A stretch of DNA of 64,000 nt from a virus. The position numbers were made by a program, and so were the translations under genes. Positions 1 through 64,000 of this stretch are shown piece after piece. How positions within the stretch are numbered: the stretch's first letter is position 1; every line of letters starts with the position of its first letter. The stretch lies in the IMG/VR virus record IMGVR_UViG_3300042516_005475, positions 62,001 through 126,000 of that record; one strand, written 5' to 3'. Under the pieces are notes generated by a model, which did no database searches, was not told the origin of the DNA, and saw nothing but the letters and a program-made list of their open reading frames with translations.

Positions 1-5
1 GATAC

Positions 6-13
6 AATAAATA
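6..13 (+). promoter_or_regulatory. Late-type promoter box AATAAATA
   Basis: AATAAATA matches the box found before many genes here and resembles the T4 late -10 element TATAAATA. It ends 33 bases before the ATG at 47, so this is one of the few genes with a predicted leader (about 28 bases). Activity is inferred. Confidence 0.4.
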
Positions 14-46
14 AGAGTACACAAGACAAGAAGAAAAAGACTACCG

Positions 47-763
47 ATGAACGAGCTATTTAATATAATCAAAAATTCCTTAAGAACAAATTCCTTTTAC
101 ATTCCAAGCCAGAACACATATGTAAATGGTTGCTCTCTTACTATTAAGCAATACAATGATTTGTTAGAGCTTGACGCAACACTTGAATTCGGCTTTGAGC
201 AGTATATCAAACATTCTATCTTAACTGATAGCATTATAAAAGAAAATGTTGATAATTACGAAAGTCTGCTTTATTTTGACAAGCCATTCCTACTAGCTCA
301 AATTAAATTAGCTCAAGAAAGCAACTTTCTAGGTTTTTCTTTGGGGGAATATAAAGAAGGTATTTCTAATAGAATTAGTACTGTAACCCTATCTTCATAC
401 GAGGCAGTATACAACAGTAATAATCTTGTTATAAGCTTTGGGTTGAACACATTTAAAGATGTTCAGCTGATTAATAAAGAATATTTTGAAACATTAAACG
501 GTAAGTACAATTTGGCTGGAGATGTAATATCATTAGAGATTTTCAAACACTTAAAAGAAATTTCTTATCTTAATCAAAGCATTGGTAGTGTAAGAAATAT
601 TAAAGAGCTCAAACCATTAATTGATCAAATGCCTGCTGGCTTGGTTGAAACCTTTAATGGGTTGCTTAGTAAAGTAAACGAAGATATAAGAGAGCTTAAT
701 AAGTTCGAAATTGACGGTGAAAACTTTGTTTTTAATCCTTCGCTAGAGTTTATGTTGTCGTAA
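47..763 (+). CDS. Putative baseplate hub/assembly protein, T4 gp26-like
   Basis: A 238-residue protein without signal peptide or membrane segment. The middle part, with alternating acidic and hydrophobic helices and a phrase like LTIKQYNDLLEL near residue 32, resembles the T4_baseplate (PF12322, gp26) family, a baseplate hub assembly factor. The resemblance is by eye and weak. Context supports a tail role: it is followed at once by a tape-measure-like protein, a tube-initiator-like protein and a gp53-like wedge protein on the same strand. The ATG at 47 is used because a late-type box lies upstream and no earlier start fits. No Shine-Dalgarno sequence is visible. It could instead be an unrelated tail chaperone. 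Confidence 0.45.
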   Translation: MNELFNIIKNSLRTNSFYIPSQNTYVNGCSLTIKQYNDLLELDATLEFGFEQYIKHSILTDSIIKENVDNYESLLYFDKPFLLAQIKLAQESNFLGFSLGEYKEGISNRISTVTLSSYEAVYNSNNLVISFGLNTFKDVQLINKEYFETLNGKYNLAGDVISLEIFKHLKEISYLNQSIGSVRNIKELKPLIDQMPAGLVETFNGLLSKVNEDIRELNKFEIDGENFVFNPSLEFMLS

Positions 764-769
764 TAAATA
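762..769 (+). promoter_or_regulatory. Late-type promoter box AATAAATA
   Basis: The box overlaps the stop codon of the previous gene and ends 5 bases before the ATG at 775. With T4-like geometry (start about 6 bases after the box) transcription would begin at the A of the ATG, giving a leaderless message. Confidence 0.55.
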
Positions 770-774
770 TTTAC

Positions 775-3135
775 ATGGGTGTAAAAGATAGTAACACACA
801 GGCTATAATAGATGCCATTACAAATCTTGTAAAAGAGACGCAGCAATCCAACCGTATTGTTGAAAGAGAGATTAAAAATCTAAGCGTCAACACCAAGTCT
901 TACATTGAGAAAGCACAAAGTAGTGCAAACTTTGAAAAGGTTTTTGAGTCCTTTTCAAAAGAATTCTCTACAAATATATCTGAATCAATTAATGAAACTG
1001 TTAAAGATGCAAATGAGAAGACCTTTAAGCAGCTAAAAGAAGGTATTCAGTCTAAAAAGCAGGAGATAGAAAAAAGAAAAAAGGATTTAAAGAGCTCTGC
1101 ATCCCTTGGACCTGAGTTTCAAAAAGATCTTAACAAAAAAATTAAGCAATCTGAAAAAGAGTTAAGAGAGCTTATTGAAAACTACGATAAAACTGCTAGA
1201 ACAAACAACCAGAATTTAATTCAGCAGATTAGAGAATCTCAAGCTAAACTAACAGAAGAGCTTACTGGTGGTCTACAGGAATTTGGTAAATCTTCCTTTA
1301 AAAACTATGTAAAAGAAACAAACAATGTAGATGAAGCACTAGTAAAATATAAAAACGCTTTAAAAGAACAGTATACTTCCCTTGAAAAAAATGTAGAGAC
1401 AAGAAAAAAACTTGGCTTAACTGACAAGAAAATGGAAGAAATAAAAGAAGATCTTTATGATTCTTATTTTAAGGAACTAGAAGCTCAGGGTAACAGAGCA
1501 GATATTGATGAAAAGACAAGAAAAGTTCTCACTGACAAATTAAAGAGAGAGCAAATATTAGCTGGTAGATCTACCTATGAACAAACTTATGGTAAGACTT
1601 CTTCTATAGGCCAGCTAGCTGGTAGATTAGCTGATTTTACTACAAGTAGATACAAAAAGCAAGATCAAAATACCTCTGCTTTGGGTAAAGCCTTTAACGC
1701 AGGTTTAGGTGCTTTATTTAAAGGTAAAGATGCTAAGGAACCTTTCCTAGAAGCAGATAAAAACGACTTATCAACAAAACCATCTATTACTCAAAAAGAT
1801 ATAGAAGGTGGAGAAGGTAGCACTTATATTAAACCATATAGTGAATCAGAAAATAAAGAAACTGTTGAAACAGCTGAAGCAGATAAAATAGCAGCTGAAA
1901 ATGCAAATGCTTCTGTAAATCCTTCTGCTCAAGTAGAGGCTCTAGAAGCTATTCAACAATCATTTGAAGAAGCAAAAGAAAATGTACCGTTTAAGGTAGT
2001 TATATCTGACCTTGATCCAAAAGCTCAAAAAGGAATGACTGCTGCATTTAATGAGGCTTTTAAAGAATCTTTAGAGCCAATAGTAAAAGATGCTTTAGCT
2101 ATTGCAATACAAGGCGGTCAAAAAGGTATGGTTAAAGCTTTAGGTAAGCCAGAAAAAAAAGAAAAGGAGGATGGTTCTATAATAGACGTAGAAGATATAA
2201 TAGATTTAATCCCAAAAGGTAAAAAAGGTTTCTTTAAAAAGACTGCTCAAAGAGGGAGAATTGCTGCTAAAAAAGCTGCGAGAGGTATTGGGAGAGCTGC
2301 GAGAGGTCTTTCAAGAGTAGCTACAGGAGGTGTTGGTGTAGGTGGTTTACTAGGTACAAATGTAGGAGCAATTGGTAGTTTAGGAGCAGGTGCTGTAGCA
2401 ACTTCTGGTCTTTTAGCTGCTGGTACAGCCTATGGTGGTTACAAAGCTGGAGAGGCTCTAGAAGAAAACTTTGGTTTAGGTACTAAGGCTATTGAAGCAG
2501 TAGGAGTAAACAAAGAAACAAACCAACTAGAAAAAACTCAAGAAGATTTAAACAGCAAATTGCAAGATGTTTCAAAAATTAAAGATCCAAACGAGAGGAG
2601 AATAGCATATTTTGAGACTCAATTAGACACTTTAGAAAAACAGAAAACAATTCAGTCTGGAGATGATAAAGCTCAAACTGAACGTATGATTACTGTTGTT
2701 AAAGGTAAGTTAGAAAAACTTAAAAACCCACCTAAAGTTGAACCTGCTCCAGCTGCTAAACAGGCTTCTAACCCTGAAATAGGCGCAGCAGCTAATGTTG
2801 CTCCAGCTGTTATATCAGCTGCTACTCCTGCAATTGGTGTTGCAGCTAATGTTGCTCCAGCTACAACAGCCTCTCCAATAGCTGGAGCAACAATGCCAAC
2901 AATTACAGCTAATATTCCTCAACCAAAAGATGTTTCTCCAGAGCTTAACACAAATAACAAGCTAACTGAGCAAACCAATCAAATACTTGGAGATTTGGTT
3001 AAAGTTATGGCTGGAAAAGACTATAACCCTACATCTATTACACCAATAATGGTTTCTCAGGCTGCTCCTAGCCAATCGACTGGACAAACACAAAGTCCTG
3101 CTTATCAATTTAGATCACAGAACAGGCTAGAATAA
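775..3135 (+). CDS. Coiled-coil tail protein, candidate tape measure (gp29-like role)
   Basis: A 786-residue protein. Residues about 10-260 are Lys/Glu/Gln-rich and heptad-like, as expected of long coiled coils. Residues about 494-560 contain a basic patch followed by a Gly/Ala-rich hydrophobic stretch that could cross a membrane. The C-terminal third is Ala/Pro-rich. A long helical rod with one hydrophobic patch, encoded between a gp26-like and a tube-initiator-like gene, fits a tail tape measure, though no family motif is recognised. At about 1.5 angstrom per residue it would match a tail of roughly 110-120 nm; this is an inference. The start is fixed by the late-type box 5 bases upstream. 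Alternatively it is a hub or pilot protein. Confidence 0.5.
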   Translation: MGVKDSNTQAIIDAITNLVKETQQSNRIVEREIKNLSVNTKSYIEKAQSSANFEKVFESFSKEFSTNISESINETVKDANEKTFKQLKEGIQSKKQEIEKRKKDLKSSASLGPEFQKDLNKKIKQSEKELRELIENYDKTARTNNQNLIQQIRESQAKLTEELTGGLQEFGKSSFKNYVKETNNVDEALVKYKNALKEQYTSLEKNVETRKKLGLTDKKMEEIKEDLYDSYFKELEAQGNRADIDEKTRKVLTDKLKREQILAGRSTYEQTYGKTSSIGQLAGRLADFTTSRYKKQDQNTSALGKAFNAGLGALFKGKDAKEPFLEADKNDLSTKPSITQKDIEGGEGSTYIKPYSESENKETVETAEADKIAAENANASVNPSAQVEALEAIQQSFEEAKENVPFKVVISDLDPKAQKGMTAAFNEAFKESLEPIVKDALAIAIQGGQKGMVKALGKPEKKEKEDGSIIDVEDIIDLIPKGKKGFFKKTAQRGRIAAKKAARGIGRAARGLSRVATGGVGVGGLLGTNVGAIGSLGAGAVATSGLLAAGTAYGGYKAGEALEENFGLGTKAIEAVGVNKETNQLEKTQEDLNSKLQDVSKIKDPNERRIAYFETQLDTLEKQKTIQSGDDKAQTERMITVVKGKLEKLKNPPKVEPAPAAKQASNPEIGAAANVAPAVISAATPAIGVAANVAPATTASPIAGATMPTITANIPQPKDVSPELNTNNKLTEQTNQILGDLVKVMAGKDYNPTSITPIMVSQAAPSQSTGQTQSPAYQFRSQNRLE

Positions 3136-3141
3136 TAAATA
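3134..3141 (+). promoter_or_regulatory. Late-type promoter box AATAAATA
   Basis: The box overlaps the preceding stop codon and ends 5 bases (ATTAT) before the ATG at 3147, predicting a start of transcription at the ATG. Confidence 0.55.
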
Positions 3142-3146
3142 ATTAT

Positions 3147-4640
3147 ATGGCCAGTACGTCCCAACAGCAAATAGTAAGTCAGTCTAGTGTACTTTTTAAA
3201 TTTGAAGTACCTAACTATGATGATGGAATTGCTGGTTCAAACAGAGTTCTAAATAGTGAGTTTGTTGCTATGGCGAGTGACAAATTTAACGGTACTAGCA
3301 ACGCTGGTATTACAACCCCATTCGCTGGATTGTTAGGACCATCTTCAAAAGCTCCTAAACTAGTCCCTATATCTTCTGCTCCTATTGATATAAAAAATAA
3401 TTTTGCATGGACTTCTAGTAAGGCTGACCCAGCAAGAGCTGACATGCCATATGTCTATTTAACAGAAAAAATTGTAGATAGGTCCTCTCGCTTACAAAAC
3501 CTAATGTATAGCACAGTTTCTTTGCTACAAAGCCCATTAGGAACAGTTGCTGGTGCTGCTATAGGAGCTGGAGCAGGTTCTTCTCTAGGTTCTAGTGCTG
3601 CAGCTGCTATTGGAGCTACTGGAAAATTGGCTTCTGGTTTAAAATTTGCCGGAGCTGTAGTGGGTGGTGCTGGTGGAGCTGTTGGAGCTGATACAGTAGC
3701 AAGCGCATTTTCACAAACATCTCTAGGTGGAGATGTTTACACCAAAAACTTAAAAGCCTTTTCAGGTTTATATAGCACAACACCAACCAATTTTAGCTAT
3801 AAATTACCATTTGTAAAAACTTCTGGTTCAATTAGCAAAGGCATTTCCCAGAATTGGAATGAAGAATCTAATACAATTGGTAATTCCCTTGAAAATATTA
3901 ATTCTAAACTAGAAGAAACAGTAGGCTCTTCAGCAGCTGAAGGTCTTGTTGGCGCTGCTTCTCGTGGAATTGGTACAGCTCAATTACTTGCGAAAGCTGC
4001 TGATGATGTTAATAGCATGGTTTCCGACATGAACAAAAATGTTTTTGCTGCTGCTTATACAGAATCTGCTAAGACATTTGGTTACGGTGGAGCCCCTGGT
4101 TTTGACATTAGTTTTTATTTGTTTAATAACTTGACTTGGGCTGATACAGTAAAAAATTGGTATGTTGTTTTTGCTTTACAGTATCAAAATCTACCAAATA
4201 GATTAAACAGATTAATTTTAACACCTTCAGTTATATACGAGGCTGTTGTACCTGGTTATTTTTATAGCATGTACACATACATAAAGAACCTAAATGTTAC
4301 TTTTTTAGGCTCAAATCTACTAATTGATATTCCAATTATACAGACAAATACCTCAGATGATTCAGTTAGAAACATATCAACTAACCAGGCCCCTTCATCT
4401 GAATCTACTATTAAAGTAATAATGCCTGAAGTGTATAAAATTGATATTTCATTTGAAAGTCTCGTACCAGAATCTCAAAACTTGTTGTATGAGGCTATGG
4501 TACAAACAAGAAGTAATGGTTCAGTCTCACAGGCTGTAGCTGGTCAACAGGTTACATTCCCTAACCCACAAAATAATATAATTCCTAACTCCTCCCGTAA
4601 TGCTGTTCCAATCAACATAACTGGAAATCCAAATTTTTAA
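3147..4640 (+). CDS. Putative baseplate-tail tube initiator (T4 gp48/gp54-like)
   Basis: A 497-residue protein. An N-terminal beta-rich part is followed by a Gly/Ala-rich hydrophobic stretch at residues about 128-185 and a C-terminal beta domain. The phrase IMPEVYKIDISFESLVPES near the C-terminus resembles the P-(D/E)-x-Y-x-(V/I)-x-(I/L) pattern of tube-initiator proteins gp48 and gp54, which cap the hub and nucleate the tail tube. T4 homologues are shorter (about 320-364 residues); the Gly/Ala insert accounts for much of the extra length. It lies in a tail operon just before the gp53-like gene, with only one base between stop and next start. The assignment rests on pattern and context. Confidence 0.45.
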   Translation: MASTSQQQIVSQSSVLFKFEVPNYDDGIAGSNRVLNSEFVAMASDKFNGTSNAGITTPFAGLLGPSSKAPKLVPISSAPIDIKNNFAWTSSKADPARADMPYVYLTEKIVDRSSRLQNLMYSTVSLLQSPLGTVAGAAIGAGAGSSLGSSAAAAIGATGKLASGLKFAGAVVGGAGGAVGADTVASAFSQTSLGGDVYTKNLKAFSGLYSTTPTNFSYKLPFVKTSGSISKGISQNWNEESNTIGNSLENINSKLEETVGSSAAEGLVGAASRGIGTAQLLAKAADDVNSMVSDMNKNVFAAAYTESAKTFGYGGAPGFDISFYLFNNLTWADTVKNWYVVFALQYQNLPNRLNRLILTPSVIYEAVVPGYFYSMYTYIKNLNVTFLGSNLLIDIPIIQTNTSDDSVRNISTNQAPSSESTIKVIMPEVYKIDISFESLVPESQNLLYEAMVQTRSNGSVSQAVAGQQVTFPNPQNNIIPNSSRNAVPINITGNPNF

Positions 4641-4641
4641 T

Positions 4642-5034
4642 ATGGCTAACACTGTTACAGAAATAGGTCTATATATTAGCGACATACCAACTTATGTAGA
4701 AGTTGAGAATGTTTCGTATGAGAATTTCTTTAAGCTTCACATCTATAACGATGAGTTTGCTTTCTTTAATCTATTAAAAAAGATTAACATCCTCACAAGC
4801 ACTAATGATGCGGACCCAACGTATTTTATTACCTACAATGTAGACGTAGATATTCCTTGGGTAGTATTAAGCTATAAAATTTATGGAACATTAAATTTGT
4901 GGTGGTTGCTTTGTTTAGTAAACAATATTCAAGATGCTACTAAAAATCCTGCTTTAGGTACACAAATTAAAGCAATTAAGCCTCAATTTGTAAATACAGT
5001 AGTAAATCAAATTAACATTCAATTAAGAGTATAA
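4642..5034 (+). CDS. Baseplate wedge subunit, gp53-like
   Basis: A 130-residue protein. Residues about 70-90 read DIPWVVLSYKIYGTLNLWW and are followed by a short N-x-I-x-D segment. This Pro-Trp, Tyr-Gly, Leu-Trp-Trp pattern is typical of gp53-type wedge proteins, which join baseplate wedges into the hexagon around the hub. T4 gp53 is longer (about 196 residues), so this is a compact version. The start codon follows the previous stop by one base (TAA-T-ATG) and its own stop overlaps the next start, so translation is probably coupled. No Shine-Dalgarno is present. Confidence 0.6.
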   Translation: MANTVTEIGLYISDIPTYVEVENVSYENFFKLHIYNDEFAFFNLLKKINILTSTNDADPTYFITYNVDVDIPWVVLSYKIYGTLNLWWLLCLVNNIQDATKNPALGTQIKAIKPQFVNTVVNQINIQLRV

Positions 5035-6602
5035 TGGCTGAAGCAAAAACTTATACAATAGTAACATATAATAATACTCAATACGAATTCGAATTGGTAT
5101 TAGTAAACGAGTTTTTTAACATTTATATCCCGCATAATATTGTTGAATCGATTATTATTGTAGATGACTTATACAATGTTTTTACTTCTGCTACAATAGT
5201 TTTAAACAACTCAAGAAATAATATTGATATCTACTCAAATTATAAAAGAGGGGTTAAGCAGATAACAGAAAACAAATCTTACAACTTTTTAGGTTCTGGT
5301 AATGACTTTTTCTTACTACATTTAAAACCAAAAACACAAAACACTCAAAACGCAGATCAAAGCAGACTGAATGAAGATATATTTGCTCTAGACCTTCAAC
5401 TTACAATTCAAGATGAAGATGAAGTTTTAACTGGTAACGGTCAAAAGAGAAAAATCTTTCAATGTATTGATGTTAGAGAATATATTTTACAGACAGATAA
5501 AAGAGGTTTTTCTTCTATAAACGAACCTAACTTCGCTAAAAATAGTTTCAGAGTAAAACAACTAGACAATACTTCTAGAGTAGCTCCTTCTGGAGATATT
5601 ATAAAATATATTCTTTCTGAATCATTAAAAGAAACTAATCCTACGTTTGCACAGCAATGGGACTCAGGAGAAAGTAAGCTATTTTATTCTTCTCCACAAA
5701 ATTTCTCTGCTTATGATGACGTCGAATACCTACTAGACTTCCACGTTTCTTCAGTAATTAAAGATAATAGCTTATTAAAATTGCAGAGAGATGGAACATT
5801 TTCTTTAAAGTCTTTTTCTGATTACTTTGCATCTAATAGAAACGGGAATTCTGCTGGACCATATATGCAAGATTTCTTTGCATATGAAGATAATACTTCT
5901 AAGAATGCTAATACATCTGCACCAATAGATAAAAAAGACAACCAAATAACAACCCCTATTAAGTTCTCTTTTGATAATATTACTAACATTGCTAACTTAC
6001 CTCAATTACCAGAGTTTAACTTTCTCAACAGAACCGGTATTGATGGTTATTCTTATTTAATTTCCTACGGTATTAGTACCTATGACTTAGGGTCAAAGAA
6101 CTTCTCGATTCTACAGCCTGTAAATCACGTAGATAATCAAAAAGCATTTATTGATGAGCATTATACTAAAAAATTTGGTGGGGCTAATCCAACTACTGCT
6201 TATTACATTGATAACGTTAAGAGAAGTAACGTAGTATTTAAATCTGATTTTTGTTTGCCTATTGATTCTAACAGCTTTCAAAAATATGGATTAAATGTTG
6301 CCTTAAAAAAATACATTGATTCCTCTCCATGTATTAGCTTTGATACAGAAGGTTTTTCACATAGAGAAAGCGGTAAATTTATGTCTTTAGTTAATTCTCA
6401 ATTTGAGACTGAATCTGTATTTGCTAGCTTATTCTCTGGAGAGTGGTTAACTACAAAGATTGTACATAATTTTACAGGTAATAAATACACTAATAATATT
6501 ACTGGCATTAAGACATACTTTTATGATAGAGTGTCTGCTGCTAATGCTACAGATGACCCTAAGCTTGCTGACAAGATAAATAAGATTGAATCATTAGGAT
6601 AA
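5034..6602 (+). CDS. Putative baseplate hub protein (gp27-like role)
   Basis: A 522-residue, beta-rich protein without signal peptide. Near residues 35-60 it has the phrase VESIIIVDDLYNVFTSATIV, reminiscent of hub proteins whose tube-like beta domains begin with a statement of how the stem is bound. The gene overlaps the end of the gp53-like gene (TAATG) and is followed by another tail gene after TAA-T. Its place next to gp53-, gp48/54- and gp26-like genes is what mostly suggests a hub role. I see no enzymatic motif and no lysozyme domain. Alternative: a wedge or tail-tip protein of unknown fold. Confidence 0.4.
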   Translation: MAEAKTYTIVTYNNTQYEFELVLVNEFFNIYIPHNIVESIIIVDDLYNVFTSATIVLNNSRNNIDIYSNYKRGVKQITENKSYNFLGSGNDFFLLHLKPKTQNTQNADQSRLNEDIFALDLQLTIQDEDEVLTGNGQKRKIFQCIDVREYILQTDKRGFSSINEPNFAKNSFRVKQLDNTSRVAPSGDIIKYILSESLKETNPTFAQQWDSGESKLFYSSPQNFSAYDDVEYLLDFHVSSVIKDNSLLKLQRDGTFSLKSFSDYFASNRNGNSAGPYMQDFFAYEDNTSKNANTSAPIDKKDNQITTPIKFSFDNITNIANLPQLPEFNFLNRTGIDGYSYLISYGISTYDLGSKNFSILQPVNHVDNQKAFIDEHYTKKFGGANPTTAYYIDNVKRSNVVFKSDFCLPIDSNSFQKYGLNVALKKYIDSSPCISFDTEGFSHRESGKFMSLVNSQFETESVFASLFSGEWLTTKIVHNFTGNKYTNNITGIKTYFYDRVSAANATDDPKLADKINKIESLG

Positions 6603-6603
6603 T

Positions 6604-7749
6604 ATGTCTAGCCAACCACAAAATACAGGTATTCCTTACTTAGTAGATCAAAATCTATTTAATACGTTAGATTTTTTAATTGCTGCAGGTAATCTTAACT
6701 CTCTTGTACAAACATTCCCTAATGAAATTTGCGTAGCATACCTATATAACTATACCAAGACAACTAACGACCCTATTACTTCTCAGGCTATATTCTTTAA
6801 AGAAATAAACAAGAATTTGTTACAGCTTAAAAATAATTTTAGGTGCACTAAAAACCCAAATGTTAAACAATATAGCTTCATTAAGGATAGTCTTAGCATT
6901 GGTAAAGATGAAGAAATTACTACTGACTCTGTAGGAAATAACTTTACAAGAATTAATCCTGATACAGGCAATCTAGAAATTCAAGTAAACATAATTAACG
7001 AAAAGAATAGAACAAGATTTGTTGAAGTCTTAACCAATGTATCTGCAGAAGTAAATTCAATTTTAGAAACAGTAGAAGATGGATACGGTCAAAGTTCTCT
7101 TAGTGAAGAGTTTTGCCAATATTGGATAAACGTATTCAATAACAGTTTAGCACAAGTAAAAGAAGAGTATAAAAAGCTAGATCCAGATTACGAAAAAGGA
7201 ATTTTTCAAACTCTTAGCGACAGTATTAGACTGTATACAAGATACAAAGAAAACTTTGATGTAGTAAACGGCCCACTATCTGACCCTTATTACGAGTATA
7301 ATCAATTATTGCCAAGACACTTTCCTTCATTTATTGGTGATAAACTAGATGATGAATTTCAGAGACTATTAATTGAATTCTCTCAAAAAACTTCTTACGT
7401 TCATAGACACAACCTACAAGGAGTTTATACTAACCCAACAGTAGTTTATCCTGCTACAACAGCTCACGGAAACAATCTAGTAACTGACGACAAGTATTAT
7501 GAGTATATTGGAACTATAAATGATTCGTTATTAGGAGCTGTAAACAACTATTTAGATGTCGGTTCTCGTATATTTGAGTATAGGGTGCTTGTTGGTTTAT
7601 CTACTGAGGGTAACAGACAGGAAATAACCAAAGCCCTAATTAACAAGATTATTCAAAACACTTCTTGTACGGTAGACTTCTTCCAACAATTATTTCAAAA
7701 TATTCAGAATAAGAATACAACTAATGCTATGCTGAGTGTGTTACGTTAA
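6604..7749 (+). CDS. Tail/baseplate protein of unknown function
   Basis: A 381-residue protein that I do not recognise. It is hydrophilic, rich in Asn, Tyr and Phe, with helical segments around residues 140-240 and no signal peptide or membrane span. It is the last plus-strand gene of the first tail block and starts one base after the previous stop (TAA-T-ATG). An AGGA lies 4 bases before the ATG, one of the few Shine-Dalgarno-like strings in the window. Its 3' end overlaps the convergent gene at 7727-8200 by 23 bases. A virion role is inferred from position only. Confidence 0.5.
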   Translation: MSSQPQNTGIPYLVDQNLFNTLDFLIAAGNLNSLVQTFPNEICVAYLYNYTKTTNDPITSQAIFFKEINKNLLQLKNNFRCTKNPNVKQYSFIKDSLSIGKDEEITTDSVGNNFTRINPDTGNLEIQVNIINEKNRTRFVEVLTNVSAEVNSILETVEDGYGQSSLSEEFCQYWINVFNNSLAQVKEEYKKLDPDYEKGIFQTLSDSIRLYTRYKENFDVVNGPLSDPYYEYNQLLPRHFPSFIGDKLDDEFQRLLIEFSQKTSYVHRHNLQGVYTNPTVVYPATTAHGNNLVTDDKYYEYIGTINDSLLGAVNNYLDVGSRIFEYRVLVGLSTEGNRQEITKALINKIIQNTSCTVDFFQQLFQNIQNKNTTNAMLSVLR

Positions 7750-8200
7750 TCTCACTTTGCTGATTATTCTTTGCTGATAGCATCATTTTTAAAATCTCCT
7801 CTCTTGAGGCCATAACTTTTACAGCATGGTCGTTAGATTGGAGTTCCTTTTTATTCTCAACATCCATTTTCTTAATTTCAATTGCAGCGTCATTTTTCTT
7901 TTTTTGCAGAAGTAGTTTTGTAAGAGTGTCTAAGGCATTGGTAGAAGCATTAACTAATTCAGAGTAGGCTGCCATCTCTTCTGCTCCTTGAACTGTTTGA
8001 ACAACTCCTTCCATATTTTTAAGCATGCTAATTGAGGAATTAACAATTTCACTGCTATTTTTAAGAACAAATTCCTCAAGATTGTCTATTGTCGCGACAG
8101 TATCTCTAGGCACGTTAACTGTAGATTGCTCTGCACGTATGGTTTGCAGGTCGTTTAAGAATTGTGCGACTGATTCATCTGGGATGTTGGCTTCGTCCAT
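7727..8200 (-). CDS. Small helical protein, possible small terminase (gp16-like)
   Basis: A 157-residue, almost wholly helical protein. Residues about 55-115 form a heptad-like region containing AEEMAAYSELVNASTNALDT and a polar LLLQKKK segment, followed by charged helices. T4-type small terminases (gp16, about 164 residues) have this build: an N-terminal domain, a central coiled-coil oligomerisation region and a polar tail, often with a helix about membership of cells such as AYE/AYS. That likeness is weak and made by eye, so the call is tentative; a scaffolding or head-associated helical protein is equally possible. It is transcribed against its neighbours from its own late-type box. Confidence 0.4.
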   Translation of the reverse strand: MDEANIPDESVAQFLNDLQTIRAEQSTVNVPRDTVATIDNLEEFVLKNSSEIVNSSISMLKNMEGVVQTVQGAEEMAAYSELVNASTNALDTLTKLLLQKKKNDAAIEIKKMDVENKKELQSNDHAVKVMASREEILKMMLSAKNNQQSEINVTHSA

Positions 8201-8205
8201 ATAAT

Positions 8206-8213
8206 TATTTACT
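8206..8213 (-). promoter_or_regulatory. Late-type promoter box AGTAAATA
   Basis: Read on the minus strand, AGTAAATA is followed by ATTAT and the ATG at 8200, the same 5-base spacing as elsewhere. It abuts the divergent sigma70-type promoter of the dUTPase gene. Confidence 0.5.
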
Positions 8214-8241
8214 TGAATAATGGTTTTTTCTATGCTATACT
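8213..8241 (+). promoter_or_regulatory. Sigma70-type promoter, extended -10
   Basis: TTGAAT (8213-8218), 17-base spacer, TATACT (8236-8241), preceded by TGC as in extended -10 promoters. The predicted start of transcription, 7 bases after the -10, is exactly the A of the dUTPase ATG at 8248. Confidence 0.65.
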
Positions 8242-8247
8242 CATGTC

Positions 8248-8703
8248 ATGAATATGAAAGAAGAGGTAAAAATCCTGTTTAAACGTACTCACGATCTTGC
8301 TAAGCTCCCTGTTAAGGCTAATCCTGAACCAGCGACCGGCGATTCTGGGTATGATGTATTTGCGGTTGAACAAGTCGTTATTCCTGCTCGAGGTTCAGCA
8401 GTTGTTCCGGTTGGTCTTCAACTAGCATTTATTACTCTTGGTTATTGGTTCCGAATTGAACCTAAGAGTGGTCTGGGCTTCAAGCATGGTTTGCAACCAC
8501 ACTTGGGAATCATCGATAATCAGTATCGTGGAGGCATGGGTATTAAAATCTACAACTTTTCTGATGTTGATTATACCTATAACGTTGGGGATAAAGTCGC
8601 TCAATTCGTTGTCTACGAGTTGGTGAATTCTACTGTTGACTGGAGTGATACCGTTTATGAAACTAATAGAGGATCAAAGGGCTTTGGCTCAACTGGCCGA
8701 TAA
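8248..8703 (+). CDS. dut: dUTP diphosphatase (dUTPase)
   Basis: A 151-residue trimeric-type dUTPase, which hydrolyses dUTP to dUMP and pyrophosphate, keeping uracil out of DNA and feeding thymidylate synthesis. All five family motifs are visible in order: SGYDVFA, PKSGLGFKHG, GIIDNQYRG, GDKVAQFV, and the C-terminal glycine-rich arm RGSKGFGSTGR that closes over the active site. Length is typical. The start at 8248 sits exactly at the predicted transcription start; a second ATG at 8254 is an alternative. Its codon use is richer in G and C than the fibre genes. It heads a short early-type cluster with an unknown protein and the clamp loader. Confidence 0.93.
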   Translation: MNMKEEVKILFKRTHDLAKLPVKANPEPATGDSGYDVFAVEQVVIPARGSAVVPVGLQLAFITLGYWFRIEPKSGLGFKHGLQPHLGIIDNQYRGGMGIKIYNFSDVDYTYNVGDKVAQFVVYELVNSTVDWSDTVYETNRGSKGFGSTGR

Positions 8704-8869
8704 CATTAACATTGAATCAATTGATTGCCCAGAAAGTGGAGAATGTGATGTCAAATACAAAGTCAAACCTGGTTTTTTCGACCTTATTGAAAAGCAAAAA
8801 TTCAAGAAAATGTTCGAAGGAATGGATCTTGACTCTATCGTAAAAACTGTTATACTTGAATACCTGTGA
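8657..8869 (+). CDS. Small acidic protein of unknown function
   Basis: A 70-residue protein beginning at ATG 8657, inside the last 47 bases of the dUTPase gene in another frame. An upstream TTG at 8636 is possible but less likely. It has two Cys (in a DCPESGEC phrase) and a helical C-terminus. It is too short to be the clamp-loader small subunit gp62, although it sits where that gene could be expected. Its 3' end overlaps the clamp loader start (GTGA), suggesting translational coupling, and a sigma70-type promoter for the clamp loader is embedded in it. Function unknown. Confidence 0.6.
   Translation: MKLIEDQRALAQLADNINIESIDCPESGECDVKYKVKPGFFDLIEKQKFKKMFEGMDLDSIVKTVILEYL
8829..8856 (+). promoter_or_regulatory. 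Sigma70-type promoter inside the small gene
   Basis: TTGACT (8829-8834), 16-base spacer, TATACT (8851-8856). The predicted start at about 8863 leaves only 3 bases before the GTG start at 8866, giving the clamp loader its own nearly leaderless message. Confidence 0.55.
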
Positions 8870-9786
8870 ATAAACCTCCGGCTAGTTACATTTGGTTCGA
8901 AAAGTACCGCCCTCAGTCTCTGGAAGAGATTATTCTTCCAGATAACATCAAGGCTACTATTGAAGGTTATGGTCGTGACGAGAAGATACCTCATTTGATG
9001 TTTGTTGGTAAGCCTGGCTTGGGTAAAACCAGTCTTGCAAAGATTATTGCTAAGAGTGTTCTAAAGTGTCAGTATCTGTATATTAATGCTTCAGATGAGA
9101 ATGGTATCGATGCAATTAGAACTAAGGTTGTTGCATTTTCTCAGACTAAATCAATCGACGGTCGAATCAAGATTATTATTCTTGATGAATGTGATGGGTT
9201 GACTCAAGACGCACAAAAGGCCTTGCGTAACGTAATGGAAGAGTTCCATAAAGTAACTAGTTTCATTCTTACAGCCAACTATGGTCACAAGATTATCGGT
9301 GCGTTAACTAGCCGGTGTCAGAAGTTCGATATTCAAATCTCAAAGACTCAATTTGAGAACCAATTGGCTAATATTCTTAATAAAGAGAATGTTACCTTTG
9401 AAAAGGTTCAAGTTGAGACTATTACAGAGCAGTATTATCCTGACTTGCGTATTGCTATTAATGAATTGCAGAAGAATAGCAGGTCAGGATCTCTTCAGAC
9501 AGCTTCTAATAAGCAGAACATTGCTCTTGTAAAAGGCATCTTAATTAATGTTCTTTCTAAGAAAGACTGTACTATTATTCGTCGTCATGTAATTGAGAAC
9601 GAAGAAGTGTTTAACGGAGATTATGTTGGACTGATGCGTCAGCTATTCAACTTCATTAATGAGTTTGAATTTGACGAAAAAAATAAGCGTAAAATGCTCG
9701 TCACCATTGCGGATCACTTGTATAAGTCTGCTTTTGTAATGGATCAAGAGATCAACTTTTACGCTTGTTTGTTGGCGATGGTTTAA
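8866..9786 (+). CDS. DNA polymerase clamp loader ATPase (T4 gp44-like, RFC small-subunit type)
   Basis: A 306-residue AAA+ ATPase that loads the sliding clamp on DNA for the replicative polymerase. Seen: an RFC-type N-terminus (WFEKYRPQSLEEI), Walker A GKPGLGKT at residues 48-55, Walker B IIILDECD at 103-110, a sensor 1 region FILTANY and the arginine-finger SRC motif at 149-151. Length is close to T4 gp44 (319). It starts with GTG overlapping the previous stop codon and has a promoter just upstream. Clamp and small loader subunit genes are not in the window. The 3' end overlaps the convergent gene by 4 bases. Confidence 0.9.
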   Translation: MNKPPASYIWFEKYRPQSLEEIILPDNIKATIEGYGRDEKIPHLMFVGKPGLGKTSLAKIIAKSVLKCQYLYINASDENGIDAIRTKVVAFSQTKSIDGRIKIIILDECDGLTQDAQKALRNVMEEFHKVTSFILTANYGHKIIGALTSRCQKFDIQISKTQFENQLANILNKENVTFEKVQVETITEQYYPDLRIAINELQKNSRSGSLQTASNKQNIALVKGILINVLSKKDCTIIRRHVIENEEVFNGDYVGLMRQLFNFINEFEFDEKNKRKMLVTIADHLYKSAFVMDQEINFYACLLAMV

Positions 9787-10400
9787 TAACCCTTCATGTA
9801 ACTACCATAACCCATCTTATGCTTCTGTGTATAAGATAGGGTTGTGTTAGTTGTAGGGTTACCTGTTACATTCTTATCTGTCTGAGGAATATTACCTGGA
9901 TCTTCATTACCAGGAAGAGCATCGATCTTAGGGTAGCTTGGGTGTTGAGTATCCATATATCTAGCTGTGCTATTAATTGGCTTAACTGCTTCTGGTTTAA
10001 TAATCTCATTATTTGGTCTTACAAGCTTTGGATTAATAGGTGTTTGAGTTCTATTCTCACCACCTGTCATCATTAATTCAACTAGGTAAGAAGGTACAGT
10101 TATTTTGTCTGTAAAGAGACCTGGTGCAATTTCTCTTGTAATATCAAGATAAAAGGCATCTGGTTCATAATCTTTACCGTTAGCACTGAAACCATATGGG
10201 GATTTAATATGGCTAACACGCAAATAATCACCTGATGTAGCAAGCTCTCTAAGCATGTTGATTTTCTCAACAGACTGAGTCTTAGACCAAGGACCTGTGA
10301 AGGCTTCTTGTTTAATTCTAACTAGATCACCGCAAAGAAACCCGTTGCGAGTAAATCTGTCATAATGTTCTTTTATTACTTGTTCAAATCGAGATGCCAT
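9783..10400 (-). CDS. Unknown protein, probably virion-associated
   Basis: A 205-residue protein I cannot place. The N-terminal half is ordered and contains phrases such as NGFLCGDLVRIKQ and DYLRVSHIKSPYG. The C-terminal half is rich in Pro, Asn and Thr and probably disordered, ending in Gly/Tyr/Lys-rich residues. The start was moved from a TTG at 10427 to ATG 10400, because a late-type box lies 7 bases upstream of that ATG and overlaps the longer version. It stands between the clamp loader and the gp25-like gene, on the opposite strand, and has its own promoter. A head or packaged protein role is a guess. Confidence 0.5.
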   Translation of the reverse strand: MASRFEQVIKEHYDRFTRNGFLCGDLVRIKQEAFTGPWSKTQSVEKINMLRELATSGDYLRVSHIKSPYGFSANGKDYEPDAFYLDITREIAPGLFTDKITVPSYLVELMMTGGENRTQTPINPKLVRPNNEIIKPEAVKPINSTARYMDTQHPSYPKIDALPGNEDPGNIPQTDKNVTGNPTTNTTLSYTQKHKMGYGSYMKGY

Positions 10401-10407
10401 ATATAAA

Positions 10408-10415
10408 TATTTATG
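10408..10415 (-). promoter_or_regulatory. Late-type promoter box CATAAATA
   Basis: Minus-strand CATAAATA followed by 7 bases and ATG 10400; predicted leader about 2 bases. It forms a divergent pair with the box at 10433-10440. Confidence 0.5.
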
Positions 10416-10432
10416 TAATTCGTTCAAAAATT

Positions 10433-10440
10433 TATAAATA
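10433..10440 (+). promoter_or_regulatory. Late promoter box TATAAATA (exact T4 consensus)
   Basis: Exact T4 late consensus, 8 bases before the ATG at 10449; predicted leader about 3 bases. It would drive the baseplate block 10449-17065, in which following genes are joined by TAA-T-ATG or overlapping junctions. Confidence 0.6.
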
Positions 10441-10448
10441 ATTAACAG

Positions 10449-10928
10449 ATGGCAACAGTAAACTTAAACAATCTCTTTAAGAAGCCAGTCAATCCTAATA
10501 GTGCTATAAAGTACATTTATCAGGACTTTAATGTCATGTCTATGGAAACACTTTATACCAATAACATTGCTGCTCGTAAAGTAAAGACTGACCTTAATGT
10601 TTCTTACGATGTCGCTGCTGTTAAAAACAGTATTTCTAATCTTTTAACAACAAAGAAGAGTGAAAAGATATTAAGCCCAGAATACGGTTTAAGAATAGAA
10701 GATTTTTTGTTTGAACCAGTTACAAGCACAACAGCTACTGCCATTGCCAACGAGATTGTCAATGCTTTAACAATATTTGAACCAAGAGTTCAAATAGTAG
10801 ATTTGCAAGTGATACCTTATCCAGATCAATACCTTTATGTAATTAATCTGGCATTGAGAATACCAACATTAAAACAATCTTTTTCCTTGCAAGGAACATT
10901 TCAAGGAGACGCAATAACAATTTTATAA
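10449..10928 (+). CDS. Baseplate wedge subunit, gp25-like
   Basis: A 159-residue protein of the GPW_gp25 family, the small wedge protein that anchors the sheath-like initiation platform and binds gp6 in the wedge core. Residues about 50-150 carry the family pattern: AVKNSISNLLTTKKSEK, then PEYGLRIEDFLFEP, then a helix beginning AIANEIVNALTIFEPRV and a terminal beta pair. T4 gp25 is 132 residues; here the extra length is at the N-terminus. The gene opens a baseplate operon and is followed after one base by the gp6-like gene, the same pairing as in many contractile systems. Confidence 0.85.
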   Translation: MATVNLNNLFKKPVNPNSAIKYIYQDFNVMSMETLYTNNIAARKVKTDLNVSYDVAAVKNSISNLLTTKKSEKILSPEYGLRIEDFLFEPVTSTTATAIANEIVNALTIFEPRVQIVDLQVIPYPDQYLYVINLALRIPTLKQSFSLQGTFQGDAITIL

Positions 10929-10929
10929 T

Positions 10930-12738
10930 ATGGCTACAGGTGTTTTTCCAGAATTCAAATTAGCTCCAAATGCCTATACAGCATTTGACGCCACTAGTCT
11001 TAAGCGCTTAATGATTGAGCGTCTTAACACTCCATCAAATACCGTTTTTACAGATCAGAATTTTGAAGGCAGTAATTTAAATGCGATAATTGATATTGTA
11101 GCATATTCCTACCAGACATTACTCTTTTATCTAAACCAAACATCCAGCGAATCTGTTTTCACAGAGTCTCAATTATATGAGAACATTAACAGAATTGTAA
11201 AGCTTCTAAATTATAACCCAGTTGGACCTCAAACCTGTGCATTACCTTTCGTAGCTAATTCCTCATTACTGAGCGCTGGTGTTTATACAATTCCAAGATA
11301 TTCATACTTAAACGTAAATGGTATTAACTATACTTTTACTAATGATGTTACTTTTGAGAAAACAACTCAAGCAGGAATTAATGAAACCTTAAAACAATTT
11401 AGCTCTACTTATTTGCTCTATCAGGGTAAAATGGTTGAATATCCAACACAGTCCTCTGCTGGAGTAGCATTCGAGACTATTGCTCTATTACCAGGCAATT
11501 CAGTTATTGTTGATAACTTTAATATTTTTGTTTATGTATTTGAAAGACAAACAGGAACATATGTTGAATATAGAAGAGTGGATAGCTTATTCTTATATGG
11601 TCCTCAGGATAGAGTTTGTGAGATTAGATTAAACGAAAATAAGCACTACGAAGTTAAATTCGGAGATAATATTACTGGTCGTCAGTTACAAGGTGGAGAT
11701 TTAATTGCGTTGTATTTCTTACAATCTGATGGAGTAGATGGTCAAGTTAACTCTAACAAGTTAAATGATACCGCAATTTCTCTTTACAACACACCTAGAT
11801 TTAATCAAATTTTCGCTTCTGTAAGAGATGAAAATTTGACATATTTAACTGCTTTACAGGTATTAGGTCTTAATATTAATAACGAGGTAGACTCAACAGC
11901 CTTCTTTGATGCTGAAACAGTAGAATCAATTAGAACAAGAGCACCTCAAACATTTACATCTCAATACAGATTAGTAAATGCTACTGACTATGAAAACTTT
12001 GTTTATACAAACTTTGCTAGCTTTGTATTCTCTACAAAAGTATTAAGCAACTCACAATATTTAAATTCTCATTTAAAGTATTTGACAGACAACTTAAAAC
12101 TAAATGACCCAAATTTAGATACAAATGTATTATCTAATCAAATACTGTTTTCTTCTTCTTGTAATTTTAACAATGTTTATATCTATTGTGTACCAAAAAC
12201 ATCTGCATCTAAAATTACCACGATTACAAAGAATAACTTCGTAACACCAGCTCAAAAGAACTTTGTTATTTCAGCTATTAATTCAGTAAAAACAGTAACC
12301 GCTGAACCAATAATTATGGATCCAGTTTATATGGCATTTCAATTTGGATATGGTTCAAGCGTAGACGACTCTGCAATTCAAGATACTAATTTCGGTGCTA
12401 GGATAATAATAACAACAAACCCTAATATTGTTGTAAATAGAGACAAAATTAAGAGTGTTATTATTAGTACAATTCAGAGTTATTTTGATTTACAATCTCT
12501 AGGTGGTACTGTAAACATAACTGACTTAAATGCTCAAATTCTTGATATTGCTGGGGTACAATCAATTCAAACTGCTAATATAAATGGAGCTAGAAACGGG
12601 CTAAGCTTCGTTTACTATAATTTTCAATACCCAAATATCGATGTAAAATCTTCTGTATCTTCTGTTGTACTTCAAGATTTTATGTTCCCATATTTGCCTG
12701 ACTACTTTACCTTATCTAACTTAATTACTATTCTCTAA
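10930..12738 (+). CDS. Baseplate wedge subunit, gp6-like
   Basis: A 602-residue baseplate J-type wedge protein, the analogue of T4 gp6 (660 residues), which forms the inner iris of the baseplate and binds gp25. Seen: the N-terminal DATSLKRLMIERLN region, a TDQNFEGSNLNAIIDI phrase typical of gp6 proteins (Phe-Glu-Gly-Ser-Asn followed by an Ile/Asp/Ala/Tyr helix), a middle beta region, and the C-terminal GGTVNITDLNAQILDIAGVQ region in which two J-like domains usually lie. It starts one base after the gp25-like stop (TAA-T-ATG) and overlaps the start of the next gene. Confidence 0.75.
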   Translation: MATGVFPEFKLAPNAYTAFDATSLKRLMIERLNTPSNTVFTDQNFEGSNLNAIIDIVAYSYQTLLFYLNQTSSESVFTESQLYENINRIVKLLNYNPVGPQTCALPFVANSSLLSAGVYTIPRYSYLNVNGINYTFTNDVTFEKTTQAGINETLKQFSSTYLLYQGKMVEYPTQSSAGVAFETIALLPGNSVIVDNFNIFVYVFERQTGTYVEYRRVDSLFLYGPQDRVCEIRLNENKHYEVKFGDNITGRQLQGGDLIALYFLQSDGVDGQVNSNKLNDTAISLYNTPRFNQIFASVRDENLTYLTALQVLGLNINNEVDSTAFFDAETVESIRTRAPQTFTSQYRLVNATDYENFVYTNFASFVFSTKVLSNSQYLNSHLKYLTDNLKLNDPNLDTNVLSNQILFSSSCNFNNVYIYCVPKTSASKITTITKNNFVTPAQKNFVISAINSVKTVTAEPIIMDPVYMAFQFGYGSSVDDSAIQDTNFGARIIITTNPNIVVNRDKIKSVIISTIQSYFDLQSLGGTVNITDLNAQILDIAGVQSIQTANINGARNGLSFVYYNFQYPNIDVKSSVSSVVLQDFMFPYLPDYFTLSNLITIL

Positions 12739-15071
12739 TGAGTGTACCGTTTTCAATTATAACTGGCAAGGGAAGCACAAGGGAATACGTTGTTAGCAAC
12801 AACAATGTTTTCCCAGTTTCTTCTTACACTGGGATGCCTGTAACTCTAAGTGTTTCTCTATCTAGTTTACCTTTATCTGCCGACAAAGACTTTATTGTAT
12901 TTGCTGTTAATGATAAATTTGTTTTAAAAGAAAACAACTCAGTCTATGATTTTCCATTGCCTGGGGTTTATAAAATTACTTTATTTACTGCTGATTTAAA
13001 TGGTGAACCGATTGAGAGTTATACAACCTATCTTTCAGCTTATAATTACATTACAGATGTAATTAACCCATCCATTGTTCCTGTTAATGATGTTTATTAT
13101 AATTCTTCAACTACAACTTCGGGTATTAATCAAAGCAGAACGTATGTTGATAACATGACAGCTTTTGCTGCTCAATTTACTGACCCTGTTTATGTCTATA
13201 GATATAATACTTGGCAGCTATGTAACAGCTTATCTTCTATAGATTACAAGATTGAATTATATTGTGATGGTAGCTTTTCTAACGACTACGAAAATAGAAC
13301 ATATTACCAAACAAATTGGTACCATTTAGTTCCTTTCTGGCAATTTACAAACGAGAACCAAACAACAATTATTAGGTCTCTAAGTACAGACAGTACAAAT
13401 CTCTACTTAACATATGATGGTTATACTGGTAATGTGAGTACACTAAGCAGTGTAAATAGTATTTTCGTTGGATCTAGCGGTCAAAATGTATTTTATTTTA
13501 AAGACGATTCTCCTTCTAGAGAAACTCTTGAGAGGCTTTATCTAACACAGAATTTAAAAGATGTACCTTTAGCACAACAGATTTTAAATAACAAGTTATT
13601 TTCTATTTTTGAGAAGGGGTTACCATTTATTAACAATTCAAGTACAATTATTGACTTGTATGTTAATTATACAGTCCCAGTTTCCTGGAGCTTCACTAGC
13701 AATGGTTTAACTCAGCCACCGTTACCTAACATTATGTTTAACGGAACATCTTTTCCGTTGTTTATTGCTCCTGCAGATAGTGAAGGTAACATTTTAAAAT
13801 ACTATGGGCAAATGCACTATATTCCTGCTAGTGCAACTATTTCAACAAACTCCTTTAAGTTAGCTTTACTTTCTGCTGATGGAACAAAAGATGCCTTTGG
13901 TAACAATAATTTATTCCCTACAAATTTTCAGTACAATGCTTATGATACAAACAACATATCAACAGAGTTATTAAGCAGTTTTTATGCTGGTGTTTTATCA
14001 GCAAATTATACTAATAGCTTTGCAAGCATAGGAGCTACTACTAACTTTTCTCTAAGTACAGCCTACACAAACATACAGGTTCCTTTTGCAGTAAATCCTG
14101 TTGTATTATCAGCATTCGGTTACGCAATGGATACAGACGGTTTTGGTCAATACATCGAAGGTATATATGTGTTTAATTATTATCCTGAGTATGTAGAGTA
14201 TAACATAATGAAGATTAATGAAAACTTCGATTATGTTGAAACTTTAAAGAGCTATGCGTTAATGCCTAGACTAAAAGATCAAACATCTTTGTTTGATGAT
14301 TTCTTTGCATATGTTGGTGGTACTCAAGAAAGCAGCCCTAATAGCATTGGTAAGAGATATTATGAAAAAATTGCAAATTTCGTTGACAATAACGCTAATG
14401 TTGACGGCGCAAACATTACTCAGCTATATGGTCTCTTTGAAGAAATAAACTACAAAGATAAGAACTACAACATAAAGTTCCCATCTGATGTTCAAAGGGT
14501 AATGGACTTGTTGAGCATTAATTATTCAAGATTACTAGGTTCCGATACAGGCTTTAATAGTAATTACGAAAAGTATGCTAGTGTAGATGCTCAATACTCT
14601 CAAACAAATTTAGGAGCACAGCTTACTAATAGTAGTATCATTTCTGCTGGTTCTAACATTATTTCTTATCAATTTTTTGGAAACGTCTACACAACAATTA
14701 CCCCATCAACAGTTGCATGTAATACCACTGCTTTAGCTACATATTCTGCTGCTAACCCTAGCAGTGTAGATGTTACATTTAATGGTTTATCTTCCTACCC
14801 GTTATCAGCCTATCAGAATAATTGGAATTGGGGATTGCCTACTGATATAAACTGGAACAGTATAACTCAGCAATACAGTTTTTATTTACAGACACCAACT
14901 GTTGTTTCTGACATAAATAAGATTGATGGTTATATTGACTGGAGTAACAATTTGACTACGTTAACTGCTATTCAATTTGATAGTAACTTATCAACATATT
15001 TTACTATGTCTGGTGGGTTAATGGAACAATATCTCGGAAATGCTCTTAGAAGGGGAGTAGGATTAATTTAA
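12738..15071 (+). CDS. Large baseplate/fibre-linked structural protein, unknown
   Basis: A 777-residue, beta-rich, Asn/Ser/Tyr-rich protein without recognisable enzymatic motifs. The N-terminal 100 residues alternate short strands in the way of an Ig- or PKD-like domain. The rest has a high aromatic content, and only scattered charged residues. Overlapping start and stop codons on both sides (TAATG) put it in the baseplate operon between the gp6-like protein and another large unknown protein. The position matches where gp7/gp8-type wedge proteins lie in T4, but I see no sequence link. Confidence 0.5.
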   Translation: MSVPFSIITGKGSTREYVVSNNNVFPVSSYTGMPVTLSVSLSSLPLSADKDFIVFAVNDKFVLKENNSVYDFPLPGVYKITLFTADLNGEPIESYTTYLSAYNYITDVINPSIVPVNDVYYNSSTTTSGINQSRTYVDNMTAFAAQFTDPVYVYRYNTWQLCNSLSSIDYKIELYCDGSFSNDYENRTYYQTNWYHLVPFWQFTNENQTTIIRSLSTDSTNLYLTYDGYTGNVSTLSSVNSIFVGSSGQNVFYFKDDSPSRETLERLYLTQNLKDVPLAQQILNNKLFSIFEKGLPFINNSSTIIDLYVNYTVPVSWSFTSNGLTQPPLPNIMFNGTSFPLFIAPADSEGNILKYYGQMHYIPASATISTNSFKLALLSADGTKDAFGNNNLFPTNFQYNAYDTNNISTELLSSFYAGVLSANYTNSFASIGATTNFSLSTAYTNIQVPFAVNPVVLSAFGYAMDTDGFGQYIEGIYVFNYYPEYVEYNIMKINENFDYVETLKSYALMPRLKDQTSLFDDFFAYVGGTQESSPNSIGKRYYEKIANFVDNNANVDGANITQLYGLFEEINYKDKNYNIKFPSDVQRVMDLLSINYSRLLGSDTGFNSNYEKYASVDAQYSQTNLGAQLTNSSIISAGSNIISYQFFGNVYTTITPSTVACNTTALATYSAANPSSVDVTFNGLSSYPLSAYQNNWNWGLPTDINWNSITQQYSFYLQTPTVVSDINKIDGYIDWSNNLTTLTAIQFDSNLSTYFTMSGGLMEQYLGNALRRGVGLI

Positions 15072-17065
15072 TGAACGGAAATATTGCATCATTCATAAAC
15101 TTCTCAAAGACTAAAAAAGGGATCAACCAAAATTCCATATCTACTGAGTTGGAGTATAAGGGGTATATTTCAGAAAAGAGTGTACCTCAAGCAACTCTCA
15201 ATACAGATGAGAAAAATATCATAAGGGATGAGTACATTTCTGCGATACAATATGTATTGCTCAACCTCACAACCCCTCAAGAACGGGTTTTCTTTAAAGA
15301 CTTAGACCTTTCTAATAATAACAACTTAGCTACCGTGATTCCCTTAGTTTCACAGAAGCTAAAAGAGGTAGCAATTTATATTGCCAAGGAAAGAGAAAGA
15401 GCAAAATTCTCAACCATTAAATATAACCTCAAGGGTTCTGATTATGGTACAACAATTTATGTAAAGAACTATGTATACACTCTTTACAATGACCCTGATT
15501 TTACTTCTTTATTTTTAACATTCCCACCACTTTCCTCAATTAACTATCTTGATGCGAGTCTAAACTACTATTATGCTCAAAACGTAGACTTATATGACAA
15601 AGATTACGCAGTAGGTTTACAGGATCCAGGGCTTTATAATGGTGGAGACTATGAAAAGTTAAACCTGTTGTATTTCAACAAGGATTTATATTTTCCTGCC
15701 TTGAGCAGTAATGTAATTAGGCAGTATACTGCCCTCAATTTAAAGTTTTTAAAAACTAGCAACAATAAAACTATTGTTGTTAATAGCAAACAAAAACTTA
15801 AAGTTAAGTATGTTTCTACCAACATTAATGATTTAGAGGCAAAATACTTTTTATACGGTGAGAAAACAGAAGCTAACCTAATTTTTAACATAATTAAAAA
15901 CGGTGTAGCAGGTGCTCAAAGCGCTCTAGGTTCTAACAAGTTCCTTGGTAATAATTTAGTGTATGTAGCTGATGCTAATACATCTAACCCGCTTTCTGGT
16001 GCCTTAGTTGAGGCTGGACAAAGGTATGCTAACATTTTAAACTATCGCAATTACACCTTACAGGCACTTGAATCTAATTTTGCTATTAGAAAGCTCAATC
16101 AAATTGGTGGCTTTTTCTTACCTGAAAAGCAAGGTTTAAGTGTTGCTTTGAGTAAGCAATATAGTTTTTACTACAATACTTCTCTTTCTGGTCTAAATGT
16201 TACAGTTGATCCAGCCTTAGCAATTAACCCTAGAGGTAATTCTAAACTACAATACCCAAATGTGTTCTATTTTACAGAGAACGCTAGTTGGATTATTAAT
16301 GATTTAGCTGGGCAGTATAATTGGGGTAGAATTAAAGACATTAAACCGTATCAAAAGCTTAATGGCTATCAGTCTTATGAAGAAGTTAACTTTGAATACA
16401 AGTCTGGTATCAACAAAGTAACAGATAGCTTTGATTTCTTTACCGGTCCTGAGAGAAATATATGGGCAAATTCAGATGTTTACAGTGTTACGGTTGGTCA
16501 ACCCTTGCCTCTTAATACAAGAGAGGAAAGTTATAACACAGGTGTAGAAGACATCTATAGATGGCAAGGAGATATATACGGCAATAACTATGCTTTGTAT
16601 AAGAGACTCAACAACTATGATGTACCTGAACAATTTAATCAGCAATATAGTAATACAGCTGCATTGAATCTGGAAGACTTTCAAGCAAATGTAGGTTTAA
16701 TTACAGCTTCTGATGAAGTAGCCTTCTTATATAGATTAAGCTCGTTCGATACTGATGTTCAATCTCTTTCTACAACAACAATTTACAATACTATTCATGA
16801 AAAGTATCAAAAGTTTGGAGAGGTTTACGTTAGAACCTTTAATAATACAGCATTGAAAACTTTATCAGATGCATTTAGCGCTGTGTTTTCTAAGTACAGT
16901 ACAGCTATTCAAAATGAAATTAGGAATAGCGTAAAAACATTCAACATAATTAACGATGTTATTATTATTAAGACTGAAAACTATAAGGTGATGGAGAGAT
17001 TTGTGTTTGATATTGATCAAGACACATTTGTTCCATTTTACACATTTAGAACAGAACTTCAGTAG
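15071..17065 (+). CDS. Large baseplate-region structural protein, unknown
   Basis: A 664-residue protein with an N-terminal mixed helical region (residues 1-130, containing LVSQKLKEVAIYIAKERERA) and a longer beta-rich, Tyr/Asn-rich remainder. No catalytic motif, signal peptide or membrane span is visible. It is the last gene of the gp25/gp6 operon. A weak AGGA upstream and the overlap with the previous gene both could help initiation. After its stop there is a 31-base gap with the late-type box for the first PT-linker protein. A wedge or fibre-attachment role is inferred from position. Confidence 0.5.
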   Translation: MNGNIASFINFSKTKKGINQNSISTELEYKGYISEKSVPQATLNTDEKNIIRDEYISAIQYVLLNLTTPQERVFFKDLDLSNNNNLATVIPLVSQKLKEVAIYIAKERERAKFSTIKYNLKGSDYGTTIYVKNYVYTLYNDPDFTSLFLTFPPLSSINYLDASLNYYYAQNVDLYDKDYAVGLQDPGLYNGGDYEKLNLLYFNKDLYFPALSSNVIRQYTALNLKFLKTSNNKTIVVNSKQKLKVKYVSTNINDLEAKYFLYGEKTEANLIFNIIKNGVAGAQSALGSNKFLGNNLVYVADANTSNPLSGALVEAGQRYANILNYRNYTLQALESNFAIRKLNQIGGFFLPEKQGLSVALSKQYSFYYNTSLSGLNVTVDPALAINPRGNSKLQYPNVFYFTENASWIINDLAGQYNWGRIKDIKPYQKLNGYQSYEEVNFEYKSGINKVTDSFDFFTGPERNIWANSDVYSVTVGQPLPLNTREESYNTGVEDIYRWQGDIYGNNYALYKRLNNYDVPEQFNQQYSNTAALNLEDFQANVGLITASDEVAFLYRLSSFDTDVQSLSTTTIYNTIHEKYQKFGEVYVRTFNNTALKTLSDAFSAVFSKYSTAIQNEIRNSVKTFNIINDVIIIKTENYKVMERFVFDIDQDTFVPFYTFRTELQ

Positions 17066-17082
17066 TAGAAATAACAAAAATA

Positions 17083-17090
17083 GATAAATA
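17083..17090 (+). promoter_or_regulatory. Late-type promoter box GATAAATA
   Basis: Ends 6 bases before the ATG at 17097; the predicted transcription start is the base before the ATG. Confidence 0.5.
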
Positions 17091-17096
17091 ATTTCG

Positions 17097-19409
17097 ATGG
17101 TTTGCTCTGTACCTAACTTAACTGGATCTTTTGGAAGCTGCGCGCAAGACATTGTTGCAAGCGATTTTAACAAAGATTCTGTGTTTTGGTATATAGAAAA
17201 TGAAGATTCTGTATACAATTTTAAGCTAACTCTCTGCCCTTTCCTATCAGCTACACCATTAAAAATTGTTTATCCAGAAATTGAAATTTTTAATTTAAAG
17301 ACGTTTAATAAAACATACGCTTTCCCTTCATTTAACACAGTTGACGAGCAATCTTTTCCAAGTTTACTACCATTCTCTGTTAATAGCTTACCAAGCGGAG
17401 CAGAGTATAATATAAAAAGTATAGACCAACCAGTATTAAGTTACAACTCAATTAATAACATTTTTGATTTATCTTTTATTGGTAGATTTCCTGCTGGAGT
17501 AGAGGGTTTATCAATTTTTAATTACCGTTTCTTAAAGAATAATCAGACAGTTAATCCTTACGCAATAAACATTTATACTCCAAGTCAGTTTATTTTCTCT
17601 TCTAACTTTGCTGATGGTTATTTCTCTAAGTTCTTAGATTTACAAACATATCCTAAGAGTGTTGGTTTTTATGTGTTGCCCCTTTCAGTTAATACAATAG
17701 AATATCCTTGTAATTATGAACCCCCCTGCCAAAGTATTACAGCTGTTCACAATTTAGCTAATGACAGCTTAAAGTTTAACTCTGCTAGTGTTGATACTTT
17801 AAGCACATTTGGTAACAATGTTACTTTTTTAAACTATGTTTGCGGTTTTAACCCTGATAAAGACATACAGATAGTATTTGATGCTGCAGCTTATATTTTT
17901 AATAATGAGCAGGTTTTAGGTACAGTTAATAGTACAGAAATTTGTTCTGCTAGAACAGTTACTAATTTTACTAGAGGGGGAGCAGGAGAAGGTTTTTGTG
18001 TTTATTTTTACCAATTAACAAGCTTTGCTGATTTTATTGGTTCAGGACCAGCTTCTTGTTTTGGCTATGCTCCTGGCTCAGCTGTTGATGTAGACTACTT
18101 AAACGGAACACCTATGATGTTTCCGTTTGGTATGTATGGTGGTTATTTGGGGTTAGGTTTTGATATTGGTGGAGATTTCGGTACTCGTTTACATGGAAAA
18201 AGTGCTGTTGGGTCTGCTTCTCCTAATGCAAAACGTCCAAACACTATTACATTAAGAAGCAGTCAATTAGATAATTTTAATGTTTTAACAACAACAAATA
18301 ATTTAACAGCATACAATTTATATCTTGCACAACAAGTCACTTCTGTAGATGAAGTTAAGTTTAACACCTACAAAGTTGTATTAGATAATCACGGCAAAAG
18401 AATTAGAGCAAGTGTATTAGATTGTCTTTCAAACGAGTTTATAGATATTTTTTGCTATGAGGTTGACTTTGCAGATGGCTGTGATGCTTCTCCTTCAATT
18501 TTATTTCCTGGAATAAGCTTTTCTACAAGTGAATATACATGTAATTTTGAAATTAAAAATGTTTCATTTATAGGAGCCTTAGCTGACACTGAAGCAGATG
18601 CTTGTGGTAGAGTGCGTATACCAACACCAACTCCAACCTGCCCAATCTTCCTGCTATCTCCTACACCTACACCAACAAGTTCTGTTACACCAACACCAAC
18701 ACCTTCAATATCAGTATCTTCTACAGTTACACCAACTGTCACACCTACAAATACAGTAACCCCAACTTTAACACCTACAAAAACAGTTACACCTACAAAT
18801 ACTGTTACACCTACTCCTACTTTAACTCCTTTATACTCCCCAACCCCAACAAGTACTGCAACTCAAACAGTTACACCTACACCTACCATTACCCCAACTT
18901 TAACAGTTACACCTACAAAAACAGTTACACCTACACCTACCATTACCCCATCAGTAACAGTTACTCCAACACCATCCCCTGCTGCAACAAATGTGTATTG
19001 TTGGTTTACTCCTTCAATTTACATTTATCTTTCTAGCTTTGCCTCTTGTAGAGCTTATTTTACTGCTAATGGTATTTCTGAGCAATCAGGTGGAGTTATT
19101 ATTAGGAGTAATATTGCGGCGCTGGGTGGTATTGATTTAACCAAGATATTAAGATTTATTTTCAATAGACTGCCAACTGTTTCAAATATTTCTAGTACTA
19201 ATAATTGGGGTATATATGGATCAACTACACCAAACTATTATGTAAACTACACATACGATTCTGGTAATAATGATTATACTGTTGACATTTATAGAACAAG
19301 CGATAATGCTAATATTGCCAGTATTTCAAGCTTATCGTTCGTAAATAATGATGCAGCTCAGGAATCGTTTATAGCCTGCCAGTGTTTGTATGTAGCCTTA
19401 TACGTATAA
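17097..19409 (+). CDS. Fibre protein: L-type-lectin-like domain, Thr/Pro linker, recurring C-terminal domain
   Basis: A 770-residue multi-domain protein. Residues about 1-290 are beta-rich and unknown. Residues about 290-500 look like a legume-type (concanavalin-like) lectin fold: [10 protein letters not shown], then [15 protein letters not shown] and [10 protein letters not shown], matching the G-F-x-Y, F-D and N-x-I strands of that family. Residues about 508-630 form a Thr/Pro/Val linker. Residues about 631-770 (Tyr-Cys-Trp start, paired Cys, NWGIYGSTT) are a domain found three more times in the 3,533-residue fibre. Carbohydrate binding, hence receptor recognition, is inferred. The start is set by the late-type box. 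Confidence 0.65.
18618..18988 (+). repeat. Thr/Pro/Val linker repeat
   Basis: Degenerate tandem repeats coding for TPTNTV- and TPTPTI-like units; period about 18 bases. The strict use of ACA/ACT, CCA/CCT and GTT/GTA codons makes the opposite strand open in several frames. Confidence 0.8.
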
Positions 19410-19410
19410 T

Positions 19411-21150
19411 ATGAATAGAGTAAGCTCAAATTTTTATTTTGCCCCATCTTCAACCCAGACAAATTATCTTTCGTCTGGTAACCTAAGCGCTTTCTCTACT
19501 ACTAACTTTTCTCTTTCTACTGATGGTTTAACTAATCTTGTTTTAAGCTTATCAAATGTTCAAGAAAATTTTGACAGATATCAAAAGGTATTAGTTGATT
19601 GGGGTCAAGGCAAGGAGTATTATGAGGCTACAATTAACCCAATTTCTACTCAATCTATAAGTGATTTTATTTTTCAAAACTTTTTTACTACATCTTCTAC
19701 TAATGACCCGAACACCTTTAACGTTTCATTAAGTTTATTTAGATTGCCTTTTAATAATGTTTTTGATACAATTAATATTGATCTTAACATTTTTCAACCA
19801 AGCTTTACTGACGAGTATAATATAAAGTTATTAAAAAACTATAACTATTATGACCCAGATACTAAGATTAATAATTTAGTATTATTTATTGAGCAGCAAA
19901 ATAATAATGGTATTTCTGTTGTTTATAATGAGATAGGTAATAATTTAACTAATTTTGTTGATACAAGAATTAGTGCAGCTCTTGTAAATTTTGTACCAGA
20001 TGTTTCCGTAGAAGGCATCGCTGAGTATCATTTAAGTGCTTGTGATTGTAACGGATTACTAGCAGTAAATAGAGCCTCTGATGGTGTAGGACCAGCAATG
20101 GTAATTGTTACAGCCTTAACAGCAGACTTTTTATATACTTCTAGCACTAATACAGTTTATTATCCAGTAACAGGTTTTACATATTCAGCCTTGACTGAAA
20201 CAGCTAAAGTGATTAATTGGAGCTCTAATGAAACAGGTATAAAGTACTTCTCGGTACCGATTTATGTACCTGACTTATATGTAAATACACCTCAGTTCTT
20301 CTTAGTAACAATTGAAAATCTTTTTAACACTTTTGTTGACCCAACTTCAACACAGGCGTTTGTATTATTAGACCCATATTCTGATTGTATGTTAGATATG
20401 GAACCATGTGGAGTTGCTCCTATACCATCCCCAACAGTTACACCTACAATCACTCCTACAAATACAATCACTCCTACAATCACACCTACAATCACACCAA
20501 CGACTGGTTTATCTCCAACTGTTACCCCAACTGTAACCCCAACTAAAACTGTAACCCCAACTGTAACCCCAACTAAAACTGTAACCCCAACTTCTACCCC
20601 TACAGCTACCCCAACTGTAACCCCAACAAAGACATTAACACCTACTAACACAGTTACACCACCAGCTACAGTCACGCCAACAGTTACACCAACCACAACA
20701 CCACCAGCTACAGTTACACCAACAGTTACAGTCACCCCAACCGCAACACCACCAGCTACAGTTACACAAACAGTTACAGTTACTCCTTCACCAACACCTC
20801 AAGATCCAACATGCGCAGAGGCTTTGCAATTAGTCACCCTTACAGTTTATAACCCTTTCTCGGCAACTGTAACAGATTTAACTTGGTCAATTAATGACAC
20901 TGAAGAATCTCAGATGGCTATTTTTGCTACTCAACCGCTATCTGTTAGCCAATATGGAAACCCAACAATTGGAATAGTACGGTCTTGTTGTACTTTTGAT
21001 GATCCAACATGGAAAATAACATTCTACTGGACAAGCCCTGATGGGAAAGGACCCCAAAACTTTGTATTCCCTGATGATGTTTCTGATGGACCTTGGACAG
21101 TTTGTACATATGGAGCGCTATATAGTACATGGCAGGTCAATCTTAGCTAA
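19411..21150 (+). CDS. Fibre protein with Thr/Pro linker and Cys-bearing C-terminal domain
   Basis: A 579-residue protein. Residues 1-335 are beta-rich with no recognised family. Residues about 339-464 are a Thr/Pro/Val linker. Residues about 465-579 form a compact domain with C-x-E near its start, a central SCCTF Cys pair and a late Cys, which resembles the C-terminal domain of the 1,242-residue protein at 28590-32318 (same order of C-x-E, NPF/NPY, double Cys, FYW/FYT and final Cys). It starts one base after the previous stop, so it is probably co-translated with the lectin-like protein. A fibre or decoration role is inferred. Confidence 0.6.
   Translation: MNRVSSNFYFAPSSTQTNYLSSGNLSAFSTTNFSLSTDGLTNLVLSLSNVQENFDRYQKVLVDWGQGKEYYEATINPISTQSISDFIFQNFFTTSSTNDPNTFNVSLSLFRLPFNNVFDTINIDLNIFQPSFTDEYNIKLLKNYNYYDPDTKINNLVLFIEQQNNNGISVVYNEIGNNLTNFVDTRISAALVNFVPDVSVEGIAEYHLSACDCNGLLAVNRASDGVGPAMVIVTALTADFLYTSSTNTVYYPVTGFTYSALTETAKVINWSSNETGIKYFSVPIYVPDLYVNTPQFFLVTIENLFNTFVDPTSTQAFVLLDPYSDCMLDMEPCGVAPIPSPTVTPTITPTNTITPTITPTITPTTGLSPTVTPTVTPTKTVTPTVTPTKTVTPTSTPTATPTVTPTKTLTPTNTVTPPATVTPTVTPTTTPPATVTPTVTVTPTATPPATVTQTVTVTPSPTPQDPTCAEALQLVTLTVYNPFSATVTDLTWSINDTEESQMAIFATQPLSVSQYGNPTIGIVRSCCTFDDPTWKITFYWTSPDGKGPQNFVFPDDVSDGPWTVCTYGALYSTWQVNLS
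20425..20802 (+). repeat. Thr/Pro/Val linker repeat
   Basis: Tandem units coding for [10 protein letters not shown] and PPATVTPTVT; period about 18 bases with point variation, joining the N- and C-terminal domains of the 19411-21150 protein. Confidence 0.8.
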
Positions 21151-21170
21151 TTGAAAAATAATTAAGGTGG

Positions 21171-21178
21171 TATAAATC
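21171..21178 (+). promoter_or_regulatory. Late-type promoter box TATAAATC
   Basis: One mismatch from the T4 late consensus, 5 bases before the ATG at 21184. It would give the two glycosyltransferase genes their own nearly leaderless transcript. Confidence 0.45.
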
Positions 21179-21183
21179 CTCGT

Positions 21184-22473
21184 ATGAGTTCCGCCTCTAA
21201 CGATAAGATTTTTTGCCAAATAGCTGCATATAGAGACCCCCAACTAATCCCAACGCTTAGAAGCATGATTGACAATGCTTCGAACCCAGACAACCTTGTA
21301 TTTTGTATTGCCTGGCAACGCGACAAGAGAGATGAGTTTGATAATCTAGAGATTTTTAGCCAGGATCCTAGATTTATTATTATTGAAATTCCTGCTATGG
21401 AGAGCAAAGGAGCCTGTTGGGCTCGTAACTTAATCCAGCAGCGCTATAATGGGGAAGGTTATACTCTTCAAATTGACAGCCACATGCGCTTTGTAAAAGA
21501 TTGGGACAGTAAATGCATCAGTATGATTAAGCAGCTACAAGAAACTGGCTATGAAAAGCCTTTGTTAACAAGCTATGTTAGCTCTTTTGACCCTGATGAT
21601 GATACTAAGTTTGTAAAAGAGCCATGGAAGATGAAGTTTGATCGCTTTATTCCAGAAGGAGCAATATTCTTCTTACCTGAAACAATTGATGAATGGCAGC
21701 ACTTAACAACACCTGTAAAGGCTAGATTCTATTCAGCTCACTTTTGCTTTACTTTGGGCACAATGTGTCAAGAGGTTCCACATGACCCAAATTATTATTT
21801 CCATGGTGAAGAAATTTCAATTGCTGTAAGAGCCTTTACTCACGGCTATGATTTATTCCACCCACATATGATTATTTGCTGGCATGAATATACTCGTAAG
21901 GGTAGAACCAAGCATTGGGATGACCACGTTGAGTCAAATAAAGAGGTGGTACCGTGGCATATTCGTAACAATGATTGCCACAAGCGTAATAGATGCTTGT
22001 TTAGCATGGATGGTGAGAAACATGAGTCTGTTGATTGGGGTATGTATGGTTTTGGTACTAAGCGTACTCTAAAAGATTATGAGGACTATGCTGGTATTAA
22101 TTTTAAGCTAAGACTTGCTCATAAGTTTACTACAGACAATGTTGATTATCCTCCTAATCCAATTGTTTATAAGAATGATGAAGAGTGGAAGTCTAAGTGC
22201 TTGAAGAATTACGACATACAGGTTCAGATAAAAGAAGAATATGAAAATAACCCAGACGTTCTATTTTGGTTCTTTGGAGTTCACAACGCCTCTGGAGATG
22301 AATTGTTCAGAAAAGACTTTACCTATGATATGTTAGAGAAGATTAGAAATGAGAACATTAAGTCTGAACTTGTAACAATTCGCACTAATGATAAGCCCGC
22401 TAAGTATATTATTTGGGTGCACAAGAAAGAAACCGGTTGGGGGCAAAGATTTGAAATACCAATTAACGTATGA
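21184..22473 (+). CDS. Polypeptide GlcNAc-transferase-like glycosyltransferase (PF11397/GT60 type)
   Basis: A 429-residue cytosolic GT-A enzyme. Seen: FCQIAAYRDPQLIPTLRSM at the start, then SKGACWARNLIQQ and LQIDSHMRFVKDWD, where D-S-H is the metal/nucleotide-sugar site, and FHGEE further on. This order of signatures is that of PF11397. Its characterised eukaryotic member, Dictyostelium Gnt1, transfers GlcNAc from UDP-GlcNAc to a hydroxyproline of Skp1. Donor and acceptor here are not known. The gene lies among four Thr/Pro-rich fibre genes and is followed by a second glycosyltransferase whose start overlaps its stop (ATGA). I infer that it modifies a fibre protein; modification of a host glycan is the alternative. 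Confidence 0.82.
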   Translation: MSSASNDKIFCQIAAYRDPQLIPTLRSMIDNASNPDNLVFCIAWQRDKRDEFDNLEIFSQDPRFIIIEIPAMESKGACWARNLIQQRYNGEGYTLQIDSHMRFVKDWDSKCISMIKQLQETGYEKPLLTSYVSSFDPDDDTKFVKEPWKMKFDRFIPEGAIFFLPETIDEWQHLTTPVKARFYSAHFCFTLGTMCQEVPHDPNYYFHGEEISIAVRAFTHGYDLFHPHMIICWHEYTRKGRTKHWDDHVESNKEVVPWHIRNNDCHKRNRCLFSMDGEKHESVDWGMYGFGTKRTLKDYEDYAGINFKLRLAHKFTTDNVDYPPNPIVYKNDEEWKSKCLKNYDIQVQIKEEYENNPDVLFWFFGVHNASGDELFRKDFTYDMLEKIRNENIKSELVTIRTNDKPAKYIIWVHKKETGWGQRFEIPINV

Positions 22474-24146
22474 ATAACGAAGTAACATTTGTAACAGGTC
22501 TTTGGGATTTAGGTAGAGATAAAATTGGAGGTGGTTTTAGGAGAGATTTTAACTCTCATTACCTGCCACAATTTCAAAACTTACTTGCTCAAAATATTAA
22601 TTTAATTATTTTTTGTGATAAAGATGTAGAAGAGTTTGTGTGGAGACATAGAGAACCTCGTAACACCCTTGTTATTAACAAACCTCTTGAATCCTTTAAA
22701 ACAAATTTTGATTTTTACAATCAAGTCCAGAATATTCGTAACAAACCTGAATGGAAAAATCAGGCTGGTTGGTTAGCTGACAGCCCGCAGAGCTCTCTTG
22801 AATATTATAACCCAGTTGTAATGAGTAAGTTCTTTATGTTGCATGATAGCTGCATAATGAACCCATTTAATACTGAGCATTTTTATTGGATTGATGCAGG
22901 TATTTCATCTACTGTTAACCTAAGTTATTTTTCAACATTTAATGTTCATAATAAACTTTCAAAATACATTTCCAGTTTATTGTTTGTTTGTTTCCCGTAT
23001 GATGGACAAGTAGAAATTCATGGGTTTACTAAGAGTAAATTTAATGAGTGCTGTAATGCTGACTCACAATATGTTGCAAGAGGTGGTTTTTTTGGTGGTA
23101 AGAGTGACTATATTAAGAAGTTTAACCCCAAATATTATGATACTCTTCGCTCTACTTTAAGTGAGGGTTATATGGGTACAGAGGAGAGTATTTTCACAAT
23201 TCTTTGCTATCTTTACCCAGAAGATATTTGCAGAGTAATGATTGAAGATAATGGTTTGCTTAATACTATATTTGAGGCTCTTAAAAACGACTCTATTGTA
23301 GTAGAAAGACCTATAAACTCTAAAAATTTTAAAATTCCAACATTAGAAGAGATTAAAATTTATGTATTAACATTCAATAGCTGCTCACAACTTGAATTGC
23401 TATTAAACAATTTTACTATTACGTATCCTGAATTGATATCAATTAAAGATAAAGTATTAATTAACAATAGTACAGAAAGAAGCTATGATGAGTGCTATAA
23501 AGAAATAGCTGATAAATATGGGTTCACTATTCAAAACTTCGACAACATTGGTATTTGTGGCGCGCGTCAATGGGTAGCTGAAGATTTTGAAAAATCTGAT
23601 AAGAGTTATTATATCTTCTTTGAAGATGATATGTTGTTTAATACTGATTTTACTTATTGTAAGAATGGTTTTAGCACCAAAGCTAATGATTTGTTTAACA
23701 AGAGCCTTAAAATTGTTGAAAAAGAAGCATTAGACTATCTTAAAATAAGCTTTTCAGAGTTTTTTGGTGGTAATAACCAACAGTGGGCTTATTGTAATGT
23801 GCCTCAGCAAGTAAGGCTAGATAATTTTGGTGATTTAAAGCTACAATTTCCAAGAGATTATGACAAGATTCCAGGGACTGTTACTTATTCTATAGGCTCT
23901 TTTGAAGGATTGCCATATGCTATTGGGGAGTTTTACTATTGTAACTGGCCATTACTGTTCACAAAACAAGGCAATCGCAAGGTTTTCCTTGATACTAAGT
24001 GGGGACACCCGTATGAACAAACATGGATGTCGTATGTATTTCAGGAGCAGCGTAAGAAAAACATAAAGGCTGGTTGTTTGTTACTCTCTCCAATAGCTCA
24101 TAACAGAGTTTATTTCTATAAAGCACAGGATAGAAGAGAGAGCTAA
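22470..24146 (+). CDS. Two-domain glycosyltransferase: HtrL/YibB-like plus GT2-like
   Basis: A 558-residue protein. Residues about 1-270 resemble the HtrL_YibB family (PF09612): TFVTGLWDLGRD at the start, a conserved Asp-rich strand (HFYWIDAGIS) and GGFFGGKSDYI. Residues about 285-550 form a second GT-A-like part, IKIYVLTFNSCSQLELLL followed by a YYIFFEDDM phrase whose Asp-Asp would bind the metal ion, and a GICGARQW motif. Overlap with the preceding GlcNAc-transferase-like gene (ATGA) implies coupled expression and a shared pathway, such as extending a sugar added to a fibre. The substrate is unknown. Confidence 0.7.
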   Translation: MNNEVTFVTGLWDLGRDKIGGGFRRDFNSHYLPQFQNLLAQNINLIIFCDKDVEEFVWRHREPRNTLVINKPLESFKTNFDFYNQVQNIRNKPEWKNQAGWLADSPQSSLEYYNPVVMSKFFMLHDSCIMNPFNTEHFYWIDAGISSTVNLSYFSTFNVHNKLSKYISSLLFVCFPYDGQVEIHGFTKSKFNECCNADSQYVARGGFFGGKSDYIKKFNPKYYDTLRSTLSEGYMGTEESIFTILCYLYPEDICRVMIEDNGLLNTIFEALKNDSIVVERPINSKNFKIPTLEEIKIYVLTFNSCSQLELLLNNFTITYPELISIKDKVLINNSTERSYDECYKEIADKYGFTIQNFDNIGICGARQWVAEDFEKSDKSYYIFFEDDMLFNTDFTYCKNGFSTKANDLFNKSLKIVEKEALDYLKISFSEFFGGNNQQWAYCNVPQQVRLDNFGDLKLQFPRDYDKIPGTVTYSIGSFEGLPYAIGEFYYCNWPLLFTKQGNRKVFLDTKWGHPYEQTWMSYVFQEQRKKNIKAGCLLLSPIAHNRVYFYKAQDRRES

Positions 24147-24153
24147 ATAAATA
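24146..24153 (+). promoter_or_regulatory. Late-type promoter box AATAAATA
   Basis: Overlaps the stop codon of the glycosyltransferase gene and ends 5 bases (TTAAT) before the ATG at 24159. Confidence 0.55.
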
Positions 24154-24158
24154 TTAAT

Positions 24159-25061
24159 ATGGCTGATGATACAGAATATATTTCAGATCTAGAACCGATA
24201 CTAGAACTAGCCCCAACTGATAGTTTTCCAGTAGAAACTCTAGAGGGTACTAAGAGAATAGAGTTTAAAGATGTTATTCTCGGTCCAGACAACATTAGCT
24301 TTTACGAAGAGGTAGCAACAAATACACTGGCAATTGTTGTACTATCGTCTGAAGTTTTAGATCTTGATGCGAGTGTCACCAACATTAACTCCGGTTTAAC
24401 TGGCTTATCTGCAGCATATGATGAAGCAATTAAGAGCGGTTTTTGCTATGTTAGCTTCAATGATGCAGGTACTTTATCAGTATTAGCTAGCTCTTCTAAC
24501 GTAGCGGGTATTATATCAACTGATGGTGGTTCTAGAATTCAAATTACAGGTAATAATGTTTCTAATTTAATTTTTGCTTCAATAAATGTTACATTAAACA
24601 ACAATATTTCAGCCTCTACTTCTACAGATGACTTCTTAACATATACACCAGTAATTGACAGTAGAACTTCTAATACATTTAAAGTTGGTATAAATTCAGT
24701 ATTGAATCATTTTACAACAGTTTCTTTACCAACAGCTATTAACGTTACCTCTGAAGCCTTTAGTCCAATTACAAGCTTAAATGTTACCCCAGCTTCTATT
24801 ACACCTGTAACACAGGTTGTACCTACATCTGTCTCAGTATTATTAAACCCTACTGGTAACGGTAACGTAGTTGAATCTATTGCAGTAACTAACTTACCTT
24901 CCGCAATAGTTGAAACAGTTACTGGTAATACAACAACTAAAAACATTGTAAGTAATGTAGCTGTAACTGATACCTCGTTTAATTTATCTTTAATTACAGA
25001 TCAAGGCAGTGGTTTACCTTTAAGAAATACAGAAATTAATATCTCTTTTAGATACAGATAA
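24159..25061 (+). CDS. Structural protein, probable fibre or baseplate component
   Basis: A 300-residue protein with an acidic N-terminus (residues 1-30) of the kind seen at the start of phage fibre and neck proteins, followed by a Thr/Val/Ser/Asn-rich beta region with regular alternation of strands. The middle contains VAGIISTDGGSRIQITGNN, similar to the repetitive shaft of tail fibres. No family is recognised with confidence. It opens an operon with the 1,178-residue gene, whose start overlaps its stop (TAATG). Confidence 0.5.
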   Translation: MADDTEYISDLEPILELAPTDSFPVETLEGTKRIEFKDVILGPDNISFYEEVATNTLAIVVLSSEVLDLDASVTNINSGLTGLSAAYDEAIKSGFCYVSFNDAGTLSVLASSSNVAGIISTDGGSRIQITGNNVSNLIFASINVTLNNNISASTSTDDFLTYTPVIDSRTSNTFKVGINSVLNHFTTVSLPTAINVTSEAFSPITSLNVTPASITPVTQVVPTSVSVLLNPTGNGNVVESIAVTNLPSAIVETVTGNTTTKNIVSNVAVTDTSFNLSLITDQGSGLPLRNTEINISFRYR

Positions 25062-28000
25062 TGAATGTTCTAAATTTATCAGCTCTAATACCAATGGAGG
25101 TAGAATACTCCTTGGATGGTAATGTTAATTTAACAAATAACATTACAAACTATTTCTATGGTTTAAATCTTTACAGTACAGAGCTGTTTAATTTTGCTAG
25201 AGATCTTTCAATCAACTACTATAACACCTTTATCTTAACAGATAAACTGGATAAACCCGACTTTCTCACCTTAAGCGAACCAATTACAGCTTCTTATCCT
25301 AAGACAATTAGTACAACTGTTCAATGTGTTGGTCTTTCTTCTACTGGTCTAGGTTTTTGGGAAGATTATGCTGCTAATTACTCTTCTACAAGCCCGTACT
25401 TATCTTGCGGAGAGGGAATATTTTCAACAGGTAGCATTTGGAATTTAGGTTCTTGGAATATGTATGATATTGAGTTTTTGAATGCAAATCAATGTTACAT
25501 TTCCAAGCTAAGAAACAATAATTCAGTATTAACTCAGCTACAAACAAAAGAATATCTTGGACCTGCATTTACAGAGGATGTAAACTACCTTACATTTTCA
25601 TCAACTCCTTACACTTTTAACTACATCTATAATGAGCAAAACAATACTATTGTATTTTATTTTAATTATGCTCCTAATGGTAGTAGCTCTAACAGCTTAT
25701 TTTTAATTACACAAGAAGAAAATAGAGTAGTTTTAAAGTCTGTAGATGAATATGTGATTTCTGATCTTGGTCTTTATAATTTAAGCGCAGTTTTCTGTTT
25801 ATCTTACAGAGATGCTAATACAAGATTGGCAGAATTTACTACTAACTATAATGCATATAAAAGAACATATTTTCCAACAGCTGAAACTTCTTTATGTGAT
25901 AGCTATGATGGGTTGAAGAACAACTATTTAGTATCAAGCAACGTTGTATTTACGGATAATAAGTTCCTTGTTAACTTTCAACCACTTAAAAATCAGCTAG
26001 ATTTAAATTATAACTTTACTGCAACCAATAGCTTCATTGGCCAACCGTTTGATAATAGAGATTATCAATCTATTGTATCTGGAACTGACCAAGAATTAGG
26101 CTTTCCAAACCTAACATTAACATTTTATACATATAACGCTCCTATTACGTTCAAGAAAGGAGCCTTAACCTATTTTCACTTCCCAGTTAGTGCTACTCCG
26201 TTTGATAAACTCAATGTAAACGATTCAACTTTGGTTGATTGTGGCTCTTTTGCAGGGCAAAACCCATTAGATGCTGATAAGGTCTTTAAAAAGCTATTAC
26301 CAACTGTAGCTGGCAACAATATAGATAAGAATCAAACAGGTACTTACTTGTGTACTTGGTTGTATATATCAGCTTTTGACAGTAGACCTATTTGGATGGA
26401 TCGTTATTACAATCCAAACTTTACTTCTCTACAAACAGCCTATACCCAAAACTTTAATTCAGACTTTGTAAACACTGTTACTACTCTTAGTGCCAAGAAT
26501 TTTACATATTTTGATAAAGTTAGTGATTTAACCTTTGAGCCTAATAGTACATATAGCTATTATAGACTATCTGAGGCAGATATTGCTCGTATTAATAACA
26601 ATCTTTATGAGAATCAGATTAATTCTGATGTTATTAATGTTTATGATGCTAATTTAAACCTCCAACAGGCTGGAGCCGCTTCTTTTGAATATGGTTTCAA
26701 TACTGGTTCACTTGTTCAAAAGACTTCTGCCTCAGGAGATTATAGTATTTGCTTCAATATAAAGAGCAAAGACTTTAAAAAGAAGTTTGGTAATACCTTA
26801 TTAAACAATTTTTATAATTTAAACGGGTTGAATATTACAAATTATGACAATTTAAACAACTTAATACTGTTTACCTCTGGTTCAGAGATTGTTGTAAGTA
26901 ATACTAATTTTGATTCATTAAGAAATGTAAAGGTGCTTTTAGAGAAATCTATTTTTAAGACACCAGATGCCTTATTAAGCATTGATTTTAACAATAACGT
27001 TGAGGGGTTTTATGTTACCAGTATTAGTACCCTTTCAAGCAACGTCGGTATTAATTTAAATGTAGGTCCAAACACTTCAGACTTCTATCTTTCTAAGTTA
27101 GATAAGAACTTCACTACATTAAATACAATACTTTTAACTTCCTTCTCTGGTGGAACCTATAATTTTGTTAGTTCTAACATAGATGATACTTACTACTACG
27201 CGCTTTTCAATACATTTAATACTCAAGTAGCTGCAACTAATCAAAATTACTTTTTAATTAAGTATCCTTTGTCTGGAATGTTATTAAGTCAGCCTATTAA
27301 TACTCCAGTTAACTTGCAGCTCCCTAGATATGGTTCAGTTAATGGTAATAGCATTACAATTTCTGACTTTACTTTGTGTAGAAGTACCTATAACTTTATT
27401 CTTTCTGCTGGTTTACCTGTTTATTATTTGACTGATTATGCAAATAACAGCATTTGTTCTGATGTAAACAACAGAGCCTGGTATATTTATAATAATATTT
27501 TATATCATTCTGTTACTGATTTAGGTAATTTAGATGGTTTTAATCTATCATATCTTAAAGATTCAAATAACAATCAAACTATTACTAATGTAACAACTGA
27601 TAACAGTGGTAACATTTACTTAATTTCTGATAACGGTACAGATAGTTACTTGTATAAGCTTGATAATAATAGAAAACCTATTTACTTTCAGTCTCTTTCT
27701 TCAAGCTTTGGTGCACCTACAACGAAATATTTGGATATTTTGTATGTAAACAACAATGGAGTTATAGAACCAAGACCTTATGTTATATATGACCCGTACC
27801 AACCAAGTAGTTTATCAGCCAGAAGCTTTAAAGAGGTTAATGTTTTTGATGCTAGTGGCAATTTAATTTATATTAAGCCACTAGAATATGAAACTGATAC
27901 GTTTAACATAAGCAATCAGAACAGAAAAGGGTTTAGAAGAACGCTTTCTAATGTTGAGCAGGTTAATAATCTGTTTGAAGTAGATGGTAACCCAATTAAA

Positions 28001-28597
28001 TTTAACTATTATGTGTCAGATGTAGCAGGGGATGTAGAAAAGATTACTTTACAGGCTAATTTAGAAACATTAGCTAACCAAGATTTATTCTTTACATTTA
28101 CTTTTAATTCTCTTACTGGTGGTTCTAAGCTCTATATTAATAGTATCTTGGTTGAAGAATCTGATACTACTAATATTAAGTATTCCAAGACCCCTATCTC
28201 TGGTTCTATAGCCTTAAATTCTATTTCATTGACTGACCCAGCCTTTGAGTCTACTCAATTCAAGTGTCAAAACCTTGAGATGTACGGTATAAAGGCCTTC
28301 AACACAGTGTTATCAAAATATGATATTAGAAATCTGTTTATTAGATCAGCTAGAATTACAGATATAAACTGGAACGTTCCAGCAGGCAAGAGAAACATAA
28401 CTGAAACCATTCAGCAGAACTTTAAGTTTAGTTTACCAGGTTATAAGACCAACTTGTTTGATATTATTGTTTCAGGAGCTCAAGGATTAAACGATGTACA
28501 AAGAGAAGCAATTGCTGAAAAAATAAGAGAGTACATAAAGGGTAACATTCCGATAAATACTATTATTAACGAGGTTAACATCAGAAGTAATGAATAA
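25061..28597 (+). CDS. Very large fibre/baseplate protein with a LamG-like domain
   Basis: A 1,178-residue, Asn/Ser/Tyr-rich protein. Residues about 820-900 contain NVTTDNSGNIYLISDNGTD, a propeller-blade-like phrase. Residues about 985-1110 look like a concanavalin/LamG fold: FTFNSLTGGSKLYINSILVE, then LEMYGIKAFNTVLSKYDIRN, matching the G-x-x-LYVNG and raised-loop plus D-I strands of LamG. The last 80 residues are helical and charged (EAIAEKIREYI), perhaps an oligomerisation or docking end. The gene overlaps both neighbours. A carbohydrate-binding fibre part is inferred. Confidence 0.5.
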   Translation: MNVLNLSALIPMEVEYSLDGNVNLTNNITNYFYGLNLYSTELFNFARDLSINYYNTFILTDKLDKPDFLTLSEPITASYPKTISTTVQCVGLSSTGLGFWEDYAANYSSTSPYLSCGEGIFSTGSIWNLGSWNMYDIEFLNANQCYISKLRNNNSVLTQLQTKEYLGPAFTEDVNYLTFSSTPYTFNYIYNEQNNTIVFYFNYAPNGSSSNSLFLITQEENRVVLKSVDEYVISDLGLYNLSAVFCLSYRDANTRLAEFTTNYNAYKRTYFPTAETSLCDSYDGLKNNYLVSSNVVFTDNKFLVNFQPLKNQLDLNYNFTATNSFIGQPFDNRDYQSIVSGTDQELGFPNLTLTFYTYNAPITFKKGALTYFHFPVSATPFDKLNVNDSTLVDCGSFAGQNPLDADKVFKKLLPTVAGNNIDKNQTGTYLCTWLYISAFDSRPIWMDRYYNPNFTSLQTAYTQNFNSDFVNTVTTLSAKNFTYFDKVSDLTFEPNSTYSYYRLSEADIARINNNLYENQINSDVINVYDANLNLQQAGAASFEYGFNTGSLVQKTSASGDYSICFNIKSKDFKKKFGNTLLNNFYNLNGLNITNYDNLNNLILFTSGSEIVVSNTNFDSLRNVKVLLEKSIFKTPDALLSIDFNNNVEGFYVTSISTLSSNVGINLNVGPNTSDFYLSKLDKNFTTLNTILLTSFSGGTYNFVSSNIDDTYYYALFNTFNTQVAATNQNYFLIKYPLSGMLLSQPINTPVNLQLPRYGSVNGNSITISDFTLCRSTYNFILSAGLPVYYLTDYANNSICSDVNNRAWYIYNNILYHSVTDLGNLDGFNLSYLKDSNNNQTITNVTTDNSGNIYLISDNGTDSYLYKLDNNRKPIYFQSLSSSFGAPTTKYLDILYVNNNGVIEPRPYVIYDPYQPSSLSARSFKEVNVFDASGNLIYIKPLEYETDTFNISNQNRKGFRRTLSNVEQVNNLFEVDGNPIKFNYYVSDVAGDVEKITLQANLETLANQDLFFTFTFNSLTGGSKLYINSILVEESDTTNIKYSKTPISGSIALNSISLTDPAFESTQFKCQNLEMYGIKAFNTVLSKYDIRNLFIRSARITDINWNVPAGKRNITETIQQNFKFSLPGYKTNLFDIIVSGAQGLNDVQREAIAEKIREYIKGNIPINTIINEVNIRSNE

Positions 28598-31500
28598 TCT
28601 ATATTCAGTTGTATCAAATTCATTAGGGTTCAACAGAGCAATTTCTATTGAACCAGAAAAATTCCCTGTATTGCTAGAGGATATTTTAATCAAACCTAAT
28701 GATTTTCTAACAGAGAATAATTTTAACTTTTCTCTATCCTGCTTATATCAAGACTTTTTGTCTATTGTAAGTGATAGCTATGTTTATAGTCCCAATTTTC
28801 CAGTAACAAACCCGTTTTTTGATAATATTAATAACATTGTAGGTACTCTTTGTGGTACATTAGTTCCTTCTAACTATTCAACTGAAGGAACAGCTTCTAT
28901 TAGATATTTTGTAAATGGTATTCCGCACAGTAATGCAGCTTTTAACATAATTTACAACACTCATGATTTCGTTATCAGTGGTAATTATTTGACTTTAGCA
29001 GTAGGTATTTTAAGCACTACAACTTTATCTCCTATTCTTTCTTCTAATGTTTATTATCCTGCTTTAGGAGTTTATAACTACCCTCTTTCAGCTATTTTTA
29101 ATAATGGAGAGGTAACAAATAGTAGTGAATTTCCTAATCAAGGTTTCCAAGAAAGCGCTGTTGTACCTAATTTTGGTGTTGTAACAAAGTTCTTAAATAA
29201 GAACTTGAATTTAAAGTATAACTCAATTTCAAAACTTAAGATAGCCAATGAAAGGTTGTATGTTTTAGATAATATTAGTAACAAGTTTTTAATTTACGAC
29301 ATTAGTGATGTTATAGTTAATAGAACAAATAAAACAACTTTTGAGGTACCGCTTGAAACATTAGGTTTCGCAACATCTTCAAGAACAAATATAAGAAAGA
29401 TTAGCTCTTTTTGTGTTAATGAGAACTATGTTGTATTCTTTAACTATGTTAACAACGCTCTTTCTATTTTCTCAACTAATTTAAACCAGTTATATGATTA
29501 TTCTCAAGACAAAGTATCTGTTTCTGGGTTTAGAAATACAGAAGTATTTGCAGATATAGAGTTTGATCCGTTCGGTAATTTGTATTTGTTAACGCAAAGT
29601 GGCACTGTTTATGTTTATACAGTTTCAAATACCGCTTTAACAAGAGTAAAAACATATAATATCCAACCACAAAACACAAACGTATTTTCTTCTTTATCTG
29701 CAATTCAAGTTACCTATCAGAAAGAGATATTTAAAAAGATATCATTCTCAAAATCTGATACAAATGTATTTTATGTATCTACAGATACTAACATCTACAA
29801 GAGATTTGTAGATAGAAATGTAAACATTGGTCAGTTTAATAACTTTGTTAATAACACAACATATTATTCTACTCTAAGTAATATTGCTGACCCATTTAAT
29901 ACGTTAATGGGTTGCTGTTTTGCTGAATATCCTGCTGAAAAGACCTCTCTAGACTTTTTAAAGTATCAAATTAATAGCACTAACAGTATTAGTTATAACG
30001 GTTATGAGATTTTTTCTGTATGCTTTACAGATAACTGTACGTACGCCTCTCAAAACGCTGGCCCTGGCTTTGTTTTAAATGTTGGTTCATATGGTTCAAT
30101 TGATTTTTTAACAGCTAATCTAACATATGGATTAAACCCGGTTTCTGCCTCTGGTATTACATTTGTTGTAGATAGGCCTAACTATATAAATTTAAATAAT
30201 GACGATTTATCAGCTGTTCTGGTTTATTCCTTTGATGACATCAAGGTAAAGGCAGATGAATTCATTACAGACTTTACAATAAACAAGTCTTTGCGCAAGC
30301 TGTTATATAATATTTTTAATTATCAGACTTATCAAGCCTTTAAACCTGTTGTAGATATTGATATTAACAATAATGCAATTTATAAAAAGCTTGATTACAT
30401 TGTTTCTTACAATAAAAATCAAAATATTACTAATTTTGATAATTTTATAGGTATAAATGAAATTACAAGCACAGTATTTTTAAATAGATGTTTTACTAAA
30501 GTTTACGAATTGCTTGCAACAATGCAAGCCAATTTTAACTCTAGAGTAATTAATATCTACCCTAGATATGCAGATTCAGTTTTGTTAAACCAAACAACAC
30601 AAAAATATGCATCGTTTTATAATGATAGTGAGACGTTTATTACTGGTGAGTTTGACACTGAAATTGAACCTTTAAATCCTAATCTCTGTGTTGTTGAGAA
30701 TGCTAGTACAATTGTAGTGTCTCCAACACCATCCCAGACCCCTTTAGTTTCTCCAATAGTCTTTGTTACACCTACACCTACACCAGCCCCTTCTCCTACA
30801 ATGCCGCCAACACCTACATCTTCCGGGTATGTGTTGGTGAATAAATCTATTCAACATGTCGCTACAGTTTATCTAAACAACGAGTACGAAATTCCAGTAC
30901 CAATAGCACCTTTCCCAAACTACGACATTAAGCCTCTTTCAGCTATTTATGATGGGACAGGAATTGATACTATTGTTTCAGAGTTTAGTGCATATTTTGA
31001 CCAGGGAGAGTTTTATATTGAGCTAGCTAAAGTTAACGGTGATTATGAAAAATTAGTAGGTAAGCAATTTGGTGATTACATACTTCAGAGTTATACACCA
31101 TCGAATAATAGTGAGTTTATTTTAGGGGCAAGAACGTGTTTACAAGAAACACACACCATAGAAAGTTTATCTCCTACACCAACACCATCTATAACCCCAA
31201 CCAATACAGTTACACCTACAGTAACACCGACTATTACCCCAACTAGTACAGTTACCCCTACAGTAACACCGACTATAACTACAACACCCGCTAATACAGT
31301 TACTCCAACCAACACTGTTACCCCTACAGTAACACCAACTAACACTGTTACTCCAACCAATACGGTTACACCTACAGTAACTCCTTCTGTAACCCCAACA
31401 ACAGGTCTTTCTCCAACACCAACTCAAACAATAACCCCTACAAATACAGTTACTCCTACAGTAACACCAACTAACTCTGTAACCCCTACAGTAACACCAA

Positions 31501-32318
31501 CCAATACAGTTACACCAACCAATACAGTTACACCAACAAACACAGTAACCCCAACAGTAACACCACCAGTTACAGTAACACCAACTAACTCTGTAACCCC
31601 TACAGTAACACCAACCAATACAGTTACACCAACCAATACAGTTACACCAACAAACACAGTAACCCCAACAGTAACCCCAACAGTTACAGTAACACCAACT
31701 AACTCTGTTACTCCAACAGTTACAGTAACACCAACAGTAACACCACCAGTTACAGTAACACCAACTAACTCTGTTACTCCAACAGTTACAGTAACCCCAA
31801 CAGTAACACCACCAGTTACAGTAACACCTACAGTTACAGTAACACCACCAGCTACAGTAACACCTACAGTTACAGTAACCCCAGCAGCTACAGTTACTCC
31901 AACACCAACCCCCTCATCCCCACAATCTTGCCTTGAGCCCCTAACAACAGTTAGATGGGTATTGTGGAACCCTTACAATGATACAGACCCTTCGACTTTA
32001 GTTAATGCTGTAGTTAATTATACTCTCTCTAATAATTCAGGTAGCTCAACTTTCGGTTCCGGTACTCAATCCGTTCCAGTTGGAGCTTTTGGACAATCAC
32101 CAGCTGGTACATATTATACTTTAGGTACAACAAGTGATTGTTGTTCAGCGCCTTATACAGGTACTTTATTTTACACCTTATCTTGGGTAAATAGTTATGG
32201 GGTTTCTCGAGCAAATCGAGATATACCAGATTATTCAAACTCAGAAAACTACTGTAGTTGGGCAGCATCGTTACCTGTAGAGAGTGGTTTACCGACGTTT
32301 ACTTTAACTCTTAGTTAA
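28590..32318 (+). CDS. Fibre protein: propeller-like body, two Thr/Pro linkers, Cys-rich end domain
   Basis: A 1,242-residue protein starting within the end of the previous gene. The body (to about residue 700) contains NHL/WD-like strands such as FDPFGNLYLLTQSGTVYVY. A short Thr/Pro linker (about 710-745), a small domain of about 110 residues and a long Thr/Pro/Val/Asn linker (about 860-1110) follow. The final 130 residues form a Cys-bearing domain (C-L-E-P-L, DCC pair, FYTLSW, Tyr-Cys-Ser-Trp) that resembles the end of the 19411-21150 protein. Modular build and position suggest a tail-fibre subunit. No enzymatic motif is visible. Confidence 0.6.
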   Translation: MNNLYSVVSNSLGFNRAISIEPEKFPVLLEDILIKPNDFLTENNFNFSLSCLYQDFLSIVSDSYVYSPNFPVTNPFFDNINNIVGTLCGTLVPSNYSTEGTASIRYFVNGIPHSNAAFNIIYNTHDFVISGNYLTLAVGILSTTTLSPILSSNVYYPALGVYNYPLSAIFNNGEVTNSSEFPNQGFQESAVVPNFGVVTKFLNKNLNLKYNSISKLKIANERLYVLDNISNKFLIYDISDVIVNRTNKTTFEVPLETLGFATSSRTNIRKISSFCVNENYVVFFNYVNNALSIFSTNLNQLYDYSQDKVSVSGFRNTEVFADIEFDPFGNLYLLTQSGTVYVYTVSNTALTRVKTYNIQPQNTNVFSSLSAIQVTYQKEIFKKISFSKSDTNVFYVSTDTNIYKRFVDRNVNIGQFNNFVNNTTYYSTLSNIADPFNTLMGCCFAEYPAEKTSLDFLKYQINSTNSISYNGYEIFSVCFTDNCTYASQNAGPGFVLNVGSYGSIDFLTANLTYGLNPVSASGITFVVDRPNYINLNNDDLSAVLVYSFDDIKVKADEFITDFTINKSLRKLLYNIFNYQTYQAFKPVVDIDINNNAIYKKLDYIVSYNKNQNITNFDNFIGINEITSTVFLNRCFTKVYELLATMQANFNSRVINIYPRYADSVLLNQTTQKYASFYNDSETFITGEFDTEIEPLNPNLCVVENASTIVVSPTPSQTPLVSPIVFVTPTPTPAPSPTMPPTPTSSGYVLVNKSIQHVATVYLNNEYEIPVPIAPFPNYDIKPLSAIYDGTGIDTIVSEFSAYFDQGEFYIELAKVNGDYEKLVGKQFGDYILQSYTPSNNSEFILGARTCLQETHTIESLSPTPTPSITPTNTVTPTVTPTITPTSTVTPTVTPTITTTPANTVTPTNTVTPTVTPTNTVTPTNTVTPTVTPSVTPTTGLSPTPTQTITPTNTVTPTVTPTNSVTPTVTPTNTVTPTNTVTPTNTVTPTVTPPVTVTPTNSVTPTVTPTNTVTPTNTVTPTNTVTPTVTPTVTVTPTNSVTPTVTVTPTVTPPVTVTPTNSVTPTVTVTPTVTPPVTVTPTVTVTPPATVTPTVTVTPAATVTPTPTPSSPQSCLEPLTTVRWVLWNPYNDTDPSTLVNAVVNYTLSNNSGSSTFGSGTQSVPVGAFGQSPAGTYYTLGTTSDCCSAPYTGTLFYTLSWVNSYGVSRANRDIPDYSNSENYCSWAASLPVESGLPTFTLTLS
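31165..31920 (+). repeat. Long Thr/Pro/Val/Asn linker repeat
   Basis: About 750 bases of tandem 18-base-type units coding TPTNTV and [10 protein letters not shown] variants. Larger blocks containing PPVTVTPTNSVT recur within it, a sign of segmental duplication. Confidence 0.85.
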
Positions 32319-32366
32319 TGAAAAAAATTGTTTGTAAATAGTTCAGCTATATTTTTAGCCCACTTT

Positions 32367-32374
32367 AATAAATA
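32367..32374 (+). promoter_or_regulatory. Late-type promoter box AATAAATA
   Basis: Ends 6 bases before the ATG at 32381 in a 62-base gap after the previous gene. It would give the giant fibre gene its own transcript starting next to the ATG. Confidence 0.55.
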
Positions 32375-32380
32375 ATAATA

Positions 32381-35300
32381 ATGGAATACGATAAGCCAGC
32401 AAAAATTGTATGGGTAGCTAAGCTATCAGCCACTGGGTTATATGATACTCCATTTTTAAAAATCGTTGACCCAACTACAGCACCTCAAAATATAGTCAAT
32501 GAATATACGGATTTAGGGTTAGAAAACTATACAATAAATAATTATTTTGTTAATACAAATTTACTTTTTAGTATAACAGATAATGAATTAAACACTAATA
32601 GAAAAACCTTTAACTGGACTTTTAGTGCCTATAAGGGACCATCTCAGGCTGCTTCTGCAATGATAGCGGTTAATTATTTTAACAATTATACTGCTAACGA
32701 TATGGGGTTGGTTATTAATTATAATAACCAGTATCTATCCCCACCATTTTATTTTGATCCTTATGAAACAAGCCCTAACCCTACCGCTTCTAAAACATTT
32801 ATAGTTCCTGCTGGTGCTCAAAATTTTCCTATACCGCTATGGGTGAGAGTAAATGATGGTTCTGCCATATCAACTTTTACATGTTTAGTTTGTACTAACC
32901 CTTCTATTATTTTAACTAATAATATTGCGAGATATTCCAATATATTTGTTACCCCATCACCAACACCAACAAATACAGTTACTCCAACTACTGGATTATC
33001 TCCAACTGCGACTCCTACTAATACACCTACCAACACCGTAACCCCTACAAATACCCCAACCAATACTGTTACTCCTACAAATACTCCAACCAATACTGTA
33101 ACACCAACAGTTACTCCAACTAATACTGTAACAGTAACACCCACTATCACCCCAACCAACACAGTTACTCCAACCAATACAGTAACACCAACCAATACTG
33201 TTACACCAACTAATACTGTTACACCAACAGTAACACCAACAAATACTGGTACTCCAAACAATACAGTTACACCAACAAATACAGTAACACCTACAGTTAC
33301 ACCAACCAACACAATCACCCCAACCAACACAGTAACACCAACCAATACAGTAACACCAACCAATACTGTTACACCAACTAATACAGTAACACCAACTAAT
33401 ACGGTTACCCCTACAAATACTGTTACTCCAACCATTACACCAACCAATACAGTAACACCAACTAATACAGTAACACCAACTAATACAGTAACACCAACAA
33501 TTACTCCTTCCAACACAGTAACACCAACCAACACAGTAACTCCAACAATTACACCAACAATTACCGTCACTCCTACAAACACAGTAACACCTACAATTAC
33601 TCCTTCCAACACAGTAACACCAACCAACACAGTAACACCAACAATTACACCAACCAATACTGTTACACCAACCAATACTGTCACACCTACCAATACAGTA
33701 ACACCAACAATTACTCCTTCCAACACAGTAACTCCAACAAATACGGTTACTCCAACTAATACAATTACACCTACAAATACGGTTACACCTACAAATACTG
33801 TTACACCAACAGTAACAGTAACACCAACCAATACAGTAACACCAACCAATACAGTAACACCAACAATTACTCCTACACCACCACAACCACCGAGCAAGAG
33901 AGCGATATTTGGTTTCGGTAGTACAACTTTTGGTGGTTTTGGGTCTCCTACTTCTCTTTCCAACATAGTATCAGATACTGGTGTATTGGCTTCAGATGTA
34001 ACTAATGTTGGTACGTCTGCTAGACTTTATCTAGCTGCTGCTAGTTTTGGTGATGGTTTAGCTATTTTTGGTTTCGGTTATAATAATGGTAATGCTGTTG
34101 GGGTGTATAACCCTGTAAATAATAGCGGAGAAATTGGAATTGATGATACCCGTGGTAGTTTTACTGCTAGATATCAGTTAGCGGCTGCAAGTTACGGTGG
34201 AGATAAAGCAATATTCGGGTTCGGTTCCACAACCTCAGGAGTAAGTTCTATTACAAATCTGGTAGATAATTTAGGTCAAATGGGTAATAATGTATCTACT
34301 GTTGGTACAGCTAGAAATAACCTCGCCGCTGCAGGTTATGGTACAGATAAAGCTATATTTGGTTTTGGTTTTTCAACAGCTATAACAAATATAACAAACC
34401 TTGTATCCAATACTGGTGTAATAGCTGCAGATGTAACAACCATTGGTACAGCAAGACAGATATTAGCTGCAGCTAGTTATGGTGGAGATAAAGCTATTTT
34501 TGGTTATGGTTATACTTCAAGCTTTGTTTCTTTAACAAATGTAGTAACTAACACAGGAGTAGTTGGAAGTGATGTAGGAGGGATTGGAACAGCTAGAGGC
34601 TATCTAGCAGCAGCAGGATACGGAACGGATAAAGCAATATTCGGGTTTGGTATAAACGGGTTTGGTGGTTCTACTTTGTCAATGACAAACCTAGTATCTA
34701 ACACAGGTGTTGTTGCTAATGATAATAGTACAGTTGGTACAGCTAGAATGGGTTTAGCAGCAGCAAGCTTCACTCAATATTTTGCACCTTCTCCAACACC
34801 TACTCCATCTATAACACCTTCTGAGACAGTTACACCAACAATTACTCCAACGGTTACACCTACAAATACGGTTACCTCAACCAATACAGTAACACCAACA
34901 ATTACCCCAACCAATACAGTTACACCAACAATTACCCCAACCAATACAGTTACACCAACCAATACAGTTACCCCAACAATTACACCAACCAATACAGTTA
35001 CACCAACCAATACAGTTACACCAACCAATACAGTTACACCAACAATTACCCCTACACCTGGAGCTACATCTACACCAACCAACACAGTAACACCAACAGT
35101 TACAGTTACACCAACCAATACAGTTACACCAACCAATACTGTTACACCAACCAATACTGTTACTCCAACAATAACCCCAACAAACTCATATACTGGTCCA
35201 GATAGAGCTATATTTGGTTTCGGACAATCATCTGGAAACACAGGTACAAATATAACTAATTTAGTTTCAGATACTGGCGTTGTAGCTTCTGATCTTTCTG

Positions 35301-38300
35301 GAGTAGGTACTGAAAGATCGCAACTTGCTGCTGCAAGCTATGGTTTTGATAAGGCTATTTTTGGTTATGGTGGTGGTCCATCCAACGCCTACAATAATGT
35401 TTCTACTTTAGTAAACAATTTAGGTGTAGTAGTTACTGATCAATTAGGTGTTGGTACTGGCAGAAAAGGTCTAGCAGCAGCTGGTTATGGTTACGATAAG
35501 GCGATTTTTGCTTTTGGGCGAACCTCTTCTGGAAATGTAAATATTTCAAATCTTGTGACTAATTTTGGTGTTATTGGCACAGATAATGCAAGTGTAGCCA
35601 CTTCTAAAGAAAACTTAGCAGCAGCTGTTTATGGTTACGATAAAGCAATTTTTGCATATGGTAGTAATTCAGGTGTTACAAATACAACCAACATTGTTTC
35701 AAATCTAGGAGTAATTTCTACAGATACAGCAGGAGTAGGAACAGCAAGATCAAGTCTCGCAGCAACAGGTTATGGCATGGATAAGGCAATATTTGGTTTT
35801 GGCTCTACAACTATTAATGTAAATATTACCTCGTTATTTTCAAATACAGGCTCTTATGTTAGTGAGAGTTCTGGTGTCGGTACTGCTAGAATTTATCTAG
35901 CAGCCACAGGTTACAATCAAGATAAAGCAATATTTGGTTTTGGTTTCGCTGGATTCTTTGCCTCCATGACAAATCTTGTTTCTAATATTGGCAATATTGC
36001 TGCTGATAATAGTACAGTAGGTACTGGAAGGTATGGGTTAGCTGCTGCAAGATTTGGTGGTATACTTCCAACTCCAACAGCTACTCCAACAGTTACTCCA
36101 ACAGTTACTCCAACTACCGGGCTATCTTCTACTCCAACTAATACAATTACACCAACTAATACAGTAACACCTACAATAACACCTACAATAACACCTACAG
36201 TAACACCTACCAATACAGTTACACCTACAATCACTCCAACGATTACTCCTACTCCAGCACCAATACAAAATTATAGTGGTATTTTTGGTTTCGGTACAAG
36301 TACTTCTGGAGGGAATACATCAATTACTAATTTATTAGTATCTAACATTGGTATTCTTGAAAATGATGTAACTACTGTTGCTACTGCCAGAAGTGAATTA
36401 GCAGCAGCAACTTACGGTACAGATAAAGCCATATTTGCTTTTGGGTATATTAACTCTGTCGGTGTTCAAAATATATCTAATTTAGTAACTAATGAGGGAG
36501 TTGTTGGAACCGATCAATCAACAGTAGGTACTTCTAGAAACCGTCTTGCAGCAGCTGGTTATGGTATAGATAAAGCTATTTTTGGTTACGGTTATAATGG
36601 AGGCTATTTGTCATTGACAAATATAGTTACTAATACCGGTGTTGTTGGTAGTGATCAAGGGGGGATTGGTACTGCTAGAGCTGATCTAGCAGCTGCTACT
36701 TTTGATAGAGATAGGGCAATTTTCGGTTTTGGAACTAATAACACTAATTTGTCAATGACAAATATAGTTACTAATACCGGTGTTGTTGGTAATGATGTAT
36801 CAAGTATTGGTACTGCTAGAAGAGGTCTAGCAGCTGCTACTTATGATGTAAATAAAGTTATATTTGGTTTCGGTAGTGTAGGAATTAGTGCTCCTGTATC
36901 AATAACCAATTTGGTTTCTAATACTGGTATTGTTGCTTCTGATACCTCTAATGTTCAAACAGCTAGAAGCGGTCTTGCTGCAGTAAGTATTGGTACTGAT
37001 AGAGCTATGTTTGGTTTTGGCTTTAGTAATACTGCTACAAATATTACAAATCTAATTAGTAATTTAGGAACAATTGTTACAGAAAATTTTGGTACTGGCA
37101 CTACAAGATACAGTCTAGCAGCTGCGAGCTTTGTTTATGTAGCCCCTACACCTTCCCCAACAATTACTCCAACAATTACTCCAACAATTACTCCAACAAA
37201 TACAGTAACACCAACTAATACACCTACCAATACAGTAACACCTACAGTTACACCTACCAATACAGTTACACCAACGAATACACCACCAAATACACCACCA
37301 CCTCAATCAGATAAGAGCGCAATATTTGGATATGGTACCAATGGTAGTTTTGGAAATAACTTATCAATGACCAATTTAGTATCTAACGCTGGTGTTGTTA
37401 CTATAGATCAAACCGGGGTTGGAACTGCAAGATATGGTTTAGCTGCTGCAAGCTATGGTGGAGACAAGGCAATATTTGGATATGGTTATGTTTCAGCTGG
37501 GTCTGGAGTACAGAATATAACCAACAAAGTTTCAAATCTTGGTATAGTTGCTAATGATGATGCTGGTGTCGGTACTCAAAGATTCTATTTAGCTGCAGCT
37601 ACCTATGGTACTGATAAAGCAATATTTGGATATGGTCAAAATAGTTCATTTGTTGGAGTTACAATAACCAATTTAGTGAATAACATTGGTAATGTTGCTT
37701 CAGACGTAACTAGTGCTGGTACTGCAAGAAGCGCATTAACATCTGCTAGCTACGGTTACGATAAGGCAATATTTGCTTTAGGTAACGGAAGTGTAATTAA
37801 TAAGATTTCAAACACTGGTATTGTTGCTTCAGATTCAAGTGGTACACCTCCAACAGCTCGAAATGGTGCTTTCGGTGCTGGGTATGGTTATGATACAGCT
37901 ATACTTGGTTTTGGTTATGATGGAACACATTTAAATACTATAACACTAATTAACAACCAAGGAGACGTTGTCACTAATACTACTGGAGGTGGTTCTTCTA
38001 GAGCTTTTGGTGCTTCAGCAAGCTATAGTACTGATAAGGCAATATTTGGTTATGGTAGTACTACTAGTTCTGCTTCGTCTGTAATAACTCTTATTTCAAA
38101 CACAGGTACAGTCGCATCAGAATCATCCGGAGTTGGTACAGCAAGAAGCAGTCTAGCTGGAGCAAGCTATGTTTCTGGTATTGCTCCGTCACCTACAGCT
38201 ACAACAACAATTACACCAACAGTAACACCTACCAATACAGTTACACCAACCAACACAGTAACACCAACTAACACACCAACTAACACAGTTACTCCAACAG

Positions 38301-41300
38301 TTACAGTTACACCAACCAATACAGTTACACCAACAAACACAGTTACACCAACTAACACAGTTACACCAACAATTACCCCAACTAATACAGTTACAGTTAC
38401 ACCTACTAACACAGTAACACCTACTAACACAGTAACACCAACACCTACGAGTACACCAGGTGCTTCTGTAACACCAACAGCTACTCCATTTGCTTTAACA
38501 AATAAAAATGCAATATTTGGTTTTGGACAAAATAATAGTGGCTCTCCCGTTTCTATGACTAACATAGTAGCTACTAATGGTAATGTGGCTTCAGATGTAA
38601 CTAGTGTTAATACAGCAAGAAGTGGTTTGGCTGCAGCTAGCTATGGTGGAGATAAGGCAATATTCGGATATGGTTATTCTAATACATTTGTTTCTATTAC
38701 TAACTTAGTTTCCGGTGCTGGTGTTGTTGCTTCAGATGTATCTAGTGCTGGTACTGCTAGATGGGCCTTAGCTGCAGCAAGTTTTGGTACTGATCAAGCG
38801 ATATTTGGTTACGGTTATAATGGTGCAGGTATTTCTATAACTAATAAAGTTTCTAACACTGGTATTGTTTCTTCTAATAATAGTACAGTTGGCTCAGCAA
38901 GAGGTAGATTAGCGGCAGCAGGTTATGGTTATGATAAAGCAATATTCGGTTATGGTTATATTTTTGAAAGCTTTGCATATGTTTCTATCTCTAATTTAGT
39001 ATCTAATACAGGTAATGTTGCTGCAGATGTTACAAATGCCGGTTCAAGACAATACCTAGCTGCGGCTGGATATGGTGGAGATAAAGCTATTTTTGGTTTT
39101 GGTGACTTTGGTAGTTATACAAATATTACAAACAAGGTTTCAAACACCGGTATTGTTGCAGCTAATACAAATGTTACTGGTACAGCTAGAAATGGTCTAG
39201 CAGCTGCTAGCTATAGTACAAATTTAGCAATATTTGGTTATGGTTATACCGGTTCAGCGTTATCAATGACCAATAAAATAAATTCAGATGGGGATGTAGC
39301 TTCTGATATAACTGGGGTTGGTACAGCTAGATATTATTTAGCTGCAGCAAGTTTTGGTCCTGAAATAATACCAACCCCAACAACTACTGCTTCAAACACA
39401 CCGACTAATACAGTGACCCCTACAGTTACACCAACTAACACAGTAACTCCAACTAACACAGTAACTCCAACCAATACTGTTACCCCTACAAATACAGTTA
39501 CACCAACTAACACTGTAACTCCAACTAACACTGTTACTCCTACAAATACAGTTACTCCAACAATTACACCAACTAATACAGTTACACCAACTAATACAGT
39601 TACTCCAACCATTACAGTTACACCAACAAACACACCAACTAACTCTGTTACACCAACAGTTACAGTTACTCCAACAATTACACCAACAATTACACCTACA
39701 CAAGATAATACATATTGCTTCCAAACTCCAGTACAAACTGTATATTTAAATAACTTTGATATTTGTCAAAATTATATAAAAGACCAACTTTTTGCCTCAA
39801 ATCTTCAATCAAGAGGGGCTTCTGATCTTCGAAAAATTCTCCTTTATATTACTCAAGTACTACCAACTACAAGCAACATATTAAATAATTCTAACTGGGG
39901 AGACTTTGGTACTACTAACGCTGCTTATAGTGTAATTTACACTTTTAATGGAATAGTTGGCGGTAAAAATCAATATTATGTATCAATAGAATGGTCATAT
40001 TCTGGTAATGTTGAACCCTATCAAATAGCTTATATTAGCTATCTATCATATAATAATAATACTGGTCAATGCGCGATTGATATGTGCTTGTTGAATGTTA
40101 TTCAATATTTTAATGTAACACCAACCCCAACAGTTACACCAACAGTTACAGTAACTCCAACCAATACAGTAACACCAACAAATACAGTTACACCAACAGT
40201 TACACCAACCACTACAGTAACCCCAACAAATACTGTTACCCCTACTGTTACCCCTACTGTTACAACGACAACTGGTTTATCTCCTACAATTACCCCTACA
40301 ATTACTCCAACAAACACTGTAACTCCAACAATTACACCAACCAATACAGTAACACCAACAATCACACCAACCAGCACAGTTACTCCTACAAATACTGTTA
40401 CTCCTACAAATACTGTTACACCTACAAATACTGTAACTCCAACCAATACAGTAACACCAACAGCTACTGTAACTCCAACTATCACTGTTACACCAACTAA
40501 TACAGTAACTCCACCCAATACTGTTACTCCAACCATTACAGTTACACCAACAATCACACCAACTAACTCTGTTACACCAACAATCACACCAACCAATACA
40601 ATCACACCAACAATTACACCCACACAAGATAACACATATTGTTTTCAGACTCTTAGAGTCCCAGTATATTTAAACAGCTTTGCAAGTTGTCAGGGTTATA
40701 TTTCTGGCTTAATTAGTTCTTCTAACATTGGTTCAAGAGGAGCAACAGATATTGTTAAGATTCTACGATACATTGTTAATAACTATAACCCTAGTGTTAA
40801 TATTTTAAATAATACAGACTGGGGAATTTATGGAACAACTGGTGGTGCTTATAGTGTACTTTATACTTATAATGGAATAGTATCTGGTAACAATGAATAT
40901 TATGTTTCTATTGAGTACACAACAGGGACACAGCAAATTCAAGTTGCTTATATCAGCTGGATGACTACAAATCTATCCCCTGGTTCTTGTATATTTGACA
41001 TGTGTTTAATTAATATTCTAACTTTTACTAATATTGATCCAACACCTACCCCAACTCCATCAGTAACTCCAACCAATACAGTAACTCCAACAAATACAGT
41101 TACACCAACCAACACAGTAACTCCAACTAATACAGTTACACCAACCAACACAGTAACACCAACAATTACACCAACTAATACAGTTACACCAACAGTTACA
41201 CCAACTAATACAGTTACACCAACCAACACAGTAACGCCAACAATTACACCAACTAATACAGTTACACCAACTAATACAGTTACACCAACAGTTACACCAA

Positions 41301-42982
41301 CTAATACAGTTACACCAACCAACACAGTAACGCCAACAATTACACCAACCACCACAGTAACGCCAACAATTACACCAACTAATACAGTTACACCAACAAT
41401 CACTCCCACAATTACACCTACACAAAAGAATACATATTGCTTCCAGTCTCCGGATACTGAACCATACATTAATAATTTTGCCGATAGTAAGAATTATATA
41501 ATTAATGCTATTGATTCTTCTAATATTGCTTCAAGAGGCGCAACTGATATAGCTAAGATTCTTAAGTTTGTTGTAAGCAGACTATATTTAGTTGGAAATA
41601 TATTTAATAATTATAGTTGGGGAGCATATGGTACAACTTCAGCAGCCTATAACGTAGTTTTCACTAATTTCGGTCCAGAGGGTAGCAATCAGAAATATTA
41701 CTTTGAAATTCAGCCAAGTTATGTAACACCAACTCAATATATTGCATATTGTTCATATTTGTTCTTCAATATGAATACTGGTACAATGTTAGTTGATATG
41801 TGTTTACTTAATATTTTTGATTATAGTAACTTCCCAGCAACACCAACACCTACAATTACTGTTACTCCAACTCAATCGTTAACACCAACTAATACAGTTA
41901 CACCAACTAATACAGTTACACCAACTATAACTCCAACCAAAACAGTTACCCCTACACCAAATAGTACCTTAACTACTCCAACTACCCCAACTTTAACTCC
42001 AACCAAGACAGTTACACCAACAGTTACAGTAACACCAACAGTAACTGTAACACCAACAGTAACTGTAACACCAACAGTAACCCCAACAGCCTCTCCTGTT
42101 TTAACAAATAAACAAGCTATTTTTGGTTATGGTCAAGGGGATAGCGGTATACTTTCAAAATCTAACACAGTTACAAATCTTGGTGTAGTTAATATAGATC
42201 AAACCGGGGTTGGAACTGCAAGATATGGTTTAGCTGCTGCAAGTTACGGTGGAGATAAGGCAATATTTGGATATGGCGCAAGTGATATTAAGCTTTCTAT
42301 AACCAATACTGTTACAAATCTTGGTATAGTTAATGCTGATCAAGCAGGAGTTGGTACAGCAAGACTTTATTTAGCTGCTGCAAGTTATGGTGGAGATAAG
42401 GCAATATTTGGCTTTGGCTTCGATGGAGGTTATACAAGTACAACCAACACTGTTACAAATCTTGGTATTGTTAATTCAGATACAAGTAGCGTAGCCACAT
42501 CAAGAGCTAATTTAGCTGCTGCAAGTTATGGTGGAGATAAAGTAATATTTGGTTTTGGAGCAACATACTCAGCGGGTAATGTTTTCTATAATAAAACCTC
42601 ACTATTTTCTAATACAGGTGTGTATGTTAGTGAAACTGACAATATTGTAACTGAAAGAGGTTTCCTCGCTGCAGCTGGTTACGGAACAGATAAAGCAATA
42701 TTTGCTTATGGTTTTAATAATAGCGGGTTCCTTTTATTAACTAATAAAGTTACAAATACAGGCACTCTTGGTTCAGATACTACTGTTGCCGGTACTGCTA
42801 GATACGCTTTAGCAGCAGCTGGTTATGGTGGAGATAAGGCGATATTTGGGTTTGGTTTCTCAAGCGACTATAGTGTTGTTAATACTACTACCTTATTTGA
42901 CAATCAAGGTAATTTTGTTAGTGAAAATTCTGGGGTTGGTACTGCAAGATACGATCTTGCAGCAGCAAGCTTTGGTAGCTAA
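32381..42982 (+). CDS. Giant modular fibre protein with six kelch-like propellers
   Basis: A 3,533-residue protein, the largest in the window. Residues 1-190 form an N-terminal domain, presumably the virion attachment end. The rest alternates Thr/Pro/Asn/Val linkers with folded modules: five propeller modules, three copies of a Tyr-Cys-Phe domain, then a sixth propeller at the C-terminus. Each propeller has six repeats of about 45-50 residues built on [20 protein letters not shown] and LAAASYGGD. The T-A-R and A-I-F-G-F-G strands recall kelch repeats (R-x-x-x-A-A then a G-G strand), so the fold assignment is by analogy. The frame is open throughout. A role as a long receptor-binding or decoration fibre is inferred from neighbours and design. 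No signal peptide or enzymatic motif is seen. Confidence 0.8.
32950..33893 (+). repeat. Long Thr/Pro/Asn/Val linker of the giant fibre
   Basis: About 940 bases of tandem units coding mainly TPTNTV and [10 protein letters not shown], the longest linker in the window (about 315 residues). The repeat is highly regular at 18 bases, with synonymous changes spread through it. Confidence 0.88.
33896..34785 (+). repeat. Kelch-like propeller 1 (six repeats)
   Basis: Six successive repeats, each with an AIFGFG/AIFGYG strand (the second begins LAIFGFGY) and an (A/T)AR-x-x-LAAA segment; the second repeat is the most divergent. Confidence 0.75.
35201..36069 (+). repeat. Kelch-like propeller 2 (six repeats)
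   Basis: Six repeats starting DRAIFGFGQ; the TAR segment varies to TER, TGR and TSK in some repeats, while the AIFGFG/AIFAFG strand is kept. Confidence 0.75.
36272..37143 (+). repeat. Kelch-like propeller 3 (six repeats)
   Basis: Six repeats. Repeats three and four share an identical 36-base run (36615-36650 and 36756-36791), pointing to recent duplication or conversion of a blade. Confidence 0.75.
37310..38184 (+). repeat. Kelch-like propeller 4 (six repeats)
   Basis: Six repeats; the fourth is shortened and the fifth has lost the TAR segment. Bases 37402-37452 are identical to 42193-42243 in propeller 6. Confidence 0.75.
38501..39369 (+). repeat. Kelch-like propeller 5 (six repeats)
   Basis: Six repeats starting [10 protein letters not shown] and ending LAAASFGPE, directly before a Thr/Pro linker and the first Tyr-Cys-Phe domain. 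Confidence 0.75.
39704..40116 (+). repeat. Recurring Tyr-Cys-Phe domain, copy A
   Basis: About 137 residues beginning NTYCFQTP, with a second Cys (DICQNYI), an [11 protein letters not shown] helix, [15 protein letters not shown], and a final DMCLLN. Copies B and C and the end of the 17097-19409 protein share this order of landmarks. Confidence 0.75.
40625..41040 (+). repeat. Recurring Tyr-Cys-Phe domain, copy B
   Basis: About 138 residues beginning NTYCFQTL, with [26 protein letters not shown] and a final DMCLIN; flanked on both sides by Thr/Pro linkers. Confidence 0.75.
41425..41838 (+). repeat. Recurring Tyr-Cys-Phe domain, copy C
   Basis: About 138 residues beginning NTYCFQSP, with [26 protein letters not shown] and a final DMCLLN. 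It lacks the second Cys found in copies A and B (DSKNYI in its place). Confidence 0.75.
42106..42979 (+). repeat. Kelch-like propeller 6 (six repeats, C-terminal)
   Basis: Six repeats ending the protein with LAAASFGS. Repeats one to three share near-identical [16 protein letters not shown] segments, so this propeller looks the most recently homogenised. Confidence 0.75.
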
Positions 42983-42988
42983 TGCATC

Positions 42989-43017
42989 TTGTTTTTTGTG
43001 AAGTTTCTTGTTAATAA
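42989..43017 (+). promoter_or_regulatory. Weak sigma70-type promoter
   Basis: TTGTTT (42989-42994), 17-base spacer, TAATAA (43012-43017); predicted start about 43024, at the ATG 43023. The boxes are poor matches, but the spacing follows the rule seen at other genes. Confidence 0.35.
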
Positions 43018-43022
43018 CATTG

Positions 43023-45437
43023 ATGAAGAAAGATTCACCTCTAATCAAGAAGTTGCTAGAAGACGCAAAGCAAGAGGCTAAAAAGAGAAAAAATAAATAT
43101 GCTGGTACTGAGCATATTCTTTTGGCTTTGCTTAAGTGTAATAGCACTATCTTAATTAACTTGTTTAAGAATCTAAAGGTTGATTACAACAACATCGTAT
43201 TCATTATAGACAATGTTTTGTTTTATAGCAACGTAGAAAAACCACCAACCTTAGAAGAGATTCAATTTACCCCTAAAGTAGAAAAGATTTTTGCATTAGC
43301 TGAGCAGATTTGTGAGAAGCTCGAGCAAAAAGAGCTTACCCCTGTTCATGTCTTTTTAGGTTTACTCTACGACGATCAAGGTAGCGCAATTAACATTTTA
43401 AAATCAGAAGGAGTCTTTTATAAAAACGTAAAAGAGGTTGTTTGTAAACATTTAGACGGGGAGTTGTTACCTAATGAACCAAAAGTCTCAGAGGCTATTC
43501 CAGTATTAACTGATGATGATATGATGGAAGAGGAATCAAACGACATTCTTGATGTGTTTGGTACTAATTTAAATGAAACTAATTTACCTCTCAACGTTAT
43601 TGGTGGGGAGAATTATATTTCAAGAATGGTTGAGATTCTTTGTCGTAAAAATAAAAGCAATGTTATTCTTATTGGTGAGCCTGGAGTTGGAAAAACAACC
43701 CAGGTATTAAATCTCGCAAGAAAAATTAGAGATAATGATGTACCTGAGTTCTTGCAGAACAAGACAGTTTACAGTCTTGATTTAAACAAGCTTATTTCTG
43801 GTACTAGATTCAGAGGAGATTTCGAAGAACGTATTCAAGGGCTTATTCACGCACTTTTAACAAAGAAAGACCTTATTGTCTACATTGATGAGATTCAAAA
43901 CCTGACTAGTTTAGGTAAATCCTCTGGGGTTGATCTAGGGAATACATTAAAGTCTGTTCTTACAGCTGAAAATGTTAGAATAATTGGCTCAACCACCTTC
44001 AGTGATTACAAGGCTTCATTCGAACAAGACAAGGCTCTTGAGAGAAGGTTTCAAAAAGTAATATTTAAAGAGCCTAACACTAATGAGACGTTGTGTATTC
44101 TCAAAGGAGTAAAGAAAGATTACGAGAATTACTATAAATGCCACATTAATGACACAATTTTAAAGCGTATTGTTCATCTTTCTGACAGGTTTGTTACTAA
44201 TAGAAAGTTTCCAGACAAGGCTATTGACATTTTAGATGAAGTTGGCTCATTTGTCTACAATAAAAAGAATGTAATACCAAAGAATATAGTTAAGACACAG
44301 AACATTGTACTAAAGACAATGCAGAAGAAAGAGCAGTTCTTGTTTAAAAACAACTTTGAAAAGGCTTTATTGTATAAAGAACAAGAAGAACAAGAGACTG
44401 CTGTGTTGAACAAGCAGTTAGACGACTGGAAAAAGAGTATTACTTCCTTTGCACCAATAAAAGTCAATGATGTTGATGCTGTTGTAAGTAAGTTGACTAA
44501 CATTCCAATTAATAAAATCAAAGTTAATGAAGAATACTTTAAGGAACTCAGAACATATTTAGAGAATAACGTGTTTGGACAGTCTCAGGCTATCCAAAAG
44601 ATTGTTAAAATCATTAAAAAGTCTAAGTTGGATTTACAGGATCCAAATAAACCCCTTGGATCTTTCTTACTAGCCGGGACTACTGGTGTTGGCAAGACAT
44701 TACTAGTGAGAAAGCTCCATGAATTTTTAAATAACAGCACTCCAGAGTCGTTTGTAGTGTTTGATATGTCTGAATTTGCTGAGGCTCATTCAATTGCCAA
44801 GCTAATCGGCGCACCTCCAGGATATGTTGGGTATGGGAAGGGTGGTTTGCTTACTGAAAAGATAAAGAACTTTCCTAATAGCATCATTTTATTTGATGAA
44901 ATTGAAAAGGCTCACCCAGAAGTATATACTGTTTTATTGCAAGTGCTAGATAGTGGTAGGTTAACTGACTCTTCTGGCGAAGAAATAAACCTTAAGAACT
45001 GTTATTTCTTTGCTACAACCAATGTTGGTGCTTCAACTGAGAGATCCATGGGTTTCGGTGCACAGAACTTTACAGAAAACTTCGTTAGCTCTATTGAGAA
45101 GCACTTTAAACCTGAGTTTCTGAACCGCTTTGATGATATTATCGTGTTCGATAAGGTAACTGATAATAATACTATAAATCAAATTATCAATAAGGAACTA
45201 GAAATTATTATTAATAGAGTTAAACAGAAGACCGGTATACGTTCTGTCTCCTTCTCTGAATCTATTGTAAAGTATATTTCAGATAAAAGCCAGACTGAGA
45301 AGTATGGGGCACGGGAAATTAAGAGAATTGTTGAAAAGCTTATTTTTAACCCAATGATTGACTTCATTTCCTCTAAAAATAAGGTTAAAACTCTAAAGAT
45401 TTCAGAAGAAAATAAAGAAATTAATTTTTCTGCTTGA
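43023..45437 (+). CDS. Clp/Hsp100 AAA+ ATPase (ClpA/ClpC type)
   Basis: An 804-residue unfoldase that threads proteins through a hexameric ring using ATP. Seen: an N-terminal Clp_N repeat domain (AGTEHILLALL), first ATPase domain with Walker A GEPGVGKTT (about residue 218) and Walker B VYIDEIQ, a short charged middle helix (no long ClpB-type M-domain), and second ATPase domain with Walker A GTTGVGKT (about 552) and FDEIEKAHPE. After TTNVGAS the loop reads SMGFGAQ, at the place of the IGL/IGF loop that ClpA and ClpC use to bind ClpP. ATG 43023 is preferred to TTG 43008. No ClpP gene is in the window. A role in host takeover or virion maturation is open. Confidence 0.88.
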   Translation: MKKDSPLIKKLLEDAKQEAKKRKNKYAGTEHILLALLKCNSTILINLFKNLKVDYNNIVFIIDNVLFYSNVEKPPTLEEIQFTPKVEKIFALAEQICEKLEQKELTPVHVFLGLLYDDQGSAINILKSEGVFYKNVKEVVCKHLDGELLPNEPKVSEAIPVLTDDDMMEEESNDILDVFGTNLNETNLPLNVIGGENYISRMVEILCRKNKSNVILIGEPGVGKTTQVLNLARKIRDNDVPEFLQNKTVYSLDLNKLISGTRFRGDFEERIQGLIHALLTKKDLIVYIDEIQNLTSLGKSSGVDLGNTLKSVLTAENVRIIGSTTFSDYKASFEQDKALERRFQKVIFKEPNTNETLCILKGVKKDYENYYKCHINDTILKRIVHLSDRFVTNRKFPDKAIDILDEVGSFVYNKKNVIPKNIVKTQNIVLKTMQKKEQFLFKNNFEKALLYKEQEEQETAVLNKQLDDWKKSITSFAPIKVNDVDAVVSKLTNIPINKIKVNEEYFKELRTYLENNVFGQSQAIQKIVKIIKKSKLDLQDPNKPLGSFLLAGTTGVGKTLLVRKLHEFLNNSTPESFVVFDMSEFAEAHSIAKLIGAPPGYVGYGKGGLLTEKIKNFPNSIILFDEIEKAHPEVYTVLLQVLDSGRLTDSSGEEINLKNCYFFATTNVGASTERSMGFGAQNFTENFVSSIEKHFKPEFLNRFDDIIVFDKVTDNNTINQIINKELEIIINRVKQKTGIRSVSFSESIVKYISDKSQTEKYGAREIKRIVEKLIFNPMIDFISSKNKVKTLKISEENKEINFSA

Positions 45438-45461
45438 TTCATAAACTAGACCATCTATAAT
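45434..45461 (+). promoter_or_regulatory. Sigma70-type promoter
   Basis: TTGATT (45434-45439), 16-base spacer, consensus TATAAT (45456-45461); predicted start 45468, one base before the ATG at 45469. An earlier ATG at 45460 lies inside the -10 and is therefore not used. Confidence 0.65.
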
Positions 45462-45468
45462 GTTGGTC

Positions 45469-45660
45469 ATGAAGAGTTACAAAGTCGTTATTCGCAACTT
45501 CCACAATCACGATTGCCGCGACATCGAGATCTCTGGAAAGAACGTTCAGCTTGCTCATAAGCTCGCCTTGAAGCAGGTGAAGTTTGAGGAAGATATTCTG
45601 GAAATGTATAATGCTGACGGCAACCTTGCCTACCATCTGCAAAAAGGTTGGAGGGAGTAA
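45469..45660 (+). CDS. Small protein of unknown function
   Basis: A 63-residue protein with alternating strands and a helix (MKSYKVVIRN at the start, then ISGKNVQLAHKLALKQVKF), compatible with a small alpha/beta domain. It is not recognised. It has a consensus promoter and a G+C-richer codon use, like the DUF932 gene that follows after 45 bases, so both may be expressed early. The start was moved to ATG 45469 because the earlier ATG overlaps the -10 element. Confidence 0.6.
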   Translation: MKSYKVVIRNFHNHDCRDIEISGKNVQLAHKLALKQVKFEEDILEMYNADGNLAYHLQKGWRE

Positions 45661-45669
45661 ACTTTCCTG

Positions 45670-45700
45670 TTGCCTTTTTCTGATATCGAGACTATAAATA
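45670..45700 (+). promoter_or_regulatory. Promoter with late-type TATAAATA and -35-like TTGCCT
   Basis: TATAAATA (45693-45700) lies 5 bases before ATG 45706. TTGCCT (45670-45675) sits 17 bases before TATAAA, so the site could serve both sigma70 and a late factor. Either way the predicted start is at the ATG. Confidence 0.6.
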
Positions 45701-45705
45701 ATGGT

Positions 45706-46650
45706 ATGACAAGCAATCTTATCTCTCTCGACACGAAGCTTGGAACCGAAATCACTGGTGTTACCGACTTCGACGAGTTGATTACACGAGCTAATCTTGA
45801 CTTTAAGCTCGAGAAGGAGCCGCTGTTTGACCGCAATGGCAAACAGATCAAGGATAAGTTCATTATTCGCAACACCAACAACGATTCTGTGCTTGGTATT
45901 GTTGGTAAGCGTTATAACATTGTTGATGTTCCTACTATGGTTGAACCTTTCCACAAGAACATTGTTAAAAAGTTCGATCTTGAGTATGAGAACGCTGGTA
46001 TCATTGAAAACGGGCGAAAGTGCTGGGTAGCAGCTCGATTTAAGAATCCGATGAGTCTCAAGTACCGTCCCATGGATACAATTAACAATCGTATCTTCTG
46101 TTTGATTACTAACGATGGTACTTTTCGAAACTCTTATTTGAGTATGGCTCATCGAATCTTCTGTAACAATCAGTTGAAGCTCATGGTTAAGGCTGCTTCT
46201 GAGTCTGGTCTTGGTGTTATGCACACCAAGAATCACCAACGCAAGATTGATACTAATATGATTCTTATCAATAGCTTCTTGGATGCAGGCAAGGGTTTTG
46301 TTGAACAGGCTGATGCTCTTAACGATAAGATTATGAATGCTCAGGAGGCTAAAAACTTTCTTGATAAGCTTATGCCTAAGAACGCTAAGAAGGCTAATTC
46401 AAAGCAGTCTATGCGTCTTATTCACCGCAAGGCTCATATCATTGAGCTGTTTAATAACGGTGCTGGTAACATTGGGCGTACTCGTTGGGATATGTTCAAT
46501 GCAGTTACGGAGTATTTTGACCATCATAATAATCCGAATAAGATTCTTAAGCACGGTAAAATTGCTCTTGAAAAACGTTTTGTAGCTAATACAATCTTTG
46601 GGCAGGGTGTACAAATTAAGCAAAAAGCTCTGGATTTGTTGCTTAATTGA
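45706..46650 (+). CDS. DUF932 family protein
   Basis: A 314-residue member of the DUF932 (phage/plasmid-like TIGR03299) family, common in phages and plasmids and of unknown biochemical role. Seen: a GIVGKRYNIVDVPTMVEPF segment, the GRKCWVAARFKNPM strand pair, CNNQLKLM, and near the C-terminus TRWDMFNAVTEYFDHH, the usual family ending. Length is typical. The start was moved from TTG 45670 to ATG 45706 because the TTG lies in the promoter. The gene is followed by the tRNA cluster. A link to DNA metabolism or anti-defence is often suggested for the family, but nothing here proves it. Confidence 0.8.
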   Translation: MTSNLISLDTKLGTEITGVTDFDELITRANLDFKLEKEPLFDRNGKQIKDKFIIRNTNNDSVLGIVGKRYNIVDVPTMVEPFHKNIVKKFDLEYENAGIIENGRKCWVAARFKNPMSLKYRPMDTINNRIFCLITNDGTFRNSYLSMAHRIFCNNQLKLMVKAASESGLGVMHTKNHQRKIDTNMILINSFLDAGKGFVEQADALNDKIMNAQEAKNFLDKLMPKNAKKANSKQSMRLIHRKAHIIELFNNGAGNIGRTRWDMFNAVTEYFDHHNNPNKILKHGKIALEKRFVANTIFGQGVQIKQKALDLLLN

Positions 46651-46664
46651 TTAAATAATAACAC

Positions 46665-46739
46665 GGGAGGTTAGCTCAGCGGCAGAGCAGATCCTTTACA
46701 CGGATAAGGCCAGAGGTTCAAATCCTCTACTTCCCACCA
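46665..46739 (+). tRNA. tRNA-Val (anticodon UAC)
   Basis: Complete cloverleaf: acceptor stem 46665-46671 with 46729-46735 (one G-U pair), D stem GCTC/GAGC, anticodon loop TTTACAC (46695-46701) giving UAC, T arm with TTCAAAT, discriminator A and encoded CCA. The outermost anticodon-stem pair is a G-A mismatch. Confidence 0.92.
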
Positions 46740-46744
46740 TTTAT

Positions 46745-46818
46745 CGGTCACAAGTGTTACGGTAGCATACATGCTTTGGGAGCATGCGGAGACAGTTCAA
46801 TTCTGTCGTGGCCGACCA
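46745..46818 (+). tRNA. tRNA-Pro (anticodon UGG)
   Basis: Acceptor stem 46745-46751 with 46808-46814 (one G-U pair), perfect anticodon stem CATGC/GCATG with loop TTTGGGA, anticodon UGG, T loop TTCAATT, encoded CCA. Only 5 bases separate it from the Val tRNA. Confidence 0.92.
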
Positions 46819-46856
46819 TTTTAATTCGAGAGGTTGTCTCAAACCCATACAATTTG

Positions 46857-46864
46857 AATAAATA
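46857..46864 (+). promoter_or_regulatory. Late-type promoter box AATAAATA
   Basis: Ends 5 bases (ATTGT) before ATG 46870. Confidence 0.55.
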
Positions 46865-46869
46865 ATTGT

Positions 46870-47343
46870 ATGGGTAAAGTTTTTATAAAGTGTTCTTCTT
46901 GTTTAATTCAGATTGAAAAATGGGATTATGAATTAAAAAACATCAAACAAAAAGAGAATTACACCTGTAAAGTTTGTAAAGTTAACAAAAGCAAGCAAAT
47001 TAGTACTTGCCCGATTTGTAAAAACAATTTTATTACATCAGTAAAGAGACCTAGCACAACTTGTTCATATGCTTGCTCAAATAAGTTGTTTAGAACCGGA
47101 CCTAATAACGGTAACTGGAAAGAAGACAGCTATAGAACTACTTGTTTTCATTATCATAAAAAAGAATGTATTGTTTGCAAAGAAAATTTAATTGTTGAAG
47201 TTCATCATTACGATGGAAATCACGATAATAATAATCCAAACAATTTAATTCCGCTGTGTCCAACTCACCATCAGTACATGCACAGCAGTTATAGAGATAA
47301 AATAAATACCATTGTAGAAGAATATAAGAAGAATTTTAAATAG
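46870..47343 (+). CDS. HNH endonuclease with zinc-binding motifs
   Basis: A 157-residue protein, probably a free-standing homing endonuclease. It has several CxxC pairs in the N-terminal half (C-S-S-C, C-K-V-C, C-P-I-C) that would bind zinc. The C-terminal HNH nuclease core reads VEVHHYDGNHDNNNPNNL and then PLCPTHHQYMH, with the His-His, the Asn and the last His of the motif in place. It sits directly after two tRNA genes, a usual site for such mobile genes. Its 3' end overlaps the convergent nuclease-like gene by 8 bases. Confidence 0.85.
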   Translation: MGKVFIKCSSCLIQIEKWDYELKNIKQKENYTCKVCKVNKSKQISTCPICKNNFITSVKRPSTTCSYACSNKLFRTGPNNGNWKEDSYRTTCFHYHKKECIVCKENLIVEVHHYDGNHDNNNPNNLIPLCPTHHQYMHSSYRDKINTIVEEYKKNFK

Positions 47344-48382
47344 CCATGATCTTCATGGCTGTGCTATAACCAGAGCCAGTTGACCAGTCGTAATTAAATC
47401 TCCAATCTTTTTTCTTTTCTAAGAGTTGGCTTACTGGAATGTTAGAATTGACAAGATCAATCTTAATATCAGTACTTTCACAATCAAAGGCTAATAGGTA
47501 ATCGAAGTTCTTATTGAGCTGGTAGCACTTTAATTGTATAAAGCCAACTAGCCTCAATAAATCGTCAGCCTGAGATAAGGTTCTCTTGTCGATGTATTTG
47601 GTTCTGATGCTTCTTACAATAGAAGACTTTCTGCTTTCAATATAAGAATCAAGAGTGCCACTAATTAGCTCCTCTTTACCTGGATCATCAATATCATATC
47701 CAGCTAATACAGAGACCAAGTCTTTAATATCTTCTAAGTCACCTTCTGCAGCCTTGCGACCTAGATCTTCTTTGCTAGCTCCTTCTGTTCTCTCTGTCTC
47801 TAATCTAGCACCTGGAGTAGACTTAATTTCAAAAGTCTTCCCATCTAGTTCCATATCACCTACAGAGGCGCTAGTACCACCTGCGAAAATCTCAAAGAAA
47901 ATTTCACCTGGACCAACAGCCTTACCTTTTTTAGCCTCTGTCTTTTGTTTTACTAGGCGAGTAAGTTCTGGAATATGAGAAGAAACGTTGCCTTTGTAAC
48001 AGGTAGTAAGAATCTCAACAAGAGAACCACTATCGCTGCTTTCTCCGTAGAGTTTTAAAATCTTGGCAAACTCATCTTGATTTTCTTTCTTGAAAGTCAT
48101 ACCAGTCTCCTTGATAAAGACTGCAAATGAGTTGGCGATATCAGAGCCTGGAGCAACTCCAGCCTTTATAAGAGACTCTTTAAACAAGACTGTGTCAACT
48201 TCTTCTCCAGAAACATCGTTTGCCTTAAGAGCTCTTCTGAGAACATTGTTGTAGTAGACTTTATCCAAGGTGGCAATGTGCTCAACTGAGTCTTGATCAG
48301 GGTCCTGCTTAAAGATTTTCACCTCATCCTGTTCTCTGAGGACTTTTCGGGCATAGATATCTTTGAGCTTTGATACGATCAT
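47336..48382 (-). CDS. Putative PD-(D/E)XK-type nuclease
   Basis: A 348-residue protein. Around residues 155-195 it carries GPGEIFFEIFAGG, then DMELDGKTFEIKS and GARL. The Glu, then Asp-x-Glu-Leu-Asp-Gly, then E-I-K order resembles the catalytic core of PD-(D/E)XK nucleases, with the Lys as the catalytic base. The rest is helical and unrecognised. The start was moved from TTG 48433 to ATG 48382, since a late-type box lies 5 bases upstream. The N-terminus (MIVSKLKDIYARKVLRE) also resembles the packaged-protein leader seen in T4 internal proteins. It may act on host or phage DNA; this is inferred. Confidence 0.5.
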   Translation of the reverse strand: MIVSKLKDIYARKVLREQDEVKIFKQDPDQDSVEHIATLDKVYYNNVLRRALKANDVSGEEVDTVLFKESLIKAGVAPGSDIANSFAVFIKETGMTFKKENQDEFAKILKLYGESSDSGSLVEILTTCYKGNVSSHIPELTRLVKQKTEAKKGKAVGPGEIFFEIFAGGTSASVGDMELDGKTFEIKSTPGARLETERTEGASKEDLGRKAAEGDLEDIKDLVSVLAGYDIDDPGKEELISGTLDSYIESRKSSIVRSIRTKYIDKRTLSQADDLLRLVGFIQLKCYQLNKNFDYLLAFDCESTDIKIDLVNSNIPVSQLLEKKKDWRFNYDWSTGSGYSTAMKIMAI

Positions 48383-48387
48383 AGAAA

Positions 48388-48395
48388 TATTTATG
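48388..48395 (-). promoter_or_regulatory. Late-type promoter box CATAAATA
   Basis: Minus-strand box followed by TTTCT (5 bases) and ATG 48382; divergent to the promoter of the outer-membrane protein gene. Confidence 0.55.
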
Positions 48396-48416
48396 CGCTG
48401 ACCTAAATAAAAACAG

Positions 48417-48444
48417 TTGCTTTTTTTTGGCAACGCTTTATAAT
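48417..48444 (+). promoter_or_regulatory. Sigma70-type promoter
   Basis: TTGCTT (48417-48422), 16-base spacer, consensus TATAAT (48439-48444); predicted start about 48451, four bases before ATG 48455. Confidence 0.6.
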
Positions 48445-48454
48445 ATTACTCGAT

Positions 48455-49162
48455 ATGAAAAACATGTTTAAGTCCCTCGTGGCGATCGCATCTTTGGTTG
48501 TCGCCCTTTCTATCACTGCCGCTGATAACGCCTCTGTTGGGGTTACGGCAGGATACAATAATAACTACGTCGTTAATGGTGTTGTTCGTAACAATGCCTC
48601 AGCATTGATTGCTGTTGATGCCAGCAAGACTCTTAAGTATGCTGATGTCTACCTCAAGGGCACGTTGCTCCCCAACAACGACTTGGATCAGTCTCATTGG
48701 ACGCTTGGAACTGGAAAGGCATTTGATCTTTTCAGTGATTTCTCTTTGCGTGCTGATGCTGATATTACTCGTCACCAAAGCGGTGTGACTGGTATTCCTA
48801 ATTCCACTGAGTTTGGAGCTAAGCTTGCTCTTAAGAACCCATATGTCACTCCTTATGTTCGCGGTTCTTATGATTACAACCTCGATCAGACTGGTGTTAG
48901 TGCAGGTCTTTATCGCGTTCAGGCTCTCCCGTTCGGCTTCTCTGTGACTCCTCTTGCTGAGTATGGTAAGTTCACCGATTATGAGGCCTTCGTTGGTAAG
49001 GTTACTGTTGCTCGTCCGTTTGAGCTCTCCTTTGGAACCCTTACTCCGTTTGCTGATGTTAGTTATGTTGATAACAACTTTAGCACTAGCAAGTTTAACT
49101 TCGCTACTAAGGAGCTTAATGGTTCAGTTGTTGTTTCCGCTGGCTTGAACTTCCGCTTCTAA
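48455..49162 (+). CDS. Secreted outer-membrane beta-barrel-like protein
   Basis: A 235-residue protein. Residues 1-22 are a clear Sec signal peptide (MKNMFKSLVAIASLVVALS, cleavage likely after SITA). The mature part shows amphipathic strands of 8-12 residues with turns rich in Asn, Asp and Gly, and ends in GLNFRF, the terminal Phe signature of Bam-inserted barrels. About ten strands would fit. It stands alone between a strong promoter and a strong terminator, so it is a self-contained gene (a moron) with G+C-richer codons than its neighbours. It may change the host surface, for example to exclude superinfecting phages, or act as a pore. Host origin is possible. Confidence 0.75.
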   Translation: MKNMFKSLVAIASLVVALSITAADNASVGVTAGYNNNYVVNGVVRNNASALIAVDASKTLKYADVYLKGTLLPNNDLDQSHWTLGTGKAFDLFSDFSLRADADITRHQSGVTGIPNSTEFGAKLALKNPYVTPYVRGSYDYNLDQTGVSAGLYRVQALPFGFSVTPLAEYGKFTDYEAFVGKVTVARPFELSFGTLTPFADVSYVDNNFSTSKFNFATKELNGSVVVSAGLNFRF

Positions 49163-49180
49163 TCAGAATCAGTCAGTTAG

Positions 49181-49212
49181 CCCGCTGAGATTAATTTCTC
49201 AGCGGGTTTTTT
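49181..49212 (+). terminator. Intrinsic terminator after the outer-membrane protein gene
   Basis: Perfect 10-base stem CCCGCTGAGA / TCTCAGCGGG with a 6-base loop, followed by six T. Textbook Rho-independent terminator, 18 bases after the stop codon. Confidence 0.93.
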
Positions 49213-49251
49213 GTTGCTTTTATCTAGGAGATAGTAAATAATATAGTCAAT

Positions 49252-49327
49252 GCGGTATTCGTATAGTGGCTTATTATGCGAGCTTGCCAAGCTTGAGACG
49301 AGGGTTCGATTCCCTCATACCGCACCA
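49252..49327 (+). tRNA. tRNA-Gly (anticodon GCC)
   Basis: Acceptor stem 49252-49258 with 49317-49323, anticodon stem CGAGC/GCTTG with loop TTGCCAA giving GCC, T arm GAGGG-TTCGATT-CCCTC, discriminator A and encoded CCA. Lies about 40 bases after a terminator, so it needs its own transcription or readthrough. Confidence 0.93.
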
Positions 49328-49354
49328 TTTCTCTCTAAAAAATAATCGTAGCCT

Positions 49355-49362
49355 AATAAATA
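49355..49362 (+). promoter_or_regulatory. Late-type promoter box AATAAATA
   Basis: Ends 5 bases (TTGAC) before ATG 49368 of the interrupted HNH gene. Confidence 0.55.
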
Positions 49363-49367
49363 TTGAC

Positions 49368-49784
49368 ATGGCTAGACCTACCAAAACGAGAGATTCTTTT
49401 AAATGCTTAAACTGTGGAGCTGAAAAAGAAATGATGCATCACTTAGTTTCAAAAAACAAGTTTTGCAACCCTGCTTGCAGAGGAGAATAAAAACAATTCT
49501 TAAACAAGCAAAAGTGGTTAAATGGGGATTCTCAAGTAATTGAAAGAACAACAATTCGTAGATATATTACAGAAGAGAGAGGCTATAAGTGTGAGTGTTG
49601 CAATATATCTAATTGGAATAACAAGCCGTTAACACTACAAGTAGACCATATAGACGGAAACCCTAGTAACCATAAACCCAATAATGTTAGATTAATATGC
49701 CCAAATTGTCATAGCCAGCAAGAAAACTGGGGAGCAAGAAATAAAGGATCTGGTAGAAAAAGCAGGGGCATGTCTTTAGCATAA
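49368..49784 (+). pseudogene. HNH homing endonuclease gene with one in-frame TAA
   Basis: Reading from ATG 49368 gives 40 residues with a zinc-finger-like N-terminus (FKCLNCGAEKE, then FCNPACRGE) and then TAA at 49488. The same frame stays open for another 97 codons to TAA at 49782 and codes an HNH core: CECC, LQVDHIDGNPSNHKPNN, RLICPNCHSQQENWGA. Free-standing HNH enzymes of this family usually have an aromatic residue, often Tyr, at the place of the stop (C-x-x-x-C-x-x-E-Y), so one base change from a Tyr codon explains it. It may be inactive, a sequencing error or read through. It follows a tRNA gene, a common homing site. Confidence 0.8.
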
Positions 49785-49786
49785 CA

Positions 49787-49794
49787 AATAAATA
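49787..49794 (+). promoter_or_regulatory. Late-type promoter box AATAAATA
   Basis: Ends 6 bases before ATG 49801. Confidence 0.5.
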
Positions 49795-49800
49795 ATAGAA

Positions 49801-50544
49801 ATGAACTTTTTAAATCATTATCTTATTCAAGAGAGTAAAGAAAGAGAACAGCTTGATAAAACAATAGACTACTTGTCTAAGAAAGAAAAAGTTCTTCTTC
49901 TCACCACTTCTAATCGTTGGACAGGTCATACTGACGATATTCCTAAGTCTACTCAATTAGCTATCTATGTTCAGGAACAATTAGGAAAGCAAAAGGCTAC
50001 ATTAATTGAAGTACCTAAGCTAAAGATCTATCCATGTGAAGGAAATGTTAGTAGCAGCCCTGATAAAGGTGGTAATCACTGTGGTACTAAGGATGCCTTG
50101 TTAAAAGACAAAGAAAAGAACCCTAGTGGTTTTCATAGATGCTGGGCTAGTATCAATAACAAGGATGACGAACTTTGGAAGATTAGTAAACCGTTGTTCG
50201 AGAGTGATGCAGTTCAGATATTTGGTTCAGTTAGATGGGGACAAACAAATGGTTACTATCAAAAGCTAATTGAGCGTTTAACCTGGATCGAAAACAGACA
50301 TTCAACGCTGGGTGAGAAGAACATTGTATCTAATATTGATGCTGGTTTAATATTGATTGGTCAGAACTGGAATGGAAAAGATGTATTAGATACTCAAAAG
50401 CAGGTATTAGAGTTTTTTGGATTTAAAACACCTAAAGAGATGTTCTGGAACTGGCAATACACACAAAATGCTACTTTAGAAACAAAAGAGTCGTATAAGA
50501 AGGCTTATACGACATTCGAGAAGCAATTTGTTATTGAAGATTAA
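49801..50544 (+). CDS. Flavodoxin-fold NAD(P)H-dependent FMN reductase-like protein
   Basis: A 247-residue protein. Residues about 29-200 show the flavodoxin-like fold: EKVLLLTTSNRW as the first strand and phosphate-binding loop, an ADAxQIFGSVRWGQTNGYYQ-like fifth strand region (here SDAVQIFGSVRWGQTNGYYQ) that contacts the flavin, and further helices. Proteins of this type bind FMN and reduce quinones, metals or flavins. Residues 1-28 are an extension (MNFLNHYLIQE) that precedes the fold and resembles the packaging leader of T4 internal proteins. Its 3' end abuts a convergent gene. The physiological substrate is unknown. Confidence 0.7.
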   Translation: MNFLNHYLIQESKEREQLDKTIDYLSKKEKVLLLTTSNRWTGHTDDIPKSTQLAIYVQEQLGKQKATLIEVPKLKIYPCEGNVSSSPDKGGNHCGTKDALLKDKEKNPSGFHRCWASINNKDDELWKISKPLFESDAVQIFGSVRWGQTNGYYQKLIERLTWIENRHSTLGEKNIVSNIDAGLILIGQNWNGKDVLDTQKQVLEFFGFKTPKEMFWNWQYTQNATLETKESYKKAYTTFEKQFVIED

Positions 50545-50907
50545 TTACTCTAAGGTCAATAGATACTTGAGCTTATTGAGTTCAGCAAGCATCTCGTCTC
50601 TGATGTTCATAAGATCTGTATCAGCATTCTTATCAGGAATCTCTAAAGCTACAATATACTCTACAGCATTATTTACAAAACCATCTACAGGCAATTGATC
50701 TGTATTAAACAAGTCAACTGTAGAAGAACCACCTTTGGCTTCTATTCTACCGTATTTACCCATGTATACTTCAATGAATTGATCAATCAAACCATTGAGA
50801 GCATCATAGGCTCCACCAAGAGCCTGATGTTGAGCATAGCTAGTAGTCTGCCAATGATAGACTTTGAGCTGATTGAGAATAGTAAGTAGATTCTTAATAT
50901 ATTTCAT
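50545..50907 (-). CDS. Ferritin-like/Dps-like small protein (DUF5856 type)
   Basis: A 120-residue helical protein. Its first helix, LLTILNQLKVYHWQT followed by SYAQHQALGGAYDALNG, has the L-K-x-Y-H-W and H-x-x-L-G-x-x-Y-D pattern of Dps-like ferritin folds found in many phages as DUF5856; a further helix follows (LIDQFIEVYMGKYGR). Whether metal is bound is unclear. The start was moved from TTG 50973 to ATG 50907 because a late-type box lies 5 bases before it; the longer reading would run back through the upstream gene. It may protect DNA or bind it in the capsid. Confidence 0.65.
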   Translation of the reverse strand: MKYIKNLLTILNQLKVYHWQTTSYAQHQALGGAYDALNGLIDQFIEVYMGKYGRIEAKGGSSTVDLFNTDQLPVDGFVNNAVEYIVALEIPDKNADTDLMNIRDEMLAELNKLKYLLTLE

Positions 50908-50911
50908 ATAG

Positions 50912-51370
50912 TTATTTATTAAACAATAGTCTAAAAGTTCGTTGAAAGTGCTTAGTTGAATAGTGTCTAGCATCTACTTCCCAAACATTCCAATAGTACT
51001 TATCTGTTTTATTATCTACATCGTGAGCTGTATAATCAAGTTCCTTTTCTTTTACTTTTAGCAGTTTATCTTGTATCCAGTGCCTGAATTCGTGTAATAA
51101 ATCTCTTAAAAATATACGTCTTCTTGACTTCTTATCATATTTCTTCCTAAATGGAGCAACCCCAATATCTAAAGTATTACTCCCGAAGTAATAACCACTA
51201 TCTAAGAATCGAGAATCAGCCTTAATGTTTATGTGTCTTTTAATTTTTTTACCTGGAAACTCTTTTTCTAATAATTTTTCAAAGGCTAATTGTAATTTCT
51301 TTCTTTCTATGCCAAATCTCAAGAACCAATCGGCTGTTTTCTTTCCGTACCGTACTTGGATTTTAACCAT
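50912..51370 (-). CDS. SprT-like/metallopeptidase-like protein
   Basis: A 152-residue basic protein. It carries LLHEFRHWIQD near residues 95-105, an H-E-F-R-H zinc-binding motif of metalloproteases, with a downstream Glu in WEVDARHYS that could be the third ligand. The N-terminal half is a Lys/Arg-rich alpha/beta region. This arrangement is that of SprT- or minimal gluzincin-type peptidases. Lys/Arg content may allow nucleic-acid or protein-scaffold binding. Target unknown. It is expressed divergently from the 51464 gene, and its 3' end overlaps the promoter of the next minus-strand gene. Confidence 0.55.
   Translation of the reverse strand: MVKIQVRYGKKTADWFLRFGIERKKLQLAFEKLLEKEFPGKKIKRHINIKADSRFLDSGYYFGSNTLDIGVAPFRKKYDKKSRRRIFLRDLLHEFRHWIQDKLLKVKEKELDYTAHDVDNKTDKYYWNVWEVDARHYSTKHFQRTFRLLFNK
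50913..50920 (-). promoter_or_regulatory. Late-type promoter box AATAAATA
   Basis: Minus-strand box followed by ACTAT (5 bases) and ATG 50907. It overlaps the stop codon of the upstream gene. Confidence 0.55.
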
Positions 51371-51388
51371 ATGAATATTAATTCAGAT

Positions 51389-51396
51389 TATTTATT
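51389..51396 (-). promoter_or_regulatory. Possible late-type promoter box AATAAATA
   Basis: Minus-strand box 18 bases before ATG 51370. The spacing is longer than at other genes, so this site is less certain. Confidence 0.3.
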
Positions 51397-51435
51397 TTTA
51401 CAAGTTGCACTTTGCAGAATAGAAAAATAAGTAAA

Positions 51436-51457
51436 TTTGTACGATGAATCGTGCAAA
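51436..51457. promoter_or_regulatory. Inverted repeat, possible operator
   Basis: A 22-base near-perfect inverted repeat: TTTG-T-ACGAT, GA, ATCGT-G-CAAA, with one mismatched pair. It ends 6 bases before ATG 51464 and would overlap the transcription start of a weak TTGCAC (51405) / TAAGTA (51428) promoter. Repressor binding is inferred. Confidence 0.35.
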
Positions 51458-51463
51458 ACACAT

Positions 51464-51715
51464 ATGAAAACATCACAAACAAACACGGTTAGCACTGCAA
51501 ACAAAAACGCCTATGAGATTAGACTTGAGGTTCTCCAGATGGCAAAGGATCTGGAAATGCATAACATTTATCTCAGGCAAGAAGAAGTGCGAAGCAACAG
51601 CGATGGTTCCAAGGAGTTCCTAGAATATCCTGAATCTGTACTTGCAAACGAGAGACTTTACGACAAGATTCTCGGTACCGCAAATAAACTTTATTCTTTC
51701 ATCGAACGAAAGTAG
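51464..51715 (+). CDS. Small helical protein of unknown function
   Basis: An 83-residue charged protein, mostly helical (ANKNAYEIRLEVLQMAKDLE, then a C-terminal RLYDKILGTANKLYSF). No family is certain. Similar short helical proteins are common in T4-like phages near nucleotide metabolism genes. ATG 51464 is preferred over TTG 51437, which lies in an inverted repeat and would add an unlikely Cys/His extension. It precedes the ribonucleotide reductase gene by 81 bases; the two could be co-transcribed. Confidence 0.6.
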   Translation: MKTSQTNTVSTANKNAYEIRLEVLQMAKDLEMHNIYLRQEEVRSNSDGSKEFLEYPESVLANERLYDKILGTANKLYSFIERK

Positions 51716-51727
51716 ATTTCACGAGAG

Positions 51728-51741
51728 AATAAATATATACT
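51728..51741 (+). promoter_or_regulatory. Promoter region of the reductase gene
   Basis: AATAAATA (51728-51735) followed directly by TATACT (51736-51741). Predicted start 51741-51748, giving a leader of about 50-55 bases, in contrast to the nearly leaderless messages elsewhere. No clear -35 element. Confidence 0.4.
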
Positions 51742-51756
51742 ACACTTATAACAGAG

Positions 51757-51778
51757 AGTAGAGGGGTAACCTTCTACT
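51757..51778 (+). promoter_or_regulatory. Leader hairpin with GNRA-type loop
   Basis: A 9-base-pair stem (AGTAGAGGG / CCTTCTACT, one G-U pair) closed by a GTAA tetraloop, followed by TTTTCTTC. It lies in the leader of the reductase gene, 18 bases before its ATG. It could be an attenuator, a protein-binding site or an mRNA stabiliser. Confidence 0.55.
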
Positions 51779-51796
51779 TTTCTTCATCTAAACTAT

Positions 51797-53920
51797 ATGG
51801 GAACTACAACTGAAAATAAACCGGTAAACGGGCTCGAAGAAATCGCTCGTTTTGTTTTTACTACGAAATACGCTCGTTACAACGAGAAGAATAAGAGACG
51901 TGAGACTTGGGATGAGACAATCGGTCGAGTCGAGTCTATGCATTTGCAAAAGTTTAAGCATCTTTCTGTAGAAGATAAGAAGCTGATTTCAGAGGCCTTT
52001 GATTATGTTCGTGCCAAGAAGGTTGTTCCTTCTATGCGTTCTATGCAATTCGGTGGCAAGGCTGTTTTCGCTCACAACGCCCGCCTTTTTAACTGTGCGG
52101 TTCGCCACGTAGACTCAGTGAGAAGCTTTTCTGAGATCTTTTACCTACTTTTGTGTGGTTGTGGTGTTGGGATTGGTCTCTCCAAGACCTTCTTGGACCG
52201 CTTGCCCGACTTGGTTACTGCAGCAGATAAGACAGGAACGGTTGTTACTTATACTGTGCAGGATACTATTGAAGGTTGGGCTGATTCAGTCGAAGTCTTG
52301 TTGAATTGTTATACTCGTAACAATGCCTTGTCTGGTCGTAAGATTGTTTTCGACTATAGCAAGATTCGTCCAGAAGGTGCAAAGATTAAGACTGGTGGTG
52401 GCAAGGCTCCTGGTTACAGAGGTCTTAAGTCTGCTCACAAGAAGATCAAGGATTTCTTGGATCATTTGATTGAGAAGCAAGAGCATGCTCGTCTTCGCTC
52501 TGTTGATGCTTATGATATCTTGATGCATTGTTCTGATGCTGTTCTTTCTGGTGGTATTCGTCGTTCTGCTACTTCTGTTATCTTCATGAAGGAAGATGAA
52601 GACATGCTCAATGCAAAGACTAACTTTGCAATAACTAAGCACTCTAAGTTCCATAAGGAAGACAATGGTCAATACTCTGGCAAGGTTATTGTTAACAAGA
52701 AAGAGTATGAAGTTACTGTTTCTGAGTGGGAATATCAGAATACAATTACCAAGGATATGATGATTGGTTGGCATCATATTGAACCTCAGCGCGCTCGTTC
52801 TAACAACAGTATTCTTCTTTTGCGAAATCAGACTACTCTGGAAGACTTTCGCAAGATCATTGAACGCACTCGTCAGTATGGTGAACCTGGGTTCGTATTT
52901 GCAGATCATCCTCAGCAATTGTTGAATCCTTGCTTTGAGATTTCATTCGTTCCTGTTACTGAAGATGGTGTTTGTGGTGTTCAGTTCTGTAACTTGACTT
53001 CTATCAATGGAGCCAAGGTTAAGACTAAGCAGGACTTTATTGAGGCTTCTAGAGCTGCTTCTTTGATTGGTACTTTACAGGCTGCATATACTGACTTTAA
53101 GTATCTTAGCAATGCTGCTAAGAAGCTTACTGATGACGAGGCTCTTTTGGGTGTATCTATTACTGGCATGATGGATAATCCTAGTGTGTTGCTTGATCCC
53201 GACTGTCAGAACCTTGCCAGTGCTGCTGCTGTAGAGACTAATCGTGTTTGGGCTGACAAGATTGGTATCAAGCAGGCTGCTCGTGTTACTTGTATCAAGC
53301 CTGAAGGAACCTCTAGCCTTGTACTAGAGTCTGCTTCTGGTATTCACCCTCATCACTCTCGCAAGTACTTCCGTAGAGTGCAGATGAACAAGATTGATAA
53401 TGTTTATCAGTTCTTCAAGATGTACAATTCTCATATGTGCGAACCTAGCGTTTGGTCTGCTAATAAGACTGACGACGTTGTTTGCTTCCCTATTGAGGTT
53501 AGCCCAGAGGCTATTGTTAAGGGGGACTTGTCCGCTAAGCAGCACTTGGAGTACATCAAGTCTACTCAGACAAACTGGGTTATCCCTGGAACTAACGATT
53601 ATGAGAAGCCTATTCATCATAACGTTAGCTGTACTGTTAGCGTCAAGGATGACGAATGGGACTTTGTGACCAAGTACTTGTTTGATAATCGTCAGTACTT
53701 CTGTGCTGTGTCGTTGTTGCCTGACTTTGGTGATAAGCTCTATGCTCAAGCACCTAATGAATCAGTATCTACTGAGGCTGACAAGCAGAAGTATGAGGCT
53801 ATTATCAAAAACATGAGTAGTGTAGACTATACCAAGCTACAAGAAAATGAGGATGAGACGTCTGTTCAGGCTACTGTTGCCTGTGCTGGTAATGCCTGTG
53901 AGTTTGTCTTTAACTCTTAA
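51797..53920 (+). CDS. Class II (adenosylcobalamin-dependent) ribonucleotide reductase, monomeric RTPR type
   Basis: A 707-residue enzyme that reduces ribonucleotides to deoxyribonucleotides for phage DNA synthesis. Seen: FNCAVRHVDSVRSF and the GCGVGIGLS loop near residues 98-130, NPCFEIS at about 376-382 holding the catalytic Cys and Glu, CNLTSIN, and a CAGNAC pair at residues 696-701, the flexible C-terminal dithiol found in Lactobacillus-type RTPR. Length agrees with RTPR (about 740). It uses vitamin B12 coenzyme, so needs cobalamin in the host cell. Its own promoter, leader hairpin and terminator make it a separate unit. Codon use is richer in G and C than in the fibre genes. Confidence 0.9.
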   Translation: MGTTTENKPVNGLEEIARFVFTTKYARYNEKNKRRETWDETIGRVESMHLQKFKHLSVEDKKLISEAFDYVRAKKVVPSMRSMQFGGKAVFAHNARLFNCAVRHVDSVRSFSEIFYLLLCGCGVGIGLSKTFLDRLPDLVTAADKTGTVVTYTVQDTIEGWADSVEVLLNCYTRNNALSGRKIVFDYSKIRPEGAKIKTGGGKAPGYRGLKSAHKKIKDFLDHLIEKQEHARLRSVDAYDILMHCSDAVLSGGIRRSATSVIFMKEDEDMLNAKTNFAITKHSKFHKEDNGQYSGKVIVNKKEYEVTVSEWEYQNTITKDMMIGWHHIEPQRARSNNSILLLRNQTTLEDFRKIIERTRQYGEPGFVFADHPQQLLNPCFEISFVPVTEDGVCGVQFCNLTSINGAKVKTKQDFIEASRAASLIGTLQAAYTDFKYLSNAAKKLTDDEALLGVSITGMMDNPSVLLDPDCQNLASAAAVETNRVWADKIGIKQAARVTCIKPEGTSSLVLESASGIHPHHSRKYFRRVQMNKIDNVYQFFKMYNSHMCEPSVWSANKTDDVVCFPIEVSPEAIVKGDLSAKQHLEYIKSTQTNWVIPGTNDYEKPIHHNVSCTVSVKDDEWDFVTKYLFDNRQYFCAVSLLPDFGDKLYAQAPNESVSTEADKQKYEAIIKNMSSVDYTKLQENEDETSVQATVACAGNACEFVFNS

Positions 53921-54386
53921 TAGTTTCAGTTGTAGTTAAACCGCAAGAGGGTAACGTGTAAATGTTACCCTCATTTTTTTGTAGATATAGTTCGTAATCA
54001 TCTAACAAATCAGGGTAATAAAATTTAAAGTTGCTATTATAGTTAGCTCCAAACAACTTATAGTTGTTTTTATACTCATAATAAACAATTTCACTTCTAG
54101 TCAAGGCATCTTGAAACAACACTGAAGGGTCTTTAGTTAGCACTGTTTTAACATCTATATACAAAAACTGCTGAGGTTTAGTGAGGAACCCAGCTAAAAA
54201 GCTGTGCTCTAGACTTTCATGTAAGTGAATATTTGACTTAAGTCTTAGCATTTTAAAGGTTCTATGCACTTCTTTATCGTTAAAAATAAAGTTTAGACGC
54301 TCGTTAAACCCCAATCTTTTGGATCGGTAATAAAAAGGTATAGCATGCTCTAATTCGTTGTTATCTACTAGTGTAAAAACAAACAT
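53910..54386 (-). CDS. Small glycosyltransferase-like protein (GT8-like start), tentative
   Basis: A 158-residue protein starting MFVFTLVDNNELEHAIPFYY, close to the first strand and helix of nucleotide-sugar transferases. A later FLYIDVKTVLTKDP resembles the D-x-D-containing segment, but it has D-V-K. At 158 residues it is shorter than most GTs, so it may be a fragment or a different fold. The start was moved from TTG 54425 to ATG 54386, which is 4 bases after the predicted start of a TTGAAA/TAATTA promoter. Its last codons overlap the end of the reductase gene and contain that gene's terminator hairpin. Confidence 0.4.
   Translation of the reverse strand: MFVFTLVDNNELEHAIPFYYRSKRLGFNERLNFIFNDKEVHRTFKMLRLKSNIHLHESLEHSFLAGFLTKPQQFLYIDVKTVLTKDPSVLFQDALTRSEIVYYEYKNNYKLFGANYNSNFKFYYPDLLDDYELYLQKNEGNIYTLPSCGLTTTETIKS
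53947..53980 (+). terminator. Terminator of the reductase gene, within the convergent gene
   Basis: Stem GAGGGTAAC / GTTACCCTC (9 pairs, 8-base loop), then A and seven T. It lies inside the coding sequence of the convergent 53910-54386 gene. Confidence 0.88.
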
Positions 54387-54396
54387 ATGTAATAAG

Positions 54397-54425
54397 TAAT
54401 TACCATTAAACCTGTTGGTTTTCAA
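54397..54425 (-). promoter_or_regulatory. Sigma70-type promoter (minus strand)
   Basis: TTGAAA (54425-54420), 17-base spacer, TAATTA (54402-54397); predicted start about 54390, four bases before ATG 54386. Confidence 0.4.
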
Positions 54426-54431
54426 TAAATA
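54424..54431 (+). promoter_or_regulatory. Late-type promoter box AATAAATA
   Basis: Ends 11 bases before ATG 54443; predicted leader about 6 bases. It shares sequence with the divergent promoter of the minus-strand gene. Confidence 0.5.
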
Positions 54432-54442
54432 TTTTCACTAAT

Positions 54443-57400
54443 ATGGCAGACATACAAGTAATACCAGGAGTAGCGGTAATATCTTTCTCAGGAGTAGCTA
54501 CAAACACTGTATATCTTTCTTCAAGCGACGCTGGTGTAGCAATCTTAGAAGGACCAAGCGGGTCAATGTTTACAGCAGATGGTAATACTAACGAGATGAC
54601 TATACATTCTACGTTATCTGCTTCAAACTTTGTAATTAATACCCCAGATATAGATGCATCTGGACTTGATACTCTAGTAGACCCACTCTCAGTCTTAGCA
54701 CTTTCAGCTGGTAAATTTTATGTTACAACTGCCGGTAAAATAGGAGCCCCTGGAGAATCTGGAGCTAGTGGTTTACCTGGCTCTCCTGGTATCTCCGGTA
54801 TTCCTGGTATCTCCGGTATTCCTGGTATTAGCGGAACTCCTGGTTTCAGCGGACTGCCTGGAGCTAGCGGACTACCAGGAGCCAGTGGCTTGCCTGGAGC
54901 AAGCGGTCTTCCTGGAGCAAGTGGGTTACCAGGAGCAAGTGGTGTACCAGGCATTAGCGGTATTCCGGGTATCTCTGGTACTCCTGGTATTAGTGGAACG
55001 CCCGGTATCTCTGGTATTCCAGGCGCAAGTGGGCTGCCTGGCGCAAGTGGTCTTCCTGGAGCAAGTGGGTTACCAGGAGCAAGCGGTCTCCTTGGCACTA
55101 GCGGCATACCAGGCATCTCTGGTACACCAGGCATAAGTGGTGTACCGGGTATTAGTGGCATACCAGGCATCTCTGGTACACCAGGCATCTCTGGTACACC
55201 AGGAGCAAGCGGTCTACCTGGTATTCAAGGTATATCTGGGGCTCCTGGTATTTCAGGTATTCCTGGTATTAGTGGTCTTCCAGGAATATCAGGAATACCC
55301 GGAATTAGTGGTACTCCAGGAACTTCAGGCAATCCTGGCGCTAGTGGATTACCAGGTGTTCAAGGCCCATCAGGAACCTCAGGAGAAAGTGGGTTGCCTG
55401 GAACAAGTGGGTTGAGCGGCAAGCCTGGAGATAGTGGTTTGCCAGGCATTAGTGGCTCTCCAGGGGATAGTGGTTTGCAAGGCATTAGCGGCTCTCCAGG
55501 CATTAGCGGCTTACCTGGTACAGTAGGTACTCAGGGTATTAGCGGTTTACCTGGATTTAGCGGCATCCCTGGTATTAGTGGTACTCCAGGAGCAAGTGGT
55601 TTGCCAGGGACTAACGGAATTCCTGGAGATAGTGGTTTTCCAGGTATTAGCGGTGTTCCAGGTATTAGCGGTCTTCCTGGAGCAAGAGGTTTTCCAGGAG
55701 ATTCTGGTGTTCCTGGAATTAGTGGAACACCAGGAGACTCTGGAACCCCTGGAATAAGCGGTCTACCAGGTGCTAGCGGTCTACCAGGTGCTAGCGGTGG
55801 TCTTGGTATTAGTGGTACTCCTGGTATCAGCGGGGTTCCTGGGGTCTCCGGTGCTCCAGGTATTAGCGGCCCTCCTGGGGTCTCTGGTCTTCCTGGAGCA
55901 AGTGGTTTGCCAGGTATTAGTGGTACTACAGGAGAATCTGGAGTACCAGGTATCAGCGGCACTCCTGGTGACTCTGGTCTTCCTGGAGCAAGTGGTTTGC
56001 TAGGTGTCTCTGGTCTTCCTGGAGAATCTGGAGTACCAGGTATCAGCGGCACTCCTGGGGTCTACGGTACTCCAGGTATTAGCGGGGTTCCTGGTGTCTC
56101 CGGTACTCCAGGTATTAGCGGGGTTCCTGGTGTCTCCGGTACTCCAGGTATTAGCGGGGTTCCTGGTGTCTCTGGTCTTCCTGGAGCAAGCGGACAGTCA
56201 GGGGATAGTGGTACTACAGGAGCAAGCGGGTTGTCTGGTATTAGTGGTACTCCTGGTGTCTCCGGTACTCCAGGTATTAGCGGTGTTCCTGGTATTAGTG
56301 GTTTACCAGGAGCAAGTGGTTTACCAGGAGCAAGAGGTATTGCTGGTGGTGCAACGTATTACTTAAACAACTCAGTTACATCTTTATCTGGTTGGAAAGA
56401 GTGGAGTACAACTCCAGTACTTTTAGCACAGACAGTTGATACAATAACTTTAAGTGCCAGTGAAACAGGTGTTATTCAAAGTTTCATTACTCCAGAGAAC
56501 GACCCTTATTTAACATTCATTACACCTGGTATTTGGGCATTTTATTTGCACTGTGTAAGAGGTGGTAACAATACAATTTTTGATGTATATGCTCAAGTTT
56601 ACCGATACAACACTAATTTAGGCACCTTAACCTATTTATTATCAACTGCTCCTGTTGCTGTTGTTTCAAACACTACACCACAGATGCAACTTTCAGACTC
56701 GTTCTTTAATGGGGCATCTGCATTATTAAATGATCGATTGTATGTTGAAATTAAAGCTGTAAATAATGGTAATAATACTAATACAGTTTCTCTTTATTCA
56801 GAGGGAGAGACAAATTATTCCTTCAGTATTACTCCAATTGGTGCAACAGGTAACAGCGGTCTTCCTGGTATAAGCGGAACTCCTGGTATTAGTGGGTTAC
56901 CTGGCGCTAGCGGTTTGTCTGGCTACAGTGGTCTGCCAGGTATTAGCGGTTTACCTGGCCACAGTGGTCTGCCAGGTATTAGCGGTTTACCTGGCCACAG
57001 TGGTCTGCCTGGCTTTAGTGGTCTGCCAGGCGATAGCGGTCTGCCTGGTGTTAGCGGTGGTCCTGGTGTTAGCGGTGGTCCTGGTGTTAGCGGTGGTCCT
57101 GGTATTAGTGGAGCACCAGGTATCAGCGGAGCTTTAGGTGGTAGTGGTTTGCCAGGTGTTAGTGGTTTGCCAGGTATGGTTGGATTGTCAGGCGATAGCG
57201 GTCTGCCTGGTTACAGTGGGTTACCTGGTATTAGTGGTGGTCCTGGTATTAGTGGTACTCCTGGAATTAGCGGTCCTCCTGGTGTCTCCGGTGCTCCAGG
57301 TATTAGCGGTCCTCCTGGAGTCTCTGGTCTTCCTGGAGCAAGTGGTTTGCCAGGTAAAGATGGTGGTCAATTAACTGTAAGCAATTATGTAGCAAGCGGG

Positions 57401-58564
57401 AAGTTGAATTCTTCTACTCAAACAATAACAGCTGGAGCTGATACAGTAGTCCAATTTGTTGATTATTTTGACCCACAAAACTGGTGGAATGCCTCTACAT
57501 ATCAATTCAAACCAACCGTTGAAGGTTATTATGAAATAACTTTTGCTGTATGGTGGGGCGCAGCAGATGTTACTACAACTAACCAAACTAATATTCAAAT
57601 ACGTAAGAATGGTACAACCCAAATGGGTATTAGCCAACATTCATTACAAGCTGGTATTGGTATTTCTCAAATCTTAACAAAGATAATCTTTCTCAATGGT
57701 GGTGCTGACTATTTAGATTTTACCGTTTTTACTGCAGATACTGGAACACAAGACATCCAACAAGGCAATACTGAAGGAAGCGGTACATATTTTTCTGCAG
57801 CATTAATTGTTGGTGGAACATCATCTGGTTTACCTGGTGCATCTGGTTTACCTGGTGAATCTGGTTTACCTGGTGCTGTAGGTTTACCTGGTCATAGCGG
57901 TTTACCTGGTGTTTCTGGTGTTTCTGGTTTTTCTGGTTTACCTGGTGCTGTAGGTTTACCTGGCCATAGCGGTTTACCTGGTGTTTCTGGTTTACCTGGC
58001 TTCTCAGGTCAGCCTGGTCATAGCGGTTTACCCGGTCATAGCGGTTTACCTGGAGCATCTGGTTTACCTGGTACATCTGGTTTACCAGGCTTCTCAGGTC
58101 AGCCTGGTGCTGGAGTATCAGGTGGAACCACTAACACAATTGCGAAATTTAGCAGCTCTACAACAGTTGCAAATTCTTCAATGACTGATGATGGTACAAC
58201 AGTTACAATATCTGCAGTAAGTAATATAAGAGGTGTTAAGGAAACTTTCAATAATGTTTCCCCTTCAGCTGGGGTTGTTACTATAGATCTTAACACAACA
58301 ACCGTTGCGCGTCTTACTCTTAATGCTAGCGTCACTAGCTTTACTATTAGTAATCTAACTGCAGGTAGGGCAAATTCATTTACAATAATAACAATACCTA
58401 ATGGTTCTGTATTCACAATAACCTGGTCCTTTGGTGGGGTTTCTGTTAAGTGGCCAGGAGGTACAGCACCAACTCTAACAACAACAAATACTAAATTTGA
58501 TATTTTTAGCTTTATATATGACGGTACAAACTGGTATGGTTTTAACGGAGGTCAAAATTTTTAA
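54443..58564 (+). CDS. Collagen-like tail fibre with three Gly-X-Y blocks and C1q-like domains
   Basis: A 1,373-residue fibre. Residues 1-100 form an N-terminal, probably virion-binding, domain. Gly-X-Y blocks follow at 101-636, 803-975 and 1129-1228, separated by two jelly-roll-like domains (637-802 and 976-1128). The second has FKPTVEGYYEITFAVWW and GADYLDFTVFT, the C1q/TNF-like strand pattern. The C-terminal 145 residues end FDIFSFIYDGTNWYGF and GGQNF, a frequent phage fibre tip. Gly-X-Y regions trimerise into triple helices. Many triplets alternate Gly-x-Pro and Gly-x-Ser, so Pro and Ser share the Y position. Such fibres bind receptors. The downstream oxygenase gene may hydroxylate Pro. 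Confidence 0.85.
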   Translation: MADIQVIPGVAVISFSGVATNTVYLSSSDAGVAILEGPSGSMFTADGNTNEMTIHSTLSASNFVINTPDIDASGLDTLVDPLSVLALSAGKFYVTTAGKIGAPGESGASGLPGSPGISGIPGISGIPGISGTPGFSGLPGASGLPGASGLPGASGLPGASGLPGASGVPGISGIPGISGTPGISGTPGISGIPGASGLPGASGLPGASGLPGASGLLGTSGIPGISGTPGISGVPGISGIPGISGTPGISGTPGASGLPGIQGISGAPGISGIPGISGLPGISGIPGISGTPGTSGNPGASGLPGVQGPSGTSGESGLPGTSGLSGKPGDSGLPGISGSPGDSGLQGISGSPGISGLPGTVGTQGISGLPGFSGIPGISGTPGASGLPGTNGIPGDSGFPGISGVPGISGLPGARGFPGDSGVPGISGTPGDSGTPGISGLPGASGLPGASGGLGISGTPGISGVPGVSGAPGISGPPGVSGLPGASGLPGISGTTGESGVPGISGTPGDSGLPGASGLLGVSGLPGESGVPGISGTPGVYGTPGISGVPGVSGTPGISGVPGVSGTPGISGVPGVSGLPGASGQSGDSGTTGASGLSGISGTPGVSGTPGISGVPGISGLPGASGLPGARGIAGGATYYLNNSVTSLSGWKEWSTTPVLLAQTVDTITLSASETGVIQSFITPENDPYLTFITPGIWAFYLHCVRGGNNTIFDVYAQVYRYNTNLGTLTYLLSTAPVAVVSNTTPQMQLSDSFFNGASALLNDRLYVEIKAVNNGNNTNTVSLYSEGETNYSFSITPIGATGNSGLPGISGTPGISGLPGASGLSGYSGLPGISGLPGHSGLPGISGLPGHSGLPGFSGLPGDSGLPGVSGGPGVSGGPGVSGGPGISGAPGISGALGGSGLPGVSGLPGMVGLSGDSGLPGYSGLPGISGGPGISGTPGISGPPGVSGAPGISGPPGVSGLPGASGLPGKDGGQLTVSNYVASGKLNSSTQTITAGADTVVQFVDYFDPQNWWNASTYQFKPTVEGYYEITFAVWWGAADVTTTNQTNIQIRKNGTTQMGISQHSLQAGIGISQILTKIIFLNGGADYLDFTVFTADTGTQDIQQGNTEGSGTYFSAALIVGGTSSGLPGASGLPGESGLPGAVGLPGHSGLPGVSGVSGFSGLPGAVGLPGHSGLPGVSGLPGFSGQPGHSGLPGHSGLPGASGLPGTSGLPGFSGQPGAGVSGGTTNTIAKFSSSTTVANSSMTDDGTTVTISAVSNIRGVKETFNNVSPSAGVVTIDLNTTTVARLTLNASVTSFTISNLTAGRANSFTIITIPNGSVFTITWSFGGVSVKWPGGTAPTLTTTNTKFDIFSFIYDGTNWYGFNGGQNF
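54743..56350 (+). repeat. Collagen-like block 1
   Basis: About 536 residues of Gly-X-Y, mostly in an 18-base hexapeptide unit G-x-P-G-x-S (e.g. GLPGAS, GTPGIS). Charged residues are rare. Confidence 0.9.
56849..57367 (+). repeat. Collagen-like block 2
   Basis: About 173 residues of Gly-X-Y with units such as GLPGIS and GGPGVS; triplets GHS, GYS and GDS add polar variants. Confidence 0.88.
57827..58126 (+). repeat. Collagen-like block 3
   Basis: About 100 residues of Gly-X-Y (GLPGHS, GLPGFS, GLPGVS), with a one-residue frame interruption at GAGVSGG before the tip domain. Confidence 0.88.
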
Positions 58565-58569
58565 TTTTT

Positions 58570-59385
58570 ATGGCTACTATAGGTTCTGGTCGCGGACCAT
58601 TAATAAGAAGTAAAGGTGGCGGTGGTTTTACACCAGTAGAAGTTTTAGTACTAAGTGTAGGTTCTGGTTCAAGTACCGTTCCATCTGGAGCCACAAGCGC
58701 AGTTGTAGAAGCTTGGGGTGGAGGAGGAGGAAGCACTGGAGGTGATATAAGTACTGGAACTGGTGCGGGAGGAGCTTATGCAAGATCTACTATTACAGGA
58801 ATAAGTGGTGGGAATATTTTTTATTATACTGTTGGAGCTGGAGGAGTTGGTACTGGTTCATCAAGTGCAACAGCAGGTGGTGATAGTTGGGTAAATTATA
58901 ATTCTAACTCTGTACCTACGTCTTCAACTACTGGCTGTAAAGCGGTTGGTGGAGCAACACATCCAACTACAATACCAAATAATTCAACTCAATTAGCTAA
59001 TTCTATTGGCACAATAAGATATATTGGCGGATCAGGAGGTGGTGGTCCAGAAGGTGGTGGAGGAGGATCAGCAGGAACAACTGCAAATGGAGTCAATGGA
59101 ACTGGTGGAAGCGGTGCAGCGGGAGGCGCTTCTGGAAGCGGTGCAGCGGGAGGGTGTGGAGGTGGAGGTTCCAATTCAGGTGGAAATGGACAAAGTACTG
59201 TCAACGGAGGAGGTGGAGGGGGTGGTTCATATAATAATGCAGGAGGTAATGGTGGAGTTCCTGGAGGAGCTGGTGGTATGGGATGGTCAAGTCAAAATGC
59301 AGTTTGTGCAGGAGGTACAAATACAAATACCGCAGGAACTGGTGGTGATGGTGGAAGAGGTCAAGTCAGAATAACTTATAATTAA
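58570..59385 (+). CDS. Glycine-rich fibre-tip protein (adhesin-like)
   Basis: A 271-residue protein with an N-terminal SGRGPLIRSKGGGGFTP and a beta strand region (TVPSGATSAVVEAWGGGGGS), then long Gly runs (GGSGGGGPEGGGG, NGGGGGGGSYNNAGG) and a closing GGRGQVRITYN. This is the layout of phage Gly-rich tip domains, in which Gly runs pack as polyglycine II helices (as in phage S16 gp38); the AVVEAWGGGGG strand and the Gly-rich end are typical. It is just after the collagen-like fibre, so it likely caps it or binds the receptor. Function is inferred from layout. Confidence 0.6.
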   Translation: MATIGSGRGPLIRSKGGGGFTPVEVLVLSVGSGSSTVPSGATSAVVEAWGGGGGSTGGDISTGTGAGGAYARSTITGISGGNIFYYTVGAGGVGTGSSSATAGGDSWVNYNSNSVPTSSTTGCKAVGGATHPTTIPNNSTQLANSIGTIRYIGGSGGGGPEGGGGGSAGTTANGVNGTGGSGAAGGASGSGAAGGCGGGGSNSGGNGQSTVNGGGGGGGSYNNAGGNGGVPGGAGGMGWSSQNAVCAGGTNTNTAGTGGDGGRGQVRITYN

Positions 59386-59389
59386 AATT

Positions 59390-59851
59390 ATGAAAGTAGC
59401 AACAATAATCGACAATAATATTACAATACAAAATATTTATGAAATGTATCCTCATGTATCTTTTCCAGATACTGGTGTACCAGATTCATTTTTACAAGAA
59501 AATAACTTGTATAGAGTTATTGACACATTACCATACAATCCAGAAACGCAAATTTTTAATTTGTTGGATAAACCAGTGTTAGTAGATAATTTAGTTTATA
59601 CTGTTGTAGTGTTTGCAAAAACAGAAGAAGAAATTAAATCAGACAAGCTTTTAAAAGTCAGACAGTATCGTAATGATCTTTTAAATGCATCTGATAATTA
59701 CGTAACTATTGATAGGTGGGAAACATATTCAGAAGATAAAAAATTTGCTTGGAGACAGTATAGACAAGCCTTAAGGGATTTACCTCAATACACAGAAGAT
59801 CTGGATAATATCCTATGGCCAGTAAGTCCCGCTGCTCCACCAGCGCGCTAA
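59390..59851 (+). CDS. Tail fibre assembly chaperone-like protein (Phage_tail_APC type)
   Basis: A 153-residue protein. The last third reads KVRQYRNDLLNASDNYVTID, then WRQYRQALRDLPQYTED and WPVSP, close to Phage_tail_APC (PF16778), where R-x-x-R-N-x-L-L-x-x-(S/T)-D and W-x-x-Y-R-Q-A-L-R-D-L-P are the diagnostic phrases. These proteins help fibre subunits fold or attach. It follows the Gly-rich tip gene after 4 bases and ends 41 bases before the oxygenase gene, so the fibre, tip, chaperone and oxygenase form one cluster. Confidence 0.75.
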   Translation: MKVATIIDNNITIQNIYEMYPHVSFPDTGVPDSFLQENNLYRVIDTLPYNPETQIFNLLDKPVLVDNLVYTVVVFAKTEEEIKSDKLLKVRQYRNDLLNASDNYVTIDRWETYSEDKKFAWRQYRQALRDLPQYTEDLDNILWPVSPAAPPAR

Positions 59852-59892
59852 ATGTTAATTGATTTCAATCGAAAATAATATACATATTTTGT

Positions 59893-60675
59893 ATGACGGT
59901 ATTACATCAGGATATTGGAAAGGTAATCCAGCCTAAAATTAATCCAAATCTCATTATTCAGGAACTAGCTAGTACATTTAAATCTACTGGCAGATTAGAA
60001 ATTCCTGAATTTTTAGATGCTGCTACTGCTGATCATATGCATTATTTTTATAATGAACTGTATCCTTCAGAATGGTGGTCTTCCTCAAGTGTGCCAGCCA
60101 TATTTAAAAATTATGTAACTAACACTGAGATCTATGATGAGTATAATCAAGGAGATCGTTTTCAAAACACTCCTGATAATCAGGCTGCAATTAAAATTAC
60201 ATACGAGGCAGCTCATAAGGCTAATGGGGAGGGTAAATTTGCATATTTCTTCTATAGATCTTTTAATGATCACCCAGTAGATTGTGTTTGTCAAGAATGT
60301 CAGCTAACTAGATTCTTTAGCGCTCCTGAGTTTATAGTGTTTTTAAATGCTATTACTGGTAATACACTGAATATTGTTGCTCCCTTTACAATTTTTACTA
60401 GCAAATACTCTCAAGGCTGCTTCCTTAATACCCATTCTGATGATATGAATGGTAAACTAGCCTTTGTCTATCATCTTACTAAGGATTGGAGACCTGACTA
60501 CGGTGGCTTATTTACAGCTCAAGATAAGGATAGAAACGTGCTAAAAACCATTGTTCCTAGCTTTAACAAGTTTGTTTGCTTTAGAGTTGGAGATTATGTT
60601 ACTCCTCATAGTGTCACTCAGGTTTCTCACCACGTACAGAAGCATAGAATGTCGTTAACTGGTTGGTATAAGTGA
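59893..60675 (+). CDS. 2-oxoglutarate/Fe(II)-dependent oxygenase, prolyl-hydroxylase-like
   Basis: A 260-residue cytosolic enzyme that would couple decarboxylation of 2-oxoglutarate to hydroxylation of a substrate. The iron ligands are visible: His181-x-Asp183 (in NTHSDD) and His239 (in TPHSV), with Arg252 placed to bind 2-oxoglutarate. The GG strand (WRPDYGGLFTA) matches prolyl 4-hydroxylase relatives (2OG-FeII_Oxy_3). The gene ends the collagen-like fibre cluster, and the fibre is full of X-Pro-Gly, the animal hydroxylase target, so it is a good candidate to modify it. DNA-base or other protein modification is the alternative. A weak TTGATT/TACATA promoter may precede it. Confidence 0.8.
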   Translation: MTVLHQDIGKVIQPKINPNLIIQELASTFKSTGRLEIPEFLDAATADHMHYFYNELYPSEWWSSSSVPAIFKNYVTNTEIYDEYNQGDRFQNTPDNQAAIKITYEAAHKANGEGKFAYFFYRSFNDHPVDCVCQECQLTRFFSAPEFIVFLNAITGNTLNIVAPFTIFTSKYSQGCFLNTHSDDMNGKLAFVYHLTKDWRPDYGGLFTAQDKDRNVLKTIVPSFNKFVCFRVGDYVTPHSVTQVSHHVQKHRMSLTGWYK

Positions 60676-60693
60676 GAACATTAAAACAAGATA

Positions 60694-60740
60694 AAACCCG
60701 TTGTCTCCCTGTTATAGTGACGGAGAACAACGGGTTTATT
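60694..60740 (+). terminator. Terminator after the oxygenase gene, possibly bidirectional
   Basis: AAACCCGTTGT pairs with ACAACGGGTTT (11 pairs), extended inward by CTCC/GGAG with one bulge, followed by ATTTTG. It stands between convergent genes and is flanked by A and T runs on both sides. Confidence 0.8.
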
Positions 60741-60757
60741 TTGTGTTAAAACTTAGA

Positions 60758-61069
60758 TTAATGTCTAAAGTGGTGATAGTGATGAAAAGTAGCAGGGAAA
60801 TACACAGTTACAGGGGTTGGGCAAACAATTCCAATAGGAGTTGGATATACAACCGGAGCAGGAGCTGGAACATATACAACAGGAGCAGGGGAATATATTA
60901 CCTGTCTTGGCAAATAAACAGGTGTTGTATAAACTACAGGAGCGGGAGTATAAACTACAGGAGCTGGGGTATAAAAAGGAATTCCAATGTTTACACTAAC
61001 TCCCCAACCTCCTGCATATGCAGAGGTTGTGATAAACAAACCAACTATTACCAACATTAACTTTTTCAT
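60758..61069 (-). CDS. Small secreted PAPVVY-repeat protein
   Basis: A 103-residue protein with a Sec signal peptide (MKKLMLVIVGLFITTSAYA, cleavage before GGWG). The mature part has GWGVSVNIGIPFYTP, several PAPVVY units and a His-rich end (FHHYHHFRH). Similar short Pro/Val/Tyr-repeat exported proteins occur in environmental Gram-negative bacteria, so host origin is possible. A periplasmic or cell-surface position is inferred. The start was moved to ATG 61069, since the earlier ATG at 61075 lies in the predicted promoter start region. Confidence 0.55.
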   Translation of the reverse strand: MKKLMLVIVGLFITTSAYAGGWGVSVNIGIPFYTPAPVVYTPAPVVYTTPVYLPRQVIYSPAPVVYVPAPAPVVYPTPIGIVCPTPVTVYFPATFHHYHHFRH

Positions 61070-61078
61070 AGTCATATA

Positions 61079-61086
61079 TATTTATT
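61079..61086 (-). promoter_or_regulatory. Late-type promoter box AATAAATA
   Basis: Minus-strand box, 9 bases before ATG 61069; overlaps the stop codon region of the upstream HNH gene. Confidence 0.45.
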
Positions 61087-61723
61087 AGGTTTTAATAAAG
61101 ATCTTCCAGTCTTCATGTCTAATACTAACGTAGTGAGTGCCTGGAGCAGGAGCCTTAGGAACTCTTAAAAGCTTATATCCAGCCTCATCAGGCATTTTAT
61201 TACCAATCTTTTGATTGAGGGTAACATCGCAAAGCACCATGTTTTCCCATGAATCTTTCCCACCACGGCTCTTAGGTGTAACGTGATGAATACTACCATT
61301 ATGCTTATCAAGCTTCTTGCCGGTAAGCTGACAGATATAGTTATCCCGCTTCCAAATAGCAGTCTTAGTAACCCTTTCTAGACGTTTAGGCATAGAACCA
61401 TAGTTCTTAGCAATAAGAACAGTAGGAATTCGCATAATCCTATTGTTAGCACACTTAATAAATGGAGAGTATTTAAAAACTGGTTGAAAATACCATTCGT
61501 TGCGAGACACAGTCTTTATAGTGTAATTGGAATAATCATATCCAGTCACATTTCCAGTCTTAGAATCAGTTTGCTCTTTATAGTCGATGCAAATAGCCTC
61601 CCAGCCGTTAGAGTCTTCTTGGCTAAGAAACTGAGTCATGGTGTCTTTGACAGTTTTGGTTTCTCCAGTAAACTCCCAGTTCTTGTTTAGAACAATAGTA
61701 TAGACATCGTTTTCGACTGACAT
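61085..61723 (-). CDS. HNH endonuclease
   Basis: A 212-residue protein. Residues about 127-180 form an HNH core: YICQLTGKK, then GSIHHVTPKSRGGKDSWENM and LNQKIGN, with the two His of the first strand, the Asn and a later polar end as in the HNH/McrA type. The N-terminal 120 residues are beta-rich and unknown, probably a DNA-recognition domain. The gene has a good sigma70-type promoter starting exactly at its ATG. It may be a homing or host-DNA nuclease. Confidence 0.8.
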   Translation of the reverse strand: MSVENDVYTIVLNKNWEFTGETKTVKDTMTQFLSQEDSNGWEAICIDYKEQTDSKTGNVTGYDYSNYTIKTVSRNEWYFQPVFKYSPFIKCANNRIMRIPTVLIAKNYGSMPKRLERVTKTAIWKRDNYICQLTGKKLDKHNGSIHHVTPKSRGGKDSWENMVLCDVTLNQKIGNKMPDEAGYKLLRVPKAPAPGTHYVSIRHEDWKIFIKT

Positions 61724-61729
61724 GCCTAT

Positions 61730-61758
61730 ATATTATCAGCTTTTAGAAATTTTGGCAA
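61730..61758 (-). promoter_or_regulatory. Sigma70-type promoter (minus strand)
   Basis: TTGCCA (61758-61753), 17-base spacer, TAATAT (61735-61730); the predicted start is the A of ATG 61723. Confidence 0.55.
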
Positions 61759-62463
61759 CTATTTTCCAGGATTTGTTTTTGGTTCATTAAAGAATTTAGA
61801 ACCTTTTAACTTTTTAATGGAATTTTCTACTCTTGTCTTGACTCCTGTTTCTGCTCCTTGAATACGACTTCTTATTAAATTAGTTGCTTGTTCTTTCTCA
61901 CCAGCTAAAAGCAACTTAGTTACATCGTATTTTAAATCCCCTCTATAAACTAAATCAAACAAGGCTTGTTGAGTGTTGTAATCATACTTAAAAAAGTCTG
62001 GATACAATCTTTTTAAAGTTGATAGTCTAGACTTAACGTCGTAATCTAATATCTTTTCTGCTTGCTGTTCAGTTAGTTCTGCAGGTTTTTGTTTGTTAAA
62101 GATTTCCTCAAATTTAAACTCAGGTATAACTTTATTAAAGATAGCCTTTGATTGGTTTGTATGCTTTAGGCTATGCCCCCAACCAATAGTAGGGTCTTTA
62201 GGTGCTCTATGCAACTTTTTAACTAGATTAAAATCAGAGCTACCCTCTCTCTTTTTTAGATCATGTTTAATTTTGTACATAAACTCTTCTTCAGAAGAAG
62301 GTTTAATAGATTTCTGAACTATAGCTGGTTGTTCTTTTTGAGGTATTTCTTTAGCAGCTCCAGGAGCAGCAATTAAACCAGCAGCAAGAAGACTTTTCCA
62401 ATCAAGCTTTTCTTCAACTTGATACTGCTTTAACACATCATTATATGTTTTAGAAAAGCTCAT
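61759..62463 (-). CDS. Lysozyme-like protein (GH24, T4 lysozyme type)
   Basis: A 234-residue protein. Residues about 65-200 carry the T4-lysozyme-type pattern: LKKREGSS with the catalytic Glu, TIGWGHSLKH, LTEQQAEKILDYDV and QQALFDLVYRGDL. It cleaves peptidoglycan at the end of infection or on entry. Before this lies an extension of about 55 residues containing a hydrophobic stretch (WKSLLAAGLIAAPGAA) that may be a membrane anchor or signal-arrest segment, and a MSFSKTYNDVLKQ start resembling packaged T4 proteins. No holin is seen next to it. The start overlaps the upstream stop codon (ATGA), so translation is coupled. Confidence 0.72.
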   Translation of the reverse strand: MSFSKTYNDVLKQYQVEEKLDWKSLLAAGLIAAPGAAKEIPQKEQPAIVQKSIKPSSEEEFMYKIKHDLKKREGSSDFNLVKKLHRAPKDPTIGWGHSLKHTNQSKAIFNKVIPEFKFEEIFNKQKPAELTEQQAEKILDYDVKSRLSTLKRLYPDFFKYDYNTQQALFDLVYRGDLKYDVTKLLLAGEKEQATNLIRSRIQGAETGVKTRVENSIKKLKGSKFFNEPKTNPGK

Positions 62464-62825
62464 TGTGTAGGAGGTTGTGGGTTGATTGAAGCAGAGGTAA
62501 ATGTAGGTTTCTTAGGACCAGGTGGTAATCCTTGAGCTTTTCTTAAAGCATCGCTTAACGAGGAAACCATTGTTTGTAAATCCTTTATTTGCTTATATGA
62601 GTTCTGAACATAAGCATTAGTTTGCTGGTCAATTTTGCTTGGTTGAGCGTTTGGAGAACTATCTGTAGCAGCTTCTGTGTCTGAGTATTGAGACTTTACG
62701 CTTGTTTGTGGAGCGTTGATAAGCTGTTTACCACCCGGAGCAGTTAAATTAACCTTAGGTACAGCTGGCATCGTAATACCAGGAGCTTCTTCTAAAAGGC
62801 TCTTACACAATTGATCGAAAGTCAT
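62460..62825 (-). CDS. Small Pro/Gln-rich protein of unknown function
   Basis: A 121-residue protein starting MTFDQLCKSLLEEAP, then a low-complexity region and a helix (QIKDLQTMVSSLSDALRKAQG), ending in a Pro-rich tail. The start was moved to ATG 62825, 5 bases after a late-type box. The N-terminus resembles the packaging leader (capsid-targeting sequence) of T4 internal proteins, so it may enter the capsid; this is a guess. It overlaps the lysozyme-like gene (ATGA), so both come from the same message. Confidence 0.5.
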   Translation of the reverse strand: MTFDQLCKSLLEEAPGITMPAVPKVNLTAPGGKQLINAPQTSVKSQYSDTEAATDSSPNAQPSKIDQQTNAYVQNSYKQIKDLQTMVSSLSDALRKAQGLPPGPKKPTFTSASINPQPPTQ

Positions 62826-62826
62826 G

Positions 62827-64000
62827 TTAATATTTATTGAAGCTATTAACAATTTTGTCAACTTCTGTTTGCACTGTATCAACAGATATGCTTTTCATAC
62901 AGTTTGCTCTAAACGGATTCAAATGATCTTTTATCCATTTTAAATGTTCAAAGTCTTCCTTTACTTTACCAACAATATATGTTGTAGACGGCCAAAACGC
63001 GTGATCATTATGAGCAGGAGTAACAACAATACCTTTTTTACCCATTAAGCCACACAAATGCTGAAAGAATGTATCTAAACCTAAAAAGAATCTACTAGTT
63101 ATTATTAAAGCAACTAACTCTCCAAAGCTTCTGTTAAAAAAGTATTCATTTACGTTATTAACTTTAAAATCTTCCTTAACACCTACTTGGATTATGTAAT
63201 AGCCTTTGCTTTGCAGATTAGAAACAATTTGTTCCCACCTACTAAACTCCCATGTTTTATTACTTAGCATTAACCCGTTACTTGGACCTTCTCTATTAGA
63301 AGCTGATGGAGCCAGCAATACTATCTCTTTACCAGAAAATTCGTTTCTTATTTTAGAAACATCATCTAAATTGTAAAAGTATTTCCATCTTCTATCATCA
63401 AACAGGTCTTCTTCTCCATTCATAGAGAAGTAAGCATACTCGAGTGTTTTGCTTTTATTTTCACTACCATGTTCGTAAACATTAAAACCTAACCCGTTTA
63501 ATTCCCACAAATCATATCTCATTTTTATATCACCTGATAAATCGTATAAAAATGGATAGGCTGTTCCTACAGTTAGACTATTAGTCTTTTTTAAAGATTC
63601 AAGAAGATTAAATGCACAAACGTTATCTCCAAGAGCCTCGTGAATATTAATCCATCTAGTGGAATTGTCTAATAATCTCTTTTCTTTCTTTGTTTCGAAC
63701 CTAGCTTTATCTTCTTTATGGTATTCCGGCTCACTAATTTCGTCTCCCATTCTAACTGCGAAATCGTAAATAGCCCACTCTAATGTTATATACTTAAAGT
63801 CTATACCACCAATCTTCCTAGCCTTTTTAATATCAGAAATATAAATGTATCCCTTTGTGTATTTTTTCTCAAAAGCAAATTCCTCTATGTTAAAGTCATC
63901 ATTTGTTAACAATACTTTTTTTGTTCTGCAAATGTTTATTAACTTATTCCAGTTATAAGCATTTTCATTTGTCTCATAACCTGTTTCACTGTGTCTGGTA
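62827..64000 (-). CDS. GT9-like glycosyltransferase, partial (start beyond the window)
   Basis: At least 390 residues; the frame is open to the right edge of the window, and coding-like sequence (AYNWNKLINICRTKK) precedes the TTG at 63912, so the real start lies beyond 64000. The C-terminal half shows IVLLAPSASNREGP, then WEFSRWEQIVSNLQSKGYYI, SRFFLGLDTFFQHLCGLMGK and a final VTPAHNDHAFWPS, the phrase order of ADP-heptose/GT9 transferases. These build lipopolysaccharide core. In this phage the enzyme could change host surface sugars or, more speculatively, decorate a phage protein. Confidence 0.65.
   Translation of the reverse strand, partial: TRHSETGYETNENAYNWNKLINICRTKKVLLTNDDFNIEEFAFEKKYTKGYIYISDIKKARKIGGIDFKYITLEWAIYDFAVRMGDEISEPEYHKEDKARFETKKEKRLLDNSTRWINIHEALGDNVCAFNLLESLKKTNSLTVGTAYPFLYDLSGDIKMRYDLWELNGLGFNVYEHGSENKSKTLEYAYFSMNGEEDLFDDRRWKYFYNLDDVSKIRNEFSGKEIVLLAPSASNREGPSNGLMLSNKTWEFSRWEQIVSNLQSKGYYIIQVGVKEDFKVNNVNEYFFNRSFGELVALIITSRFFLGLDTFFQHLCGLMGKKGIVVTPAHNDHAFWPSTTYIVGKVKEDFEHLKWIKDHLNPFRANCMKSISVDTVQTEVDKIVNSFNKY
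62831..62838 (-). promoter_or_regulatory. Late-type promoter box AATAAATA
   Basis: Minus-strand box followed by TTAAC (5 bases) and ATG 62825. It overlaps the final codons of the GT9-like gene. Confidence 0.55.

Follow-up and report, generated by a model that had tools for sequence, protein, structure and literature searches.

At positions 21184-24146 of the analysed virus DNA, two overlapping genes probably encode a mucin-type O-glycosylation module, in which a phage-encoded alpha-HexNAc-transferase would modify threonines in the repeats of fibre proteins and the sugar chain would then be extended. The basis of this reading is the family of the first enzyme, its predicted fold, its invariant candidate catalytic residues, the gene linkage and the co-occurrence of the gene with Thr/Pro repeats. 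Positions refer to the window, the whole stretch of 64,000 nucleotides analysed (it spans bases 62001-126000 of a virus record 230 kb long).

The locus and its two glycosyltransferases

The following genes of the window, all on the plus strand, are of importance here:

10930..12738, plus strand, gp6-like baseplate wedge protein (weak PF21379 match, under its cut-off)
17097..19409, plus strand, putative Thr/Pro-repeat fibre protein (repeat region 18567-19016)
19411..21150, plus strand, putative Thr/Pro-repeat fibre protein (repeat region 20389-20817)
21184..22473, plus strand, GT60/PF11397-type glycosyltransferase, 429 aa, proposed polypeptide alpha-HexNAc-transferase (profiles, predicted fold, invariant residues)
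22470..24146, plus strand, HtrL_YibB (N-terminal) and GT-A-like glycosyltransferase (C-terminal), 558 aa, proposed glycan extender (profiles, gene linkage)
28590..32318, plus strand, putative Thr/Pro-repeat fibre protein (repeat regions 30705-30851 and 31128-31967)
32381..42982, plus strand, putative giant Thr/Pro-repeat fibre protein, 3,533 aa (nine repeat regions with 575 Thr inside them)
54443..58564, plus strand, collagen-like fibre protein (Gly-X-Y repeats), 1,373 aa, outside the proposed module (PF01391, E 6e-123)
59893..60675, plus strand, 2OG-Fe(II) oxygenase, OGFOD1/Tpa1-like, outside the proposed module (PF13661, E 4e-19; OGFOD1 in the PDB, E 2.5e-10)

The first transferase ORF begins 33 bp past the end of Thr/Pro-repeat ORF 19411-21150 and overlaps the second by 4 nt. 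Two Thr/Pro-repeat ORFs lie upstream of the pair and two downstream, the latter separated from 22470-24146 by two ORFs, which bears out the original prediction that two glycosyltransferases lie between Thr/Pro-rich fibre genes. Together, the repeat regions of the four flanking ORFs span 2,009 aa, among them 809 Thr and 378 Pro, and Pro comes straight after Thr at 323 sites. No more than seven of the 259 ORFs in the whole 230-kb record are of this type; three further Thr/Pro-rich ORFs reside on the minus strand outside the window and away from the transferase (record coordinates 6118-7494 and 216520-220257). Baseplate-wedge-like genes (10449-12738) are situated upstream of the Thr/Pro-repeat ORFs, and the product of 10930..12738 resembles gp6 of T4-like cyanophages (tblastn, E down to 5e-22), placing the glycosylation module in the tail/baseplate region. 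From position and composition we infer that the Thr/Pro-repeat ORFs encode fibres. An ORF on the minus strand of the window (62827-63912) resembles GT9 (heptosyltransferase-type) proteins by eye and gave no Pfam match at E 0.01; an annotated GT9 gene is also found near the corresponding module of the cultured phage XacN1.

Judged by its profile match, the 21184-22473 product is a strong PF11397 member (E 8.4e-73, 246 bits, cut-off 21), and both motifs from which this identity had originally been proposed, CWARNLIQQ and LQIDSHMRF, are present; phrog_24687 is matched with an E of 5e-159. In an alignment of phage and bacterial sequences, all 79 relatives retain residues D98, H100, E210, R216 and H234 without exception, and D98/H100 would constitute a conserved DxH-type motif and candidate metal site. 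By motif resemblance, D98-S99-H100 (DSH 98-100) may be the DxH metal motif of GT27 and G208-E209-E210 (GEE 208-210) may be the equivalent of the GGEN motif of GalNAc-transferases. An AlphaFold2 model built on the alignment of the 79 phage and bacterial relatives reached a mean pLDDT of 94.4 and a pTM of 0.89, and an earlier model from 13 sequences (pLDDT 57) was set aside. When the PDB was searched by fold, ranks 1-32 were all taken by polypeptide GalNAc-transferases (GT27), the enzymes that start mucin-type O-glycosylation, several of them solved with a bound mucin peptide; E values went down to 1.6e-11, and GT27 structures outranked every other GT-A enzyme. Only the fold search matched, as single-sequence and profile searches of the PDB with the same protein gave no meaningful match. 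The TM-scores to GT27 are modest (0.43-0.51) and were counted against the main reading, although such values would be as expected for distant relatives. The model predicts a GT-A fold related to GT27. Residues ~330-429 form a beta-rich C-terminal domain outside the PF11397 profile, which is retained in the phage relatives and is possibly a substrate-binding module; many bacterial matches end at residue 310-350.

In the 22470-24146 product, the N-terminal half belongs to PF09612 HtrL_YibB (E 8e-16) and the C-terminal half weakly matches the phage glucosyltransferase family phrog_842 (E 5e-6). Of the 35 non-redundant viral loci whose flanks are long enough, 31 encode a relative of this HtrL_YibB-GT protein at most 8 kb from the GT60 gene, and the same holds for 8 of 42 bacterial loci of this kind. 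In cultured phages, GT60 is confined to three records, XacN1, CM1 and RAS14, and so is a full-length HtrL_YibB-GT copy. Elsewhere, GT60 loci encode a GT25 protein (E 1.3e-12) and more transferase-like ORFs. Extension of the first sugar would be the simplest role for the HtrL_YibB-GT protein. A carbamoyltransferase gene adjoins the GT60-type gene in XacN1 (15418-17715, annotated) and in locus L169 (1009-2442, by resemblance), where additional hydroxylase-like ORFs come next. Comparable clusters in cyanophages have been interpreted as capsule or metabolite genes (PMC7824862); they might decorate virions instead.

Linkage of the transferase gene to Thr/Pro repeats

Viral relatives of the GT60 gene were collected from 80 loci by sequence and from at least 599 by alignment. 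In 47 loci out of the 90 that have an upstream ORF (95% non-redundancy), the ORF directly preceding the transferase gene is a Thr/Pro-repeat ORF in the same orientation; in 59 such an ORF occurs within three ORFs upstream. The median gap between the upstream repeat ORF and the transferase gene is 73 bp. Clustering at 80% identity lowers immediate adjacency to 12 of 40 loci, a drop that we counted against the mucin-type reading; 17 of these 40 have a repeat ORF within three ORFs upstream and 23 have one within three ORFs upstream or six downstream. Neither Thr/Pro-rich ORFs nor GT60 occurred among the 1,196 ORFs of 120 random viral loci. Relatives of the phage's ribonucleotide reductase, intended as a matched control, yielded two loci only; random-pattern loci, together with eight named jumbo phages, took their place.

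In whole-record searches, DNA coding for TPTxTPT turned up in 36 of the 44 records that carry the transferase, among them every one of the 16 that reach 100 kb, each with at least nine copies, as opposed to 4 of 25 random records, unmatched for genome size and habitat, with one to three copies each; the reversed pattern, serving as control, occurred 0-1 times per strand. XacN1 and RAS14 contain 51 and 22 copies, respectively, along with a PF11397 gene, whereas eight jumbo phages related to XacN1 (the RaK2 group and allies) have neither TPTxTPT nor PF11397. In the reverse direction, PF11397 was found in 8 of 29 records chosen for TPTPTPTP-coding DNA versus 0 of 21 controls (Fisher p 0.015, a value that ignores relatedness, as do all p-values here, most loci stemming from related metagenomic phages). 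The other 21 of the 29 records, some of them fragments, lack PF11397, and this was counted against the mucin-type reading. Compared outside their repeats, the Thr/Pro ORFs closest to the transferase gene form 12 groups that show no detectable similarity to one another; what the gene tracks is therefore the repeat rather than a single fibre family. Co-occurrence and adjacency with the transferase gene are strong, and a Thr/Pro-rich protein would be the candidate acceptor.

A tree of bacterial and viral GT60 relatives features no monophyletic viral clade and at least five changes between bacteria and viruses, with XacN1 and RAS14 placed beside Burkholderiales and one phage beside Verrucomicrobia. 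As the tree stems from a short search and has long branches, it serves only as an indication of repeated transfer of the gene. In bacteria, 12 of 57 GT60 loci (80% clusters) include a Thr/Pro-rich ORF a few genes away at most, those of Jiulongibacter (L344) and of Paraburkholderia (L367) being examples, which is a hint that the type of substrate is shared by bacteria.

The oxygenase and alternative substrates

The original prediction combined a GlcNAc-transferase with a hydroxylase at 21184-24146 and envisaged modification as in Skp1. In such a pathway a prolyl hydroxylase would act on prolines of the phage repeats, and GlcNAc would then be attached to the resulting hydroxyproline by the GT60 enzyme. 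The transferases indeed reside there and the phage does possess both enzyme types, but the oxygenase gene (59893-60675) lies within the window outside these coordinates, ~36 kb away and three genes past the collagen-like fibre gene. Gnt1, the Skp1 enzyme, belongs to GT60, the phage oxygenase is akin to the prolyl hydroxylases OGFOD1/Tpa1 and the repeats are rich in Pro. Yet the placement of the oxygenase, far from the transferase and after the collagen-like fibre, recurs in the two closest relatives; of 26 transferase-bearing records six contain PF13661 and eight PF13640, and both families are absent from XacN1 and RAS14, which are deposited as complete genomes. The co-occurrence of oxygenase and transferase in related phages, proposed as a check, is therefore small. 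Around the strongest oxygenase matches in two other records there are no nearby Thr/Pro or collagen-like ORFs, and OGFOD1 is described as a prolyl 3-hydroxylase acting on a ribosomal protein (PMC4396695). Distance and patchy co-occurrence leave an obligatory Skp1-like hydroxylation step unsupported, and we consider such a two-step pathway very unlikely. The collagen-like fibre is a likelier partner of the oxygenase than the transferase module, and Pro at the Y position of Gly-X-Y may be its more natural substrate; oxygenase and fibre could form a phage collagen prolyl-hydroxylation pair. In both closest relatives (L085 and L086), a collagen-like ORF is likewise found a few genes upstream of the oxygenase.

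Other targets of the transferases are conceivable. They could act on host lipopolysaccharide, capsule or another surface polymer, for example to block superinfection, with the fibre genes as incidental neighbours: GT25 and HtrL_YibB are known chiefly from bacterial surface-polysaccharide genes, related bacterial genes are widespread and in some loci the transferase cluster lies away from repeat ORFs. This is unlikely in our view, because the predicted fold is nearest to protein O-glycosyltransferases and the spacing to the fibre ORFs is operon-like and tight, while co-occurrence with the repeats on genome scale and joint absence from relatives would be left unexplained. Glycosylation of modified phage DNA is highly improbable. 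It would accord with the weak similarity of the C-terminal domain of the 22470 protein to DNA-glucosyltransferase families (the phrog_842 match) and with a TAGT match in one relative (E 0.007, under cut-off), but the first enzyme's predicted fold is nearest to polypeptide transferases, and a search of the 230-kb record, which is possibly incomplete, gave no match to PF00303 (thymidylate-synthase/dCMP-hydroxymethylase-type) although control genomes matched. A Tet/JBP search of 16 records was without match, as were its controls. Were the GT60 enzyme to act on a collagen-like or other fibre, the Thr/Pro repeats would merely mark fibre-rich regions. Eight of 92 transferase loci do contain collagen-like ORFs, as against none of the 120 random loci; nevertheless, Thr/Pro-repeat ORFs are found in 72 of the same 92, and jumbo phages of the RaK2 group, reported to have tail fibres (PMC5852040), contain neither the repeats nor the gene. 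There is thus little probability that the enzyme serves such a fibre.

Proposed pathway and relation to known systems

Glycosylation of phage-particle proteins has been little studied, and mucin-type O-glycosylation is usually held to be eukaryotic. In the pathway that we favor, the 21184 gene product would be a polypeptide transferase of the GT60/GT27 type with a GT-A fold and a retaining mechanism, putting an alpha-linked HexNAc, probably GlcNAc from host UDP-GlcNAc, directly on Thr in the Thr/Pro repeats of tail/baseplate fibres. The HtrL_YibB-GT protein, in relatives also GT25 and other transferases, would extend or decorate this first sugar, and the fibres would turn mucin-like, forming extended rods that resist proteases and present a sugar surface. 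We infer which residue accepts the sugar, which donor supplies it, in what order the steps run and what the phage gains. Direct O-glycosylation of Thr in the linkers, the other route in the original prediction, is supported by the GT27-like predicted fold, the Thr-modifying GT60 enzyme of T. cruzi and the repeat co-occurrence. Predicted structure and comparative genomics together make a well-supported case for phage mucin-type O-glycosylation of Thr/Pro fibres, and we suggest that the Skp1 analogy be dropped.

GT60 comprises Skp1 Gnt1 and the UDP-GlcNAc:polypeptide alpha-GlcNAc-transferase of T. cruzi (PMC6939170), and reviewers describe it as kin of GT27 and as the family that initiates mucin-type glycosylation in protists (PMC8724618). 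In assays on KPPTTTTTTTTKPP, the T. cruzi enzyme depended on Mn2+ and formed alpha-GlcNAc-Thr (PMC3769586). Compared by family, the phage enzyme shares with its T. cruzi and Dictyostelium counterparts the family itself and the proposed chemistry, alpha-GlcNAc on Thr of Thr/Pro-rich mucin-like proteins, but those act in the Golgi and on cell-surface mucins whereas the phage gene is found in a large phage beside fibre genes. GT27 enzymes provide the best PDB fold matches, and the phage enzyme has a DxH motif, yet identity over the fold is ~12%. With Skp1 Gnt1 and its prolyl hydroxylase the phage has the GT60 family and a 2OG oxygenase in common; the phage transferase differs in being unlinked to the oxygenase and rarely co-occurring with it. 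Mycobacteriophages also glycosylate their own structural proteins (Freeman et al. 2023, as described in PMC12619734), but there the sugars are reported to be carried C-terminally by capsid and tail-tube subunits, whereas the module described here would involve Thr/Pro-repeat fibres and a mucin-type fold.

XacN1 ORF334 is a homologue of the 21184 protein with 49% identity and is called a glycosyltransferase in the XacN1 paper (PMC5852040). In that study, proteomic analysis is reported to have revealed at least two glycoproteins, which its authors suggest are made by phage transferases, and its main text names no mucin-type family, partner transferase, Thr/Pro link or sugar-bearing proteins. The study detected no homologues of tail fibres in XacN1 (PMC5852040), and the repeat proteins of this phage may therefore belong to different parts of the tail or baseplate. 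A short Thr/Pro-rich region terminates both XacN1 ORF325 (3,313 aa) and the corresponding RAS14 protein (3,138 aa). Our literature search, which covered freely available papers, did not find GT60 together with phage, and Thr/Pro fibre O-glycosylation of phages was not found among the matches listed. The ingredients are known separately, from protists and, as regards virion glycosylation, from mycobacteriophages (PMC12619734); a description of the combination was not found within this scope.

The evidence leaves us evenly divided on a broader proposition, namely that mucin-type O-glycosylation is widespread in large phages, that a transportable module of a GT60 initiator with HtrL_YibB-GT and other extenders coats non-homologous Thr/Pro fibres with sugar, and that prokaryotic and viral GT60 belong to the wider ancestry of animal and protist mucin initiators. 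XacN1, RAS14 and CM1 are cultured phages with the same genes, which makes the mucin-type reading testable. If it is true, at least several hundred aquatic phage contigs (at least 599 stretches) carry an initiating enzyme, the giant Thr/Pro-repeat fibres could be explained, and studies of mucin chemistry would gain enzymes from bacterial cells. Sugar-coated fibres would then bear on phage adsorption, protease resistance and immune recognition.
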